DNA of 64,000 nucleotides, taken from positions 28,770,599 through 28,834,598 of the forward strand of contig NC_088309.1 of assembly GCF_910592395.1 (NCBI RefSeq). The letters run 5' to 3'. The notes under the pieces were generated by a model. It was given only the letters and a program-made list of their open reading frames with translations, searched no databases and was not told the origin of the DNA. The stretch's first letter is position 1, and each line of letters opens with the position of its first letter. The translations under genes were made by a program, and so were the position numbers. Of the stretch, positions 1 to 64,000 are shown in pieces. This DNA comes from Lineus longissimus (lineage: Eukaryota > Nemertea > Pilidiophora > Heteronemertea > Lineidae).

Positions 1-155
1 CACTAACAGAATATACTGCCTTTTCAATCAAAGAAGTTTCCTCTGGGGTAGAGATTTCCTTCTATATTGTTATTATGAGTTGAAACTGGCCTAGCTCTGA
101 CGCGGGAGTCCACAGCATGTGTTACCTTAGCAATTCAAGTCTTGCTCTAACTTAC

Positions 156-844
156 CTTGAAGCGACGATCGTACTTGACGATCGTCTCTGCAAACTCCAT
201 CTTCTCCCTCTTCCCGCAGAGCACCCTCAATCCAGGATTCTCGTCCATCCCGATGTAGTCGCCAACGTAGTTACGATTCAAACTGTAACGTCGACGCTCC
301 TTCTTATTGTACAGGATGTCGGACGCTGGAAATGGTGTGGTTAGACTTAATGGTGCATTTGACTCGTCTGGTTTATGAAGTCAACAGTCATTTGTTTGCG
401 GAGAGTTCAGCTGATAAGGCCATGTCTTCTGGCCTAACCTGGATGCAACACCAGCCAGACAGTGCTCAGCACTGATGTGTTGACTTCAAAGTCCTCTCTT
501 CAAAAATCTCAACTGTTATCAGTTGAACTAATAGCCATGCTAGATAGCGACAATACAGAACAAACAGGAAAACGAAATCTTCATTGCTAGCCTACCTTGC
601 TGTCTGAGCTTGAAGTAGTATCTCTGTGCGTTGTACTTGCGGAATGCTTTCTGGATAACTCGGGCGTAACTGTCAAACTTTCTCTCTCGTACTTCTTCCA
701 ACAAAAACAGCTAGAAAGTAAAGAAAGTTGCTAGACCACGGGTGCTTGATGGGTTCATCTAACATGAGTCAGGTGATTCGGCTGTTATGCAGTCCACTAC
801 AATCATAAAGAGACAAAACAGCTAGTGAACTCCCGACCATGAAC

Positions 845-909
<65 letters not shown>

Positions 910-3900
910 GTATCTTGCTTCTTGGCCCAGCCTTGACCTATAAAACACCAACAACCAAACAGGCCGAGTCTTCTTGCAGACGATAGCAATGGCCACCGCT
1001 ATGATATTGATCCAGCAGACGTAAGCCACTTACAGATTCAGGATTTTTTATGAAGACCTTGGTCTTTCCGAGCTGAAACTGATCGCGATCCATGTTGACA
1101 GACGTCAATAAGTGTGTCACACCCTGGCGTGTATCACCGTGCCATTGAGGCCATGTCTCTTTGGTAAGGATAGCATATCTGAAAACAAGAGGATTTTAAT
1201 ACACTTTTTGCAGATTTTTGTCATGATGAATACTTCTTGTGCTAGTACGCTATGTTTATATGCATGAATTCTCAATTACTGTTGCCTGCTCTTTCTGGAG
1301 ACCTTCTAGCACACTGCAGGGCTTCTTGTTGGGCAGTTTCAAGCCAGATATCCTCATTATAAGGGGTTAACTCATGGTAATGAGTACATCAGAGCTGTGG
1401 GTGTCGTAACTATTGGTGTTTCAAGATGAATATTCCCTGCTCCATTCCAAACAATCAAGAAGGCAAGGATTCTATAATACGAACCTGCGCAGGAACTTAT
1501 CAAACGGCCTCCTGTACGCGAAGCCTGCCCTCCGCACTCGAATGTTCTCTTTCAAGCCGAGATACTCAACCTGATGCTTGACACGATTCTCCTCCCAATC
1601 ATGAGCTCGCTTGGTCTCGTTTGGTTTGATACAGCGTATATAATGAGGTGTAGACTTCATCAACGTCTCAACCAGTTTGTTGGCTTGGTTCTGAAGGTTA
1701 CACACATACAAGATCAAAGAGCAAATCTGTTACATTAACTTGAGTCAATATTAAAGTTTTTGAACAAGATCAAACGAGAACGACATCAGTCCTGAAGAAG
1801 CCATTGTAGACACTGGATTTACAGGGAGCATAGAAATAGCCGAGGCAACTCAGATTACTGTATTGAGATAGCGTCAGGTCAAGATCAACAATTGTCTAGG
1901 ATACATGTAGGCAGTCAGTCAGCTGGATGTCAGTCTGATCTCAAAAGTGGCAACTTTCCCTTACCCTGATCTTGGTGCCAGCTGTGGAGGGCCTGCCTCT
2001 GGTTTGCTGGCTGACATCTTCGGGGAAAAGGCCCTTGATGAACTGACTGCATCGAAAGGGAACAATATCAACATGAATCAGGTCAACTATGTAACTCTGA
2101 GTAATTGCAGAAGGCAACAGAGATTTCTCTGAATGCTCTCATATCCATATAATTGCCGGACTCAAAAGACACTCATACTACCACTGAATCCTTACCATAG
2201 TCATTCCCCAAGCATCAGTAGAGAAGATAATGTTGTTTAGAGTGAAAATTCATATAAATTTGTTAATCCACTTTCCACAAGCAAAGCTGTTCATGTCTCG
2301 AGGTAATTGATTTAACAGTCTCACTACGGTTGATTAGTGTCTACTTACTTTTCACTCGTCTGCATTAACTGTATGAGATCGTTAAAGAGTACGTCACGGT
2401 TCCGCTCACAGAATCCCTCGGCATCATAGGTCACCTTCCCGGCATAATGGTGGACGACAAACCCAACACTCGACCCCTGGTAATGCTGGTGGGAACCAAC
2501 TTGGGAGGACAATTTCTGAAAACAGAGATGGCACAGCTTCTTACAGCAGCTGATATCATTGTAGGTGTCTTTTCTGTGAGAACTGATGCCGATGTGAGGA
2601 CCACGTGTGCAAACAGACAGCAGAGTTTATCCAGCACAGAAGATAGAATCCAAGCAGAATGAGAAGACTGTTCATTCTGCCTGTACTAGAGAGGGGTTAT
2701 TCCTGCTCCAAGGTGGGACACCTGACTGATAGATCCTCTGCCTGTACTAGAGAGGGGTTATTCCTGCTCCAAGGTGGGACACCTGACTGATAGATCCTCT
2801 GCCTGTACTAGAGAGGGGTTATTCCTGCTCCAAGGTGGGACACCTGACTGATAGAACCTCTGCCTGTACTAGAGAGGGGTTATTCCTGCTCCAAGGTGGG
2901 ACACCTGACTGATAGAACCTCTGCCTGTACTAGAGAGGGGTTATTCCTGCTCAAAGGTGGGACACCTGACTGATAGATCCTCTGCCTGTACTAGAGAGGG
3001 GTGGGACTGCTCGAAGGTGGGACACCTGACTGATAGATCCTCTGCCTGTACTAGAGAGGGGTTATTCCTGCTACAAGGTGGGACACCTGATTGATCCTCA
3101 CCTGCAGTAATGTTTCATCAGCACCATCAGTCACTGCGTGCATCGTCGCACACACGTCATCAAGATTGGAGAAGATTCCAGGTGGACTCTTACTCTCGAT
3201 GAGATCACACACAATCTTATTGTTGAAGTAGTCTATACTCGTCCACTTGATGCCTTCCTGCACATACTCTTCCTGGAAACACGAGTAGAAGAAACTGATG
3301 AAACCTCCTACTAAATCACCGAGTTGGCATTGCAATAGTGAACAGCCTGCATCTAAAGATTTAGCCAGTTCACACATCCAACTGGAACAAGGAACACTAC
3401 AGGAATTTGTATTTGACATGAAAAAAGCCTCCGACAAAGACCTCCTGCTTGGTTTTTGAGGTTGGGAGCTGGCCTTTCTCTCAAGACAGAGCTCCCTATT
3501 GGAGAGAAGATGAACTCACCTGCTCAGCCTTGAGTGTGAGCTCAATGAAGATCTGTTGTAGCTTCTCATTCACATAGTTGATACAAAACTGTTCAAAGCC
3601 ATTCTTAGCAAAGATTTCAAAACCGTAGATATCTAGAATGCCAATGTTGACCCCAGCTGCTTGTTTGGACATTGCTTTGTTCACGGCCTTGAATCGGAGA
3701 AAGAGATGAATGAAACTCAGAGATAGAACACATCATCATCAGTGATCATTTGTTTTCAATTCCTCAAGTGCCACATTGCATTAAGGGAAATCAGGAATGA
3801 CAGTGTTGCAACGGTATACATGTACATGTACTAGCAAGTACATGTACATGACAATATATAACATACAGACAATATGTAACCAACATGTTTTTTAAAAAGT

Positions 3901-6442
3901 TTCTATTTGAGACACAACTTTTTAGTTATGACATTTCAGCAAAAACTGGCCATCTCCATGTGGCCCTATTCCCATTCACCGTGAGTGGTGCATCACTGCC
4001 CATTTCTTTGAACAAAGAGTTTTAGACAGATGCAGGATGACAACAAATCAGTGTGACAAGAGGTACAAAAGACACTCACCACAACTAAATAATCAAACAC
4101 CCGTGAATAGAGCGCCTTAGCCAGAGCATCACGGGTGTACGCCGCTTGTTCTGGGTTGAGTTTAATCTCAGTTTTCTCTGTCTTCCCTCCCCACTTGCTG
4201 TCCATGATGCGACCTGTCAACTTAGACCTCAGCATCTCCTTCTCAACACCAAACAGGTATGCAGGGAAGTCCAGAACTGGAAGAAAAAGAAGCCTGTCAA
4301 TAAACAGAAGGCACGCCTGTAGCAGCTGAGTGGGATGGTAAGCTTGCCATGGCATCAATACTGGGCAACTTGAAGAAGGAGCAATGGAGATCAACTGACT
4401 CAACAAGAGTTAAAAACTTATGCCATTACCACTTCCCTTTGGCTCACCAGTCTCGAGTGTTCAACAATGTCAATTCCTGGGAGCGGTGAACTTAGTAGGT
4501 GTAGGTGAACTTACACTCATCATTTGACACAGCTGCGTAATTGCCATCTTCCACAAATAAGATGTTTCCAAGATGGAGGACACCAGCCACGATACTGAAC
4601 ACTGAATCCTGCGTGATATCATCGATTCCCACCACACCCATTGCGTGCTGCAAGATTAGAATCAACTCAAATGAGTGCCAAGACAGACTTCAACTGAATC
4701 AGGCAAATGTTAAGCACATCATAGTCGAGCCAGCGTTATCTAGATGTACAATGCACATCCAGCCTGCAACCTCCGCCAAACATTTGTTTTTAAATTGGCC
4801 CAGAATTCTTAAAACTTCTTGAACAAAAACATTGGCTTCCCAATTATCACATCAAATCTTTTGATGTTTTTGCCAAACCTTAGTGTCCTTGAAGTCCTTC
4901 TTGTCATCTGTGCCATCAACAGTGTACGTGCCGCTCTGATTGAGGTAGTAATAATAGTCAGGCGTTGTTAGGCCCATCTCACTTTGATGTTCGGGGGTTG
5001 CTCCAGCACACAGTTGGTAGAAGATATGGAAGTTCCTCTCTGAAGTGTTCTGACTCACGACCCGAGACTGGAATCAGCATAGAATGTGGCATGATCAGCA
5101 TGAACAAGTTTTTCTACCAAAGCAGACAAAGCATAGCTTCCAACCCAAGATTCTCCTTATTCTCTTCTCTGTAGGAACATGAGACAATCTTACCTTCTCC
5201 AACAGGAAGTTTGAGATGCGCCCAGCATCAGGCTCACCGCCTCTTGTGAACTGGATTTCAACATACTTTCCCTGAAATATGATCACAGACCTTTAGAACC
5301 ATTCCCAAAGTATTCATGCTGACAAGATCAACCTGAAGAGAGCATGTTACACCAAGAGATAAGCCTAATAATGATAAGAGAGCAAGCTATCACTGGATCT
5401 TTAGGTCAGATGTTTTATAAGATAGCATGACTTAGGAATGCTAGTAAACAATCGAATGAAGTTGCCGAATAGATCTCTGATATCAGCTGATTCTCTACTT
5501 ACAAATCTGCTGGAGTTATTATTGCGGACTGTCTTAGCATTTCCAAACGATTCAAGAAGCGGGTTGGACTCCAAGATGACATCCTTGACCTTCTGTACAC
5601 TGGCGCCACCGCCAGACACTTTGGCAATATACGACATGATATACTTGGCTGCAACTGTTTTACCCGCTCCACTCTCACCGCTGAAAAAGAAAGTTATCAA
5701 ACTGAAAGCTCCGTTTCCCTGATAATTACAATGGCTCAGCATAATTCTTATCAATGTATAGTAATTGTCAAGAAAATGATATAGACAAGAAATACCCCTG
5801 AAATCAGCACCAAATCAGACATCTTACTTTCTGAAATGACAAGATGTTGACAGAATCAGGTACTGGGCAATCTAGTAGTCAGCAAAGATACGGAGTCTTG
5901 ATTCTGTGTTGCTTACCTGATGATGACACATTGGTTCTCCATGTCTATCATCATGTTCCGGTACATCTCGTCAGTCAGCGCGAAAACATGCGGCGGGTTC
6001 TCGTAGCTGGCTGCACCCTGATACATGTCGACATGTTTGTCAGAGAAGATTGGGATCTGTTTGAAGGGGTTGACAGAGATCAGCACAGGTCCGATATATG
6101 TCTCAATAGTTAAGGAGTAAACAAGGATATCCTGGGCCCAAGGTCATGCTCCATGGCTTCCAAGAACAGCAAAAAGAGGGCGCTACATCTTGCATTTCAT
6201 ATCTTAATACGGCCAAGGATAGAATTTGACCAAATTTATCGAATTTGTTATGATGTACAAGCAATACATTCAACTATAAATGCCCACACTGTTCATTTGT
6301 GTTGATCTAAGGATACATAAATACAATCGTCCATGAATCGCTTCTTGAGATTCTCACAGATGGCTGGCTCTGTGATCTTCTGCAAGAGCACCATATCATC
6401 GACCCCGCTCTGCTTGACATTGTGACTCTGCCAATGATATGC
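156..6442 (-). CDS. MYO1E: Unconventional class I myosin, long-tailed MYO1E/MYO1F type (partial at both ends)
   Basis: Actin-based motor that links membrane to cortical actin during endocytosis. Fifteen exons read right to left: 6317-6442, 5917-6101, 5503-5680, 5194-5271, 4879-5067, 4515-4647, 4080-4276, 3520-3686, 3102-3272, 2349-2515, 1965-2042, 1485-1690, 1034-1178, 596-710, 156-325 (about 768 codons). Visible motifs are YHWQSHNV near the start, P-loop GESGAGKT and switch I NNNSSRF (exon 5503-5680), switch II DIYGFE (3520-3686), [10 protein letters not shown] (1485-1690), and an IQ helix with [10 protein letters not shown] (596-710). The last visible exon enters the TH1 tail (KKERRR...KYDRRFK). 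Exon phases agree throughout, and alignment to MYO1E is nearly gap-free. The rest of TH1 and any TH2/SH3 domains lie left of base 1. The short exon with the start codon, upstream of 6442, was not found. MYO1E and MYO1F cannot be told apart here; a pre-duplication orthologue of both is likely. Confidence 0.93.
843..908. repeat. (ATC)n trinucleotide microsatellite
   Basis: About 22 uninterrupted ATC/TCA triplets in a myosin intron, between the exons at 596-710 and 1034-1178. On the minus strand one frame reads as poly-aspartate, but it is intronic and not part of the protein. Confidence 0.95.
2680..3096. repeat. 61-bp minisatellite, about 7 copies, in a myosin intron
   Basis: Tandem 61-bp units (core CCTGTACTAGAGAGGGG then AAGGTGGGACACCTGACTG) recur from 2680. 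One unit (around 3001) has a diverged middle. In the sense (minus) direction the array begins right at the 5' splice site of exon 3102-3272: the donor and following bases GTGAGGATCAATCAG resemble the corresponding part of every unit. Confidence 0.93.
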
Positions 6443-7799
6443 CTGCAACCAACAAAAAACAGAGTCAATTAAGCAGGAAGAAAACTCTGCTGCAAACCTG
6501 ACCAGATTATAACAGTCAGTTGGCCGCGGTGCCATTCGCAGCACTCAGAAAGCATTTCTCACATCCGTGTGCAGGTGCTGTCACCTATTGATCAATTTCA
6601 TCTATTGACAGTGTGCGCTAGGTGTGAAAGTTGTGTTCGGTCCTATCAAAGAGTACAGCCAAGTTTATATCCCTGAATGGAGAAGTGTCCTTAGAACATA
6701 GGCAACATTCAGAAAAGATTGGCTGCATAACTGAAACTATCCAAGCAATTTTCTCAAAACAAAATCTGAGGATGCATTTTCAACCAAAATGAAAGAAACC
6801 CGTATCAAATAACTGCTTCCACAAGAACCATACAATAGCAACATTTCTCTCACGCCATCAACATTTCTGACATGTTACTCATGATGCTAACTACGGATGA
6901 GTCATCTGCCATCAGGCATGGCTTGGATGACTCCACCCACCTAGCACTCATCCTTACCCAACTTCGCCTGTTTCCAGCCTTGAGGGTGCATTAATGAAGA
7001 GGGTTAAACGTTGAGAAACAAAACATGAACACTAGATTAATCAGACTAGGCCTCAAGACTTGTCCAAGAGAGACGTACTGAAGTAATTGGTCTACAAATC
7101 CTCTCTTGGTGGGGCTCACTGTCATATTACTCCAGTACTTTGTTGGCCTTGATTCTCAGTGAGGGGCTCAGTTAAACGATGTATTGTTACTGAAATCCCA
7201 GTCATCTTGAGCCACACTGATGAAGACGAAGTGATTAAAGAAAGTCACCCACCCTTTCATTTTCCTTCCACAAACTCAGACTGGGTCTGGGCACAGAGAG
7301 GTAATATCCTCTTGTTATCAGTAGCTGACATGTCTGACAGCATCAAATAAAGACTGAGAAAGATAGAACGGCCCGCACATCGACCAATCAGTCCTACCTC
7401 AGGAGAGAACTGAGTGGAGAGGTGGGAGGAGAGGCCAAGAGCCAGCAGACAGATAAACATTTTTCAGATTGGATGATTTACACAACCATATAAGTAACTG
7501 AAATTGCTGCAAGCCTGAAAAAAACAGATGCGATTTCATATTTATTAAAATGTCAGAATTCTATAATCATTACAGAAGTATTTACCATTGTTGGTTAAAA
7601 TATTTGGCCTTCGAATCCGATATAAAAACTGTCAATAAAATTCTCCTTCCTGGTTTAGGTTTCACCCATGGCTCAGCTGTGCAAATCAATACAAACTCAC
7701 AACAACGTGTACAAAATGTGCGAAGAAGTAAACCAGCGTCAATATTTTCCTCATTTGCCGGGAATACGAATCATTGTCCTCGCAACAGGTAGCACCATA
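6443..7799. other. Region upstream of the first recognised myosin exon; no coding sequence found
   Basis: It should contain intron 1, the first coding exon and the promoter of the myosin gene (minus strand). I looked for a short ATG exon ending in phase 0 before a GT. The only candidate is a weak one around 7094-7123, with the peptide MTVSPTKRGF and a poor GTAGAC donor, and I do not assert it. The open frames here are short and unlike any family I know. Confidence 0.4.
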
Positions 7800-8158
7800 G
7801 GTCTCGTTAGGGAGTTTTTCCCAAATGTACGCGATGATGACGTGCCCCATTAACAGGGCGTAACATCTATTTTAAGATGCGTTTCCAAAGTGAATGCATG
7901 AGAACAACCCATTTGTGTCGTATATCACTGGAAACGCCCGATTCCCCTGATTCTGCAGGATGTTAAATCGGGCATTTTATTTCTTTAAATAAATCATAAG
8001 CGTCGCATTTGCTCCTAGCTATGTTCACCATCCCAAATGGCAATATTGCCAATTGGGCCGGACAATCACGAAAAACCCCAAATATTATACATTTCTTCCT
8101 GAATAAGAAATAGGGCTTGGCCGCGCATGAATAACAAAAAAAACTCCCTAATGAGACC
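7800..8158 (-). mobile_element. Non-autonomous TIR element, copy A (359 bp, internally deleted)
   Basis: Termini are inverted: GGTCTCGTTAGGGAGTTTTT at the left and AAACTCCCTAATGAGACC at the right. Flanking ATA on both sides is a 3-bp target-site duplication. Its sequence matches the reverse complement of both ends of the 711-bp element at 18230-18940, but about 350 internal bp are missing. The join lies in GAATAAGAAATAGGGCTTGG, around 8101-8120. No transposase is encoded. The 3-bp duplication and terminal GG are compatible with a PIF/Harbinger-type MITE, which is inference. Confidence 0.85.
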
Positions 8159-8332
8159 ATAGACAATGAGCTACATACGTACATGCTAGGTTTCGACTTA
8201 ATGGGAGTAATGCAGACAGAATTGCAATGGTAAATAAACATTGTAGTATATATAGGCAGGTGTCCTGAAAATCAGAGAGATTTGTATGTGTCAAATTATC
8301 TCTGAAGTCACTCACAACCCTGGAGGAGGCAC

Positions 8333-11300
8333 AAATTTCTTTTTTTCTTCTTCCTTGTCTTGCTATCTAATCATCCATGTACAGATGTAAACATTTTCAT
8401 TATCATCATTATCATACCCCGCACCCAAACTTTTCAAACTCCAGCACATACTGATTCCGGGCGTTCGAGTACATGAATTATGAGGTAGATGTATTGTTTC
8501 AATCATCGCAAATCTGCCTAAAACGGCAACTTTTCTCAGGTACGGGTACGGCAGTGGCGTGCGTCTTTTTCATTGAACGACCTCGCACGGCCGGCACCGA
8601 CATATATCGTCGTTGATGATGATGGAGAGAGCGGTAGCCGGTACATATTGAGCACGGTTCACTAGCAGTTCAATGTGCTCATGACGTGACGAGAGCAAAT
8701 CTCACGGGTGGGGCGGAAATTCGCCATATTGCTGACATCATCGGCGCCAACAACTGTTTCTTTTGACCCTGCCGGAGTCTTTCAAAACAATAAATGATTG
8801 TGTCTGACCCTGCTGACCTCGATTTTGAAAAATTTTTTAAAAAAGGTCATTCAAACGTTAAATCAACTGCAAAGATAATATTTTATATCACTGAGGTATA
8901 TACATACGATATGTTGAGAAAAATCTGTACAACTATCGAAATATACGATTACTTGGAACTATTTCGGCTAATCACTTTGCCACCTGCGCGACCTTGTCAC
9001 TATTGTGGCGCGCTCGTTTGCATACCGCATATAAGAGGCAAATAAAATCTTCATTTCAACATGAAAGCCTTGACGGTTCAGCGCTGAAGGTGTTTGACTT
9101 TGGATCGGCTGGACACGGGTTCGACCCCCGGTGAATCTGCCGAATTTTTTTTTTCTTTTTTTCTTCTTCCTTGTCTTGCTATCTAATCATCCATGTACAG
9201 ATGTAAACATTTTCATTATCATCATTATCATACCCCGCACCCAAACCTTTCAAACTCCAGCACATACTGATTCCGGGCGTTCGAGTACATGAATTATGAG
9301 GTAGATGTATTGTTTCAATCATCGCAAATCTGCCTAAAACGGCACCTTATCTCAGGTACGGGTACGGCAGTGGCGTGCGTCTTTTTCATTGAACGACCTC
9401 GCACGGCCGGCACCGACATATATCGTCGTTGATGATGATGGAGAGAGCGGTAGCCGGTACATATTGAGCACGGTTCACTAGCAGTTCAATGTGCTCATGA
9501 CGTGACGAGAGCAAATCTCACGGGTGGGGCGGAAATTCGCCATATTGCTGACATCATCGGCGCCAACAACTGTTTCTTTTGACCCTGCCGGAGTCTTTCA
9601 AAACAATAAATGATTGTGTCTGACCCTGCTGACCTCGATTTTGAAAAACTTTTTAAAAAAGGTCATTCAAACGTTAAATCAACTGCAAAGATAATATTTT
9701 GGAACGACTTTAGAATTCCCGATCGGAAGTATGGGTCTAAGGCGCGAATGAATACCGAATAATGAACAAGTAGCCTAACCCTAACCCTAACCCTTTAAAC
9801 CGATTCACAACTTATATAGTGCGGAGGAACATCCGATCGGTAATTCTAAAGTTTAGCCATATCACTGAGGTATATACATACGATATGTTGAGAAAAATCT
9901 GTACAACTATCGAAATATACGATTACTTGGAACTATTTTGGCTAATCACTTTGCCACCTGCGCGACCTTGTCACTATTGTGGCGCGCTCGTTTGCATACC
10001 GCATATAAGAGGCAAATAAAATCTTCATTTCAACATGAAAGCCTTGACGGTTCAGCGCTGAAGGTGTTTGACTTTGGATCGGCTGGTCACGGGTTCGACC
10101 CCCGGTGAATCTGCCGAATTTTTTTTTCTTTTTTTCTTCTTCCTTGTCTTGCTATCTAATCATCCATGTACAGATGTAAACATTTTCATTATCATCATTA
10201 TCATACCCCGCACCCAAACTTTTCAAACTCCAGCACATACTGATTCCGGGCGTTCGAGTACATGAATTATGAGGTAGATGTATTGTTTCAATCATCGCAA
10301 ATCTGCCTAAAACGGCAACTTTTCTCAGGTACGGGTACGGCAGTGGCGTGCGTCTTTTTCATTGAAACGACCTCGCACGGCCGGCACCGACATATATCGT
10401 CGTTGATGATGATGGAGAGAGCGGTAGCCGGTACATATTGAGCACGGTTCACTAGCAGTTCAATGTGCTCATGACGTGACGAGAGCAAATCTCACGGGTG
10501 GGGCGGAAATTCGCCATATTGCTGACATCATCGGCGCCAACAACTGTTTCTTTTGACCCTGCCGGAGTCTTTCAAAACAATAAATGATTGTGTCTGACCC
10601 TGCTGACCTCGATTTTGAAAAACTTTTTAAAAAAGGTCATTCAAACGTCAAATCAACTGCAAAGATAATATTTTATATCACTGAGGTATATACATACGAT
10701 ATGTTGAGAAAAATCTGTACAACTATCGAAATATACGATTACTTGGAACTATTTCGGCTAATCACTTTGCCACCTGCGCGACCTTGTCACTATTGTGGCG
10801 CGCTCGTTTGCATACCGCATATAAGAGGCAAATAAAATCTTCATTTCAACATGAAAGCCTTGACGGTTCAGCGCTGAAGGTGTTTGACTTTGGATCGGCT
10901 GGTCACGGGTTCGACCCCCGGTGAATCTGCCGAATTTTTTTTTCTTCTTCCTTCTCTTGCTATCTAATCATCCATGTTCAGACGTAAACATTTTCATTAT
11001 CATCATTATCATACCCCGCACCCAAACTTTTCAAACTCCAGCACATACTGATTCCGGGCGTTCGAGTACATGAATTATGAGGTAGATGTATTGTTTCAAT
11101 CATCGCAAATCTGCCTAAAACGGCAAGTTTTCTCAGGTACGGGTACGGCAGTGGCGTACGTCTTTTTCATTGAAACGACCTCGCACGGCCGGCACCGACA
11201 TATATCGTCGTTGATGATGATGGAGAGAGCGGTAGCCGGTACATATTGAGCACGGTTCACTAGCAGTTCAATGTGCTCATGACGTGACGAGAGCAAATCT

Positions 11301-14300
11301 CACGGGTGGGGCGGAAATTCGCCATATTGCTGACATCATCGGCGCCAACAACTGTTTCTTTTGACCCTGCCGGAGTCTTTCAAAACAATAAATGATTGTG
11401 TCTGACCCTGCTGACCTCGATTTTGAAAAAACTTTTTTAAAAAGGTCATTCAAACGTTAAATCAACTGCAAAGATAATATTTTATATCACTGAGGTATAT
11501 ACATACGATATGTTGAGAAAAATCTGTACAACTATCGAAATATACGATTACTTGGAACTATTTCGGCTAATCACTTTGCCACCTGCGCGACCTTGTCACT
11601 ATTGTGGCGCGCTCGTTTGCATACCGCATATAAGAGGCATATAAAATCTTCATTTCAACATGAAAGCCTTGACGGTTCAACGCTGAAGGTGTTTGACTTT
11701 GGATCGGCTGGTCACGGGTTCGACCCCCGGTGAATCTGCCGAATTTTTTTTTTTCTTTTTTTCTTCTTCCTTGTCTTGCTATCTAATCATCCATGTACAG
11801 ATGTAAACATTTTCATTATCATCATTATCATACCCCGCACCCAAACTTTTCAAACTCCAGCACATACTGATTCCGGGCGTTCGAGTACATGGATTATGAG
11901 GTAGATGTATTGTTTCAATCATCGCAAATCTGCCTAAAACGGCAACTTTTCTCAGGTACGGGTACGGCAGTGGCGTGCGTCTTTTTCATTGAACGACCTC
12001 GCACGGCCGGCACCGACATATATCGTCGTTGATGATGATGGAAAGAGCGGTAGCCGGTACATATTGAGCACGGTTCACTAGCAGTTCAATGTGCTCATGA
12101 CGTGACGAGAGCAAATCTCACGGGTGGGGCGGAAATTCGCCATATTGCTGACATCATCGGCGCCAACAACTGCTTCTTTTGACCCTGCCGGAGTCTTTCA
12201 AAACAATAAATGATTGTGTCTGACCCTGCTGACCTCGATTTTGAAAAACTTTTTAAAAAAGGTCATTCAAACGTTAAATCAACTGCAAAGATAATATTTT
12301 ATATCACTGAGGTATATACATACGATATGTTGAGAAAAATCTGTACAACTATCGAAATATACGATTACTTGGAACTATTTCGGCTAATCACTTTGCCACC
12401 TGCGCGACCTTGTCACTATTGTGGCGCGCTCGTTTGCATACCGCATATAAGAGGCAAATAAAATCTTCATTTCAACATGAAAGCCTTGACGGTTCAGCGC
12501 TGAAGGTGTTTGACTTTGGATCGGCTGGTCACGGGTTCGACCCCCGGTGAATCTGCCGAATTTTTTTTTCTTTTTTTCTTCTTCCTTGTCTTGCTATCTA
12601 ATCATCCATGTACAGATGTAAACATTTTCATTATCATCATTATCATACCCCGCACCCAAACTTTTCAAACTCCAGCACATACTGATTCCGGGCGTTCGAG
12701 TACATGAATTATGAGGTAGATGTATTGTTTCAATCATCGCAAATCTGCCTAAAACGGCAACTTTTCTCAGGTACGGGTACGGCAGTGGCGTGCGTCTTTT
12801 TCATTGAAACGACCTCGCACGGCCGGCACCGACATATATCGTCGTTGATGATGATGGAGAGAGCGGTAGCCGGTACATATTGAGCACGGTTCACTAGCAG
12901 TTCAATGTGCTCATGACGTGACGAGAGCAAATCTCACGGGTGGGGCGGAAATTCGCCATATTGCTGACATCATCGGCGCCAACAACTGTTTCTTTTGACC
13001 CTGTCGGAGTCTTTCAAAACAATAAATGATTGTGTCTGACCCTGCTGACCTCGATTTTGAAAAAACTTTTTTAAAAAGGTCATTCAAACGTTAAATCAAC
13101 TGCAAAGATAATATTTTATATCACTGAGGTATATACATACGATATGTTGAGAAAAATCTGTACAACTATCGAAATATACGATTACTTGGAACTATTTCGG
13201 CTAATCACTTTGCCACCTGCGCGACCTTGTCACTATTGCGGCGCGCTCGTTTGCATACCGCATATAAGAGGCAAATAAAATCTTCATTTCAACATGAAAG
13301 CCTTGACGGTTCAACGCTGAAGGTGTTTGACTTTGGATCGGCTGGTCACGGGTTCGACCCCCGGTGAATCTGCCGAATTTTTTTTTTTCTTTTTTTCTTC
13401 TTCCTTGTCTTGCTATCTAATCATCCATGTACAGATGTAAACATTTTCATTATCATCATTATCATACCCCGCACCCAAACTTTTCAAACTCCAGCACATA
13501 CTGATTCCGGGCGTTCGAGTACATGGCTTATGAGGTAGATGTATTGTTTCAATCATCGCAAATCTGCCTAAAACGGCAAGTTTTCTCAGGTACGGGTACG
13601 GCAGTGGCGTGCGTCTTTTTCATTGAACGACCTCGCACGGCCGGCACCGACATATATCGTCGTTGATGATGATGGAGAGAGCGGTAGCCGGTACATATTA
13701 AGCACGGTTCACTAGCAGTTCAATGTGCTCATGACGTGACGAGAGCAAATCTCACGGGTGGGGCGGAAATTCGCCATATTGATGACATCATCGGCGCCAA
13801 CAACTGTTTCTTTTGACCCTGTCGGAGTCTTTCAAAACAATAAATGATTGTGTCTGACCCTGCTGACCTCGATTTTGAAAAACTTTTTGAAAAAGGTCAT
13901 TCAAACGTTAAATCAACTGCAAAGATAATATTTTATATCACTGAGGTATATACATACGATATGTTGAGAAAAATCTGTACAACTATCGAAATATACGATT
14001 ACTTGGAACTATTTCGGCTAATCACTTTGCCACCTGCGCGACCTTGTCACTATTGTGGCGCGCTCGTTTGCATACCGCATATAAGAGGCAAATAAAATCT
14101 TCATTTCAACATGAAAGCCTTGACGGTTCAACGCTGAAGGTGTTTGACTTTGGATCGGCTGGTCACGGGTTCGACCCCCGGTGAATCTGCCGAATTTTTT
14201 TTTTTCTTTTTTTCTTCTTCCTTGTCTTGCTATCTAATCATCCATGTGCAGATGTAAACATTTTCATTATCATCATTATCATACCCCGCACCCAAACTTT

Positions 14301-17300
14301 TCAAACTCCAGCACATACTGATTCCGGGCGTTCGAGTACATGAATTATGAGGTAGATGTATTGTTTCAATCATCGCAAATCTGCCTAAAACGGCAACTTT
14401 TCTCAGGTACGGGTACGGCAGTGGCGTGCGTCTTTTTCATTGAACGACCTCGCACGGCCGGCACCGACATATATCGTCGTTGATGATGATGGAGAGAGCG
14501 GTAGCCGGTACATATTGAGCACGGTTCACTAGCAGTTCAATGTGCTCATGACGTGCCGAGAGCAAATCTCACGGGTGGGGCGGAAATTCGCCATATTGCT
14601 GACATCATCGGCGCCAACAACTGTTTCTTTTGACCCTGTCGGAGTCTTTCAAAACAATAAATGATTGTGTCTGACCCTGCTGACCTCGATTTTGAAAAAC
14701 TTTTTAAAAAAGGTCATTCAAACGTTAAATCAACTGCAAAGATAATATTTTATATCACTGAGGTATATACATACGATATGTTGAGAAAAATCTGTACAAC
14801 TATCGATATATACGATTACTTGGAACTATTTCGGCTAATCACTTTGCCACCTGCGCGACCTTGTCACTATTGTGGCGCGCTCGTTTGCATACCGCATATA
14901 AGAGGCAAATAAAATCTTCATTTCAACATGAAAGCCTTGACGGTTCAGCGCTGAAGGTGTTTGACTTTGGATCGGCTGGTCACGGGTTCGACCCCCGGTG
15001 AATCTGCCGAATTTTTTTTTCTTTTTTTCTTCTTCCTTGTCTTGCTATCTAATCATCCATGTACAGATGTAAACATTTTCATTATCATCATTATCATACC
15101 CCGCACCCAAACTTTTCAAACTCCAGCACATACTGATTCCGGGCGTTCGAGTACATGAATTATGAGGTAGATGTATTGTTTCAATCATCGCAAATCTGCC
15201 TAAAACGGCAACTTTTCTCAGGTACGGGTACGGCAGTGGCGTGCGTCTTTTTCATTGAAACGACCTCGCACGGCCGGCACCGACATATATCGTCGTTGAT
15301 GATGATGGAGAGAGCGGTAGCCGGTACATATTGAGCACGGTTCACTAGCAGTTCAATGTGCTCATGACGTGACGAGAGCAAATCTCACGGGTGGGGCGGA
15401 AATTCGCCATATTGCTGACATCATCGGCGCCAACAACTGTTTCTTTTGACCCTGCCGGAGTCTTTCAAAACAATAAATGATTGTGTCTGACCCTGCTGAC
15501 CTCGATTTTGAAAAACTTTTTAAAAAAGGTCATTCAAACGTTAAATCAACTGCAAAGATAATATTTTATATCACTGAGGTATATACATACGATATGTTGA
15601 GAAAAATCTGTACAACTATCGAAATATACGATTACTTGGAACTATTTCGGCTAATCACTTTGCCACCTGCGCGACCTTGTCACTATTGTGGCGCGCTCGT
15701 TTGCATACCGCATATAAGAGGCAAATAAAATCTTCATTTCAACATGAAAGCCTTGACGGTTCAACGCTGAAGGTGTTTGACTTTGGATCGGCTGGTCACG
15801 GGTTCGACCCCCGGTGAATCTGCCGAATTTTTTTTTTTCTTTTTTTCTTCTTCCTTGTCTTGCTATCTAATCATCCATGTGCAGATGTAAACATTTTCAT
15901 TATCATCATTATCATACCCCGCACCCAAACTTTTCAAACTCCAGCACATACTGATTCCGGGCGTTCGAGTACATGAATTATGAGGTAGATGTATTGTTTC
16001 AATCATCGCAAATCTGCCTAAAACGGCAACTTTTCTCAGGTACGGGTACGGCAGTGGCGTGCGTCTTTTTCATTGAACGACCTCGCACGGCCGGCACCGA
16101 CATATATCGTCGTTGATGATGATGGAGAGAGCGGTAGCCGGTACATATTGAGCACGGTTCACTAGCAGTTCAATGTGCTCATGACGTGCCGAGAGCAAAT
16201 CTCACGGGTGGGGCGGAAATTCGCCATATTGCTGACATCATCGGCGCCAACAACTGTTTCTTTTGACCCTGTCGGAGTCTTTCAAAACAATAAATGATTG
16301 TGTCTGACCCTGCTGACCTCGATTTTGAAAAACTTTTTAAAAAAGGTCATTCAAACGTTAAATCAACTGCAAAGATAATATTTTATATCACTGAGGTATA
16401 TACATACGATATGTTGAGAAAAATCTGTACAACTATCGAAATATACGATTACTTGGAACTATTTCGGCTAATCACTTTGCCACCTGCGCGACCTTGTCAC
16501 TATTGTGGCGCGCTCGTTTGCATACCGCATATAAGAGGCAAATAAAATCTTCATTTCAACATGAAAGCCTTGACGGTTCAGCGCTGAAGGTGTTTGACTT
16601 TGGATCGGCTGGTCACGGGTTCGACCCCCGGTGAATCTGCCGAATTTTTTTTTCTTTTTTTCTTCTTCCTTGTCTTGCTATCTAATCATCCATGTACAGA
16701 TGTAAACATTTTCATTATCATCATTATCATACCCCGCACCCAAACTTTTCAAACTCCAGCACATACTGATTCCGGGCGTTCGAGTACATGGATTATGAGG
16801 TAGATGTATTGTTTCAATCATCGCAAATCTGCCTAAAACGGCAACTTTTCTCAGGTACGGGTACGGCAGTGGCGTGCGTCTTTTTCATTGAAATGACCTC
16901 GCACGGCCGGCACCGACATATATCGTCGTTGATGATGGAGAGAGCGGAGTACGGTTTACCAGCAGTTCAATGTGCTCATGACGTGACGAGAGCTAATCTC
17001 ACGGGTGGGGCGGAAATTCGCCATATTGCTGACATCATCCACGCCAACAACTGTTTCTTTTGACCCTGCCGGAGTCTTTCAAAACAATAAATGATTGTGT
17101 CTGACCCTGCTGACCTCGATTTTGAAAAACTTTTTAAAAAAGGTCATTCAAACGTTAAATCAACTGCAAAGATAATATTTTATATCACTGAGGTATATAC
17201 ATACGATATGTTGAGAAAAATCTGTACAACTATCGAAATATACGATTACTTGGAACTATTTCGGCTAATCACTTTGCCACCTGCGCGACCTTGTCACTAT

Positions 17301-17558
17301 TGTGGCGCGTTCGTTTGCATAGCCTGGTACCACTGGCCACCGTCAGACGACGCTGTTGTGTTTGACCAAGTGTTTGACCAAGTGTTTGACTGTGGATCGG
17401 CAGGTCACGGGTTCGACCCCCGGTGAATCTGCCGAATTTTTTTTCTTTTTTTCTTCTTCCTTGTCTTGTTATCTAATCATCCATGTACAGATGTAAACAT
17501 TTTCATTATCATCATACCCCGCACCAAAACTTTTCAAACTCCAGCACATACTGATTCC
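8333..17558 (+). repeat. Tandem array of an ~817-bp unit (11 full copies plus a partial)
   Basis: Corresponding points recur about every 817 bp; the start of the TGATTGTGTCTGACCCTGC segment is near 8794, 9611, 10584, 11394, 12210, 13027, 13844, 14661, 15477, 16294 and 17091. The 974-bp gap after 9611 is due to a 158-bp insertion. Copies differ by only a few percent. Each unit carries, in order, a pyrimidine tract, an ATC-rich stretch, an 83-codon open frame that I do not regard as a gene, and an octamer-like TTTGCAT with a TATA-like CATATAAGAGG. About 90 bp later comes a B-box-like GGGTTCGACCCC, then a run of 8-11 T. The 3' part resembles a tRNA-derived SINE body. The final unit has a different 3' segment. 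Confidence 0.95.
9701..9858. mobile_element. 158-bp TIR element carrying telomere-type repeats, inserted in satellite unit 2
   Basis: It is present only in this unit; every other unit reads AATATTTT straight into ATATCACTG. The ends are imperfect inverted repeats of about 26 bp sharing ACTTTAGAATT and CCGATCGGA. The interior (about 9774-9795) holds three to four CCCTAA repeats. No coding capacity, and no target-site duplication is evident. Confidence 0.8.
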
Positions 17559-17637
17559 CCCAATGATTTTTTTTCTCGTCTGTCTCCAACCTGTTATAGC
17601 TGATTGGGACAAAGTTGCAACCTGGCCTTCCTTGAGG

Positions 17638-18226
17638 TGAGACACCTCGACGTTACCACAGAGAAGACAGTTCACAGCCTTGCTGCCACAGAGACAATGT
17701 TGACTCCTGGCCTATCTGGGGGTGAGACACCTCGACGTGACCACAGAGAAGACAGTTCACAGCCTTGCTGCCACAGAGACAATGTTGACTCCTGGCCTAT
17801 CTGGGGGTGAGACACCTCGACGTGACCACAGAGAAGACAGTTCACAGCCTTGCTGCCACAGAGACAATGTTGACACCTGGCCTATCTGAGGGTGAGACAC
17901 CTCGACGTGACCACAGAGAAGACAGTTCACAGCCTTGCTGCCACAGAGACAATGTTGACTCCTGGCCTATCTGGGGGTGAGACACCTCGACGTGACCACA
18001 GAGAAGACAGTTCACAGCCTTGCTGCCACAGAGACAATGTTGACTCCTGGCCTATCTGGGGGTGAGACACCTCGACGTGACCACAGAGAAGACAGTTCAC
18101 AGCCTTGCTGCCACAGAGACAATGTTGACTCCTGGCCTATCTGGGGGTGAGACACCTCGACGTGACCACAGAGAAGACAGTTCACAGCATTGCTGCCACA
18201 GAGACAATCTTGACACATGGCTTGTC
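17638..18226. repeat. 85-bp minisatellite, 7 copies
   Basis: TGAGACACCTCGACGT recurs at about 17638, 17723, 17808, 17893, 17978, 18063 and 18148. Units are almost identical, with bases such as CACAGAGAAGACAGTTCACA shared by all. The array ends where the 711-bp TIR element begins. Diverged relatives lie at 20990-21400 and, inverted, at 60325-60420. Confidence 0.93.
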
Positions 18227-18229
18227 TGA

Positions 18230-18940
18230 GGTCTCATTAGGGAGTTTTTTTTGTTATTCATGCGCGGCCAAGCCCTAACCGTAGTTCCTAAAATCATTGA
18301 TTTCTCGGTCCTTACAGTATGTCAGCGTTGATTCAGCAGTTGTTTTGGCAAAGACATCTTTTTTTGGAGTTTCTGAAACCTATAGCGCTACTCAATAGGC
18401 GACTAACAAAAAACTACGCATTTATACTGTTGTTGCCGACGTATGTGTACACTGAACTTGGGATGTGCGTCGGCCCCGTGTTAAAATGCCGTCCAGTGCC
18501 AGTTGGTGCGTTTTTCGCTGATTTGTGCAAAATTCAACATATCTCAAAAGTTCAATGGTTGACCCTCGATTTTTTTTTGATTTTTGTGTAGCGTAAGCAA
18601 CTGTCTTTCATGAGAGAATGGTCTCTGTAAGAATTATTCAGGAAGAAATGTATAATATTTGGGGTTTTTCGTGATTGTCCGGCCCAATTGGCAATATTGC
18701 CATTTGGGATGGTGAACATAGCTAGGAGCAAATGCGACGCTTATGATTTATTTAAAGAAATAAAATGCCCGATTTAACATCCTGCAGAATCAGGGGAATC
18801 GGGCGTTTCCAGTGATATACGACACAAATGGGTTGTTCTCATGCATTCACTTTGGAAACGCATCTTAAAATAGATGTTACGCCCTGTTAATGGGGCACGT
18901 CATCATCGCGTACATTTGGGAAAAACTCCCTAACGAGACC
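18230..18940 (+). mobile_element. Non-autonomous TIR element, copy B (711 bp, full length)
   Basis: Begins GGTCTCATTAGGGAGTTTTT and ends AAAAACTCCCTAACGAGACC, flanked by TGA on both sides (3-bp target-site duplication). It is the same length as copy C at 61680-62390 and nearly identical to it. Its open frames (for example 18319-18591) show no transposase similarity, so I treat it as a MITE. It ends 93 bp before the NDUFS4 start codon. Confidence 0.88.
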
Positions 18941-19033
18941 TGAGTTTGGCAAGTCAAGTTTTGCGGTTGTTTCGCTCCCTGACCTTTCCGCCCCCAGTGG
19001 AACGAACGGAAAACCCGCTGTTGATAAGCAAAA
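18941..19033 (+). promoter_or_regulatory. Presumed NDUFS4 promoter/leader between the TIR element and the ATG
   Basis: Only 93 bp separate the element's end from the start codon. The segment includes CTGACCTTT (about 18979), compatible with a nuclear-receptor half-site on the reverse strand, and a C-rich tract. Either the promoter is very compact or part of it lies inside the element. This is inference. Confidence 0.35.
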
Positions 19034-20628
19034 ATGGCGACGATTCTGTCTGTTGCGGTCAGGCAAGGTTGCAGAGATATTTGCCGCGGTAGCACCGTAA
19101 GGTATGGACAGATTGCAAGATAACACCGAAAGACAGATAGAACATGGTGACCTTATGTTATGGAAATAATTTCTTTGATATACTCCCAAGTGCCAGTTGG
19201 CAATCGTGTGAAATTGTGGTGAATCTTTCACTCAGTCCGCTTCACTACCACAAACCAGTACTAGGCCTACCAGTAGGCCTACCAATATACAGACAGTAGA
19301 CATAACAATAATAAAATAATCATATTTATTCATGTAAATAAAATTGCATTACAAATGTGCAAAAGTACAAGTGCAACAAAAGTAGAAAAAGTGATGACAA
19401 AGAAATGAAAGACCCTCATAAGGCATAGACATTTACACAGGGCTACCCAGTCCCAGTACAGAGTAGGCCTACCCCAAGAATTACATTCATATTATCGATA
19501 TCTATCCCCGAAAGTGAGTCTCTATACATTAAAAAATCTCTGATAACAGCAGCAGTTTGCTGCAGTCTATAACTGTTGTGGTCAGGATGTTTGACATCAT
19601 GTCAACATGAAACTGGTTGTGTATCGGTTTTGCTTTTACTTGCGCGCATGTGTGGATGTTTCTGTTCTGCATGATGCTGTAGTTATAGCATCTCAGTTTG
19701 ACTGTGTGGAAAACAAATCTAACCATTGCTTTCTTTCTATTTATAGGCTCATCTCAACAAGTTCGGTGGCCAGGGTTGAAGACCACAGTTTAACTGCAGG
19801 AATTAGTTTAGAGAAACAAGAAAAGAAGCAACTGATTGAAGTTGATGAAAAGGTACTGAGGATGCTTCTAAGGCCTACAGATAATCAATGGCATAGCTGA
19901 CTGAGTGTTAAAGAGTGCGGATCTGAAGACGCAACCATGCAGAAATAAATGAAGATTGTTGCTGTATTGGTTCCCAGTCAGTTTAGTGTAACTTACAATG
20001 ATGACGCTTTGCATATTTGATCTGAACCATTTGACTCTGCAACATGTAAAAGTGGCTGTTTTACCTTCTCCCTCTCTCTCCCTCTCCTTAGGTTGAGCTG
20101 TCTGCAATTAACGGCATCCCTGAAGAACACGTCAAGACCCGACGAGCAAGAATCTACGTTCCTGCCAGAAATGCCATGCAGTCGGGAACGTTCGGTACCC
20201 GTAAATGGAGGGTTGCTTTAGACACCAGGGAGAGATGGGAGAATCCACTTATGGGTTGGACATCAACTGGTGATCCAATGTCCAACATGCATTGTGAATT
20301 CAGAAGTCAAGAAGATGCAGTTGCATTCTGTGAGAAAAATGGTAAGTCTTGCTGAGAGTCTTTGTGATGTCGGCTCGTCAGTCTTCTCTCAGACTTAACA
20401 GAACTCTACTTCACCTGACAGTGAACAGATCTTTCATTCAACTTCTGCACATCTTCTTACATTTAGAAACTCGGTCTTGCTTGGCCCTGATGTTACCTGT
20501 TTTTTATTCTCTACTTTCTTTCAGGGTGGGCCTACAATATAGAAAACAAACACATGCAGAAATTCAAGGCTAAATCATATGGAGCCAACTATTCATGGAA
20601 CAAGAGGACTCGAATTGGAACCAAGTAA
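19034..20628 (+). CDS. NDUFS4: NADH:ubiquinone oxidoreductase 18 kDa subunit (complex I), complete
   Basis: Accessory subunit of mitochondrial respiratory complex I, on the matrix arm near the NADH-oxidising module. Four exons: 19034-19101, 19747-19852, 20092-20341, 20525-20628, giving 175 aa, the same length as the human protein. The N-terminus ([11 protein letters not shown]...R) is basic and lacks acids, as expected of a mitochondrial presequence. Hallmarks are [33 protein letters not shown] and the C-terminal [18 protein letters not shown]. All junctions are GT-AG and phases agree. For exon 1 I chose the donor GTATGG at 19102 because it restores phase with exon 2. The start context AAAATGGCGACG resembles the TISU element of short-leader mRNAs. 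Confidence 0.95.
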
Positions 20629-20877
20629 CCATGATAACTTAGGCAATCATTGTGATGATAGACTTGTAAAGACCCATAAGGCAGACAAGGTTTTAGAGGA
20701 GACTGTTGTAAATTACATGTGGACTAGGGTACAGAGGGATGCTACAAGCCATTGGACATTGGCAGAATCTACACTTCTGGTATTACTTCCATGGCTGAAG
20801 TAATGTCGTCTGATTGAGTCTTGTGTGTCACAAAGATAAATGAGTAACTCTGTCTTCAGCATTTCTTTCAAGTGTTA

Positions 20878-20887
20878 AATAAATAAA
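20878..20887 (+). terminator. NDUFS4 poly(A) signal
   Basis: Two overlapping AATAAA hexamers about 250 bp after the stop codon, followed by a GT-rich stretch (TGTGTTCTG). Confidence 0.7.
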
Positions 20888-20889
20888 CA

Positions 20890-21991
20890 TATGATTACTA
20901 TTGTGTTCTGATTAGTACTATATTAGCTGCTTTGGGTTGCACTCTTAGTCTTCAAAAAGACGACACACAACATGTCCATAAGGACGCTTCAGTAGTGATA
21001 TTGTGATGTGCTGGTCTTTCCGAGTGTGAGACTCGTTGATCTGGCCAAGGAGACGACAAGTCCCCACCCCAGCTCCAACAGGAACAATGTAACAACCTGG
21101 TCTGATTCAGGGCCAGACAACAGGCACATCCCCTATACTCCATCCTGATGAAATTGGGGGTTAAAGGTAGACTAATCTACATTGCCTTTTCACTCCTCAA
21201 CAGAGAAGACAGTTCACAGGCTGGCTATCACAATCAAGGTAGGACATCTTTACCCAACCCCAGAGAAGAGTGGAGAGCTCATCAGCCATGGCTGTCACAT
21301 AGAAGACAGCTCACCAGCCTGGCTGCTACAAGGACAATAGTACAACCTGGTCATGTTGTGAGCTCAACACCTCCACCTGACTGACAACAGGGGAGTTCAC
21401 TGGCCTGGCAAACGTTTTTGGTCACATGTCCTACAAGTGCCAATGGTACTGTCACTTTAATATCAAGATTGAATCTTTGGACGACGGAGAAGGAAAAAGA
21501 AATGAAAAGTCGCTTCTATTTAACCATATTTTAATTTCATTATTACACCAATGACCCAAGAGCAGATGCTGTGACTTCCACCTACTTAGTACAAATTGTA
21601 CTGAACATGCAGGAGTTGATCTTTTATAACTGCAATTCAGAGTTTTTGTAGAATTACAGCAGGATCTCATTAGCACATGACACAGAAACAGACTACAACA
21701 CTCTTGTACATCAATAGACAGAGCTCTTTGATCGGCTGTAAGTATGTCTCGTAGCCATGATTTAAGATAAGCAAATGCCAGCAAGTCCATTAAAATCCAT
21801 GTGCGGAGAGTAAGTGATGTAGCACATCTTGACATGTCCATCTTCTTGCTGATCAAGCAAGTGAACATGATGACGATAAATATAAATTATCCTCCCACAG
21901 AACTGACTATATCCTCAGTGACCAATTTCTGACTGTTCCGATGAAACCTTTTGATATTCCGACACCAATAAAACGTGAAGACTGCGAAAAA
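20890..21991. other. Convergent NDUFS4/EIF3C interval with diverged minisatellite relics
   Basis: 20990-21400 contains decayed units related to the 85-bp minisatellite (AGAAGACAGTTCACAGGC..., ACCTGGTC...ACAACAGG). 21520-21991 is probably the EIF3C 3' UTR on the minus strand, with a candidate ATTAAA signal near 21528. No coding sequence is recognised. Confidence 0.5.
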
Positions 21992-24900
21992 CTAATAATT
22001 CCTCTGCTGGCGTCCGCCGCCACGATTGCTTCCTGAAAACACAAGAGTAAACAATGTTAAACGTTGGAGACCAGTGGTCAGAACCATCTTCTTGCATTAC
22101 GTTGCCGTCTAAACAGCTCTTGCCAAACTAGAAAACTATTGAAGAGTTGAAACAATGACTGTGCCTTTGCAAAAGTACACAAGAATCGGAAGCAGAAATG
22201 ACATTTAATGGTCCAAAGTCTGGCCTAAAATAGATCAAGGCAAGCATCGATCATTTAACAGCAGCAGACAACAACACAACAAAGTGATGGGATAAGACTC
22301 ACCTTCATATGATCTATTTCCCCAACTGCCTTGATTATCGCGGTTATATTGATTCCGACCTGAAAAGTAATGTAAACAATGGAATTATGAGTCGAAAGAT
22401 AAAACAGCCACCCAAGCCTCCAACATGGAGAGCTCAAGGAGACACCTGAAACAGTAGAAGCCCAGACTAAAAGGGAGAGAAAGACTGGGCTCATGAGATC
22501 CTCTTACTATACATGCATCAACCACTAGGCGACAATCTAAAGCAAACAACAACAACAAAACAAAGAGGTTGGATGATTCAAACTCGCCTTCGTAAGACTT
22601 ATTCGCCCAACCCTGATCGCGGTTATACTGATTTCGGCCTGAAAGGAAGTAAACAGAAATCAACACTCAACTATGAAGAAACAAGAGAACAAAAGATAAT
22701 GAAATGAGCTATGATATGCAGATTACACTTCCTCAGGTGTATCAGGGTTACCTTGAACAAAACCATGGTTCCATTCGAGTCTCAATTTACCTTGATTATT
22801 ATCTCTTCTGCCTTGATATCCACCCTCTTTGTTACCACGGTAACCCCCACCATCTCGGTCGCCACGGTAACCTCCGCCACCACCACGGTTTCCGCGGTAA
22901 CCTCCTCTTCCTCCGCGGTAACCTCCTTCCTTATTCCTATCATAGTTGCCACCCTTGTTGCGGTCGTAGCCGCCCTTGTTTTGGTAGTTAAAGTCTTTGC
23001 CGCCTTGCTTCTGGTAGAAGAAGTTGCCCTGCTTCATCTCAACAATGCGTTCATTGTTTTCGACAAGCGAGGACACCTTCTCTGATAGCTGTAAGGCGAG
23101 GGCCTGTAGACGAGTTGGCTCAGTACGGTGCATGACAACAGACTGGGTTGGCTGGTCTAGGGAAGCCTGTACAAGGATAACACAAAATATGAGTACTTGC
23201 ATGAATAAAGCACAAGGGAAATCTAATGACAGTTCAGCTTTAAGAAGGATGGACAGGAGAACCATGCTGATCTAGAGCTCAATCTAATGACAGAGAAGGT
23301 TTGAAGGGAGCTTACCATGAGTTCCTCATTGATGATCATCTTACTAATAATGGAATGGACTGTCCCCTTCTCCAACTCAAACATTTCGGCCAGAGTCAGC
23401 AAGCTGATCGAGTCGTACACGCTGCTGTATGTGAACAGGTAGGTGCGGAGACTCTCCTCCTGGATCTTCTGTGTGATCATGTCACGCACACGCGTTGCTT
23501 GGAAAAACAGATCCCACACCTGAAGATGAGACACTATGTAAAATCATCATGTTGACAATTGGGCTTACCAATAAGGTACAGATGTGATTGCAAGGAACAA
23601 GAACATTCTGCATTTGTACGCCATCAGACATCACAGCATTGCCAGGATAAAAGATCAGATATTCAGTGATACGGACAACATGGTCCACACCACCACCCAT
23701 ATCTCTCTTGCTAAACAATTAACTCCAGTTTATACCACCATTTGAAATTCAACAACTGTCCAACACACCAAATCACCATCAGGAGAATATCTTCTACCAC
23801 ATCATGAAGGCAGACCATCATTTACCTTGGCGTTCATCTTCTCATTGATGATGTAGTTCTTACATGCCCGCCAATCACCAGTCTTCATGGACTTGGAAGC
23901 AGCGACCACATGCTCCCGCATGCTCTCCGGTGGACCAACTAAAGGCTGGCGCTCACTTAGGCGCAAGACGTGGTGGAAATTCTTGCTGATCATACGACGT
24001 CGAGAATCAAGTTCATGGGCTGGAATGGACAAGTGCGACAAGTTTAATCGAGATACTATTTCTCATGCCTTGGAAGCCCTAATCATAGTTGGTGCGTCAC
24101 CACTGCATGATACATGACTTACAGAACAAGACCTGCAGTTGAACTGATGGTCACTGTCACATCACATCACATGAATAACTGACATCAGTCTGATAACTGA
24201 CTTCATTCAGCTTACAAATACAAGATGACTTGGCAGAACAAAGTAGAAATGATAAATTAGACTGACCTGCCATGTATGGAATCTCCATCAACATAGCTGA
24301 CACTAGATAAACACACTCCAACAGCTCCAGGTTTATATGCATATGATACGGCATCTGACGCCGCTTCTCAATCTTCTCTTGCTCCGGTGTGCGTTCGTGT
24401 TGTCTCTGGAGGAGTAGGCCCTGTGCAAGCAGCTCCTTGGCGCGACCACCAGACTGGATGTCCACGAGAGCATTGTGAGCATCCTTGATCATGCCTTGTC
24501 TGAAGGCACATAGGCCAAGCTGGACCATCGCTCTGTTGTACATGATCTGAAACAAAGAAGGATCATTGAAGGACTCTGTAGCCTTGCCCCAATTCAAAGG
24601 TGTCAGACACAGCAGTGAACATGCACTTGATAAAGAGTGAAGAACAAAGGAAGACAGACAACACTACCATGTGTGGAGTACTTCAAGACAACTGTTGAGA
24701 ACAGGGCAAACCCCAACAACCTGCCAAGGAGATCTCTTTTAGTTGAAGCCTTCAACCAAAAGGAGGGTAATGCTGGATATAGACTAATATCACAGGTCAA
24801 CAAGAAGTTCCCTCACCTGAGTTGGCACATCCGAGTGATGAATGGTATCCTGAAGATGAGACATCAACATGAGATCCCTCGCCTCGAACCAGCGGTCATG

Positions 24901-27900
24901 GAGCGCGTGGTGGTATATATGACACAGGATGGCCCGTGTGCGGATGCGGTCGGTGGTATCGTGGGTGTAGATATACTTGCACAGCTTCTCCATCACCTTG
25001 GCACTGTCCTCGTAATTCTCAGGGATCTTCACAGCCTCATTCAGCTCCTTGTTTTTCTTCATCATCGCATTCACATGGTCGAACTGAAAATTACAGGGAA
25101 GCTTTGATGAATACCGCTGTTCCTCTGGAACAAACCATACTGTATGTAATGTAGTTAGCACTGGTGGCATGCTCCGAAGGTTTGTCACAAATTAAGTAAG
25201 CGCTTGATTCTCACCTTGTAATATACATGTTCTACTCGTCTCTGGTAGATACGACATATTTCATTTGAATGACCGCCCTTCTCAATGTAAGCCTGCACCC
25301 GCTTGATCACATCACACACACCCTGCTCGTCCTTCAACCTGCAACAAAAACACACAAACTTATGTCGCAACACTGACTTTTCAACCAATTAAAATAAACA
25401 GCCGTACAGACAAACGTATGACTAAGAGGCAACATTGTCACCAAGGATGATTTTGTTGATTACAGCATGACCAACCTAAAACAAGTGAAAAGTGAGGGAA
25501 GAGGTTGCATGATATAAATAAAAGATATTGAATCTATCAACAAGTTTGAACAAGCCAATCAACACAATGATCAGGTTGGAGTTGACCTGACAGTTCCTAC
25601 CTCTCCACATAGTCTGTGCTATGAGCATCACAGGCTTGTAACATCTTGATGTACTCCTCATCCATCCTCTCCAGCATTGTCAGGATACAGCCTCGCACAC
25701 GATACGGGGACTCTTCCAGCTGCTCACTATCGTCGGTGATGTTTTCGCCAATGGTGATGTCACGGTTCTCCTCGAGCTTGGCCAATGTCAACGTCAAGTA
25801 TTCAAGGCACCTGCAATCAATAACATCAAGATTGACGTCTGCTCAACAATCACCATGGCGACATAAGGTGCTCATGACAGTGTTTCTTTGTAAAATAGGA
25901 AAACCTAAACATTTTATGCATTGAATATTTTCTACAGCTACTTGTTATTTCAGGAGTAGAGTTGCTTTCAAAACATGATCAGGTCACGGACGACAGGTGT
26001 CCGACAACCGACAACTGAGCTGAGAATGACGTCTGCTTTATCTGGGAGAACACAACAATAACCATGTGTGCGACATGACATGGTCAGGTGAGAGACGAGT
26101 GCATATAGCAGTATGCTGAGTATCAGGAAACGGCATGAGAGAGTGATCACAATGGACATAAATCACAGAATGGAGTGTCACATTTCTTACCTATTCCAGA
26201 GCTCTGGTTTCATACAAGTGGCGATATTTGGATTGTAGTCAAAGATGGCGGCAATGATATGGAAGAGCACCTTACAACTGATTGCAGGGCCCAGGTTATG
26301 TGCCTGAGAGATTCCCTCCAACTCAATCAGAAGTTCAATCTGCTCTGTACGATCAGTGCCCTTCTTTCCACGTGCTGCAATCACCTCAAATAGTTTCTTG
26401 ATGACAGCTTCATGTGTGATGTCAGCATCCTTGGGAAACATCTTGGGTTTCTCTGCCATTGGCATGGGAACGCCACCTTTGACCTCCTCCCATTCACCTT
26501 CACCATCCTCCTCTTCAGCCTCCCTTCTCCGTCTCTCCTCCTTCTTCTTTCGTTTCTTACCAACATCCGATTTCTCTTTAGACTGATCCTCGAGGCTGGA
26601 AAAGACACATCACAACATCAGCTTTAATGGAGCATTTTGGACAACTTGCCAAGGCTGAGTATGAATAGGACACGAGCAGCTACGTCAGGGAAATTATGCA
26701 CTACTAGCTACAGCTTGAAAACATAAGATCAGGGAACAACAGGAAAGACAAGTCTTCCTTAACTCTGGTTCAAGCTTGGTTTACTTACTCTTTCAAGAAC
26801 TTGGGCAGATGTTCCTCCTCATCTGTCGATGACTCCTCACCACCTTGGTCCTCTTCCCACGAGTCATAATCTCCCTCAGAGTCAGACTCCTGCAAGACAC
26901 AAAAACATCATTGTTTCATTGCAACAAAAAACATAAAAGAACCCAACTGTTTAGTTGATGTACTATGCTGTACATATCAATTCAACTTGGGTGCCCAACA
27001 ACCCAAATCCTGACATACTCCACAGCAGAGCGAGACTCTAAGGGTTCTACACACTCATCAATAGACAGAGATCATTATTTAATCATCCAGGGTAACATAG
27101 TACTCACCCCGCGCAGGAACTTGGGTTTCCTCGTTGACGCCGGTTCCTGCTTCTTGACGTACAACATATCGTCACTTCCATCATCTGAATCACTGTCAGA
27201 CATGTCATCATCAGAAGCATCAGACTTCTCTTCCTCTTCTTGATCAGGGTTCTCACGATAACCTTTGACCTCTGCCTCAAAGTTCCTCAGATACTTCTTT
27301 AACTTCTGTCGCAGATTCGTCAGACCTTTTGAGTTATTCTTACTCATTGACTTGCGTCCCTCTCGGTCCTCCCAACACTCGACAACAAAGTCCTCCAACT
27401 CGACAAGGCACCTCAGGTAGAAGCGAGGCATGCCCTCTTTTTCAACGACTTTTTTGGCTTTTTCGTAAGCTCTGGTAAGATTCTCAAAGTCCGACAACAG
27501 GTTGGACATGTCTTTGATCCTCTTGAAGTTCTTCATCTTTTTGATGATGTCTTTAAGTTCATCATACCTGAAAGAGGCGGGGAAAAGAAAGGATCAGCTC
27601 ACCGACACGAAACACTGAATACCCTTCAAAGGATCAGCCCACTGACACACAACACTGAATACCCTTCAATGGATCAGCTCACCGACAACACTGAATACCC
27701 TTCAATGGAAGATGTCCTTCTCCTCCATTAGGATATTGTGCATATAATCAATAGTTCAAAAATCATCACACACAAAGCAATTAGTCTTTTACCTCATGAA
27801 ATGGCAAGCGCCAAAGACGTCAAAAATCATCTCTTTCGTGTCATCACAATCAACTTACCTTTTATCTTTCTCGCTCCGGACAACACGCTTGACGTCATCT

Positions 27901-28245
27901 TCATCGTCACTGAACTGAAACGTCCTGAAAAATCCCAACAAAAGGGTGGTGCTTGATAGACAAAATCAAAACATATCAGGCTTCTGTCCAACATCATCTC
28001 CAAGTTTATTGAGCAAAGAGCAAAATCCAGCTGAAGAAGACACGGCAAAACTCCATTTATGATTCTTTCAATTTCAGCAGTTGACAAACCATAACTGATA
28101 CACAGCCTAGTGTCAACATGTGACGTGTACGATGGACTCACCTGAGTGGGGCAGCACGCGGCTGTATTCCCTGTCCTCCTTCATCTCCACTAGATTCAGA
28201 CTCCGACTCCGATTCGGAGCTTACCACAGAAAAAAATCTTGACAT
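21992..28245 (-). CDS. EIF3C: Eukaryotic translation initiation factor 3 subunit C, complete
   Basis: Core eIF3 subunit that helps load initiator tRNA and mRNA on the 40S ribosome; cytoplasmic. Exons right to left: 28142-28245, 27859-27924, 27108-27567, 26789-26889, 26191-26595, 25601-25810, 25215-25338, 24817-25083, 24267-24546, 23826-24019, 23316-23519, 22791-23166, 22588-22638, 22303-22359, 21992-22032; 979 aa if all are used. The N-terminus MSRFFS and serine/acidic stretch are typical. The core shows [57 protein letters not shown] and the PCI/winged-helix part ([35 protein letters not shown]). The C-terminal tail is unusually long and RGG/YRG-rich. Exon 22588-22638 uses a GC donor (GCGAGT) and duplicates exon 22303-22359. 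An in-frame 39-nt extension of exon 22791-23166, with a donor at 22751, is possible. Confidence 0.95.
27591..27707. repeat. Three copies of a 36-40-bp minisatellite in EIF3C intron 2
   Basis: Units begin GGATCAGC and end TGAATACCCTTCAA; lengths are 40, 40 and 36 bp. In the sense direction the array ends about 20 nt before the 3' splice site of exon 3, the opposite placement to the other large intron arrays. Confidence 0.85.
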
Positions 28246-28246
28246 T

Positions 28247-28261
28247 TCAGGTGTCTTTCAT
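28247..28261 (-). promoter_or_regulatory. Possible four-codon upstream ORF in the EIF3C leader
   Basis: On the minus strand ATG-AAA-GAC-ACC-TGA ends one base before the EIF3C start codon. It lies in the mRNA if the leader exon starts at the acceptor CTTTTCAG (just above 28270). Confidence 0.45.
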
Positions 28262-28270
28262 AGGAACAGT

Positions 28271-28492
28271 CTGAAAAGAGATGAAAGATTTTGTTTTTAG
28301 ATTCATATAGATGATTCAGAAAAAACCCAGCAAGTAAACGAAGTAAATTATGTAACAAACGCGTCCACAGTGTGTTTGCCAGCGCCACATCCAACCATAT
28401 CCAACACCACACTCACAGGCTAAACGTCTATATTGCATGAATATGTATGTGTATGTAGGCTATATGATACACTACATGTGGACTATTCACTG

Positions 28493-28531
<39 letters not shown>

Positions 28532-29177
28532 TTTTATTGCGCTTAATGTATACAAGGATACTATGGCAAAATACAGAATACAGAATACAGCACAAAATAC
28601 AGGATATATTATTATATGTGTAATCAATGGTAATGCAGTCCATTTTTGCGTACATTTTTGTGTGTGACGGGACAGATTCCAGGATTATCGCAACATACAA
28701 GTGCGGAGACAAGCACAACATAACTTGATATATGATTAAAGCGAGCACACAGATGTTCTTTGAAATGAAATATATTGTTACAATATCTCAAATACTGAAA
28801 AATAACAGCAGATGAAACGAAAAAAGGGTGTTTTATTTTTACCAGAATATCAAAGGCCGGCACACAATTTCGGCCAAGATGGCGCACTCCCATGTGGATG
28901 TGAAAAACGTCATTATAATATGAGTAGTTTACGATATTTCAGGACGCTGTAAAGGGTAAATTTTGCAATTATCAATTACAATCGTAAAGCGATGATGTAT
29001 TGAGATATAAAATCACTCGAATGGATGATATTTTGTTTTTATAACCCGAATAAAAAGGCACATTTTCATTATTTCTTGCATCTACAAATCTCGATGACGT
29101 AGTTCACATCCACATGTTCCTGAGTGAATGTGTTTCTCAAATTTTGTTCTAATAAGTTCAAAAAATAAGCATCTGTT
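28271..29177. promoter_or_regulatory. Head-to-head EIF3C / FTSJ3 intergenic region
   Basis: The two start codons are 932 bp apart on opposite strands, so the segment should hold both promoters and leader exons. It contains an (AAT)n run at about 28498-28531 and a YY1-like AAGATGGCG near 28874. No coding sequence is recognised. Confidence 0.55.
28498..28531. repeat. (AAT)n microsatellite
   Basis: About eleven AAT triplets between the divergent EIF3C and FTSJ3 genes. Confidence 0.9.
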
Positions 29178-32100
29178 ATGGGAAAAAAAGTGAAAACAGG
29201 AAAATCCAGGAAGGACAAATATTACCAACTGGCTAAAGAAACTGGTAATCAAATATAACTGGCTTGAAAGTCTTTGTTTAGGTGGTTTTGCTCAAAAATT
29301 CAGTTCAGATTTCAGCATGATGAACATCATCTGATCTGTGATCATCATGGTGATGTCGGTGATTAGGGCCATCGGCATCAACATGACATGTTATAGTGCA
29401 TACATTACAAGACCTAAACTCTGGTGATATGATGTCGATGATAAGATCTCCATTGTGTCCATACCAGGTCCAGGGCCAAGACGTTGTTTACCGGTACATA
29501 CCACGAGTCTTGTCTGCAGCTGGTTAGCCTAGTGGTGCCATCGTCCCCATTTGTTTCACCTAAGAGCAGAAAATTAGGACACAACCTTTATCTGTTTCAA
29601 TCTTTCAGGTTACAGAGCTAGATCAGCCTTCAAACTCCTTCAGCTGAACCGCAAGTATGGTTTCCTCGAAAGCTCGCGGGTGTTGGTTGACTTGTGTGCT
29701 GCCCCGGGCGGTTGGCTTCAGGTTGCTAGCCAACACATGCCAGTCTCTAGTCACATCATCGGCATTGATCTCGTGCCGATCAAACCCATCAGAAGCGTGA
29801 TCACTCTAACAGAAGATATCACCACTGAGAAGTGTAGACAGGTAATTGGTTTTCAGTTTATTTGAAATTTAATGAAGTAAGTTAAGTGTATTTCATATCA
29901 GGTCTCTCAATTCCTAGAATAACATGAAATGTGTTTATGGGTTTCGTTTGGCCAGATGTACAAAGAACCAAACAAGTGGATCATGGGCCTAAGCAGATGA
30001 GTAGATTGCTCCCCTTTATCAAACGTATGTTATGTTTTCGTTTTGAAAGGCTTTGAAGAAAGAGATCCAGACTTGGAAAGTAGATGTCTTCCTCAATGAC
30101 GGCGCTCCAAATGTGGGAAAGAACTGGCTCCATGATGCTTTCTCTCAAGGTAGATATGTCTCCCTTCATAATCAACCAAGCCTAAGTAGAAACTTGGACA
30201 TTTCAACTAAAGTTTAGATTGTGAGGAAAGAACTTCAGAACAACACAACAGTTTCAGATGAGGCCATGTAATGTGACCATGGTCAGTTACATTTGTCAGC
30301 AGACAGGTGAATAGTATGGCCAGATTAAGAACAGTCTAATGCTCTCGGTTCTTCTTCTGTTTTGTCTTTAGACTTTTTGTCTTTAGACTCTAATGACTTC
30401 ATGTCGGCTTGACCATATTCGCCAGTCACATTGTCTTTGAAAGCTATCATCAATCATGTCCTCTTTCAGCCACACTCACTCTGCAAGCGCTGAAGCTCGC
30501 CATAGAATTCCTTCGTAAAGGAGGCTGGTTTGTCACAAAGGTGTTTCGATCCAAGGATTACCAAGCTCTCATCTGGGTTTTCAAGCAGCTCTTCAGAAAG
30601 GTGTTTGCCACCAAACCTCAGGCATCGAGGAACGAATCTGCTGAGATCTTTGTTGTGTGCCAGGGATTCCTTGCTCCTGACAAAGTTGACCCGAAGTTTA
30701 CAGATCCAAAATATGTATTCAAAGACGTGAAAGATGACCCTAAGATGGAGTTGAATTTGATTCATCCTGAGAAAGTCAAAAAGTAAGTTGGTTCATGTTC
30801 ATATAAATAATGCTGTATTTGTCATAGGGTTGTAAACTCTAGCACTCTTGTAGTGAACTGCAACACGGATTTAAATGTTGTACCAGTAGTCAGTTATTTT
30901 TGACAGGAAAGAGGACCTTTGGGGATGCATGGTAAAACTGTTTTGAATCAATATTGAAACATCATTATTGTGTGATTTCAGGAGAACAGAAGGTTATGTT
31001 GAAGGTGATTACACCCTGTTCCACACACTGGAAGCTACCACATACATCACAAGCCCTAACCACCTGGAGCTGTTGGCCAATGCTAGTGAGGTAAGGAGAG
31101 CAGACGACATATTTGCTTGATGACCTTGACCTTGTCATTGGGTGTGCCTCCAAAGAGCATCACATCCAAAATGTACCGGTACTGTGGATTTGTAAGCTGG
31201 TTAAGTTTGACACTGACTGAGATAAACTTTGATGAAATGACTTTGTGTGCTTTCTCCAATTGATGTCAAGTTAATGTTTGCTTCTGCAGATTATGATTGA
31301 CAGTGAGAACATCCGGAAACACAAACTGACCACCCCTGAAATCCTCGAATGCTGTAAAGATATCAAAGTGTTGGGTAAGAAGGAGATCAGGTCGCTGCTG
31401 ACTTGGAGGAAGAAGATGCGTGACTATCTGAAGGACTTGGAGGAGAAACTGGAGAAGGTGAAAGCACAGAACGGTGTGGATGCACAGCAGAGGTGGGTGT
31501 TGGCCGTGTTGATATCACAGGATCTCAGCTATGGCCCAAATCTGTAGGATGTCAGTGATACCAACTGGTGTATCTTCCATCAGAGGTCTATCATGAGCTT
31601 CTTCATGGCCAACATAGTTTTTGACAGAGGGTGAGAAAGTAGTTTATTCCTGCTAACTTAGACACCTTTGGTCCATTTTCTATTAGGAACTCTAACTAGG
31701 TTTGTGACTTCAACATTTGGAATGTTCCCTGCCATTACACTTTGAATAAGTTTGCTTTGGCATTTTCAGAGCTGAGGCCGAGGTTGATGAAGAAGAGGAT
31801 GAAGAGGAGAGTGACTTTGAAGAAGAGGCCGGTGAAATTGATAAAAAGATCGCCGAGATGAAAGAGAGCGAGCTGAAGGAATTGAAAAGGTAAGATTAGC
31901 TTTGTGAATGATGAGAATAATGATGATAGATTATGATGTTTCTTGAGTGTTTGATGCATGTGTCTCATGGATGATTGGTAATGGGTGAAGCCGTTGAGGT
32001 GCTGTATACGGGGCCACTCACTGGGTATGTAACGCGGGAGCCATTGAGGTGCTGTATACAGGGCCACTCACTGGGTATGGAACGCGGGAGCCGTTGAGGT

Positions 32101-35100
32101 GCTGTATACAGGGCCACTCACTGGGTATGGAACGCGGGAGCCGTTGAGGTGCTGTATACAGGGCCACTCACTGGGTATGGAACGCGGGAGAAGGTTTGCC
32201 TCTTCAGGGTATCAGATTGTTCAGACACTAGGATTCTCGGTGGCCACAGCAAAAGAGATGACTGCTGTGCCAAGCAGATTCTTGCACACGGAGGATTGTG
32301 TGTTTATTGAGCTTCCATCACAGCTTGTAATGTACCTTCATCTGTCTGCAGGAAGAAGAAGAAGATCCGTCGCAAGAAGATGAAGCTTCAGCAGCAGATG
32401 AATCTGAAGATGATCCTTCCTGGTGATCAGATGGATGTTGGCGAGGACATGGAGATGTTTGCTCTCAATAAGATCAAGAATAAAAAGGTGCGTCTTGTCA
32501 GCTGCGATGGCGTTTGTGTGATCAGGCCGTGATATCAGCACTTCACTTGTTGTAGACTATCACTTGCTATTCAAATCCTTCTTGAGCGCCATGTAATGTA
32601 CAGATTATAGACTTAGTCTTTGTTTCTTTCAGGCTTTATCAGAAGTAGAGAAAGGTGACCTTAGTTTCATGGACAACAAGTCGGACTCAGAGTCTGATGA
32701 TGAAGGACTTGAGAAGCCTAGGATGGCGTATGATAAGTTTGAGGAGCACGATTATGGCTTCTCATCTGACGATAACAAAGGGAGTGACGAGGAGGGCAGT
32801 GATGTGGAAATGGAGGACCTTGGGGGTGTGGAGGATAATGAGGACTTTGAAAGGTACATGTTCAATCAGGATGTAAATCAGCTAGTAGCTATTGGGATCG
32901 TGTGTATAAATGCTAGCAACTCTTCTGTTATAAGTGCCACATCGATACCAACGAAGACTCGTGAGACCCTCTGTCCTTGGTGATGTGTTAAAGCGTTGGT
33001 TGTTGTTTCAGCTCTGAAGAAGAGGAAGCCGAGGCCGACTGTAACCCTCTCGTCGTCGATCTCGAAGATGCTCACGACAAGATAGAACGAAAAACATCCA
33101 TGTGGTTCCAGAAAGATGCTTTCAAGGGATTGGAAGATGATATCGATGAAGATTTGGAGATAGAGACTATTGTAAAGGAATATAAACGAAAGGGTGGTGC
33201 TATCACAGGTAAGAGACAGGATGGACATGGATGGTTTGCCCAGGTCTCGATGCTGAGTCTTTCATGAGGCAAGAATCTCCACTCATTTCTAAGATGTCAT
33301 TCTATTTCCATTTTCAGAAAAAGAAAACACAAAAGAAGCAAAACGAACCTCGAAAAAGAAATCGTCAAAAGATAAAAAAGTGACTTTAGCGGATAGTGAC
33401 GATGAAAGTGAATCAGATGATGAGGGTATAGAGGAGAGCAATGGGCATGAGGGTATAGAGGAGAGCGATGGGGACGAGGACATTGTTAACAGTGAAAGTA
33501 CCATGGCTACCATGGATAAGTTCAATGATGATAGTGATTCTAGTTCAGGCTCGGATGATAGTGAGTTTGATATGAACGACATGGTGACGGATGATCGAGC
33601 AGTGAAGAGGAACGCCAAGCAAGATGCCAAGGATGGATTTGAGATCGTTCCAGCCAGCCAACCTGGTAAGTGTCATGAAGTCTTTCTTATATCATTTGAG
33701 ATGAGCCTAACCACTGACCAAGTCACAAACACATTGCACCATCTTTAATACCATCTTTTGCCACTATTGACACCACAACAAGCCTGACACACATTATATC
33801 ATCCCTTTGTCTTTGATGAGTGGTCTATGTTTCCAAATATTTCAGTTAAGCGAGTCAAGTTGGACCCAGAGAGTCTAGCGATCGGAGCAGCAATGGCATC
33901 GTCACGGAAACGACGGCGGGATATCATTGATCAGAGTTTTCATCGCTACACGTTCAACGATGATAACCTCCCCGATTGGTTTACGAAGGATGAGCAGAAG
34001 TTTTGTCGGAAGCAAATGCCTGTCACAAAGGTATGAATGGATTGATTACTTTGAAGTCGTCCACTTTTAAAGAGGTCTGGTTCAGGTGTTTAGTCCTTCT
34101 GATCGGAGTTGAGCTGGTGGCTTGAGTAAGCCTTGCAAGGTAGAAAACTGTCTTGTGCCTGATTTAAGCTTCACGGGGGTTGATTGCAGTCATCTGTCAC
34201 TGTCTATTGTCACCCTTACCAAACGTCAAATGTCTCATTCCAGGAAGAGGTATCCGAATATAAGGAACGACTGAAAGTCATCAATGCTCGAGCACCGAAG
34301 AAGGTCGCTGAGGCCAAGGCTCGGAAGAAGAGGAAGATGGAGCGACGTCTGGAGAAAGCCAGGAAGAAAGCCGAGGATGTGACAGAGACAGTGGATGTGT
34401 CTGACAAGGAGAAGTGGCAGCAGATTAAACAGTAAGTCACACCTGCACACTCTTGTCACAACTCGTACCTGATGGTTGTTGAGACCTGCACACTCTTGTC
34501 ACAACTTGTACCTGATGGTTGTTGAGGCCTGCACACTCTTGTCACAACTCGTACCTGATGGTTGTTGAGACCTGCACACTCTTGTCACAACTCGTACCTG
34601 ATGGTTGTTGAGACCTGCACACTCTTGTCACAACTCGTACCTGATGGTTGTTGAGACCTGCACACTCTTGTCACAACTCGTACCAAGACCTGATGGTTGT
34701 TGAGACCTGCACACTCTTGTCACAACTCGTACCAAGACCTGATGGTTGTTGAGACCTGCACACTCTTGTCACAACTCGTACCAAGACCTGATGGTTGTTG
34801 AGACCTGCACACTCTTGTCACAACTCGTACCTGATGGTTGTTGAGACCTGCACACTCTTGTCACAACTCGTACCTGATGGTTGTTGAGACCTGCACACTC
34901 TTGTCACAACTCGTACCAAGACCTGATGGTTGTTGAGACCTGCACACTCTTGTCACAACTCGTACCAAGACCTGATGGTTGTTGAGACCTGCACACTCTT
35001 GTCACAACTCGTACCAAGACCTGATGGTTGTTGAGACCTGCACACTCTTGTCACAACTCGTACCAAGACCTGATGGTTGTTGAGACCTGCACACTCTTGT

Positions 35101-35533
35101 CACAACTCGTACCTGATGGTTGTTGAGACCTGCACACTCTTGTCACAACTCGTACCAAGACCTGATGGTTGTTGAGACCTGCACACTCTTGTCACTGTCA
35201 ACACATAGTCTCATACCAAGACGTCATGGTGTTAGTTTCAGACATGGCGTTAGTCTGAGACATGGCGGGATTGTTTGTCTCTTTGTTAAAAGGTCTTGAG
35301 TGGTATTTTTTCCATTGTCTTCCAGGATCTACAAGAGAGCAGGTCTCCTGAAGAAGAAAAAGGAATCAGTCACATACGTTGTTGCCAAGCGTGCATCGGG
35401 GAAGAAAGTATCGCGACCTGCAGGGGTGAAAGGAAAGTTCAAGGTGGTTGACCCCAGGTTGAAGAAGGATATGAGGAATCAAAGAATGGGTGAAAAGAAG
35501 GGAGGCAAGGGAAAGAAGAGAGGAAAGAGATGA
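29178..35533 (+). CDS. FTSJ3: pre-rRNA 2'-O-ribose methyltransferase FTSJ3/SPB1, complete
   Basis: Nucleolar methyltransferase needed for rRNA processing. Fourteen exons: 29178-29244, 29609-29841, 30050-30149, 30470-30782, 30982-31090, 31290-31492, 31770-31889, 32352-32487, 32633-32853, 33012-33208, 33318-33665, 33846-34030, 34244-34431, 35326-35533; 875 aa (human 847), all in phase. The SAM-binding loop [15 protein letters not shown] is at about residues 48-62. The RlmE-family catalytic tetrad K-D-K-E is intact at about K31, D117 (NDGAPNVG), K157 (TKVFRS) and E192 ([11 protein letters not shown]), with the family's usual spacing. The middle is highly acidic. The C-terminal SPB1 domain shows [53 protein letters not shown] and a lysine-rich end. 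Confidence 0.95.
31990..32190. repeat. 51-bp minisatellite, 4 copies, FTSJ3 intron 7
   Basis: Units read GCCGTTGAGGTGCTGTATAC then GGGCCACTCACTGGGTATG and ACGCGGGAG. The array starts about 100 nt after the 5' splice site at 31889. Confidence 0.9.
34437..35195. repeat. 43/49-bp minisatellite, about 16 copies, FTSJ3 intron 13
   Basis: The unit is CCTGCACACTCTTGTCACAA, CTCGTACC, TGATGGTTGTTGAGA. About half the units carry an extra AAGACC (49 bp). The first unit begins within about 10 nt of the 5' splice site (exon ends at 34431), and the array fills most of the 894-bp intron. Confidence 0.95.
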
Positions 35534-35833
35534 GGTTAATCATATTCTGAAGGCTTTATGAAATTACCATGGACTGTAAAGAATGAGACGGACTTGGGTT
35601 AACCAAGATGGACTTGGGTTAACCAAGGTACATATTGTTGAGGTATGATGGTATCTAGAGGAGTCTGTGTCCGTGAAAGTTCGACGAGTCGTGCATTCTG
35701 ACTGTCGTAATTGCTGGAGAAATCTTGGGGGAGGGGTTCATCCTGGGTTTTACTACAACTTATAGTTGTAAGAATGAAAAATTGTGATGAATTCAACTGA
35801 AGTCTGTGAAAACTTTGTTTAATGCAGTTATTG

Positions 35834-35839
35834 AATAAA
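35834..35839 (+). terminator. FTSJ3 poly(A) signal
   Basis: AATAAA about 300 bp after the stop codon, followed by the GT-rich TTGTTGTTGTGTC. Confidence 0.75.
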
Positions 35840-36704
35840 TGTCCGTGGTCTATTCAAATTGTTGTTGTGTCTTTTGGGCATTGTACTGGTTGTGACAAGA
35901 TGTCCTCCACATTGGTGATATGTCTCTGTACTCCTTTGTCAGAAGACCTAAGCTAGTTCAAACAAAGCATCATTGACTGGCTAGTGTTGGTCAGTGCGTC
36001 TTCAGTGGTGGTGACAGGATGTGTCGTGTACCCCCATGTAGTTTGGTGTCTTCAGTTGGTGATGACAGGCAGCCTTGTCATCACAAGCCCTAAAATGACT
36101 TCTCTCAGCATTGATATTTTGACATCGTCGGTCAAATTGCCAAGCTGCTGACAACTCTGTATTCAGTCCAACATTGGAGGACGAACCTGCAGGCACCTCT
36201 GCTTGTAATCCCATAAGCTACTTGGCCAATATGGAATAGGTTGAACCGAGTGGTTAGGACAGCATTGTGGTTGCGACTGCATGGACCTGCCTATCAGTTG
36301 TTACTGGTTTCTATTCCCTTGTTGGTGCAGCCAGATAACTTTGAGAAAGGGGAAGTGACTGTAAGGCATCAGATGAGCTGCTGGAAAGAGTCTTTTGGAT
36401 AGGTTGTGATAACCCTTTCACCACTTTACAGCAGGACTGTCTTGGACAGAGTCTCAGCAGTTGGTTGGGACAACTTTCATTAAGGTCTTTCGGCAAGGCT
36501 GAATTAGGACGGTGTCTCAAAAGACAGATATGTGATAAGGGATGTCGTGCAACATGGTGGATGGTCAGAGATCACTCCTGGGTTCAGGTCTCGTCAGTAC
36601 TTTGTTCATCACTGGTGAAGCAGCTCTTCAATAACCCCGAGTGCTTCTGTAGAGGAGGTTGACACAGTTTAACATTTAACAACACATGTATTAGTCTAAA
36701 GAAT
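35840..36704. other. Convergent FTSJ3/14-3-3 interval, no coding sequence recognised
   Basis: Open frames are short and unlike known families. It separates the FTSJ3 poly(A) site from the presumed distal end of the 14-3-3 locus. Confidence 0.5.
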
Positions 36705-36710
36705 TTTATT
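36705..36710 (-). terminator. Candidate poly(A) signal of 14-3-3 cassette 4
   Basis: AATAAA on the minus strand. The sequence before it (sense) contains AACTTGTGAAGTC...CTTTTGAAATAAAAT, resembling the corresponding segments after cassettes 2 and 3. Confidence 0.55.
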
Positions 36711-36863
36711 TCAAAAGGTAGACACTGACTTCACAAGTTACATTGGTGCATTTCAACTGTTCACAGATCAAACATAAGTAGTGATTCCGACTCCAAATTC
36801 AGGGGAGTCCAAAATGTAGCAGCAGTCTTTTTATTAGGATTTATTTTTCAAGGCACTGTAAAC

Positions 36864-37178
36864 GAGGCACAAGCTGATATCTGCATCAGCTTGCTGAGCC
36901 ATCAGCTACAGTCTGGTTAAGGCATTGAGGCACAAGCTGATATCTGCATCAGCTTGCTAAGCCATGGGCTACAGTCTGGTTAAGGCATTGAGGCACAAGC
37001 TGATATCTGCATCAGCTTGCTAAGCCATGGGCTACAGTCTGGTTAAGGCATTGAGGCACAAGCTGATATCTGCATCAGCTTGCTGAGCCATCAGCTACAG
37101 TCTGGTTAAGGCATTGAGGCACAAGCTGATATCTGCATCAGCTTGCTAAGCCATGGGCCACAGTCTGGCTTAGGCATT
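36864..37178. repeat. 63-bp minisatellite with an internal palindrome, 5 copies
   Basis: Units start GAGGCACAAGCTGATATC at 36864, 36927, 36990, 37053 and 37116. Each contains the perfect inverted repeat AAGCTGAT / 6 nt / ATCAGCTT. The array lies between the 14-3-3 cassette 4 stop codon and its candidate poly(A) signal, so it may be in a 3' UTR. Confidence 0.92.
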
Positions 37179-38305
37179 GCCACAATGACAGGGTTGAACT
37201 TGTGGCTGCAGCCCAATGCCTCTGGAAGCTGAGTACCAGGCTGTAGATTGCTGCCATTACAGCTCGTCTTTTCAACACATTTGGAAGCGACTTCGAGAAG
37301 AAATGTAAGGGGTTGTGCTATAAAGATCCTCTCACTAAACAATATAATCTGGACAAATTGGCACTTCGTGATAAAACCATTTGTGTTAAGAAACAATACA
37401 CATAAATTTGCAAAAATTGATAAACAAAAGAAAACCTTCGATGTACTTGCATCATACAACATGCTTAACATCATAGTCCACCACTGCTGGTCTAACACTC
37501 AGTCTAATTCAATGAGGAGAGTTCACTGTAAATAAGGCAACTCCTCAGTGTCCGGCACTTTGACATGATTTTGTACGAAAAAGTAAGCTAAAGGCACAGC
37601 AGAATCATATCATTCTGTCAAACCAATCGGAAGAAGATAAACTGTTTGGAGGTATTGGAATGATTCAAGTTGAGAACCACTGGCTGAGCCACTCTGAGGC
37701 CCTCAACACTTGGCTCACCTCTCTGAGCTCAGCCATTGGCACCAATCAAGAGAAACTGTGTGGCCTATTGCTACAAGCATTTGGTCATTATCTAAGAGCT
37801 ATGATCAATTCTTCTGCAACACATTCATATATATCAGCAAAGATTACTTCTAAACCTAAAAATCATTTTATTCTCACTCTCGACTAACATTTCTGCACAC
37901 GAGGAAGCCTAAGTTGAACTGACCCTCTGTCAGGGTTGGCTCATTGTTTTATAATGGTCAGTCTTGAAGCGCCTGACAATGACATGATGGCTCAGTCTAA
38001 ACCTTGCACTGTAAGCCGTAGTTTTCGATTTGTGAAAAGTATTTCGTTCGAACAGACAGATGACCTCATCCTCACTCTACTTGATGAACAATATGAAATA
38101 TAAAAGCGATGTGTGACCCAATATTCACTGCTGTAATTGTTCGTAAAACTTAGCAGCTTCAATCCTGGCCTGGTCAATTATTCCAAAGTCCACAAGGCAG
38201 ACGCGATCCACAACAAATGGCTTGGACAACTCAGCACGAGTCTCACCCAATTCACCCAGGCAGGATGTTTAAAGTCTGTATGAATACGACGGTGGTCTGC
38301 ATCTT

Positions 38306-39115
38306 CTAGTCGTCCATATCTTGTACTGTCACACCTTCTTCATCCTGGTTATCTGAAATCAAAGATTCGACACATTCAGATTCATCAAACGTTCCAAGGG
38401 AAGCACAGACCAGAGTCAAATGATAAAGCTTTAGTTCAGAACAGAGAGGAACCCAAAGTCTACTTACGTTCATTCAAATCTGCCGTCCATAATGTCAGGT
38501 TGTCTTTGAGAAGCTGCATAATCAGAGTGGCGTCTTTATAATGTTCTGATCCCATACCCTCCATCTCGTTTATTGCATCATCGAACGCTACTTTGGCCAG
38601 TCGACAAGCCCGGTCAGGTTTATCCAAGATTTCATAGTAAAACACGGAGAAGTTGAGTGCCAAGCCAAGTCGGATGGGGTCAGTCGGAGGAAGGTCTAGG
38701 GCGGCCGTGTCGCTGGCTTCTTTATACGCCGTCAAACTATTCGATGCCATTTGCTTCCTGTTCTCACCCGTGGCAAACTCAGCGAGGTATCTGTAGTAAT
38801 CGCCCTTCCTGGAAAGAGAGCTAGAATCGTGAAAAAACTGGGGCCAAGTGCTTCCAAGATGTGAGCTTGTAGTGGCCGCAAATGTTCATTTCTAAAAGAA
38901 ACCCATTTCAAGTGTCACTGATCGCACTGGGTTCATACAATGGATTAACACCAACTCTGTATAGACAAGTATACATTGTACTAGAAGCACGGCAGTACTT
39001 ACATTTTCTGGTAGAACACCATTTGTTCTCCACCTTTGCTTTTGACCACAGGAATGAGGTTGTCATTGAGAAGACTTAGGATTTCGTTACATGTTGCTTC
39101 AAGGGTTTCCTCAAT
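38306..39115 (-). CDS. 14-3-3 C-terminal cassette 4 (distal)
   Basis: Exons A 39003-39115, B 38468-38808, tail 38306-38352; 254 aa with exons 1-2. Exon A begins [20 protein letters not shown]. Exon B has [40 protein letters not shown] and [13 protein letters not shown]; the arginine usual in QLLRDN is lysine here. The tail is [14 protein letters not shown]. This is the most compact cassette, with introns of about 195 and 115 bp. Confidence 0.93.
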
Positions 39116-42100
39116 CTGGAAAAGGCAAAGAAGTCCCATGGTTAAGAACAGGTCATTGGATAGTCCCCCTGGCAGTAAATGCAACTGTGATGAAGGTTTA
39201 CATTCATAGTTGTCAGGATACCAGTACCTTGGTAGCAGGTTGAGGTTTTCTTCAAGACGTCTACTACACACAGCCCCACAGTCCATGTGATAAACATGAC
39301 ACATCAGCTAGGCTAGCCAGATGACGGCTGGTACCAACGAGCTCTGGTTGGTCCACCATAGCCAGTTGCTCAATGAAGCACTGACCTGGTCCAGGACAAC
39401 CACAGTCACCTCATCTTCTCAGTGGCGTTTCTCATCAGGTCTGGTTTGGTCAGCAGATGTCAACTAAAGGGCTCGGATGAGTTCCAATGATAAATAACAA
39501 CAATTTTAAATTGATATTTTAATGGTAAAAGCAAGACATTCGTTTTATAAGTTGACCAATGACAACCTGACACAATTAAAATGCAACACAACTAAAGCTA
39601 ACATGTGACCAATAGATGGCAACACACGATTGAGAAGCATGAGAAGAGATTGCATGGCCAATGGTATATGGCTCTCACCTCATGAGAAGTTAGGAATAAC
39701 TACTTCAGTCAGTGTAAACAAATCAACCCTTCTCTACTCTCGTAACTAAACAATAGAGAGGAAATAGACACAAAATTTACATCATAAATTGCGCAATGAA
39801 ATTGATTGGTATGTCAGCTCATTGAATGGTACCTACACATTCGATTCACAAAAACAATCAGTGGAATGTTGGCTTATACAGTAAACAATATGGTCGTCTT
39901 CAACAAAGGAATTGTCATAGCAAGCTATGAATGAGGTATGCCTTTCAATCAGTGGACAGAGCTTGTCTTTCATACAAGTACTTCTGGGGCATGTCACTGG
40001 TTAGTTGGAACCTATCAGTTGCATCTTGAGTTTACAAATGGCTACAAATAAAGACTTCTTCCAATTCCAATTTATCATCACAATCATAATTCAATTTCAC
40101 ACAATAAGCAATATCTTCAATATTGTTTGTAATATTCCCTGCTAATCCCAGAGGGAACAGTTCTAACAACTAAGTCATCTCCCCATTTTCAATTAAAAAA
40201 TACAAGAAAAAACAAATTCAAATAAGTTACTTTGTGCATCATCACTTGAAACTCCGATAAAATGATATCTGAATCTGATATTTCGGTGTTTAACGAACGA
40301 AGTGCATGAATTCTAACCACTGAGAATGCTTGAATACAGTTCGGATTGTTCCAGCACACATAATGGCAGTGCCTGCATGACACTCTCGACATGGGCTGTT
40401 GTATTCTCAATGGTTTCCTGACAAATGGTGATCTGTTATTGATGAGCCGATGATTACTGGTCGCCTTCAACGTCCTGAAGTTGCTCGTCTTGATCATCCG
40501 CTGAAAGTCAAAACAGGAGAACACTCATTTTTTGGAAAAGGCATTCCCACAACTGCAGACATGACAGTTACATAAACATGGTCAATGTGATAAAAGTATC
40601 AAAGTGATGCAGAATACGACTCTAGGACGGAATCATCCAGGCCAGACCAAGTGATGTCTTGTCGTCCCCACCTGATCTCTGTCAGAGACCAGCCCAGGCC
40701 AGACCAAGTGATGTCTTGTGGTCACCATCTGATCTCTGTCAGAGACCAGCCCAGGCCAGACCAAGTGATGTCTTGTGGTCACCATCTGATCTCTGTCAGA
40801 GACCAGCCCAGGCCAGACCAAGTGATGTCTTGTGGTCACCATCTGATCTCTGTCAGAGACCAGCCCAGGCCAGACCAAGTGATGTCTTGTCGTCCCCACC
40901 TGATCTCTGTCAGAGACCAGCCCAGGCCAGACCAAGTGATGTCTTGTGGTCACCATCTGATCTCTGTCAGAGACCAGCCCAGGCCAGACCAAGTGATGTC
41001 TTGTCGTCCCCACCTGATCTCTGTCAGAGACCAGCCCAGGCCAGACCAAGTGATGTCTTGTGGTCACCATCTGATCTCTGTCAGAGACCAGCCCAGGCCA
41101 GACCAAGTGATGTCTTGTGGTCACCACCTGATCTCTGTCAGAGACCAGCCCAGGCCAGACCAAGTGATGTCTTGTGGTCACCACCTGATCTCTGTCAGAG
41201 ACCAGCCCAGGCCAGACCAAGTGATGTCTTGTCGTCCCCACCTGATCTCTGTCAGAGACCAGCCCAGGCCAGACCAAGTGATGTCTTGTGGTCACCATCT
41301 GATCTCTGTCAGAGACCAGCCCAGGCCAGACCAAGTGATGTCTTGTGGTCACCATCTGATCCCTGTCAGAGACCAGCCCAGGCCAGACCAAGTGATGTCT
41401 TGTGGTCACCACCTGATCTCTGTCAGAGACCAGCCCAGGCCAGACCAAGTGATGTCTTGTCGTCCCCACCTGATCTCTGTCAGAGACCAGCCCAGGCCAG
41501 ACCAAGTGATGTCTTGTGGTCACCATCTGATCTCTGTCAGAGACCAGCCCAGGCCAGACCAAGTGATGTCTTGTCGTCCCCATCTGATCCCTGTCAGAGA
41601 CCAGCCCAGGCCAGACCAAGTGATGTCTTGTCGTCCCCATCTGATCCCTGTCAGAGACCAGCCCAGGCCAGACCAAGTGATGTCTTGTCGTCCCCATCTG
41701 ATCCCTGTCAGAGACCAGCCCAGGCCAGACCAAGTGATGTCTTGTCGTCCCCATCTGATCCCTGTCAGAGACCAGCCCAGGCCAGACCAAGTGATGTCTT
41801 GTCGTCCCCACCTGATCTCTGTCAGAGACCAGCCCAGGCCAGACCAAGTGATGTCTTGTGGTCACCATCTGATCTCTGTCAGAGACCAGCCCAGGCCAGA
41901 CCAAGTGATGTCTTGTGGTCACCATCTGATCCCTGTCAGAGACCAGCCCAGGCCAGACCAAGTGATGTCTTGTGGTCACCATCTGATCCCTGTCAGAGAC
42001 CAGCCCAGGCCAGACCAAGTGATGTCTTGTGGTCACCATCTGATCTCTGTCAGAGACCAGCCCAGGCCAGACCAAGTGATGCCTTGTCGTCACCACAACT

Positions 42101-45100
42101 AACTGGAACATCTGTAAGCTTACTGTTTGGCAAATCGGACATCCAGAGTGTCAGATTATCTCGAAGCAACTGCATAATGAGTGTGGAATCCTTGTAGCTA
42201 TCTTCATGTAATCCCTCCAGCTCGGTAATCGCTGCATCAAACGCCGTCTTGGCCAGTTTACACGCATGCCGCGGTGAATTAAGAATCTCGTAGTAGAAGA
42301 CGGAGAAGTTCAGTGCCAAGCCGAGGCGGATTGGATTGGTCGGTGCGAGATAGGCCTGGGCACAAACGTCTGCTTCTCCATAAGCCTTTAAACTCGCCTC
42401 CGCAGCACTTTTCCTGGCTTCACCACTAGAGAACTCAGCCATGTAGCGATGATAATCTCCTAACCTGGAAAAGTAATCAAACACACCTCATCAGGCAAAC
42501 AGTCTCGAATGACTATTACAGCCGCTGCGAGAGGCACTGAAAGTCTCAGGACGAACATGAAATGGCCTACACCCAGTTATGGAGGCCGATACAACCAGGG
42601 AAGGAATGAGATCAGCAAATAATAATTCAAGATCGGTCATGGGCAAGGATGATCACTAGCGTTGTCTAGCTCAATGATCAGCAATGAGAAGTTCCATGGT
42701 GACACTCGTGTGACTTACATTTTTTTGTAGAAGACTTTGGCCTCACTTTGTTTTGTTGAATCAACTTCTGGTATGAGGAAATCAGTGAGTAAGGAGATGA
42801 TATCTTGGCACGTACTCTGCAGTTCCTTCTCAACCTGCAAAAGCCACAACCAAACAACATCAATACAAACATAGAGATACCTGGAGTATAATACAAGGGC
42901 AGGAGTTTGACCCTGGTGTCGAGGATGGCTATTCAGCACTGAGAGAGAACTGATCGCCTGAGACTCTACGGAGATCAACTTCAGGTCATATTCCCTCTCA
43001 TGTGACGTGCAAGTGGAGCTAGTGAAAGGCGCTGGCTTGCGAGGATGGCTGTCAGTCCATTGAAAGATAGATCACTGGGGGACACTGGGCAGATCTGCAG
43101 TTCACACTCCGAGCAACAGATCATTCTTATGGCGATATCTTTATGGAATGGGTGCAAGGGATTAGGGGTGAATGAAGTACGAGCTCATGTTCGGTCAAAC
43201 ACTACACCCAGCCACCTTGTGCACAACAATTGAGAAAACAGGAAATGCAGAAACGACCTCAGACAGACATCCGCATCACACCCGGGTAGCCAAGTATGTG
43301 CGACTGCAGTCATCATACTCCTGTGATCATGTAAGGCAGTAAGCTTTCCACAGAACCTGCCAAGGTATTTTCAGGAGTTTAGGCACACCAGCATTTCAGG
43401 ATGGATGGAATGTTTTGTATCATAGGACTTGGATGCTTCAACACGTCCATCCACTTGAAACCACAGAGTCTTCCCTGAAACTTCGCTACAGGGATCTGAG
43501 GATCAGCCTAAATGAAAAACAAGAGCCTTTAAGTTCAGACTTAAGATTTTAATGTTAAAAGCATGACATTGGTTTTACAAAGTTACATATCCCTGGATAC
43601 ACTACAAGATAATTGATTCACCATGTAGCTCATGTGAAATAAACAGAGAAGTATATAATGGAGATTGTTAGGCATCAACAGAAGAAACACAATTCACTGA
43701 CTACAGACAAAACCACTGATTCTACCTTAGAAAGTATGATGATTAAGAAGAACATTTAATCTGGTACAATCAAACTTTCACCTGATTTCTTCATAATAGT
43801 GATATCAGACTAAGTGTTAACCAGACCGGTTATAAGTTAAGTCCTACATTACTTGAAGCTCTCAGCTCTAAAAGCCTACACCTATAAATAGCCACTTTAC
43901 ACAATAGTGACCTTGTAAAAATGGCAGCATTGGCCACACTTAGACTGAACCTACCACATCTGCTGACCCCATCTTACTGCTGATGATAACTATGTTCAAG
44001 GGAAAACCAAGCCCAGGGAAGATGGTTTCTGATGATGTCGAATCTTTTCCTGGAGCCTACTCAAAAAACACGAAACTACATCTGATTCCAGTTTTTTACT
44101 CAAGAGGGAGTTCATTTCTCGATGTTTTCTTACGAAACATTGGGTTTACACGTTCAAAACGTTATTACAATCCACGTAAGACACAGAGGAACAAGTTGGG
44201 TGCACTAGGGTACTCTGTTAGCATGCAGGCTGATAAAGAAACATGTTCCTTAACTTAACAGTATAACAATATTCATCCAAGCCAAGTGAGTTACTCGGAC
44301 AAAGTGAGAAACCAAAATCATCAGGTTGGGAGCCAATCTTTTGACTGGAGTGATTTCCACACTACAAACATTGAAACAAGCACAGTTATTGAAAACCATG
44401 AAAGATCTTAATAATATGTTCACTTGAGAGGTCCCCTTCCACTTTGCACTCTAGTGACACTGGACTGACCTAACGTACATCTCCTACAACCGTCAGATTG
44501 CTCTTGACAGCGCTGCCAACGACTCCTATGGGGCAGATAAGATGGGTGTGGTTACACGGATCACAGAACATGGTGAGAAATGCTACTGGCATGCGCACCA
44601 CATACTACACATACACTGTTTATCTCCAATCAGATTGAGAGCCTTATTTAAATATTGTACATATACAAACGTCCATTGGCTTGCACAAGTGCAAACCGAC
44701 AGCATACTACATCCAAAGGTACATATCAGACAAGGGAATTCTCACCACAAATGCAAACTGATATGTTGAATAGTATCGAGGTATGCTTTTACCTTTAAGG
44801 GCATGAAAAATACTGATTTCTCTTCTCAATGTGGGCAGATAGCAGATTTTCAAAACATCACCCCATTCATCATTGAAACTGTCAATTTTTAAACATAATG
44901 TCATCAAGAAGGTTCATTTGTTTTCAAAGAGAGAATGTTGTTGTTAAAGGATAAAGGCTCTACCTGATCAATGACATGTAATGGTTAGGTTCTGTGAGGA
45001 TTCCTGGTGACGTGAGAATGTTCCTTGTCTGACAACATAATAATGTTCATGTTATGATCCAATTAACTGGTCCACAAACCAAGTAATATGCCAATAATGA

Positions 45101-48100
45101 AAAACATTACACATTCTCATTCTAAATGATATTAAAGCACTTGGAGAATAAAAGATGAAGTGAACCGGACTGAGCTGTCCACACTTGGCCTAGAATCAGA
45201 ATGGTCCTTTTTGGTGTTGTTCAGAGCAGTAGACAAAGCAAGGCTCGGTCTTCAAGCAGTTATCATTGCGACAACATCTACTGGACTGAAGAAGTTAAAG
45301 GCCTACGACCTAGAATCTCCAACATGATTGAAAGAGCAACATGACTTGGGTGTTGGTGCCACTGGACTTATCTTCACCCCAAGCGACAGCTCAACTCACT
45401 TGGAAGCCTTATACGACAGAGACAGGGTTGATAACGACCAGGGCCCAGTATCATAAAATGTCAATGTGACGTCGATAGTCATAACTTCTACTTATGCTCT
45501 ACATCAATAAACTTGAAATAAACACTTCCCCGGAATGAGCATACCCAGAAGTTTTGGGTGGAAATGAAGTTTTATGAGACCGACCCATAACACTGATGAA
45601 TCAAGTTCTTCAGTGTTTATGAACACTTATCTCTTCTGAACACCAATGCTCCTTGGATTATGATACCAACTTACCATACGGAGCAATCAGAGCGAGTGAA
45701 TTCTAGAAGAGAATCTTACCAGATAGTCTCCATGGTCTGGCATCAACCTATTATACACCTAAATGATTCCAGTGTAAAAACAACCATTAATATTACACAC
45801 TTGAAATTGTTAAAGCTACCTCGGCCCTCCATGAAATTGTGGCGAAGGTGTTTTACCCATGATGCCTCATCCTTACTCAAATGTGATGCTCACTACCACC
45901 ATGTCTATTCCAACACAAGAATAAGTTCACCCCCCCCCCCCAAGGCAGTTACACAAAAGAACTTGCCTACCCTGATACACCAAAACATCAACATTGAATC
46001 CAGCATTGGGGTGAGCACTTTAAAGTCAATGAATCCCAAGAACGCGGCTGGGCGCGATATTGATTGGGTTAAGTCTCTATACCCGCAATTTAACAAGGCA
46101 AATAACGGCGATATATGTCAGGATGGTATAGTGTTTTGAGAAGTCTTGTGGCACTTATACCATTACAGTCTCATAACAACCTAGGATGACGATCGACATC
46201 TCTCACGAAACCTCACAAGCCACAGTTTTGAATGATGATTTTCATAACCTACCGACATCACAAACCCAAAACACCTACTTTGATATAAATTCTACCCATC
46301 TTCTGCTCAATCTCCCAGGGTCAACTTATCAGGCTTATTAGTTAGCAAAATGACCGAGTTGGAGAATTATAGGATGTGTCCAAATGTGTTTCTCCTTCCT
46401 CTAGTCAAATAGATGATGCCAGGCTGGACACGGGCAAACTTGGCTTGAGAAAGTTTTGAAAGAGCGCGAGATCACATCCCATCATCATCTCACACATCCC
46501 ATCTCAGATGTAGAATAATCATATTAGAAATGTCAACAATAATTGACACGAACAACCAAATCTCTGCATTATATGCAAAATCATGACTATCTTGACTTTA
46601 TATTCATCTCCCTCTTACAATGTTTGGCTAACTTGACAAGGACTGAGGCCTCTCGCGTGCAAACTGGCTGCTTGAGGCCAAGCTGGATATTGGATATCTC
46701 AAACAGCAGCAACAGCAAGCAGAGACAGGCTGTTTACATAGGAAAGCTACTGATTACAATCCCACGGAAAGCATTGTATGGATCGGCTTTTAAAATTGGG
46801 CCTCTGGTGGATCCTACCCAATGATGACTCATCTAGGTCGCCTTCGAATGAATGGTAAAATACTGCATTAACTGATGCACTAGGAGAACATCTACCTGTG
46901 GTTCTGAAGGAGTGAATGACAAGCGATCTGTGCACAATCTCCTCTTAAAGTGGAGGCCCGGTTTAAAACAACTGATTATTATAACAGCTGAAAATGTATG
47001 CAACACAAGATGCATTGCCATTGCCAGTTAGGCTTTGCTTGCTGCATCAGTCATTGCCAAGTTAGCTGACTCAGTGCGTGATCAAGGCATGCTGGGGCTG
47101 ACCAATAGGTGAAATAAGCACGTTGGGTCCTCCTTCTTGGTCCTTATTTCTTGGGCTGGTAACGGACCATTACCATCCACTACACGGTGCCACTTTTATG
47201 AAGCCTCCTGTGATTCCTCTGCATCCTGGAGTTCCACCTTTGTTGCTTCATTCTCTGCAAATTGAAGCAAAGTCTTTATTGCAGTGGGTCAACAGCAGAC
47301 AAACCAGGCCATGCAACTAAAAATTCTCATGATTACGAAATACTATTAAAGTACAAATTGCAGAAAAGGAAACAAGAAGTCCATGGAGAGGGCTATTTCA
47401 TCCAGCTTCCCGAGTTGTCAGGAAGCAATCATTGTGATTTGACCCAGTTGATACTGCTGAAAGATGAATGAAGATTGTGAATGAGCTTTACAAACAGCCT
47501 CAAGTCAACTTGATTTGACCGGTCTCTAATCAACTTGAAAAGACGTGCCTCAAGTCAACTTGATTTGACCGGTCTCTAATCAACTTGAAAAGACGTGCCT
47601 CAAGTCAACTTGATTTGACCGGTCTCTAATCAACTTGAAAAGACGTGCCTCAAGTCAACTTGATTTGACCGGTCTCTAATCAACTTGAAAAGACGTGCCT
47701 CAATTAAACTTGATTTGACCGGTCTCTAATCAACTTGAAAAGACGTGCCTCAAGTCAACTTGAAGTGACTCAACAGGTTTCCGAGTTGTGATATCTTACC
47801 ACCATCTTGCATGTCTGTCGTCCAGAGTGTCAGATTATCTCGTAGCAGCTGCATGATGAGTGTGGAATCCTTGTAGCTTTCTTCACTCAACGTATCAAGC
47901 TCAGCTATCGCATCGTCGAAAGCAGCTTTTGCCAGTCGGCATGCACGATCAGGTGAGCTAAGGATTTCATAGTAAAATACTGAGAAATTCAAGGCTAAGC
48001 CCAACCGTATTGGGTGAGTTGGTGGCAATTCTTTTGTAGCTATATCACTGGCCTCTTTATAAGCACATAAGCTTCGTTCTGCTGCAGCCTTTCGGTCCTC

Positions 48101-51100
48101 GCCGGTCGCAAATTCAGCCAAGTATCGATGATAATCACCTTTCCTGAAGGAGAAGAGGAGGGAGTAATGAGACACGACTTGCTTCCTTTAGAGAGGTCAC
48201 CTACAGGAAACACACTGGCACTGTAGCAATATCCTCATGAGAGAACTTCAGAACCACTCTAATCAAAGGTAGTTCTCCATTCATCAATTTTAACTCCAAT
48301 TCATACAAGATTGTCAAACAAGGGCACTGCCAATGGAACAACCAGTTCATATGTTAACCACAAGAGGGCACTTCAGGCAGTCCTAAGATCACAGTGGTCC
48401 CATGTGAACATGGTGTGGCCTGCTGTGGACATGGACTTTGGTCAGGCATTTGCATAAATGAGGGAAGGAAACAATGCCCCACAAACCAACAAAAGAGCTT
48501 AGGGCTCTGTACAAGGGCATATGAATGGAGTGTTCTGTATAGACAGTGCAACAGCTGCTATGAATTGTCAACATGCTCATGATAGGCATTGTTATTTTGG
48601 GAAAACAAAGTCATACTACTTAGACCAGATTATACAGATAATCCAGATTGTGAAGCCGGTCATTGTTATCATGGCTAAGCCACAGTATAACCTCCATTAG
48701 TGGACACCTTGGAAAGCATGATGCCCTCTTTCAGTCACCAACTGTTCCATTCTATTTCTTCTCTTGTTATCTGGACACCCCTCAATTAAAGACAGCATTT
48801 CTCAGTTGCAAGGGTGTCTTATATACAGAGGTTCTACTCCCAGCACAGACTTGGAGTCTTGTCCAATCGCTCTAACCAGATGGACAAAGCTCACCCGCCC
48901 TCTGCACACATTCAACTTACATTTTCTGATAGAAGACTTGTTGTTCCCCTTTCGAGGCCGCAGTTAACAGATGATCCTCCAAAATCTTTATGATATCATT
49001 GCAGATATTTTTAAGTTCTTCTTCCACCTGAAAATCACAATTACAACCTGAACAGAGGAAATAATCCGTAGTACCTTATGCTTTATCTGAAATACTCTCG
49101 TTCAATCTTTTTTAAACAACAGTCATTATAATCTGGCGAGGACTGGTCTAAAGTACTGTCTGTCAAGACGGGAGGACACTGGGCTTGTTCAAGAAGGTCC
49201 AACCAAGAGACTGACACAGGACTCATTAGGAGAGGAACTGGCCATGATGGTAGTTATCTGGCTCCACCAGTACTTCCAAGGATCACACACCATTGTATAC
49301 TAGCTGGATTCTTCCCATTCCAATGCCACAAGTAGATGACCTAACTAAGCTGTTTGCTTTTTGTGTCTTCACGACTACTCAACATATAAATCCTTCTGAG
49401 GCCAGGTCCAATTTCAAGGTGCAAGGATTTCTACAGGCTCACAGGGCAAATATGCAACAGCTGACTGACCAAGTTACAGCTGGTGTCATAAGCAAGCAAC
49501 AGTACAACTTCTCAGGACACTGGCATCTACTCAACACTTGACAGTGCAGTGTCTGCTACTGGGTTTGAGGGAAACAGGAAGGCAAATTGTTGGATTTCAT
49601 AATCAAGAACATGACCTGGATTACAGGGAATAGCGCTCCTCTCCACAGTCAGGCTAGAAATAGGTCAGAAAGCATGTCATGAGAGCCAAAATTGGTCAAC
49701 ATAACTGACATCATATCTCTTCCCCACAATGCATTTGTGTGATCTTCGAGTGATAAACTTGTGACGGTTACATTATGCACAAGTGCAGAGCGTTAAAAGT
49801 ACTTCATAAGCGACTACAAAGCAGTTCTATCCCTATTTTGGTATGCACTACCAACACACAAGGCCAATGATCGTTATGTTCCTGATATCAAACAAGCCCA
49901 GCACCTATCCAACAGTCATATAGTCTGTAGATGACAATAACATCTGGCACACTTCTATGCAAAGGAATTTCCAAAACAGGGGTACTGTCCCTCGTTCTAT
50001 CATGACTCAATCCACTTTGTATCAAAAAAAATTGAACAAGAGTATTCACTAAAGAAAGTATTTAAAGAGATTCACGATACTGAGGACTGTAACAAAACAC
50101 ATCACAAGCTAAATTACAGCATGCAACTTGTAACACAACTTTGACTTGTAAACAGTTAAAAATGTGCAGCAAGCAAACTTGAGGAAAGCAAAGCATAAGC
50201 TACATAAAGCACTGAAGGTGAGGGCACAAGGAGGGGAGCCTGACTGGCAGGTCACTAATGATGAATCTGAATGAAACCAATGGGAGTGCATGTACCTACC
50301 ATTTAACAATCAGCATGCTAGCATCATCACACATACGACTCGAAAAATGTGCTGGTTGGTCATGTTGCCTGTCCATGGAAATGTGAGTGACGAGAGACGC
50401 GCTAAGCTTTAATGGAGGAGGTCATATCAGCTGGGAATAGGAAGGGCATCCATCTTTATGTTCAAATGACTTTCACCTGTTGTGTAACCCATTGCTTAGT
50501 CCTGGACCTACACGCGCAACTGTGATTGACTTTCTAACCAAAATCAATAAGACGATTGCACCTGGCTGGATTAACTAATCTCTTTAGTGAGTCAACATCA
50601 AAATCAAATGGTGTGGGGGAGAGGGGGCTTCCAAAAGCAAGACTCACATTGTACAAGGGCAAGGCTGGTGTAACTCGGTGATGTGACAAGTACTATTCAT
50701 TGAGCAATCTGAAGGCATAACCATCACAGCGTCTGCTCCCTGACCAAATACCAGCAAATCATATCAGACATGGTAGAGGGATAACTTATGTCCTTTACCA
50801 TGATGACAGGGCTTTGACAAACAAAACCATGACCCATAGCATCAGAACCTGTCTGATTTCATCTAACTTCCAAGCTGTTGAGCTCCCAAGGCCATGATTT
50901 ATTCTGACAAAAGGAGCAAGTTAACCAAGGATTACTTGTCAATGTTTTAAGTGCTAGTTTATATTCATATCTTTTATTATGGTAATTCTACTAGAAAATG
51001 AATTTAACTTACTTGCTCAATTGGTCATGGTGATGTCAGTTGAAACTTCTTATCGTCATAAATGTGAGAATCATCCGCGACATCTTGATGAAATTATATT

Positions 51101-54100
51101 GTCAGATCCACTCATCTGTTTTCTTGCAACATGTCTGGCTTCAGAGCTTTGAGAAGGAGCAGGCTAGCATTGTTTATTCATCAATGATTTATTTACAGTG
51201 GTGTACTGGTGTTTCAACACTATTAAAGAACTGAGCCTAAAAGTAGCAAGACGCATCTGGACTAGGAGGCTTTCTTTGGCATGGAGGACACAGCCTTATC
51301 AAATCAGTCATTTCTGGGATGATGATAAAAGGTATCATTTAAAAGGAACCTTTCGAGAGTGTGGCAGGCTAGTAAAGTGGTTATGAGAAAGCCATTGCAC
51401 AAGGTGGTAAGGGAGAGCGCTAGACCCAACATAGCTGTCCAGAGGCGAAAGAGCAAATACAGTATCATGGCACCAATACTACAGTGACCATCAAGAGTAC
51501 ATTGATTTCATGATGCACATGGCAGGATGCATGCTATACAACTTCATCAACATGTTACAAGGTCTGTTCAGGGCTGAGAGGCGCGGTAGTCATCATTTGG
51601 TTTTCAATAGGCAGCAAAGAAAGCTGGACTTGTTTAGCGTCACACTACATACATTTCCATGTTTTGCATGACTGTTGATAGGGTTGCTGCCTATCCGGAA
51701 CCAAACAGGAACTACAGGAGCCGTGTCAGAGGCGGTAACATGTAGGATGTAATCTGGGCTATCCATTACATCTTGAGGGGGGCTTGATACAAGTACATTC
51801 ACATTATGCTTGGTCTCATTCATCATTCATTTTCCAAATTGTGACAACAAAGGGCAAATTGAGCAAAACATTACAACACAACAATGCAGAATTCCTGTAA
51901 AATTGAAAGTATACAATGAAATAAAATGAACAGCGAGCAAGCAAAACTGTTGTGCATGACCGAACTTTAAGTGAGCAGAGTTCATGTTCAGCGCTTCACC
52001 CAGACAGAAGGAATCTATTGACATGCCTGACAGCTCAATGTACATGCTGTATGAGTGTGTAGGAATTCTTGAGCTTGGGAAGTCCTGTACATATTCAGCT
52101 CACTTCAGTTCTCAAGCAGCAAAAGTCCTCAGACAAATAATTACATGGATTCTAGTGAGAGCAATGATCTCAGTACTCCACTCAAAATTCAACACTGAAA
52201 ACACTCTTTGGTTTTGTGACATGTTTCTAGATTCTATCAAAAAAGTATAAAATGTGCATTTCTGACAGGAATACAATGCAGGGCAAGGAGAGAAATGTGA
52301 TTCTCCACGCAGACTGATCAGAAAGTTCATGAGTTATGAAGAAAACAGCACAGGCTGACTGATTTGGGTGGAGTTCATGGTTTAGAAGGGGTGCAACTAC
52401 AGAAGGCTTCATTACAATTACAACTTTAAATGGGACTGCAGGGTGCCCCCCAAATACGTCAAGCAGGACCCAAGAGTGGATTCTCCGATTTAAAGGGAAT
52501 TGCAAAGACCTGCCTTGACTGTAATCCTATCAGCGAGTCAAGAAATAATGTACAAAAAGAATACTAGACTAAACAAAGGATGTTCTTCTCACCTTTTGTG
52601 ATCAAATCAATAAAACTCAAGACTACACTCAATTGCCTCGTGTCAACAACAAAACACAATAGAGCATGAACAATAAGCCTGACATTATTCCCTTGTATTG
52701 GATTCAGTCAGTCCATGCTGGTTTACTTCTCACCAAGCAGCCAGCACATTTTGACCAGCATTTTAGAACAGCAGCCAATATGACAAGGCATTGGTCAAAC
52801 TGTCATGCAAACCTTTACAGCACATGTTCAGCAATCCGCCATGCCTAAGGTCAATTGGAGTTTTTTACTGTTTGTTTTTGTTACAAGCATCTCCTTGGTT
52901 GTGGGATATGGAATGACACTGTTATGGGTTGTCTAGTGACAAAACAAGTTACTTTCCCATTCAATGACAATTTCTGCCACTGCCACTGGTATCCATCATC
53001 ACTGAAAATGTTGCCTGTTGAAGTTGTAGTCGCACACATTATCTACAGCCATACTGAGGATGATCACACCCAATCACCACCTTCATACACCCCTTATCTA
53101 CAGCCATACTGAGGATGATCACACCCAATCACCACCTTCATACACCCCTTATCTACAGCCATACTGAGGATGATCACACCCAATCACAACATTCATACAC
53201 CCCTCCCCTAGATGGTCCTCTTCTCCACAGCATGACAGCCACGATCAAATAAGCTTAAATTTAAAATTCAGACACTCACATCATCACTCAATCAGTCTGG
53301 GATTAGCAACAGACTGTCCGTGTTCGAAGTCCAGACTGGGACTGACCAAACATGACAAATGACTAAGCAACACCAGATACATTTCTACTTTCATTTTATT
53401 AGGTCTGTATTCAGAACTAAACATCATCAGCTGTATATATGTAGTAAACAGTCGTGGATAATGGCAAAATAAATGGCAAAATTAGCGCAAACAACCAAAA
53501 CTTCATTTTTCAAGTTGCATCGACAGAATTATTCAAAAGAGCCAGGAAGTCAGTGTTCAATCTTAAAATATCATGTATTGAGGTCACTTTGCCCTTGGAT
53601 TGGGTTTCTTGGCAATGAGCTCGTCAGTAGGACACGCGAATGTTAGCCTTTGGCCTTGATCAAGGTGCACATCACATTACAGAACAAATGGCTTCATTCT
53701 GACCCTAAAGTTTTATCTTTATAATTAGATGAAATGGTCCAAAACGGATAACAAAAACTGCTCGAGGAAAATATCACAAAACGCGCATTCAAAAGCAGTC
53801 CATCATAAATAAGTCACATTCAACAAAATGTTAGTTATCAAAATACAAAACTACACGGTATACAATAAACATGATGATAAATAAGGACTCAACATCCAAC
53901 ATGATATCATAATCCAACTATTGTTACTAAGGACATGTTTTCCTAAAATGTTCAAAAAGGTGGTCCCTCCTCTGTCAATGAGCCTTTGCTCTATTGTAAC
54001 CTTACTGTCCTAACACAATGAATGACCTCCTGCCCTGTGTTAGACTACCTACATGCTTTTTTAATGAGGTCTGGGTTTACCAGCAGCAGGTGATCAACAA

Positions 54101-57100
54101 GGACCCCAGGATATGAAGCCAATGATAGACCTCTTACAAGGAATGTTTCAAAGTCCTCATAGTCATAAGATTTCAACAATCACTACAAAGCGGCATTTTG
54201 CATTTTACTACAAATTAAAAAAGATTTCCATCTAAATCTTTATGAGTTCACCATGTTCAAGCATACATGACGATGTGCTCTGACCAATAAAGTCCACCAG
54301 GTGGGATGAGAGATACTTTTTAAAAGTTCTTTAACACGAGATCAGCAGTAATGTATCCTGATAATTTCCCATTTAGTCGTCATCCTCCACATCCTGCAGC
54401 TGGGTGTCATCATCTGAAGGGTAAGATAAGCAGATGCACAAAGGGCCTTAAAATCATGGGAGTATTCCTAACAGGTTTTATCAAGAGGGAAATGGCAGAA
54501 GCACAGGGCAGCTGCCGAGTTCAATCTTGACATTACAGTTACTCTGAACTCGCTGAAGGCTCCATCATTACTAAGTTCTGGCTACATTATCACTAATTTG
54601 TTTATTACGAGCTGAAAGGCCAATTCTGAACTTGGTAAAGTCGCAACAGTTTGTATGCACACAGTGGCTACTGGATATCGGACAAGGACATGTTATCCAG
54701 AGATGAAGAATGTTTGACATTTTCTGATTTCAGACAATTCCCTAACTCAAACTCTGTCAAGTAGTATAGGGTGCAGACTGGGTCATAAGGTATGTCATCA
54801 GCCATCAGTGTGTTAGACTACCCACCTTCATTTCCCTCTCCATACTGGTCATTCTGCCACAACTGCAGATTGTCCCTCAGTAGCTGCATGATCAGTGTCG
54901 CATCCTTCCTTGTGTCTTCCAACTTCATATCAGAGGACTTCAAAGCATCATATGCGCACTGGATAGCATCTTTTGCCAACTCACAAGCTTTCTCCGTCTT
55001 GCCCATGATCTCATAGAAAAACACAGACTGATTGAGCGCAAGACCGAGTCTGATTGGATTACAAGGGTCAAGAGCTTGGGCAGAGGCTTCATTTGCTGAT
55101 GCGTAGAAGCACAAACTTTTTTCTGAAGCTGCTTCACGTGCGCTGCCATCTAACACTTCAGCCTTGTACCGCTGGTAATCACCAAGCCTGGAAGACAGAT
55201 GAACAATGCATGATTTGGGAGTTGGGCAGTGATCAATTTGTAAACAGATTCTAGCATTCTACCAAAATATGTAATGCCCGGTTTGTCAGACAAGAAGAGT
55301 GTACTGTTTCAATCATTGTTAATCTGCCAAAAATGGCAAGATTTCTTTGCAGAGCTGAGGTGTGTGTCATTTTGACTGAAACAATTAACATAGTTATAGT
55401 AAAGAAACGTTTTAACCCTCAAAATCACTGATGAACAACACCTGGCGCAAGTCCAATGATGTCAAATGTTATGACTCATGCCTCATTGATCATTAACACA
55501 TGACACTATTGGTATTAGTAGTTCTGACAGTGCATTTTAACAATGCTTTTTTATTCTGATTCAAATCAGGTATACTATAAATATTATTTTGTAAAGCCAT
55601 TCCATGTTGCAAAAATGCAGTGATTGTTATGTACTTATCATATACCCATCTGAAAACTTAACAGAATGGCAGCACTTCTTTCATAGCAAAGGAATGCTGA
55701 GAGGGTATGACAGAGTTGTATGCTATATCCTTTGCATGAACCAGACTTGCACTGCTTGATCTAAAAGATGACAAGGCACTTACATCTTGAGGTAGAAGAC
55801 TTTGGATTCATCTGATGCAGAATTGGGCACCACTGCATCGTCTAACACATTCACCACATCATCACAGAGATTGCATATGTCGTTCTTTATCTACAACCAA
55901 AAGAATGAATAGATATAGGGCTGTCAATTGAAAGTTTAGTTTTGTCATATGATTTGAAAGCAAATAGAAATACCAACACCAGTTGGAAATCTGCACCCGA
56001 AATATGCCTCTCAGGATCAGTGCACTACGCAATTGAACTTCACCAAGCTATGAGGTCAAAAACGACATCACATCACAGATTTGGGGGAATGGTGCCATTC
56101 CCAACAGAACTGACCCATAACTCGGGCAAGTTTGGCCATTCAAGTCCGACTGCTAGTTGCACCAATCTCAGTGTTTCCTCCGTCATTTACTGGCAAACAA
56201 TTGAGCCTATAATTATTTGTATGTCTTGGCACTACAGTGATCCGAGTTTTGGACCCTTGTACAGTCTCATTCACAACACGCACACATCAGACAAAATAGA
56301 AATCATGCTTCATGCCCAAATATCAGACCTGAAAATGCAATATTTAGAAAGAGGGCAGAATTGGCAAGAGACAAGACAACAAGGAAAGCCAATTTTATGA
56401 GCTGTGCATATTTCAGACACGCAACAGAATGCATCCTCATAAGCGGGTGTCAAGCAGAAGAGGGTTGAATATCTCCACATGGTGTGAAACAAGACACTTA
56501 ATTTCACACTCGATTCAGTCACAATGTTTACATTATGCAGGCTAGGCTATGAGGTTACTATTTCAAACAATTTCTCAATAAGCAGGCGTCTACCATCTAG
56601 ATACCACATTTTCATCCCCCAAAATCAGTAAATGTACATGTATACAAAATGCATACAATCCTTATCAAGCTGTCGTCATGCGGGTAAAGAGGCCTTGTTC
56701 AAACTGTGCAAGAAGCTTCTCTACCATGGGTTTGCCATGTGCACTGGATTAAGTAGATTAACTTGAATTAGAGAGGAACTGAAGAGCAACATGAAACCAA
56801 CACAGACACCACAAACATTCTAACTATTTGCAGTGACTGTGTACGACACTTTTGACTTGAGTAACAAAGTATCAAGTTCTGAACTAAAGCAATTCCATTG
56901 AAACTTTCCAGAGCCAACAAAGACAAGACCATTACAAAGCAAGGTAGGCAGAGGTCAGGTGAGCAAGCAGCAGGAATAGGGGAGCAAAATAAAACATGCA
57001 GTCAAGTTTTAAAAGAAGTTCAATTAGTTTTATTCTTACCTCAGTCGCCAGCACTATAAATCAAATGGTCTTCCTCCCCATCAACCAAATGCGTTCAGCG

Positions 57101-57608
57101 TCTTCAGTAAAACAAAACTGACCAGTCCGGCAGTTCGAATGCGTGTAAATTTAATCAGGACAGAACCACACTGCGTCGGATATTGTGTTATTGCGGGACT
57201 ATCAGACAAACTAACGCAAAATGATGTCAGTGTGGAGAGATCAACAGCTGCATCCCATGTGAAAATATTCAACCTCCAGCAAACACATTCATAATCAAGC
57301 AATCAAGCAATGAAATAATCAATCTATGAATTGACCAATCAATCAATCACACAGCAGTAGCTAACCACTGATCAAAGATCAATGACAACATTTTCTAAGA
57401 CTGGTTTTAAAACAAGGATGAAGTTAGGCCAAGGTTAATCAGATAGCGGTGTTGAGCTACCAATATTTTTCAGCGCAGAGGGCACAGAAATTAGAATGCT
57501 ATTCAGCATACATTCAATGTACTGTTCTTTAACATTTCACTACAGAATTTAGGTTCAAGATTTAGAAGGGTGTATTTTACTCTACACACTACTGACACAC
57601 TTCAATCG

Positions 57609-57674
<66 letters not shown>

Positions 57675-59499
57675 CAACCCAGATCATCAACAATAATGAT
57701 TTCCATGAAATGTAGAGGTAAATCCAAAAGCTGAAATAAGTTTAGTGCACTACTACAACACAACAGGCATTCTCTCAAATAGTTTCAAAATGATAACAAT
57801 CCCGTTGACATGACAATAGAATGATAAGCTGGATTGAATCTAACTTATTTGGTAACTTCCCGATGATGTCTGCATTCACTGCTGTAACTCAATTGACCTG
57901 GAATGCTATTGATAAATTAGGTCAATGCCGTATCCCAATGACCTCAGACAAAGCAAGTTGGGAACGCTGGACAGGTTGATTTTTACAAACATGAAATAAG
58001 AAATAATGCACATGTAAACAAGTTTCCTTGACCAAGTTTCTGTACTTACTGTTTCTTTATAATCTTGGATCAATGATTTTTTGCTTTCGTCTTTATCTCC
58101 TTCTTTTTGTTCTATGCTGCTAATTATTCTCCAAGACGCACGCCGTGCACCGATTACATTTTTGTAGGCGACTGAGAGTAGATTTCGTTCCTCTACAGAA
58201 AGTTCTACATTCATCTCGGCCACCTTCTTCATAGCTGCTACCATTTCTAGATGAAAATGCAGAAAACTTGATGTTATAAAAAAACTTTTTTGTCGCCCCG
58301 CCTGACCAAATTTTGGCCACCGCCCCGAGAAGATACTTTCTTATTTCACAATATGTCACCACATTATGTATTATATCAGACCACACTTGTGCTGTCCATG
58401 CTGACAGCACTTTGGGGATTGCAAGAGCCCTTGGCCCTGATTTTATTAGGGTTTGGATTGGAATGGATGAGAAACAACATTTTACTTTATAACGTGTCCT
58501 TCATTATTACCGATTGAGAGAGCGAGATGTATTTGCTACTTCCATTGACAGATTCTGTGCATTCCTGGTCCCTGAGCCCAGCCCCAGCAAATGAACAGAT
58601 CAAAAGCCCAGCGCATGCAACTTGGCGACTGAATGTACTACTGTACTGTACAGCACTTAATATGATATAACACAAGTTCCTTTTTTGATGTGCCCTGCAG
58701 ACCTTTGAGCGGACTAGCCCTAAAGGCCCCAAGCAATCTGCCTCTTCTCTTCCCAGTGCTGCCCCTTCTTGCAGCACGTGTGCGATGACCCGCACACTTC
58801 TCTGGTCTTGTTTCCAGCATCAGTACAAGGCCTATGACAAATGCTTGGCCAATGTATCTCCTCGATTAACCAGGACTATCAAAAGTATGTCATGGAGAGT
58901 TAGGCCTAGGGTTGGCGAAACTGTGAAGATGACCAGACTCAGCGACGTCAGAAGTGTCAACCAATGATTACCCTTTTACACCAGGCGGAGGAAGTCATGC
59001 AGTCTTTCGTTTGCTTCTTGTTTGTTGTGGCCTTTACTGGCTTCCTCCGCCTGGTGCGAGGGCCTCTTGGCTCTATCAATCAGACAAGGGCCTACGGCTA
59101 ACGCCGTAACGGCTACATTCTACAGAAGACTCGAGTCGAGAATCAGCAAAGTGGCTATATAATAAATATAGCCTAGAATTAAGAATAGTCAGAATGAAAT
59201 ATAAACGTATCATCAACCTCATGATCTGGCAAATAACATAAAATGAATAAATTGTGCATCTCAGTACTGACAGCCGACTTTCGACAACCTGTGGAATGAA
59301 ACTTCAGATGTGTACATTCATGTACACAACAGTCCGTTTACATACTGATCATTGATATAGACAGGGTTCTTGGATCATTTTGTTGGGACGGACCCTCCAG
59401 TTAAAGGGGTCGGACAAGGACGATCCACTCACCATCATAACGCTCGGCTTGCTCAGCCAATTTGGCCTGATACACATGTTCATCTCTATCCGCCGTCAT
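38306..59499 (-). CDS. YWHAE: 14-3-3 epsilon-type locus: one N-terminal module and four C-terminal cassettes
   Basis: 14-3-3 proteins are dimeric phosphoserine/threonine-binding adaptors of the cytosol. Exons 1 and 2 (59433-59499, 58050-58246) occur once and encode the first 88 codons. Downstream are four three-exon cassettes: 54373-55890, 47196-49027, 40454-42834 and 38306-39115. In every cassette exon A starts in phase 0 and ends in phase 2, exon B ends in phase 1, and the tail exon carries a stop. Each combination is open and gives 257, 257, 255 or 254 aa (human epsilon 255). No further copy of exons 1-2 was found between the cassettes. The simplest model is alternative splicing with alternative polyadenylation. 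Truncated decayed genes or separate promoters are alternatives; transcripts would decide. Confidence 0.88.
39518..39523 (-). terminator. Candidate poly(A) signal of 14-3-3 cassette 3
   Basis: ATTAAA on the minus strand, preceded (sense) by AACTTATAAAACGAATGTC, TTGCTTTTACC. This is about 80% identical over some 40 bp to the site after cassette 2. Confidence 0.55.
40454..42834 (-). CDS. 14-3-3 C-terminal cassette 3
   Basis: Exons A 42719-42834, B 42124-42464, tail 40454-40500; 255 aa with exons 1-2. Exon A ([20 protein letters not shown]) is the longest of the four. Exon B has [20 protein letters not shown] and [20 protein letters not shown] with intact ligand residues. The tail is [15 protein letters not shown]. 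The intron between exon B and the tail holds the 24-copy 60-bp minisatellite. If that intron were retained, the frame would continue about 24 codons, ending in SLGLAWAGL and a stop inside the repeat. Confidence 0.93.
40640..42094. repeat. 60-bp minisatellite, about 24 copies, intron of 14-3-3 cassette 3
   Basis: The unit is CAGGCCAGACCAAGTGATGT, CTTGT[C/G]GTC[C/A]CCA[C/T]CTG, ATC[T/C]CTGTCAGAGACCAGCC. Two main variant types alternate irregularly. Because 60 is divisible by three and the unit is stop-free in several frames, open frames of 480-512 codons appear on both strands; I do not call them genes. In the sense (minus) direction the array starts about 30 nt after the exon B donor. Confidence 0.97.
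43548..43553 (-). terminator. Candidate poly(A) signal of 14-3-3 cassette 2
   Basis: ATTAAA on the minus strand, preceded (sense) by AACTTTGTAAAACCAATGTC, ATGCTTTTAAC, homologous to the cassette 3 site. Confidence 0.55.
43554..47195. other. Presumed 3' UTR of 14-3-3 cassette 2; no other gene seen
   Basis: About 3.6 kb between the cassette 2 stop codon and its candidate poly(A) signal. It includes an 11-base C run near 45931. Open frames such as 45660-46139 have no recognisable motif and are judged chance. Confidence 0.4.
47196..49027 (-). CDS. YWHAE: 14-3-3 C-terminal cassette 2 (most epsilon-like)
   Basis: Exons A 48921-49027, B 47800-48143, tail 47196-47254; 257 aa with exons 1-2. Exon B reads [40 protein letters not shown] and [20 protein letters not shown], nearly identical to vertebrate epsilon, so this is probably the ancestral cassette. 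The tail is the longest of the four ([19 protein letters not shown]). A 50-bp minisatellite starts about 30 nt after the exon B donor. Confidence 0.94.
47499..47766. repeat. 50-bp minisatellite, about 5.4 copies, intron of 14-3-3 cassette 2
   Basis: The unit is CTCAAGTCAACTTGATTTGA, CCGGTCTCTAATCAACTTGA, AAAGACGTGC, containing the palindrome TCAAGT-CA-ACTTGA. In the sense direction it starts about 30 nt after the donor of exon B (exon edge at 47800), the same relative place as the 60-bp array in cassette 3. Confidence 0.93.
49028..53394. other. Spacer between 14-3-3 cassettes 1 and 2
   Basis: Intronic for transcripts using cassettes 2-4. I looked for a second copy of exons 1-2 or another gene and saw none. 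It contains three copies of a 55-bp repeat at 53039-53203. Confidence 0.55.
53039..53203. repeat. 55-bp minisatellite, 3 copies
   Basis: Units contain ATCTACAGCCATACTGAGGA and TGATCACACCCAATCAC, TTCATACACCCC. Located just beyond the cassette 1 candidate poly(A) signal. Confidence 0.9.
53395..53400 (-). terminator. Candidate poly(A) signal of 14-3-3 cassette 1
   Basis: AATAAA on the minus strand about 970 bp after the cassette 1 stop codon. Its flanks do not clearly resemble those of the other three cassettes. Confidence 0.45.
54373..55890 (-). CDS. 14-3-3 C-terminal cassette 1 (proximal, most diverged)
   Basis: Exons A 55784-55890, B 54826-55187, tail 54373-54413. Joined to exons 1-2 it gives 257 aa. 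Exon A encodes [18 protein letters not shown] and VFYLKM. Exon B keeps the groove residues R-Y ([10 protein letters not shown]), [10 protein letters not shown] and [13 protein letters not shown]. It differs where the other three read [12 protein letters not shown]: here [12 protein letters not shown]. The acidic tail ends [13 protein letters not shown]. It is clearly the most diverged copy and may bind a different client set (inference). Confidence 0.92.
55280..55400 (+). repeat. Diverged relic of the 817-bp satellite unit
   Basis: TGTTTCAATCATTGTTAATC, TGCCAAAAATGGCAAG aligns with TGTTTCAATCATCGCAAATC, TGCCTAAAACGGCAAC of the array. A weaker match follows (GTGTGTCATTTTGACTGAAAC against GCGTCTTTTTCATTGAAAC). 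It lies between exons A and B of 14-3-3 cassette 1. Confidence 0.6.
55891..58049. other. 14-3-3 intron 2 (to cassette 1); no coding sequence recognised
   Basis: It contains an (ATCA)n run at about 57604-57672. Otherwise unique, AT-rich sequence without recognisable features. Confidence 0.5.
57604..57672. repeat. (ATCA)n tetranucleotide microsatellite
   Basis: About 17 near-perfect ATCA units in 14-3-3 intron 2. Confidence 0.93.
58050..59499 (-). CDS. YWHAE: 14-3-3 shared exons 1 and 2 (N-terminal module)
   Basis: Exon 1 (59433-59499) begins [20 protein letters not shown]; exon 2 (58050-58246) contains [40 protein letters not shown] and [11 protein letters not shown]. These match 14-3-3 epsilon almost residue for residue, including a T/D-rich start. 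The module covers helices A-C, which form the dimer interface. It also supplies the lysine and arginine of [10 protein letters not shown], half of the phosphate-binding pocket. Exon 2 ends GAA-ACA|GTAAGT in phase 0, matching all four downstream exon A acceptors. Intron 1 (58247-59432) holds a 16-bp inverted repeat. A GC-rich stretch (GGGCGCGG on the minus strand, near 59575) lies upstream of the ATG. Confidence 0.95.
58979..59056. repeat. Short inverted repeat (16-bp perfect arms) in 14-3-3 intron 1
   Basis: Arms CACCAGGCGGAGGAAG (58979-58994) and CTTCCTCCGCCTGGTG (59041-59056) pair perfectly. Three more pairs (one G-U) extend inward, leaving a loop of about 40 nt. Confidence 0.85.
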
Positions 59500-61679
59500 G
59501 ATGGATGGGAATAATCGACGGAGATTTAAAGTGGATTTTCGACTGGTATTTCACCGACAAATATAAGCAATATGGCCGCGCCCGCCAGTGAAAGTAGTTC
59601 CACATAATATGTAGAACATTATAATATCTTTACAATACAGCGCTGCGTTGGTGCACTATTACGAGGTTTTCTGAGATTCTTTATAGCGATAGATAAAGTT
59701 GCTGCAGATTAGCACAGTTGGACTTCATTTTGTGGTCATGTTTTCTCAAAATAACTGAACCAACTAATTTTATAGGGGCTCTGTCAGAACCTGCACAGAC
59801 ACCTGTCAATATGTGAAAAGGCAATATAGGTCTATTTGTTTTCTTGGGATGTTATTGATATCCTACTCTCTTAATCATTAAAAAGACATGCTGTTGACTG
59901 ATTCTTGTTAACAAACAGTGCATGATATAAATGAATTATATGGACACATAAGTATCAGTTAAACTGATTGCTGATTGACGCGCAATAACACATTATTGTT
60001 AGACCTGTAATTTCAATTAGTTCTGGTGACGCATATTGGTAGTCATGGTGACAAGTGCTGATTCATTTATGGTGGCAATCGCATAATAACTGACAGACAC
60101 TTCGGTGGATACTTCAATGTTGCTCCAGTTGGTGAACTTGACAACACTGGTATTTAGTCGCCTGCTTTCTGTGGCGAGGAATCGTTTTTTGTGTGGTATT
60201 GGGAGATCTAGAAGTACATTTTCGATTAGTCATACTCAGTTACCAGACTAAAGGCACAGCAAGTTCGCAGCCGACATCAAACGTTTAATCATTCAACAAT
60301 CAGTCTACTTTCAGAAAGGCTAGGTGTCAACAATGTCTCTGTGGCAGCAGGGCTGTGAACTGTCTTCTCTGTGCTCCCGTTGAGGTGTCTCACCCTCGGG
60401 TAGACCAGGTTGTAACCTATTGTCACAATGATAGTCAGGCTACAACACAATAATATCGGGAAGGTGGGAGACAGTTGCCATAAACACATGAATCTTTCAA
60501 ACACACAAGACTCAATCTGAATATCGAAGACATACATTAATTATAACTGTCTTCTCTGTAGCAGGGTCGAGCTGTTTATGTCAGATCTACATTGCACGAT
60601 TCTAGGATGAGACGGAGAATTCGGTCGACCATGTTCTTACATTGAGTGTTGACTGGTTCAATATATCAGATCCTACTTGCTGACTTTGAGCTGGTGATCT
60701 GTGGGTCAGTCTCCGGTCATGTAATGATGAAGCAAAATACGATTTGTAGTATCTCCACCAGGGTTGTGACTGTCTTCGGAGAGTGTGTGACTTACAGACA
60801 TAAGTTGGTCAATTTGACACATAAAAATCTCTCCGATTTTCATGATCAAGACCCCAGCAGCGTTGCCCCCCCCCCCCCCCCCCAGCTTGATGAGATGCAA
60901 ACGTATTTAAGTTATGACCAAATTCAGTATTAGTGTCTCATTGACAGAAGTCATTTCTGAAGGACACTGCCGCCGTTACGTCCTCAAAGCTGATATATCC
61001 GTACGATACACATCTTCTCTGGTGCTGCCATCTGAGCTAAGAAAATGGAACTAGGCAATTACTAAAAATTAAAAATATCGCCCGTTTTTAGGGCGGGGGA
61101 CGATTCACAGCTGGAACCCCTGAACCAGCTCCCTCAGATCCGTCATTCATCAAGTCAAAGCAAGTATGAACCTGGTTTAATCTGTGGTTTATCTTATTAC
61201 TACAATACCTAACGAGTCCTTTATATACTGTGCAAATTCTCTCGGCATTACATCCATGGTTTAACCCCACTTACGTAGCAGCTGCGTTGCAGGTCAATTG
61301 TCTGTGCTGCCACCTCTTAGTGAGGACAGGGGACAATAACTGGTAGTCCCGGTGTAGAAGTTTAAAATGTCCTAGGATAAAATGTCCGGGAACAAAGGAT
61401 TCTATTATGCGCTTCAATCTCTGAGCTATTGACGGTCAGGGTCTCTATAGAACCATATTGCAGAATACAATAGGGCCGGACACTTTTTCCAGGGGGGACA
61501 CTTTTTACTTTTACACCGGCATGAAATGTGGAAAATATTGACGCTGTTTACTTTTCGCACAATTTACATGCTACCGCTGAAATTGTCACATAGGCCAACT
61601 GTGGCAGAGACAGCAGGTCAAGTAAGGCTATACCATGATTATGTCCATTGACAACGCTTGGAGAATGGTGGCTACCTAA
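59500..61679. other. Intergenic region upstream of the 14-3-3 locus
   Basis: The first ~150 bp should hold the 14-3-3 promoter (minus strand). 60325-60420 is an inverted, diverged copy of the 85-bp minisatellite unit (GTGTCAACAATGTCTCTGTG, GCAGCAGGGCTGTGAACTGT). 60867-60883 is a C homopolymer of about 17 bases. No gene is recognised. Confidence 0.5.
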
Positions 61680-62390
61680 GGTCTCATTAGGGAGGGTTTT
61701 TTTTTATTCATGCGCGGCCAAGCCCTAACCGTAGTTCCTAAAATCATTGATTTCTCGGTCCTTACAGTATGTCAGCGTTGATTCAGCAGTTGTTTTGGCA
61801 AAGACATGTTTTATTTTTAGTTTCTGAAACCTAGAGTGCTACTCAATAGGCGACTAACAAGAAACTACGCATTTATACTGTTGTTGCCGGCGTATGTGTA
61901 CACTGAACTTGGAATGTGCGTCGGCCCGGTGTTGAAATGCCGTCCAGTGCCAGTTGGTGCGTTTTTCGCTGATTTGTGCAAAATTCAACATATCTCAAAA
62001 GTTCAATGGTTGACCCTCGATTTTTTTTGATTTTTGTGTAGCGTAAGCAACTGTCTTTCATGGGAGAATGGTCTCTGTAAGAATTATTCAGGAAGAAATG
62101 TATAATATTTGGGGTTTTTCGTGATTGTCCGGCCCAATTGGCAATATTGCCATTTGGGATGGTGAACAGAGCTAGGAGCAAATGCGACGCTTATGATTTA
62201 TTTAAAGAAATAAAATGCCCGATTTAACATCCTGCAGAATCAGGGGAATCGGGCGTTTCCAGTGATATACGACACAAATGGGTTGTCCTCATGCATTCAC
62301 TTTGGAAACGCATTTTAAAATAGATGTTACGTCCTGTTAATGGGGCACGTCATCATCGCGTACATTTGGGAAAAACTCCCTAACGAGACC
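61680..62390 (+). mobile_element. Non-autonomous TIR element, copy C (711 bp, full length)
   Basis: Nearly identical to copy B at 18230-18940 and the same length, beginning GGTCTCATTAGGGAGG and ending AAAAACTCCCTAACGAGACC. The flanks are TAA on the left and TAT on the right, an imperfect 3-bp duplication. No transposase is encoded. It ends 47 bp before the start codon of the next gene, in the same relative orientation as copy B has to NDUFS4. Confidence 0.88.
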
Positions 62391-62403
62391 TATAGCCCCC
62401 AAG

Positions 62404-62411
62404 TGACGTCA
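62404..62411 (+). promoter_or_regulatory. Full CRE site (TGACGTCA) upstream of the GLTP-like gene
   Basis: Perfect palindromic CREB/ATF-type octamer 14 bp after the TIR element and 27 bp before the ATG, followed by CATCCGG. This suggests a compact promoter with a very short leader. Confidence 0.55.
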
Positions 62412-62437
62412 CATCCGGTAATTGAAAAATAGCAGAG

Positions 62438-63096
62438 ATGGCAGATGAACTAAAATTGGACACAAATTACACTTTTTTCGGCGATCCAAAACGCCAATTT
62501 CCACGAGTACAAGATGATAACAACATTGATGTTGTAGAGTTTCTTGCTGCCTCTGAACTAATGCCAAGATTTTTCGGTATGTGGATAAAATCTACCATCA
62601 AAATCGTGAAATGTCCCATTAGATTAGACTTGGCTTGGGCTGGCATTCCGGGATCATTCATGCGCGTCGTTCATGTATATGCATGTATCATTGTACATGT
62701 TGTATGTATTGTAATTGGGATATTGCGTGCATGTTGATTGTTGGTATACAAGTTATAACCATATAGTCCAAGTCGTGATCGCGGTATAGTTATATTAATA
62801 TATAGCCGTGATAGTGATATAAGGCCATTTTTTTCAGGTCAGGCAGGGACGCTAAACAAGTTATTTTTTATGTGGCCTAATTACGTTATAATATTATAAG
62901 GTACTGGTAGGCAATTAAGATGATAATTTGCTGAATGCTGTGACTCTCAACATGCATTAAGGGTACAGCGAAGTCGAGTATCATTATTGTTACCTTCAAT
63001 ATCCTCTCTGAAAAAACTATGTTTCCTTTACTTCTTCCAGTCCACATGGGTAAAAACTTTATGTTTGTGAAGAGTGATGTTCAACAAAACGTACAT
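62438..63096 (+). CDS. Glycolipid transfer protein (GLTP) fold protein, first two exons
   Basis: Partial gene running off the right edge. Exon 1 is 62438-62576 (MADELKLDTNYTFFGDPKRQ, then VVEFLAASELMPRFF); exon 2 is 63041-63096 (VHMGKNFMFVKSDVQQNVH). Donors are GTATGT and GTGAGT; phases match. The segment FL....LMPRFF, MG..F.FVKSDVQQNV follows the GLTP pattern in which a K-D-x-x-x-N motif holds the aspartate and asparagine that bind the sugar headgroup. Here these would be D59 and N63. GLTP-family proteins carry glycolipids or ceramide-1-phosphate between membranes. With only 65 residues visible, GLTP, CPTP and a larger GLTP-domain protein cannot be told apart. Confidence 0.62.
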
Positions 63097-64000
63097 GTGA
63101 GTAGTAACTTGTGAGACCTCTGGCTCTGTGGCGCCTGAGTCCTAGGAGCTGGAGTAGTAACTTGTGAGACCTCTGGCTCTGCGGCACCCGAGTCCTATGA
63201 GCTGGAGTAGTAACTTGTGAGACCTCTGGCTCTGCGGCACCCGAGTCCTATGAGCTGGAGTAGTAACTTGTGAGACCTCTGGCTCTGCGGCACCCGAGTC
63301 CTATGAGCTGGAGTAGTAACTTGTGAGACCTCTGGCTCTGCGGCACCCGAGTCCTATGAGCTGGAGTAGTAACTTGTGAGACCTCTGGCTCTGCGGCACC
63401 CGAGTCCTATGAGCTGGAGTAGTAACTTGTGAGACCTCTGGCTCTGCGGCACCCGAGTCCTATGAGCTGGAGTAGTAACTTGTGAGACCTCTGGTTCTGC
63501 GGCACCCGAGTCCTATAAGCTGGAGTAGTAACTTGTGAGACCTCTGGCACTGCGGCGCCTGAGTCCTATGAGCTGGAGTAGTAACTTGTGAGACCTCTGG
63601 CACTGCGGCGCCTGAGTCCTATGAGCTGGAGTAGTAACTTGTGAGACCTCTGGCACTGCGGCGCCTGAGTCCTATGAGCTGGAGTAGTAACTTGTGAGAC
63701 CTCTGGCTCTGCGGCGCCTGAGTCCTATGAGCTGGAGTAGTAACTTGTGAGACCTCTGGCTCTGCGGCGCCTGAGTCCTATGAGCTGGAGTAGTAACTTG
63801 TGAGACCTCTGGCTCTGCGGCGCCTGAGTCCTATGAGCTGGAGAAGTAACTTGTGAGACCTCTGGTTCTGCGGCACCTGAGTCCTATGAGCTGGAGAAGT
63901 AACTTGTGAGACCTCTGGCTCTGCGGCGCCTGAGTCCTATGAGCTGGAGTAGTAACTTGTGAGACCTCTGGCTCTGCGGCACCTGAGTCCTATGAGCTGG
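63097..64000. repeat. 53-bp minisatellite, about 17 copies, to the window edge
   Basis: The unit is GTAGTAACTTGTGAGACCTC, TGG[C/T][T/A]CTGCGGC, [A/G]CC[C/T]GAGTCCTATGAGCTGGA. It starts at the 5' splice site of GLTP-like exon 2: the donor and following bases, GTGAGTAGTAACTTGTGAGA, merge into the first unit. Each unit contains TTGTGAGA, a donor-like sequence. The array continues beyond the window. Confidence 0.95.

Follow-up and report, generated by a model that had tools for sequence, protein, structure and literature searches.

The 64-kb window, the whole stretch of DNA analysed here from the ribbon worm Lineus longissimus (the bootlace worm), contains one 14-3-3 front followed by four splice-compatible C-terminal units, as the initial annotation had described. 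We consider it likely that these elements form one gene, probably of the 14-3-3 epsilon class, in which the shared exons 1 and 2 are used with four complete, alternative 3′ units.

Anatomy of the 14-3-3 locus

The shared front, consisting of exons 1 and 2, encodes 88 amino acids, and the ATG in exon 1 is preceded by an in-frame TGA. A tblastn search of the window with these exons (E ≤ 1) matched only the two exons themselves, which confirms for the 64 kb that they occur once; no further sequence resembling exon 1 or exon 2 was found at this threshold.

Each of the four C-terminal cassettes comprises exon A, exon B and a tail exon (Table 1). Every intron of the locus has GT-AG borders, and the phases are identical across the cassettes: 0 into exon A, 2 between exons A and B, and 1 ahead of the tail. 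The lengths of the 12 cassette exons all leave a remainder of 2 on division by three, and at each exon A the acceptor matches, in phase 0, the donor of exon 2. Joined to exons 1 and 2, cassettes 1, 2, 3 and 4 would give products of 257, 257, 255 and 254 amino acids, respectively. The exon mapping thus bears out the description of four complete cassettes with uniform phases, their own stops and products of 254–257 amino acids. The reading frame also stays open in all 64 combinations of exon A, exon B and tail; since the phases enforce the order A–B–tail, hybrid isoforms are possible, up to 20 of them in genomic order.

Table 1. Positions of the exons and of the candidate or conserved poly(A) elements in the window.
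Feature	Position	Strand	Remarks
Exon 1	59433..59499	-	start codon at 59499; phase 1 donor TGATG/gtgagt
Exon 2	58050..58246	-	phase 0 end; donor AAACA/gtaagt
Cassette 1 exon A	55784..55890	-	
Cassette 1 exon B	54826..55187	-	
Cassette 1 tail	54373..54413	-	stop TAA
Cassette 1 candidate poly(A) signal	53395..53400	-	AATAAA; 973 nt past stop; our choice among seven
Cassette 2 exon A	48921..49027	-	
Cassette 2 exon B	47800..48143	-	
Cassette 2 tail	47196..47254	-	stop TAA
Cassette 2 poly(A) module	43511..43588	-	ATTAAA at 43553; 3643 nt past stop
Cassette 3 exon A	42719..42834	-	
Cassette 3 exon B	42124..42464	-	
Cassette 3 tail	40454..40500	-	stop TAA
Cassette 3 poly(A) module	39486..39553	-	ATTAAA at 39523, the sole hexamer there; 931 nt past stop
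Cassette 4 exon A	39003..39115	-	Thr at the Glu89 position
Cassette 4 exon B	38468..38808	-	
Cassette 4 tail	38306..38352	-	stop TAG
Cassette 4 poly(A) module	36678..36743	-	AATAAA at 36710; 1596 nt past stop

Within the window, the 5′ exons are single and the homologous 3′ units stand in tandem, each with its own stop; no common 14-3-3 exon was found there downstream of the cassettes. An Rfam scan of positions 34000–64000 gave nothing at gathering scores. A 57-bp array in the intron between exon B and the tail of cassette 3 was considered as coding sequence and set aside. It is stop-free in three of six frames, which is uninformative because its unit equals 19 codons, so that a frame will tend to have stops either in most units or in none.

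Two NCBI isoforms, both of them computed gene models, connect the front with a cassette. Isoform X3 of LOC135483413 is identical in every residue to exons 1 and 2 plus cassette 3, and the 14-3-3 epsilon-like isoform X4 is likewise identical to exons 1 and 2 plus cassette 4. The exact 88-residue front occurs in only these two of the 280 proteins compared, a set that includes X3 and X4 but not X1 and X2 and in which the product of cassette 1 or 2 is absent. The initial annotation would have been refuted by cassettes 2–4 never being joined to exon 2; for cassettes 3 and 4, the joining predicted by the automatic gene models contradicts that outcome, and cassettes 1 and 2 are presumably used as well.

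Constraint, groove and dimer contact of the predicted products

All four products match the Pfam 14-3-3 family (PF00244), with E-values from 2.5e-86 to 4.7e-106, scores of 289–354 bits against a cut-off of 33.2, and alignments that run from position 2 to position 222 or 223 of the 223-position profile. In a PDB search with a 239-residue query of exons 1 and 2 plus cassette 2, the best matches were entries named 14-3-3 protein epsilon (best E 3e-119; 8dgm and others), and cassette 2 is the one nearest to 14-3-3 epsilon of other animals. In the tree, cassettes 2–4 fall within epsilon groups (support 94/86 and 87/81, neither starred), and a single clade of all four cassettes was not rejected (p-AU 0.08). 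Cassette 1, which has the longest branch (end branch 10), could not be placed, and the tree program warned that cassettes 3 and 4 both have long branches and that these meet; we therefore claim no order of duplication.

Cassette 1 is 46–48% identical to the other three. Between cassettes, pN is 0.23–0.41 and pS 0.69–0.83, so that synonymous sites are near or past saturation. Among 5000 simulated cassettes under unconstrained substitution, 0.08%, 0.16% and 0.24% remained stop-free at differences of 0.43, 0.33 and 0.30, slightly less than the observed differences from cassette 2 (0.45, 0.36 and 0.365); indels were ignored. Chance or decay is therefore an unlikely source of the open frames. Purifying constraint on the cassettes is evident at the level of their sequences.

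The phosphopeptide groove positions, which we take to be K49, R56, K120, R127, Y128, L172, N173, V176, L216, I217, L220, N224, L227 and W228, are kept in 14 of 14 cases in each of the four products, which extends the earlier statement that the R-Y and N groove residues are retained. K49 and R56 sit in the shared front. The portion common to all products presumably corresponds to helices A–C and the first part of helix D, and the dimer salt bridge is, on our assumption, Arg18–Glu89 (zeta numbering). The shared half had been described as the dimer interface, allowing any two isoforms to dimerise. This needs amending, as the Glu89 partner of Arg18 is encoded by exon A and differs in two cassettes, being Asp in cassette 1 and Thr in cassette 4. 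Of 168 homologues, 167 have Glu at this position and the remaining one has a gap. The ten dimers therefore need not be equally likely, and equal dimerisation of any two isoforms appears too simple a view; one would expect homo- and heterodimers to occur together, with some pairings favoured over others.

3′ ends and the choice of a cassette

Candidate poly(A) signals lie behind every cassette. Seven AATAAA or ATTAAA hexamers occur between the cassette 1 stop and cassette 2 exon A, the nearest being an ATTAAA 308 nt past the stop, and the surroundings of the candidate AATAAA in Table 1 are unlike those behind cassettes 2–4. Behind cassette 2, one further hexamer (43760) precedes the module; behind cassette 4, three AATAAA hexamers (37872, 36845 and 36835) lie nearer than the module, out of five hexamers in all. 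When the window was scanned on both strands with the cassette 2 module, the modules of cassettes 3 and 4 ranked next (63 and 46), and the next best place scored 33. Against 200 shuffles, the same two modules scored 65 and 46, above maxima of 34 and 30, and the hexamers of the modules are in register. The cassette 3 module has no direct match above background with that of cassette 4, yet scores 41 with an unrelated place at 6271–6213. No such module was detected behind cassette 1 by the module comparisons and shuffles; a weak match there to the cassette 3 module, at 50978, scored 30, a value reached in 1% of shuffles with 66 pairs compared.

The alignments reveal a conserved module of poly(A) type behind cassettes 2, 3 and 4. 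Given a pS of this size between cassettes, it has outlasted the near-saturation of synonymous sites, and its presence suggests that the repeated unit consists of exon A, exon B, the tail and the 3′ end. With candidate poly(A) signals behind every cassette, the locus points to a choice among alternative last exons and not among classical mutually exclusive internal exons. Cassette choice most likely operates through alternative last exons and polyadenylation, a mode resembling that of Drosophila pip and PGRP-LC.

We propose that a single promoter and exons 1 and 2 would serve all four 3′ units. Each unit would combine exons A and B with a stop-containing acidic tail exon and a 3′ UTR that has a poly(A) site of its own. 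Exon 2 would be spliced to one exon A and the transcript cut at the poly(A) site of the same unit; a distal unit would be reached when the nearer poly(A) sites are read through and the exons belonging to them are skipped, such that the choice would lie between splicing and 3′-end processing. The predicted products would share the groove and differ in outer surface and tail, and those of cassettes 1 and 4 also in the dimer contact. Four protein versions would thus probably arise from one gene through the choice of splice and cut sites. A broader interpretation, to which we give even chances, is that a whole 14-3-3 isoform family comes from this one gene through a choice among complete C-terminal halves, each with a 3′ UTR of its own: the front would maintain pairing, the cassette would set the client surface, tail, mRNA fate and dimer preference (through position 89), and hybrids could occur.

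We regard it as unlikely that some cassettes, chiefly cassette 1, are relics or encode non-functional or monomer-biased proteins. Cassette 1 alters 31 of 95 near-invariant positions (cassettes 2, 3 and 4 alter 3, 10 and 14), exceeding all 168 homologues, in which at most 11 are changed; its branch length and the absence of its product from the 280 proteins point the same way. However, its frame is open, its splice sites are intact, its pN of 0.38–0.41 compares with a pS of 0.69–0.83, and it retains the complete groove and its own candidate poly(A) signals. Tandem partial gene copies, with one or two cassettes joined to exon 2 and the rest transcribed separately, from hidden promoters and first exons, are in our judgement even less probable. 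Such copies would fit the absence of products of cassettes 1 and 2 from the compared proteins, as well as the raised CpG o/e at 57001–57500 (0.63, in intron 2), 46001–46500 (0.66) and 40001–40500 (0.66); together with 53501–54000 (0.55), these values away from exon 1 leave room for internal promoters. Against this, CpG o/e is 0.80–0.83 at exon 1 but 0.19–0.48 in the 500-base intervals that hold each exon A start or come next before it, the 64 kb contain no second front, every exon A acceptor is in phase with the donor of exon 2, and X4, as modelled by NCBI, must skip cassettes 1–3 to reach cassette 4.

It is very unlikely that, on the pattern of Drosophila 14-3-3 zeta, competing RNA pairings select among mutually exclusive internal exons ahead of a common 3′ end here, although the protein superfamily is the same and the duplicated exons are equal in phase. 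Stop, tail and candidate poly(A) region are separate for every cassette, and the shared downstream exon that such a design entails was not found in the window. We compared the first 500 nt of intron 2 with the stretches before each exon A, using six shuffles each, in a single-genome scan of little power. The best duplexes for A2 (29.5 against at most 28.5) and A3 (35 against 32) slightly exceeded the shuffles, whereas that for A4 (28 against 30.5) fell below the highest shuffle and that for A1 (41.5 against 32) is a simple repeat of TGAT. The duplexes for A2, A3 and A4 involve neighbouring places in intron 2 (57955–57870) but different bases, and we therefore claim no docking site; this low-powered scan gave no convincing competing pairing or common docking site in the first 500 nt of the intron.

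Comparison with known systems

Animals usually diversify 14-3-3 proteins through separate genes, and to our knowledge ordinary 14-3-3 epsilon genes have one C-terminal end. Animal 14-3-3 epsilon is among the closest known counterparts of the locus by its best PDB matches and by the position of cassettes 2–4 among the epsilon rows of the tree. In Lineus, isoform diversity seems to have been reached inside one gene, by duplication of everything after the shared front. The locus thereby offers a natural test of which part of a 14-3-3 protein sets partner choice, as the front and groove are constant and the surface, tail, 3′ UTR and dimer contact vary. The conserved poly(A) module, in turn, provides a handle on how the last exon is chosen.

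PMC6071210 and PMC3923563 describe Drosophila 14-3-3 zeta as having a mutually exclusive cluster of three exons, of which one is swapped, with a docking site in the intron downstream of the cluster. The fly and Lineus genes are both 14-3-3 genes diversified by tandem exon duplication; in the fly, one exon is swapped, whereas in Lineus the exchanged part covers the last 166–169 residues, including the tail, and the 3′ end. No title among the matches listed from the open-access literature mentions alternative C-terminal cassettes in a 14-3-3 gene. The suggestion that a swap of the whole C-terminal part is undescribed thus stands for 14-3-3 genes among those matches, but not for genes at large, since tandem alternative 3′ units are known in pip and PGRP-LC.

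The variable regions of pip, a sulfotransferase gene, and of PGRP-LC, which encodes a peptidoglycan receptor, are multi-exon coding units behind a shared 5′ part. In PMC9013439, pip is described with eight tandem homologous terminal-exon clusters and PGRP-LC with 3′ variable regions, both under mutually exclusive choice, and competing RNA pairings are reported for both. Lineus shares with them the tandem homologous 3′ units, from which one would be chosen, as gene models predict for two of the four cassettes; it would extend the known genes with such alternative 3′ cassettes in tandem to the lophotrochozoans. It differs in the protein concerned and in that the competing pairings of the fly genes were not found in the scan of the start of intron 2. 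Unlike in pip and PGRP-LC, the shared and swapped parts of the Lineus 14-3-3 gene split one helical domain.

Gene organization and splice compatibility

The gene is read from the minus strand, with an in-frame TGA upstream of its ATG. The shared front, 88 residues long, is made up of exon 1 (67 nt) and exon 2 (197 nt), both present as a single copy in the 64-kb window: a tblastn search with exons 1–2 (E ≤ 1) returned only their own two exons. Each of the four tandem cassettes comprises exon A (107–116 nt), exon B (341–362 nt), and a tail exon (41–59 nt including the stop). Searching the window with each exon A, exon B, and tail by tblastn revealed no fifth cassette, the combined matches being the four cassettes and four weak, scattered hits (E 0.40–0.84). 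Throughout the gene, donors are GT and acceptors AG, with GTAAGT at the donor of all four exons A.

The phases 0, 2, and 1 (into A, between A and B, and before the tail) all differ, so that, in frame, exon 2 joins only an exon A, exon A only an exon B, and exon B only a tail. All 12 cassette exon lengths equal 2 modulo 3, and the A/B/tail mixtures are open in 64 of 64 cases, 20 of which keep genomic order. Joined to the shared front, cassettes 1–4 yield products of 257, 257, 255, and 254 aa, all covering the Pfam 14-3-3 profile almost fully. The exons, splice sites, phases, and open products, together with the single front in the window, confirm the proposal of the initial annotation that one N-terminal module is followed by four splice-compatible C-terminal cassettes.

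CpG o/e is 0.80–0.83 around exon 1 and 0.19–0.48 in the 500-base windows holding or next before each exon A start. This pattern, low at and before the exon A starts and high at exon 1, fits one promoter, but raised values occur at four further places within the gene (table). Around the start of a neighboring coding exon, in divergent orientation to the 14-3-3 gene, CpG o/e is 0.95–1.03. Some of the tandem arrays in the window fall within introns or 3′ regions of the gene. The 57-bp array fills most of the cassette 3 exon B–tail intron, and three of its six frames are stop-free because the unit equals 19 codons.

Coordinates of features in the window
Feature	Position	Strand	Observation
14-3-3 gene, ATG to cassette 4 stop	59499 to 38306	−	
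Poly(A)-type module, cassette 2	43511..43588	−	
Poly(A)-type module, cassette 3	39486..39553	−	
Poly(A)-type module, cassette 4	36678..36743	−	
Weak match to cassette 3 module	50978		
57-bp unit array	40637-42095		25.6 copies
Tandem arrays (part of 11 reported)	2676-3095, 17621-18228, 34441-35195, 36864-37179, 47497-47763, 53039-53204, 63099-64000		~49-85 bp units
39-47-base piece	8490-16851		at least 11 matches listed, spacing ~0.8-1.0 kb
Same piece, cassette 1 A–B intron	55300-55346		83-85% identity
CpG o/e, exon B, cassettes 2-4	38001-39000, 42001-42500, 47501-48000		0.65-0.83
CpG o/e, exon B, cassette 1	54501-55500		0.34-0.42
Raised CpG o/e	57001-57500		0.63
Raised CpG o/e	53501-54000		0.55
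Raised CpG o/e	46001-46500		0.66
Raised CpG o/e	40001-40500		0.66, holds tail 3
Coding exon start	62438-62576	+	presumably glycolipid transfer protein-like
CpG o/e around this exon start	62001-63000		0.95-1.03
ORFs	24157-27536, 30409-30786	−, +	presumably resembling pieces of eIF3 subunit C, SPB1/FTSJ3-type rRNA methyltransferase

Divergence and constraint among the cassettes

Over exons A and B, protein identity between cassettes is 45.6–68.5%, with pS of 0.69–0.83 and pN of 0.23–0.41; dS is 1.86 and 3.16 for two cassette pairs, the other four being beyond correction. The cassettes are old, and replacement changes trail synonymous changes. Under random substitution, 0.08, 0.16, and 0.24% of 5000 simulated cassettes stayed stop-free at differences of 0.43, 0.33, and 0.30, respectively. 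In a tree of 33 rows (the four cassettes and 29 of 280 retrieved proteins; 152 columns), cassettes 2–4 were placed among epsilon rows on unstarred branches, and cassette 1 had an end branch of 10, with no placement possible. A single clade of all four was not rejected (p-AU 0.08). The best-matching tree row shares 83% identity with cassette 2, which makes this cassette the most ordinary; the corresponding values are 67% for cassettes 3 and 4 (the best row for cassette 4 being cassette 2) and 53% for cassette 1. CpG o/e over exon B differs between cassettes 2–4 and cassette 1 (table), a contrast that may reflect different germline methylation.

We aligned 168 of the 280 retrieved proteins (235–275 aa, without the NCBI isoform models X3 and X4) and termed positions at least 97% constant among them near-invariant. 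Among the 95 such positions in exons A and B, cassettes 1–4 change 31, 3, 10, and 14, whereas these homologues, a set biased to close matches, change at most 11 (median 0); cassettes 1 and 4 exceed that maximum. The shared front changes one of 46. At the phosphopeptide groove positions, in zeta numbering, 14 of 14 residues are kept in all four products, bearing out and extending the earlier statement that every cassette retains the R-Y and N groove residues.

Position 89, which we take to pair with Arg18 in a salt bridge across the 14-3-3 dimer, has E in cassettes 2 and 3, T in cassette 4, and D in cassette 1; among the 168 homologues, 167 have E and one has a gap. At position 85, encoded by exon 2, all four products have T. 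The dimer surface is not wholly in the shared front, as position 89 comes from exon A. Because the front presumably holds most, not all, of this surface, the sequence suggests possible weakening or bias of dimers that contain cassette 4. Of the expectation that any two isoforms should be able to dimerise, the figure of up to ten combinations is an upper bound.

Gene models, predicted 3′ ends, and proposed isoform choice

The sequences of the NCBI entries "uncharacterized protein LOC135483413 isoform X3 [Lineus longissimus]" and "14-3-3 protein epsilon-like isoform X4 [Lineus longissimus]" equal exons 1–2 joined to cassette 3 and to cassette 4, respectively, and only these two of the 280 retrieved proteins carry the exact 88-residue front. 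NCBI automatic models therefore already join exon 2 to cassettes 3 and 4, the most distal pair; alternative models of this kind are usually backed by RNA reads. No protein equal to exons 1–2 with cassette 1 or 2 was found among the 120 matches listed, where an exact product is expected at or near the top; one query for cassette 1 scored residues 89–257 of its product. Gene-model support was seen for two of the four isoforms, and neither transcript-level nor model support for those of cassettes 1 and 2. Isoforms X1 and X2, implied by the numbering, are absent from the protein matches (length filter, up to 1.75 × query). X3 is named an uncharacterized protein, and X1 and X2 may be longer or odd models. 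The accessible parts of the tnLinLong1.1 assembly paper describe genomic raw data, without RNA (PMC8593623).

Self-comparison of the window revealed that the sequences preceding exons A3 and A4 (exons A of cassettes 3 and 4) share a 35-base non-coding match (88.6%), which proved longer in extended alignments, with the poly(A) hexamer in register. This module also lies behind cassette 4, with no exon A downstream. When the cassette 2 module was scanned against both strands of the entire window, its best other places lay behind cassettes 3 (63) and 4 (46), the next scoring 33; the cassette 3 module as sole query did not recover that of cassette 4, and an unrelated place scored 41. The module is absent behind cassette 1, and a weak match to the cassette 3 module (table) is about what is expected from 66 compared pairs. 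With synonymous sites close to or beyond saturation, persistence of the module across cassettes points to selection or later sequence exchange. We read the module as the region where each unit is predicted to be cleaved and polyadenylated, which would make the 3′ UTRs of cassettes 2, 3, and 4 ~3.6, 0.9, and 1.6 kb long, respectively; three AATAAA lie nearer to the cassette 4 stop than its module. For cassette 1, a candidate AATAAA 973 nt past the stop was chosen among seven hexamers preceding exon A2. The initial interpretation was largely right, with two corrections and one limit: a dimer contact resides in exon A, the terminal units probably have their own 3′ ends, and support from gene models extends to two of the four isoforms.

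With stops separate and 3′ ends predicted to be so, isoform choice would lie between exon 2 splicing to a given exon A and 3′-end processing of that unit, a mode of alternative last exons presumably extended to three exons per unit. A docking–selector pairing scan, of little power in a single genome, did not find a common site; against six shuffles each, the duplexes of A2 and A3 were slightly above and that of A4 below, and that of A1 was a simple repeat.

Comparison with known systems

In the accessible parts of the cited papers, Drosophila 14-3-3 zeta is described with three mutually exclusive exons in a cluster and a docking site downstream (PMC6071210, PMC3923563), Drosophila pip with eight tandem clusters of alternative terminal exons, and Drosophila PGRP-LC with 3′ variable regions, competing RNA structures being reported for the latter two (PMC9013439). 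Among the open-access papers listed, judged mostly by their titles and the opening of the abstracts, none was found to describe a 14-3-3 gene with alternative C-terminal cassettes. As far as these sources extend, the Lineus gene resembles the pip and PGRP-LC kind, with tandem terminal units, here in a 14-3-3.
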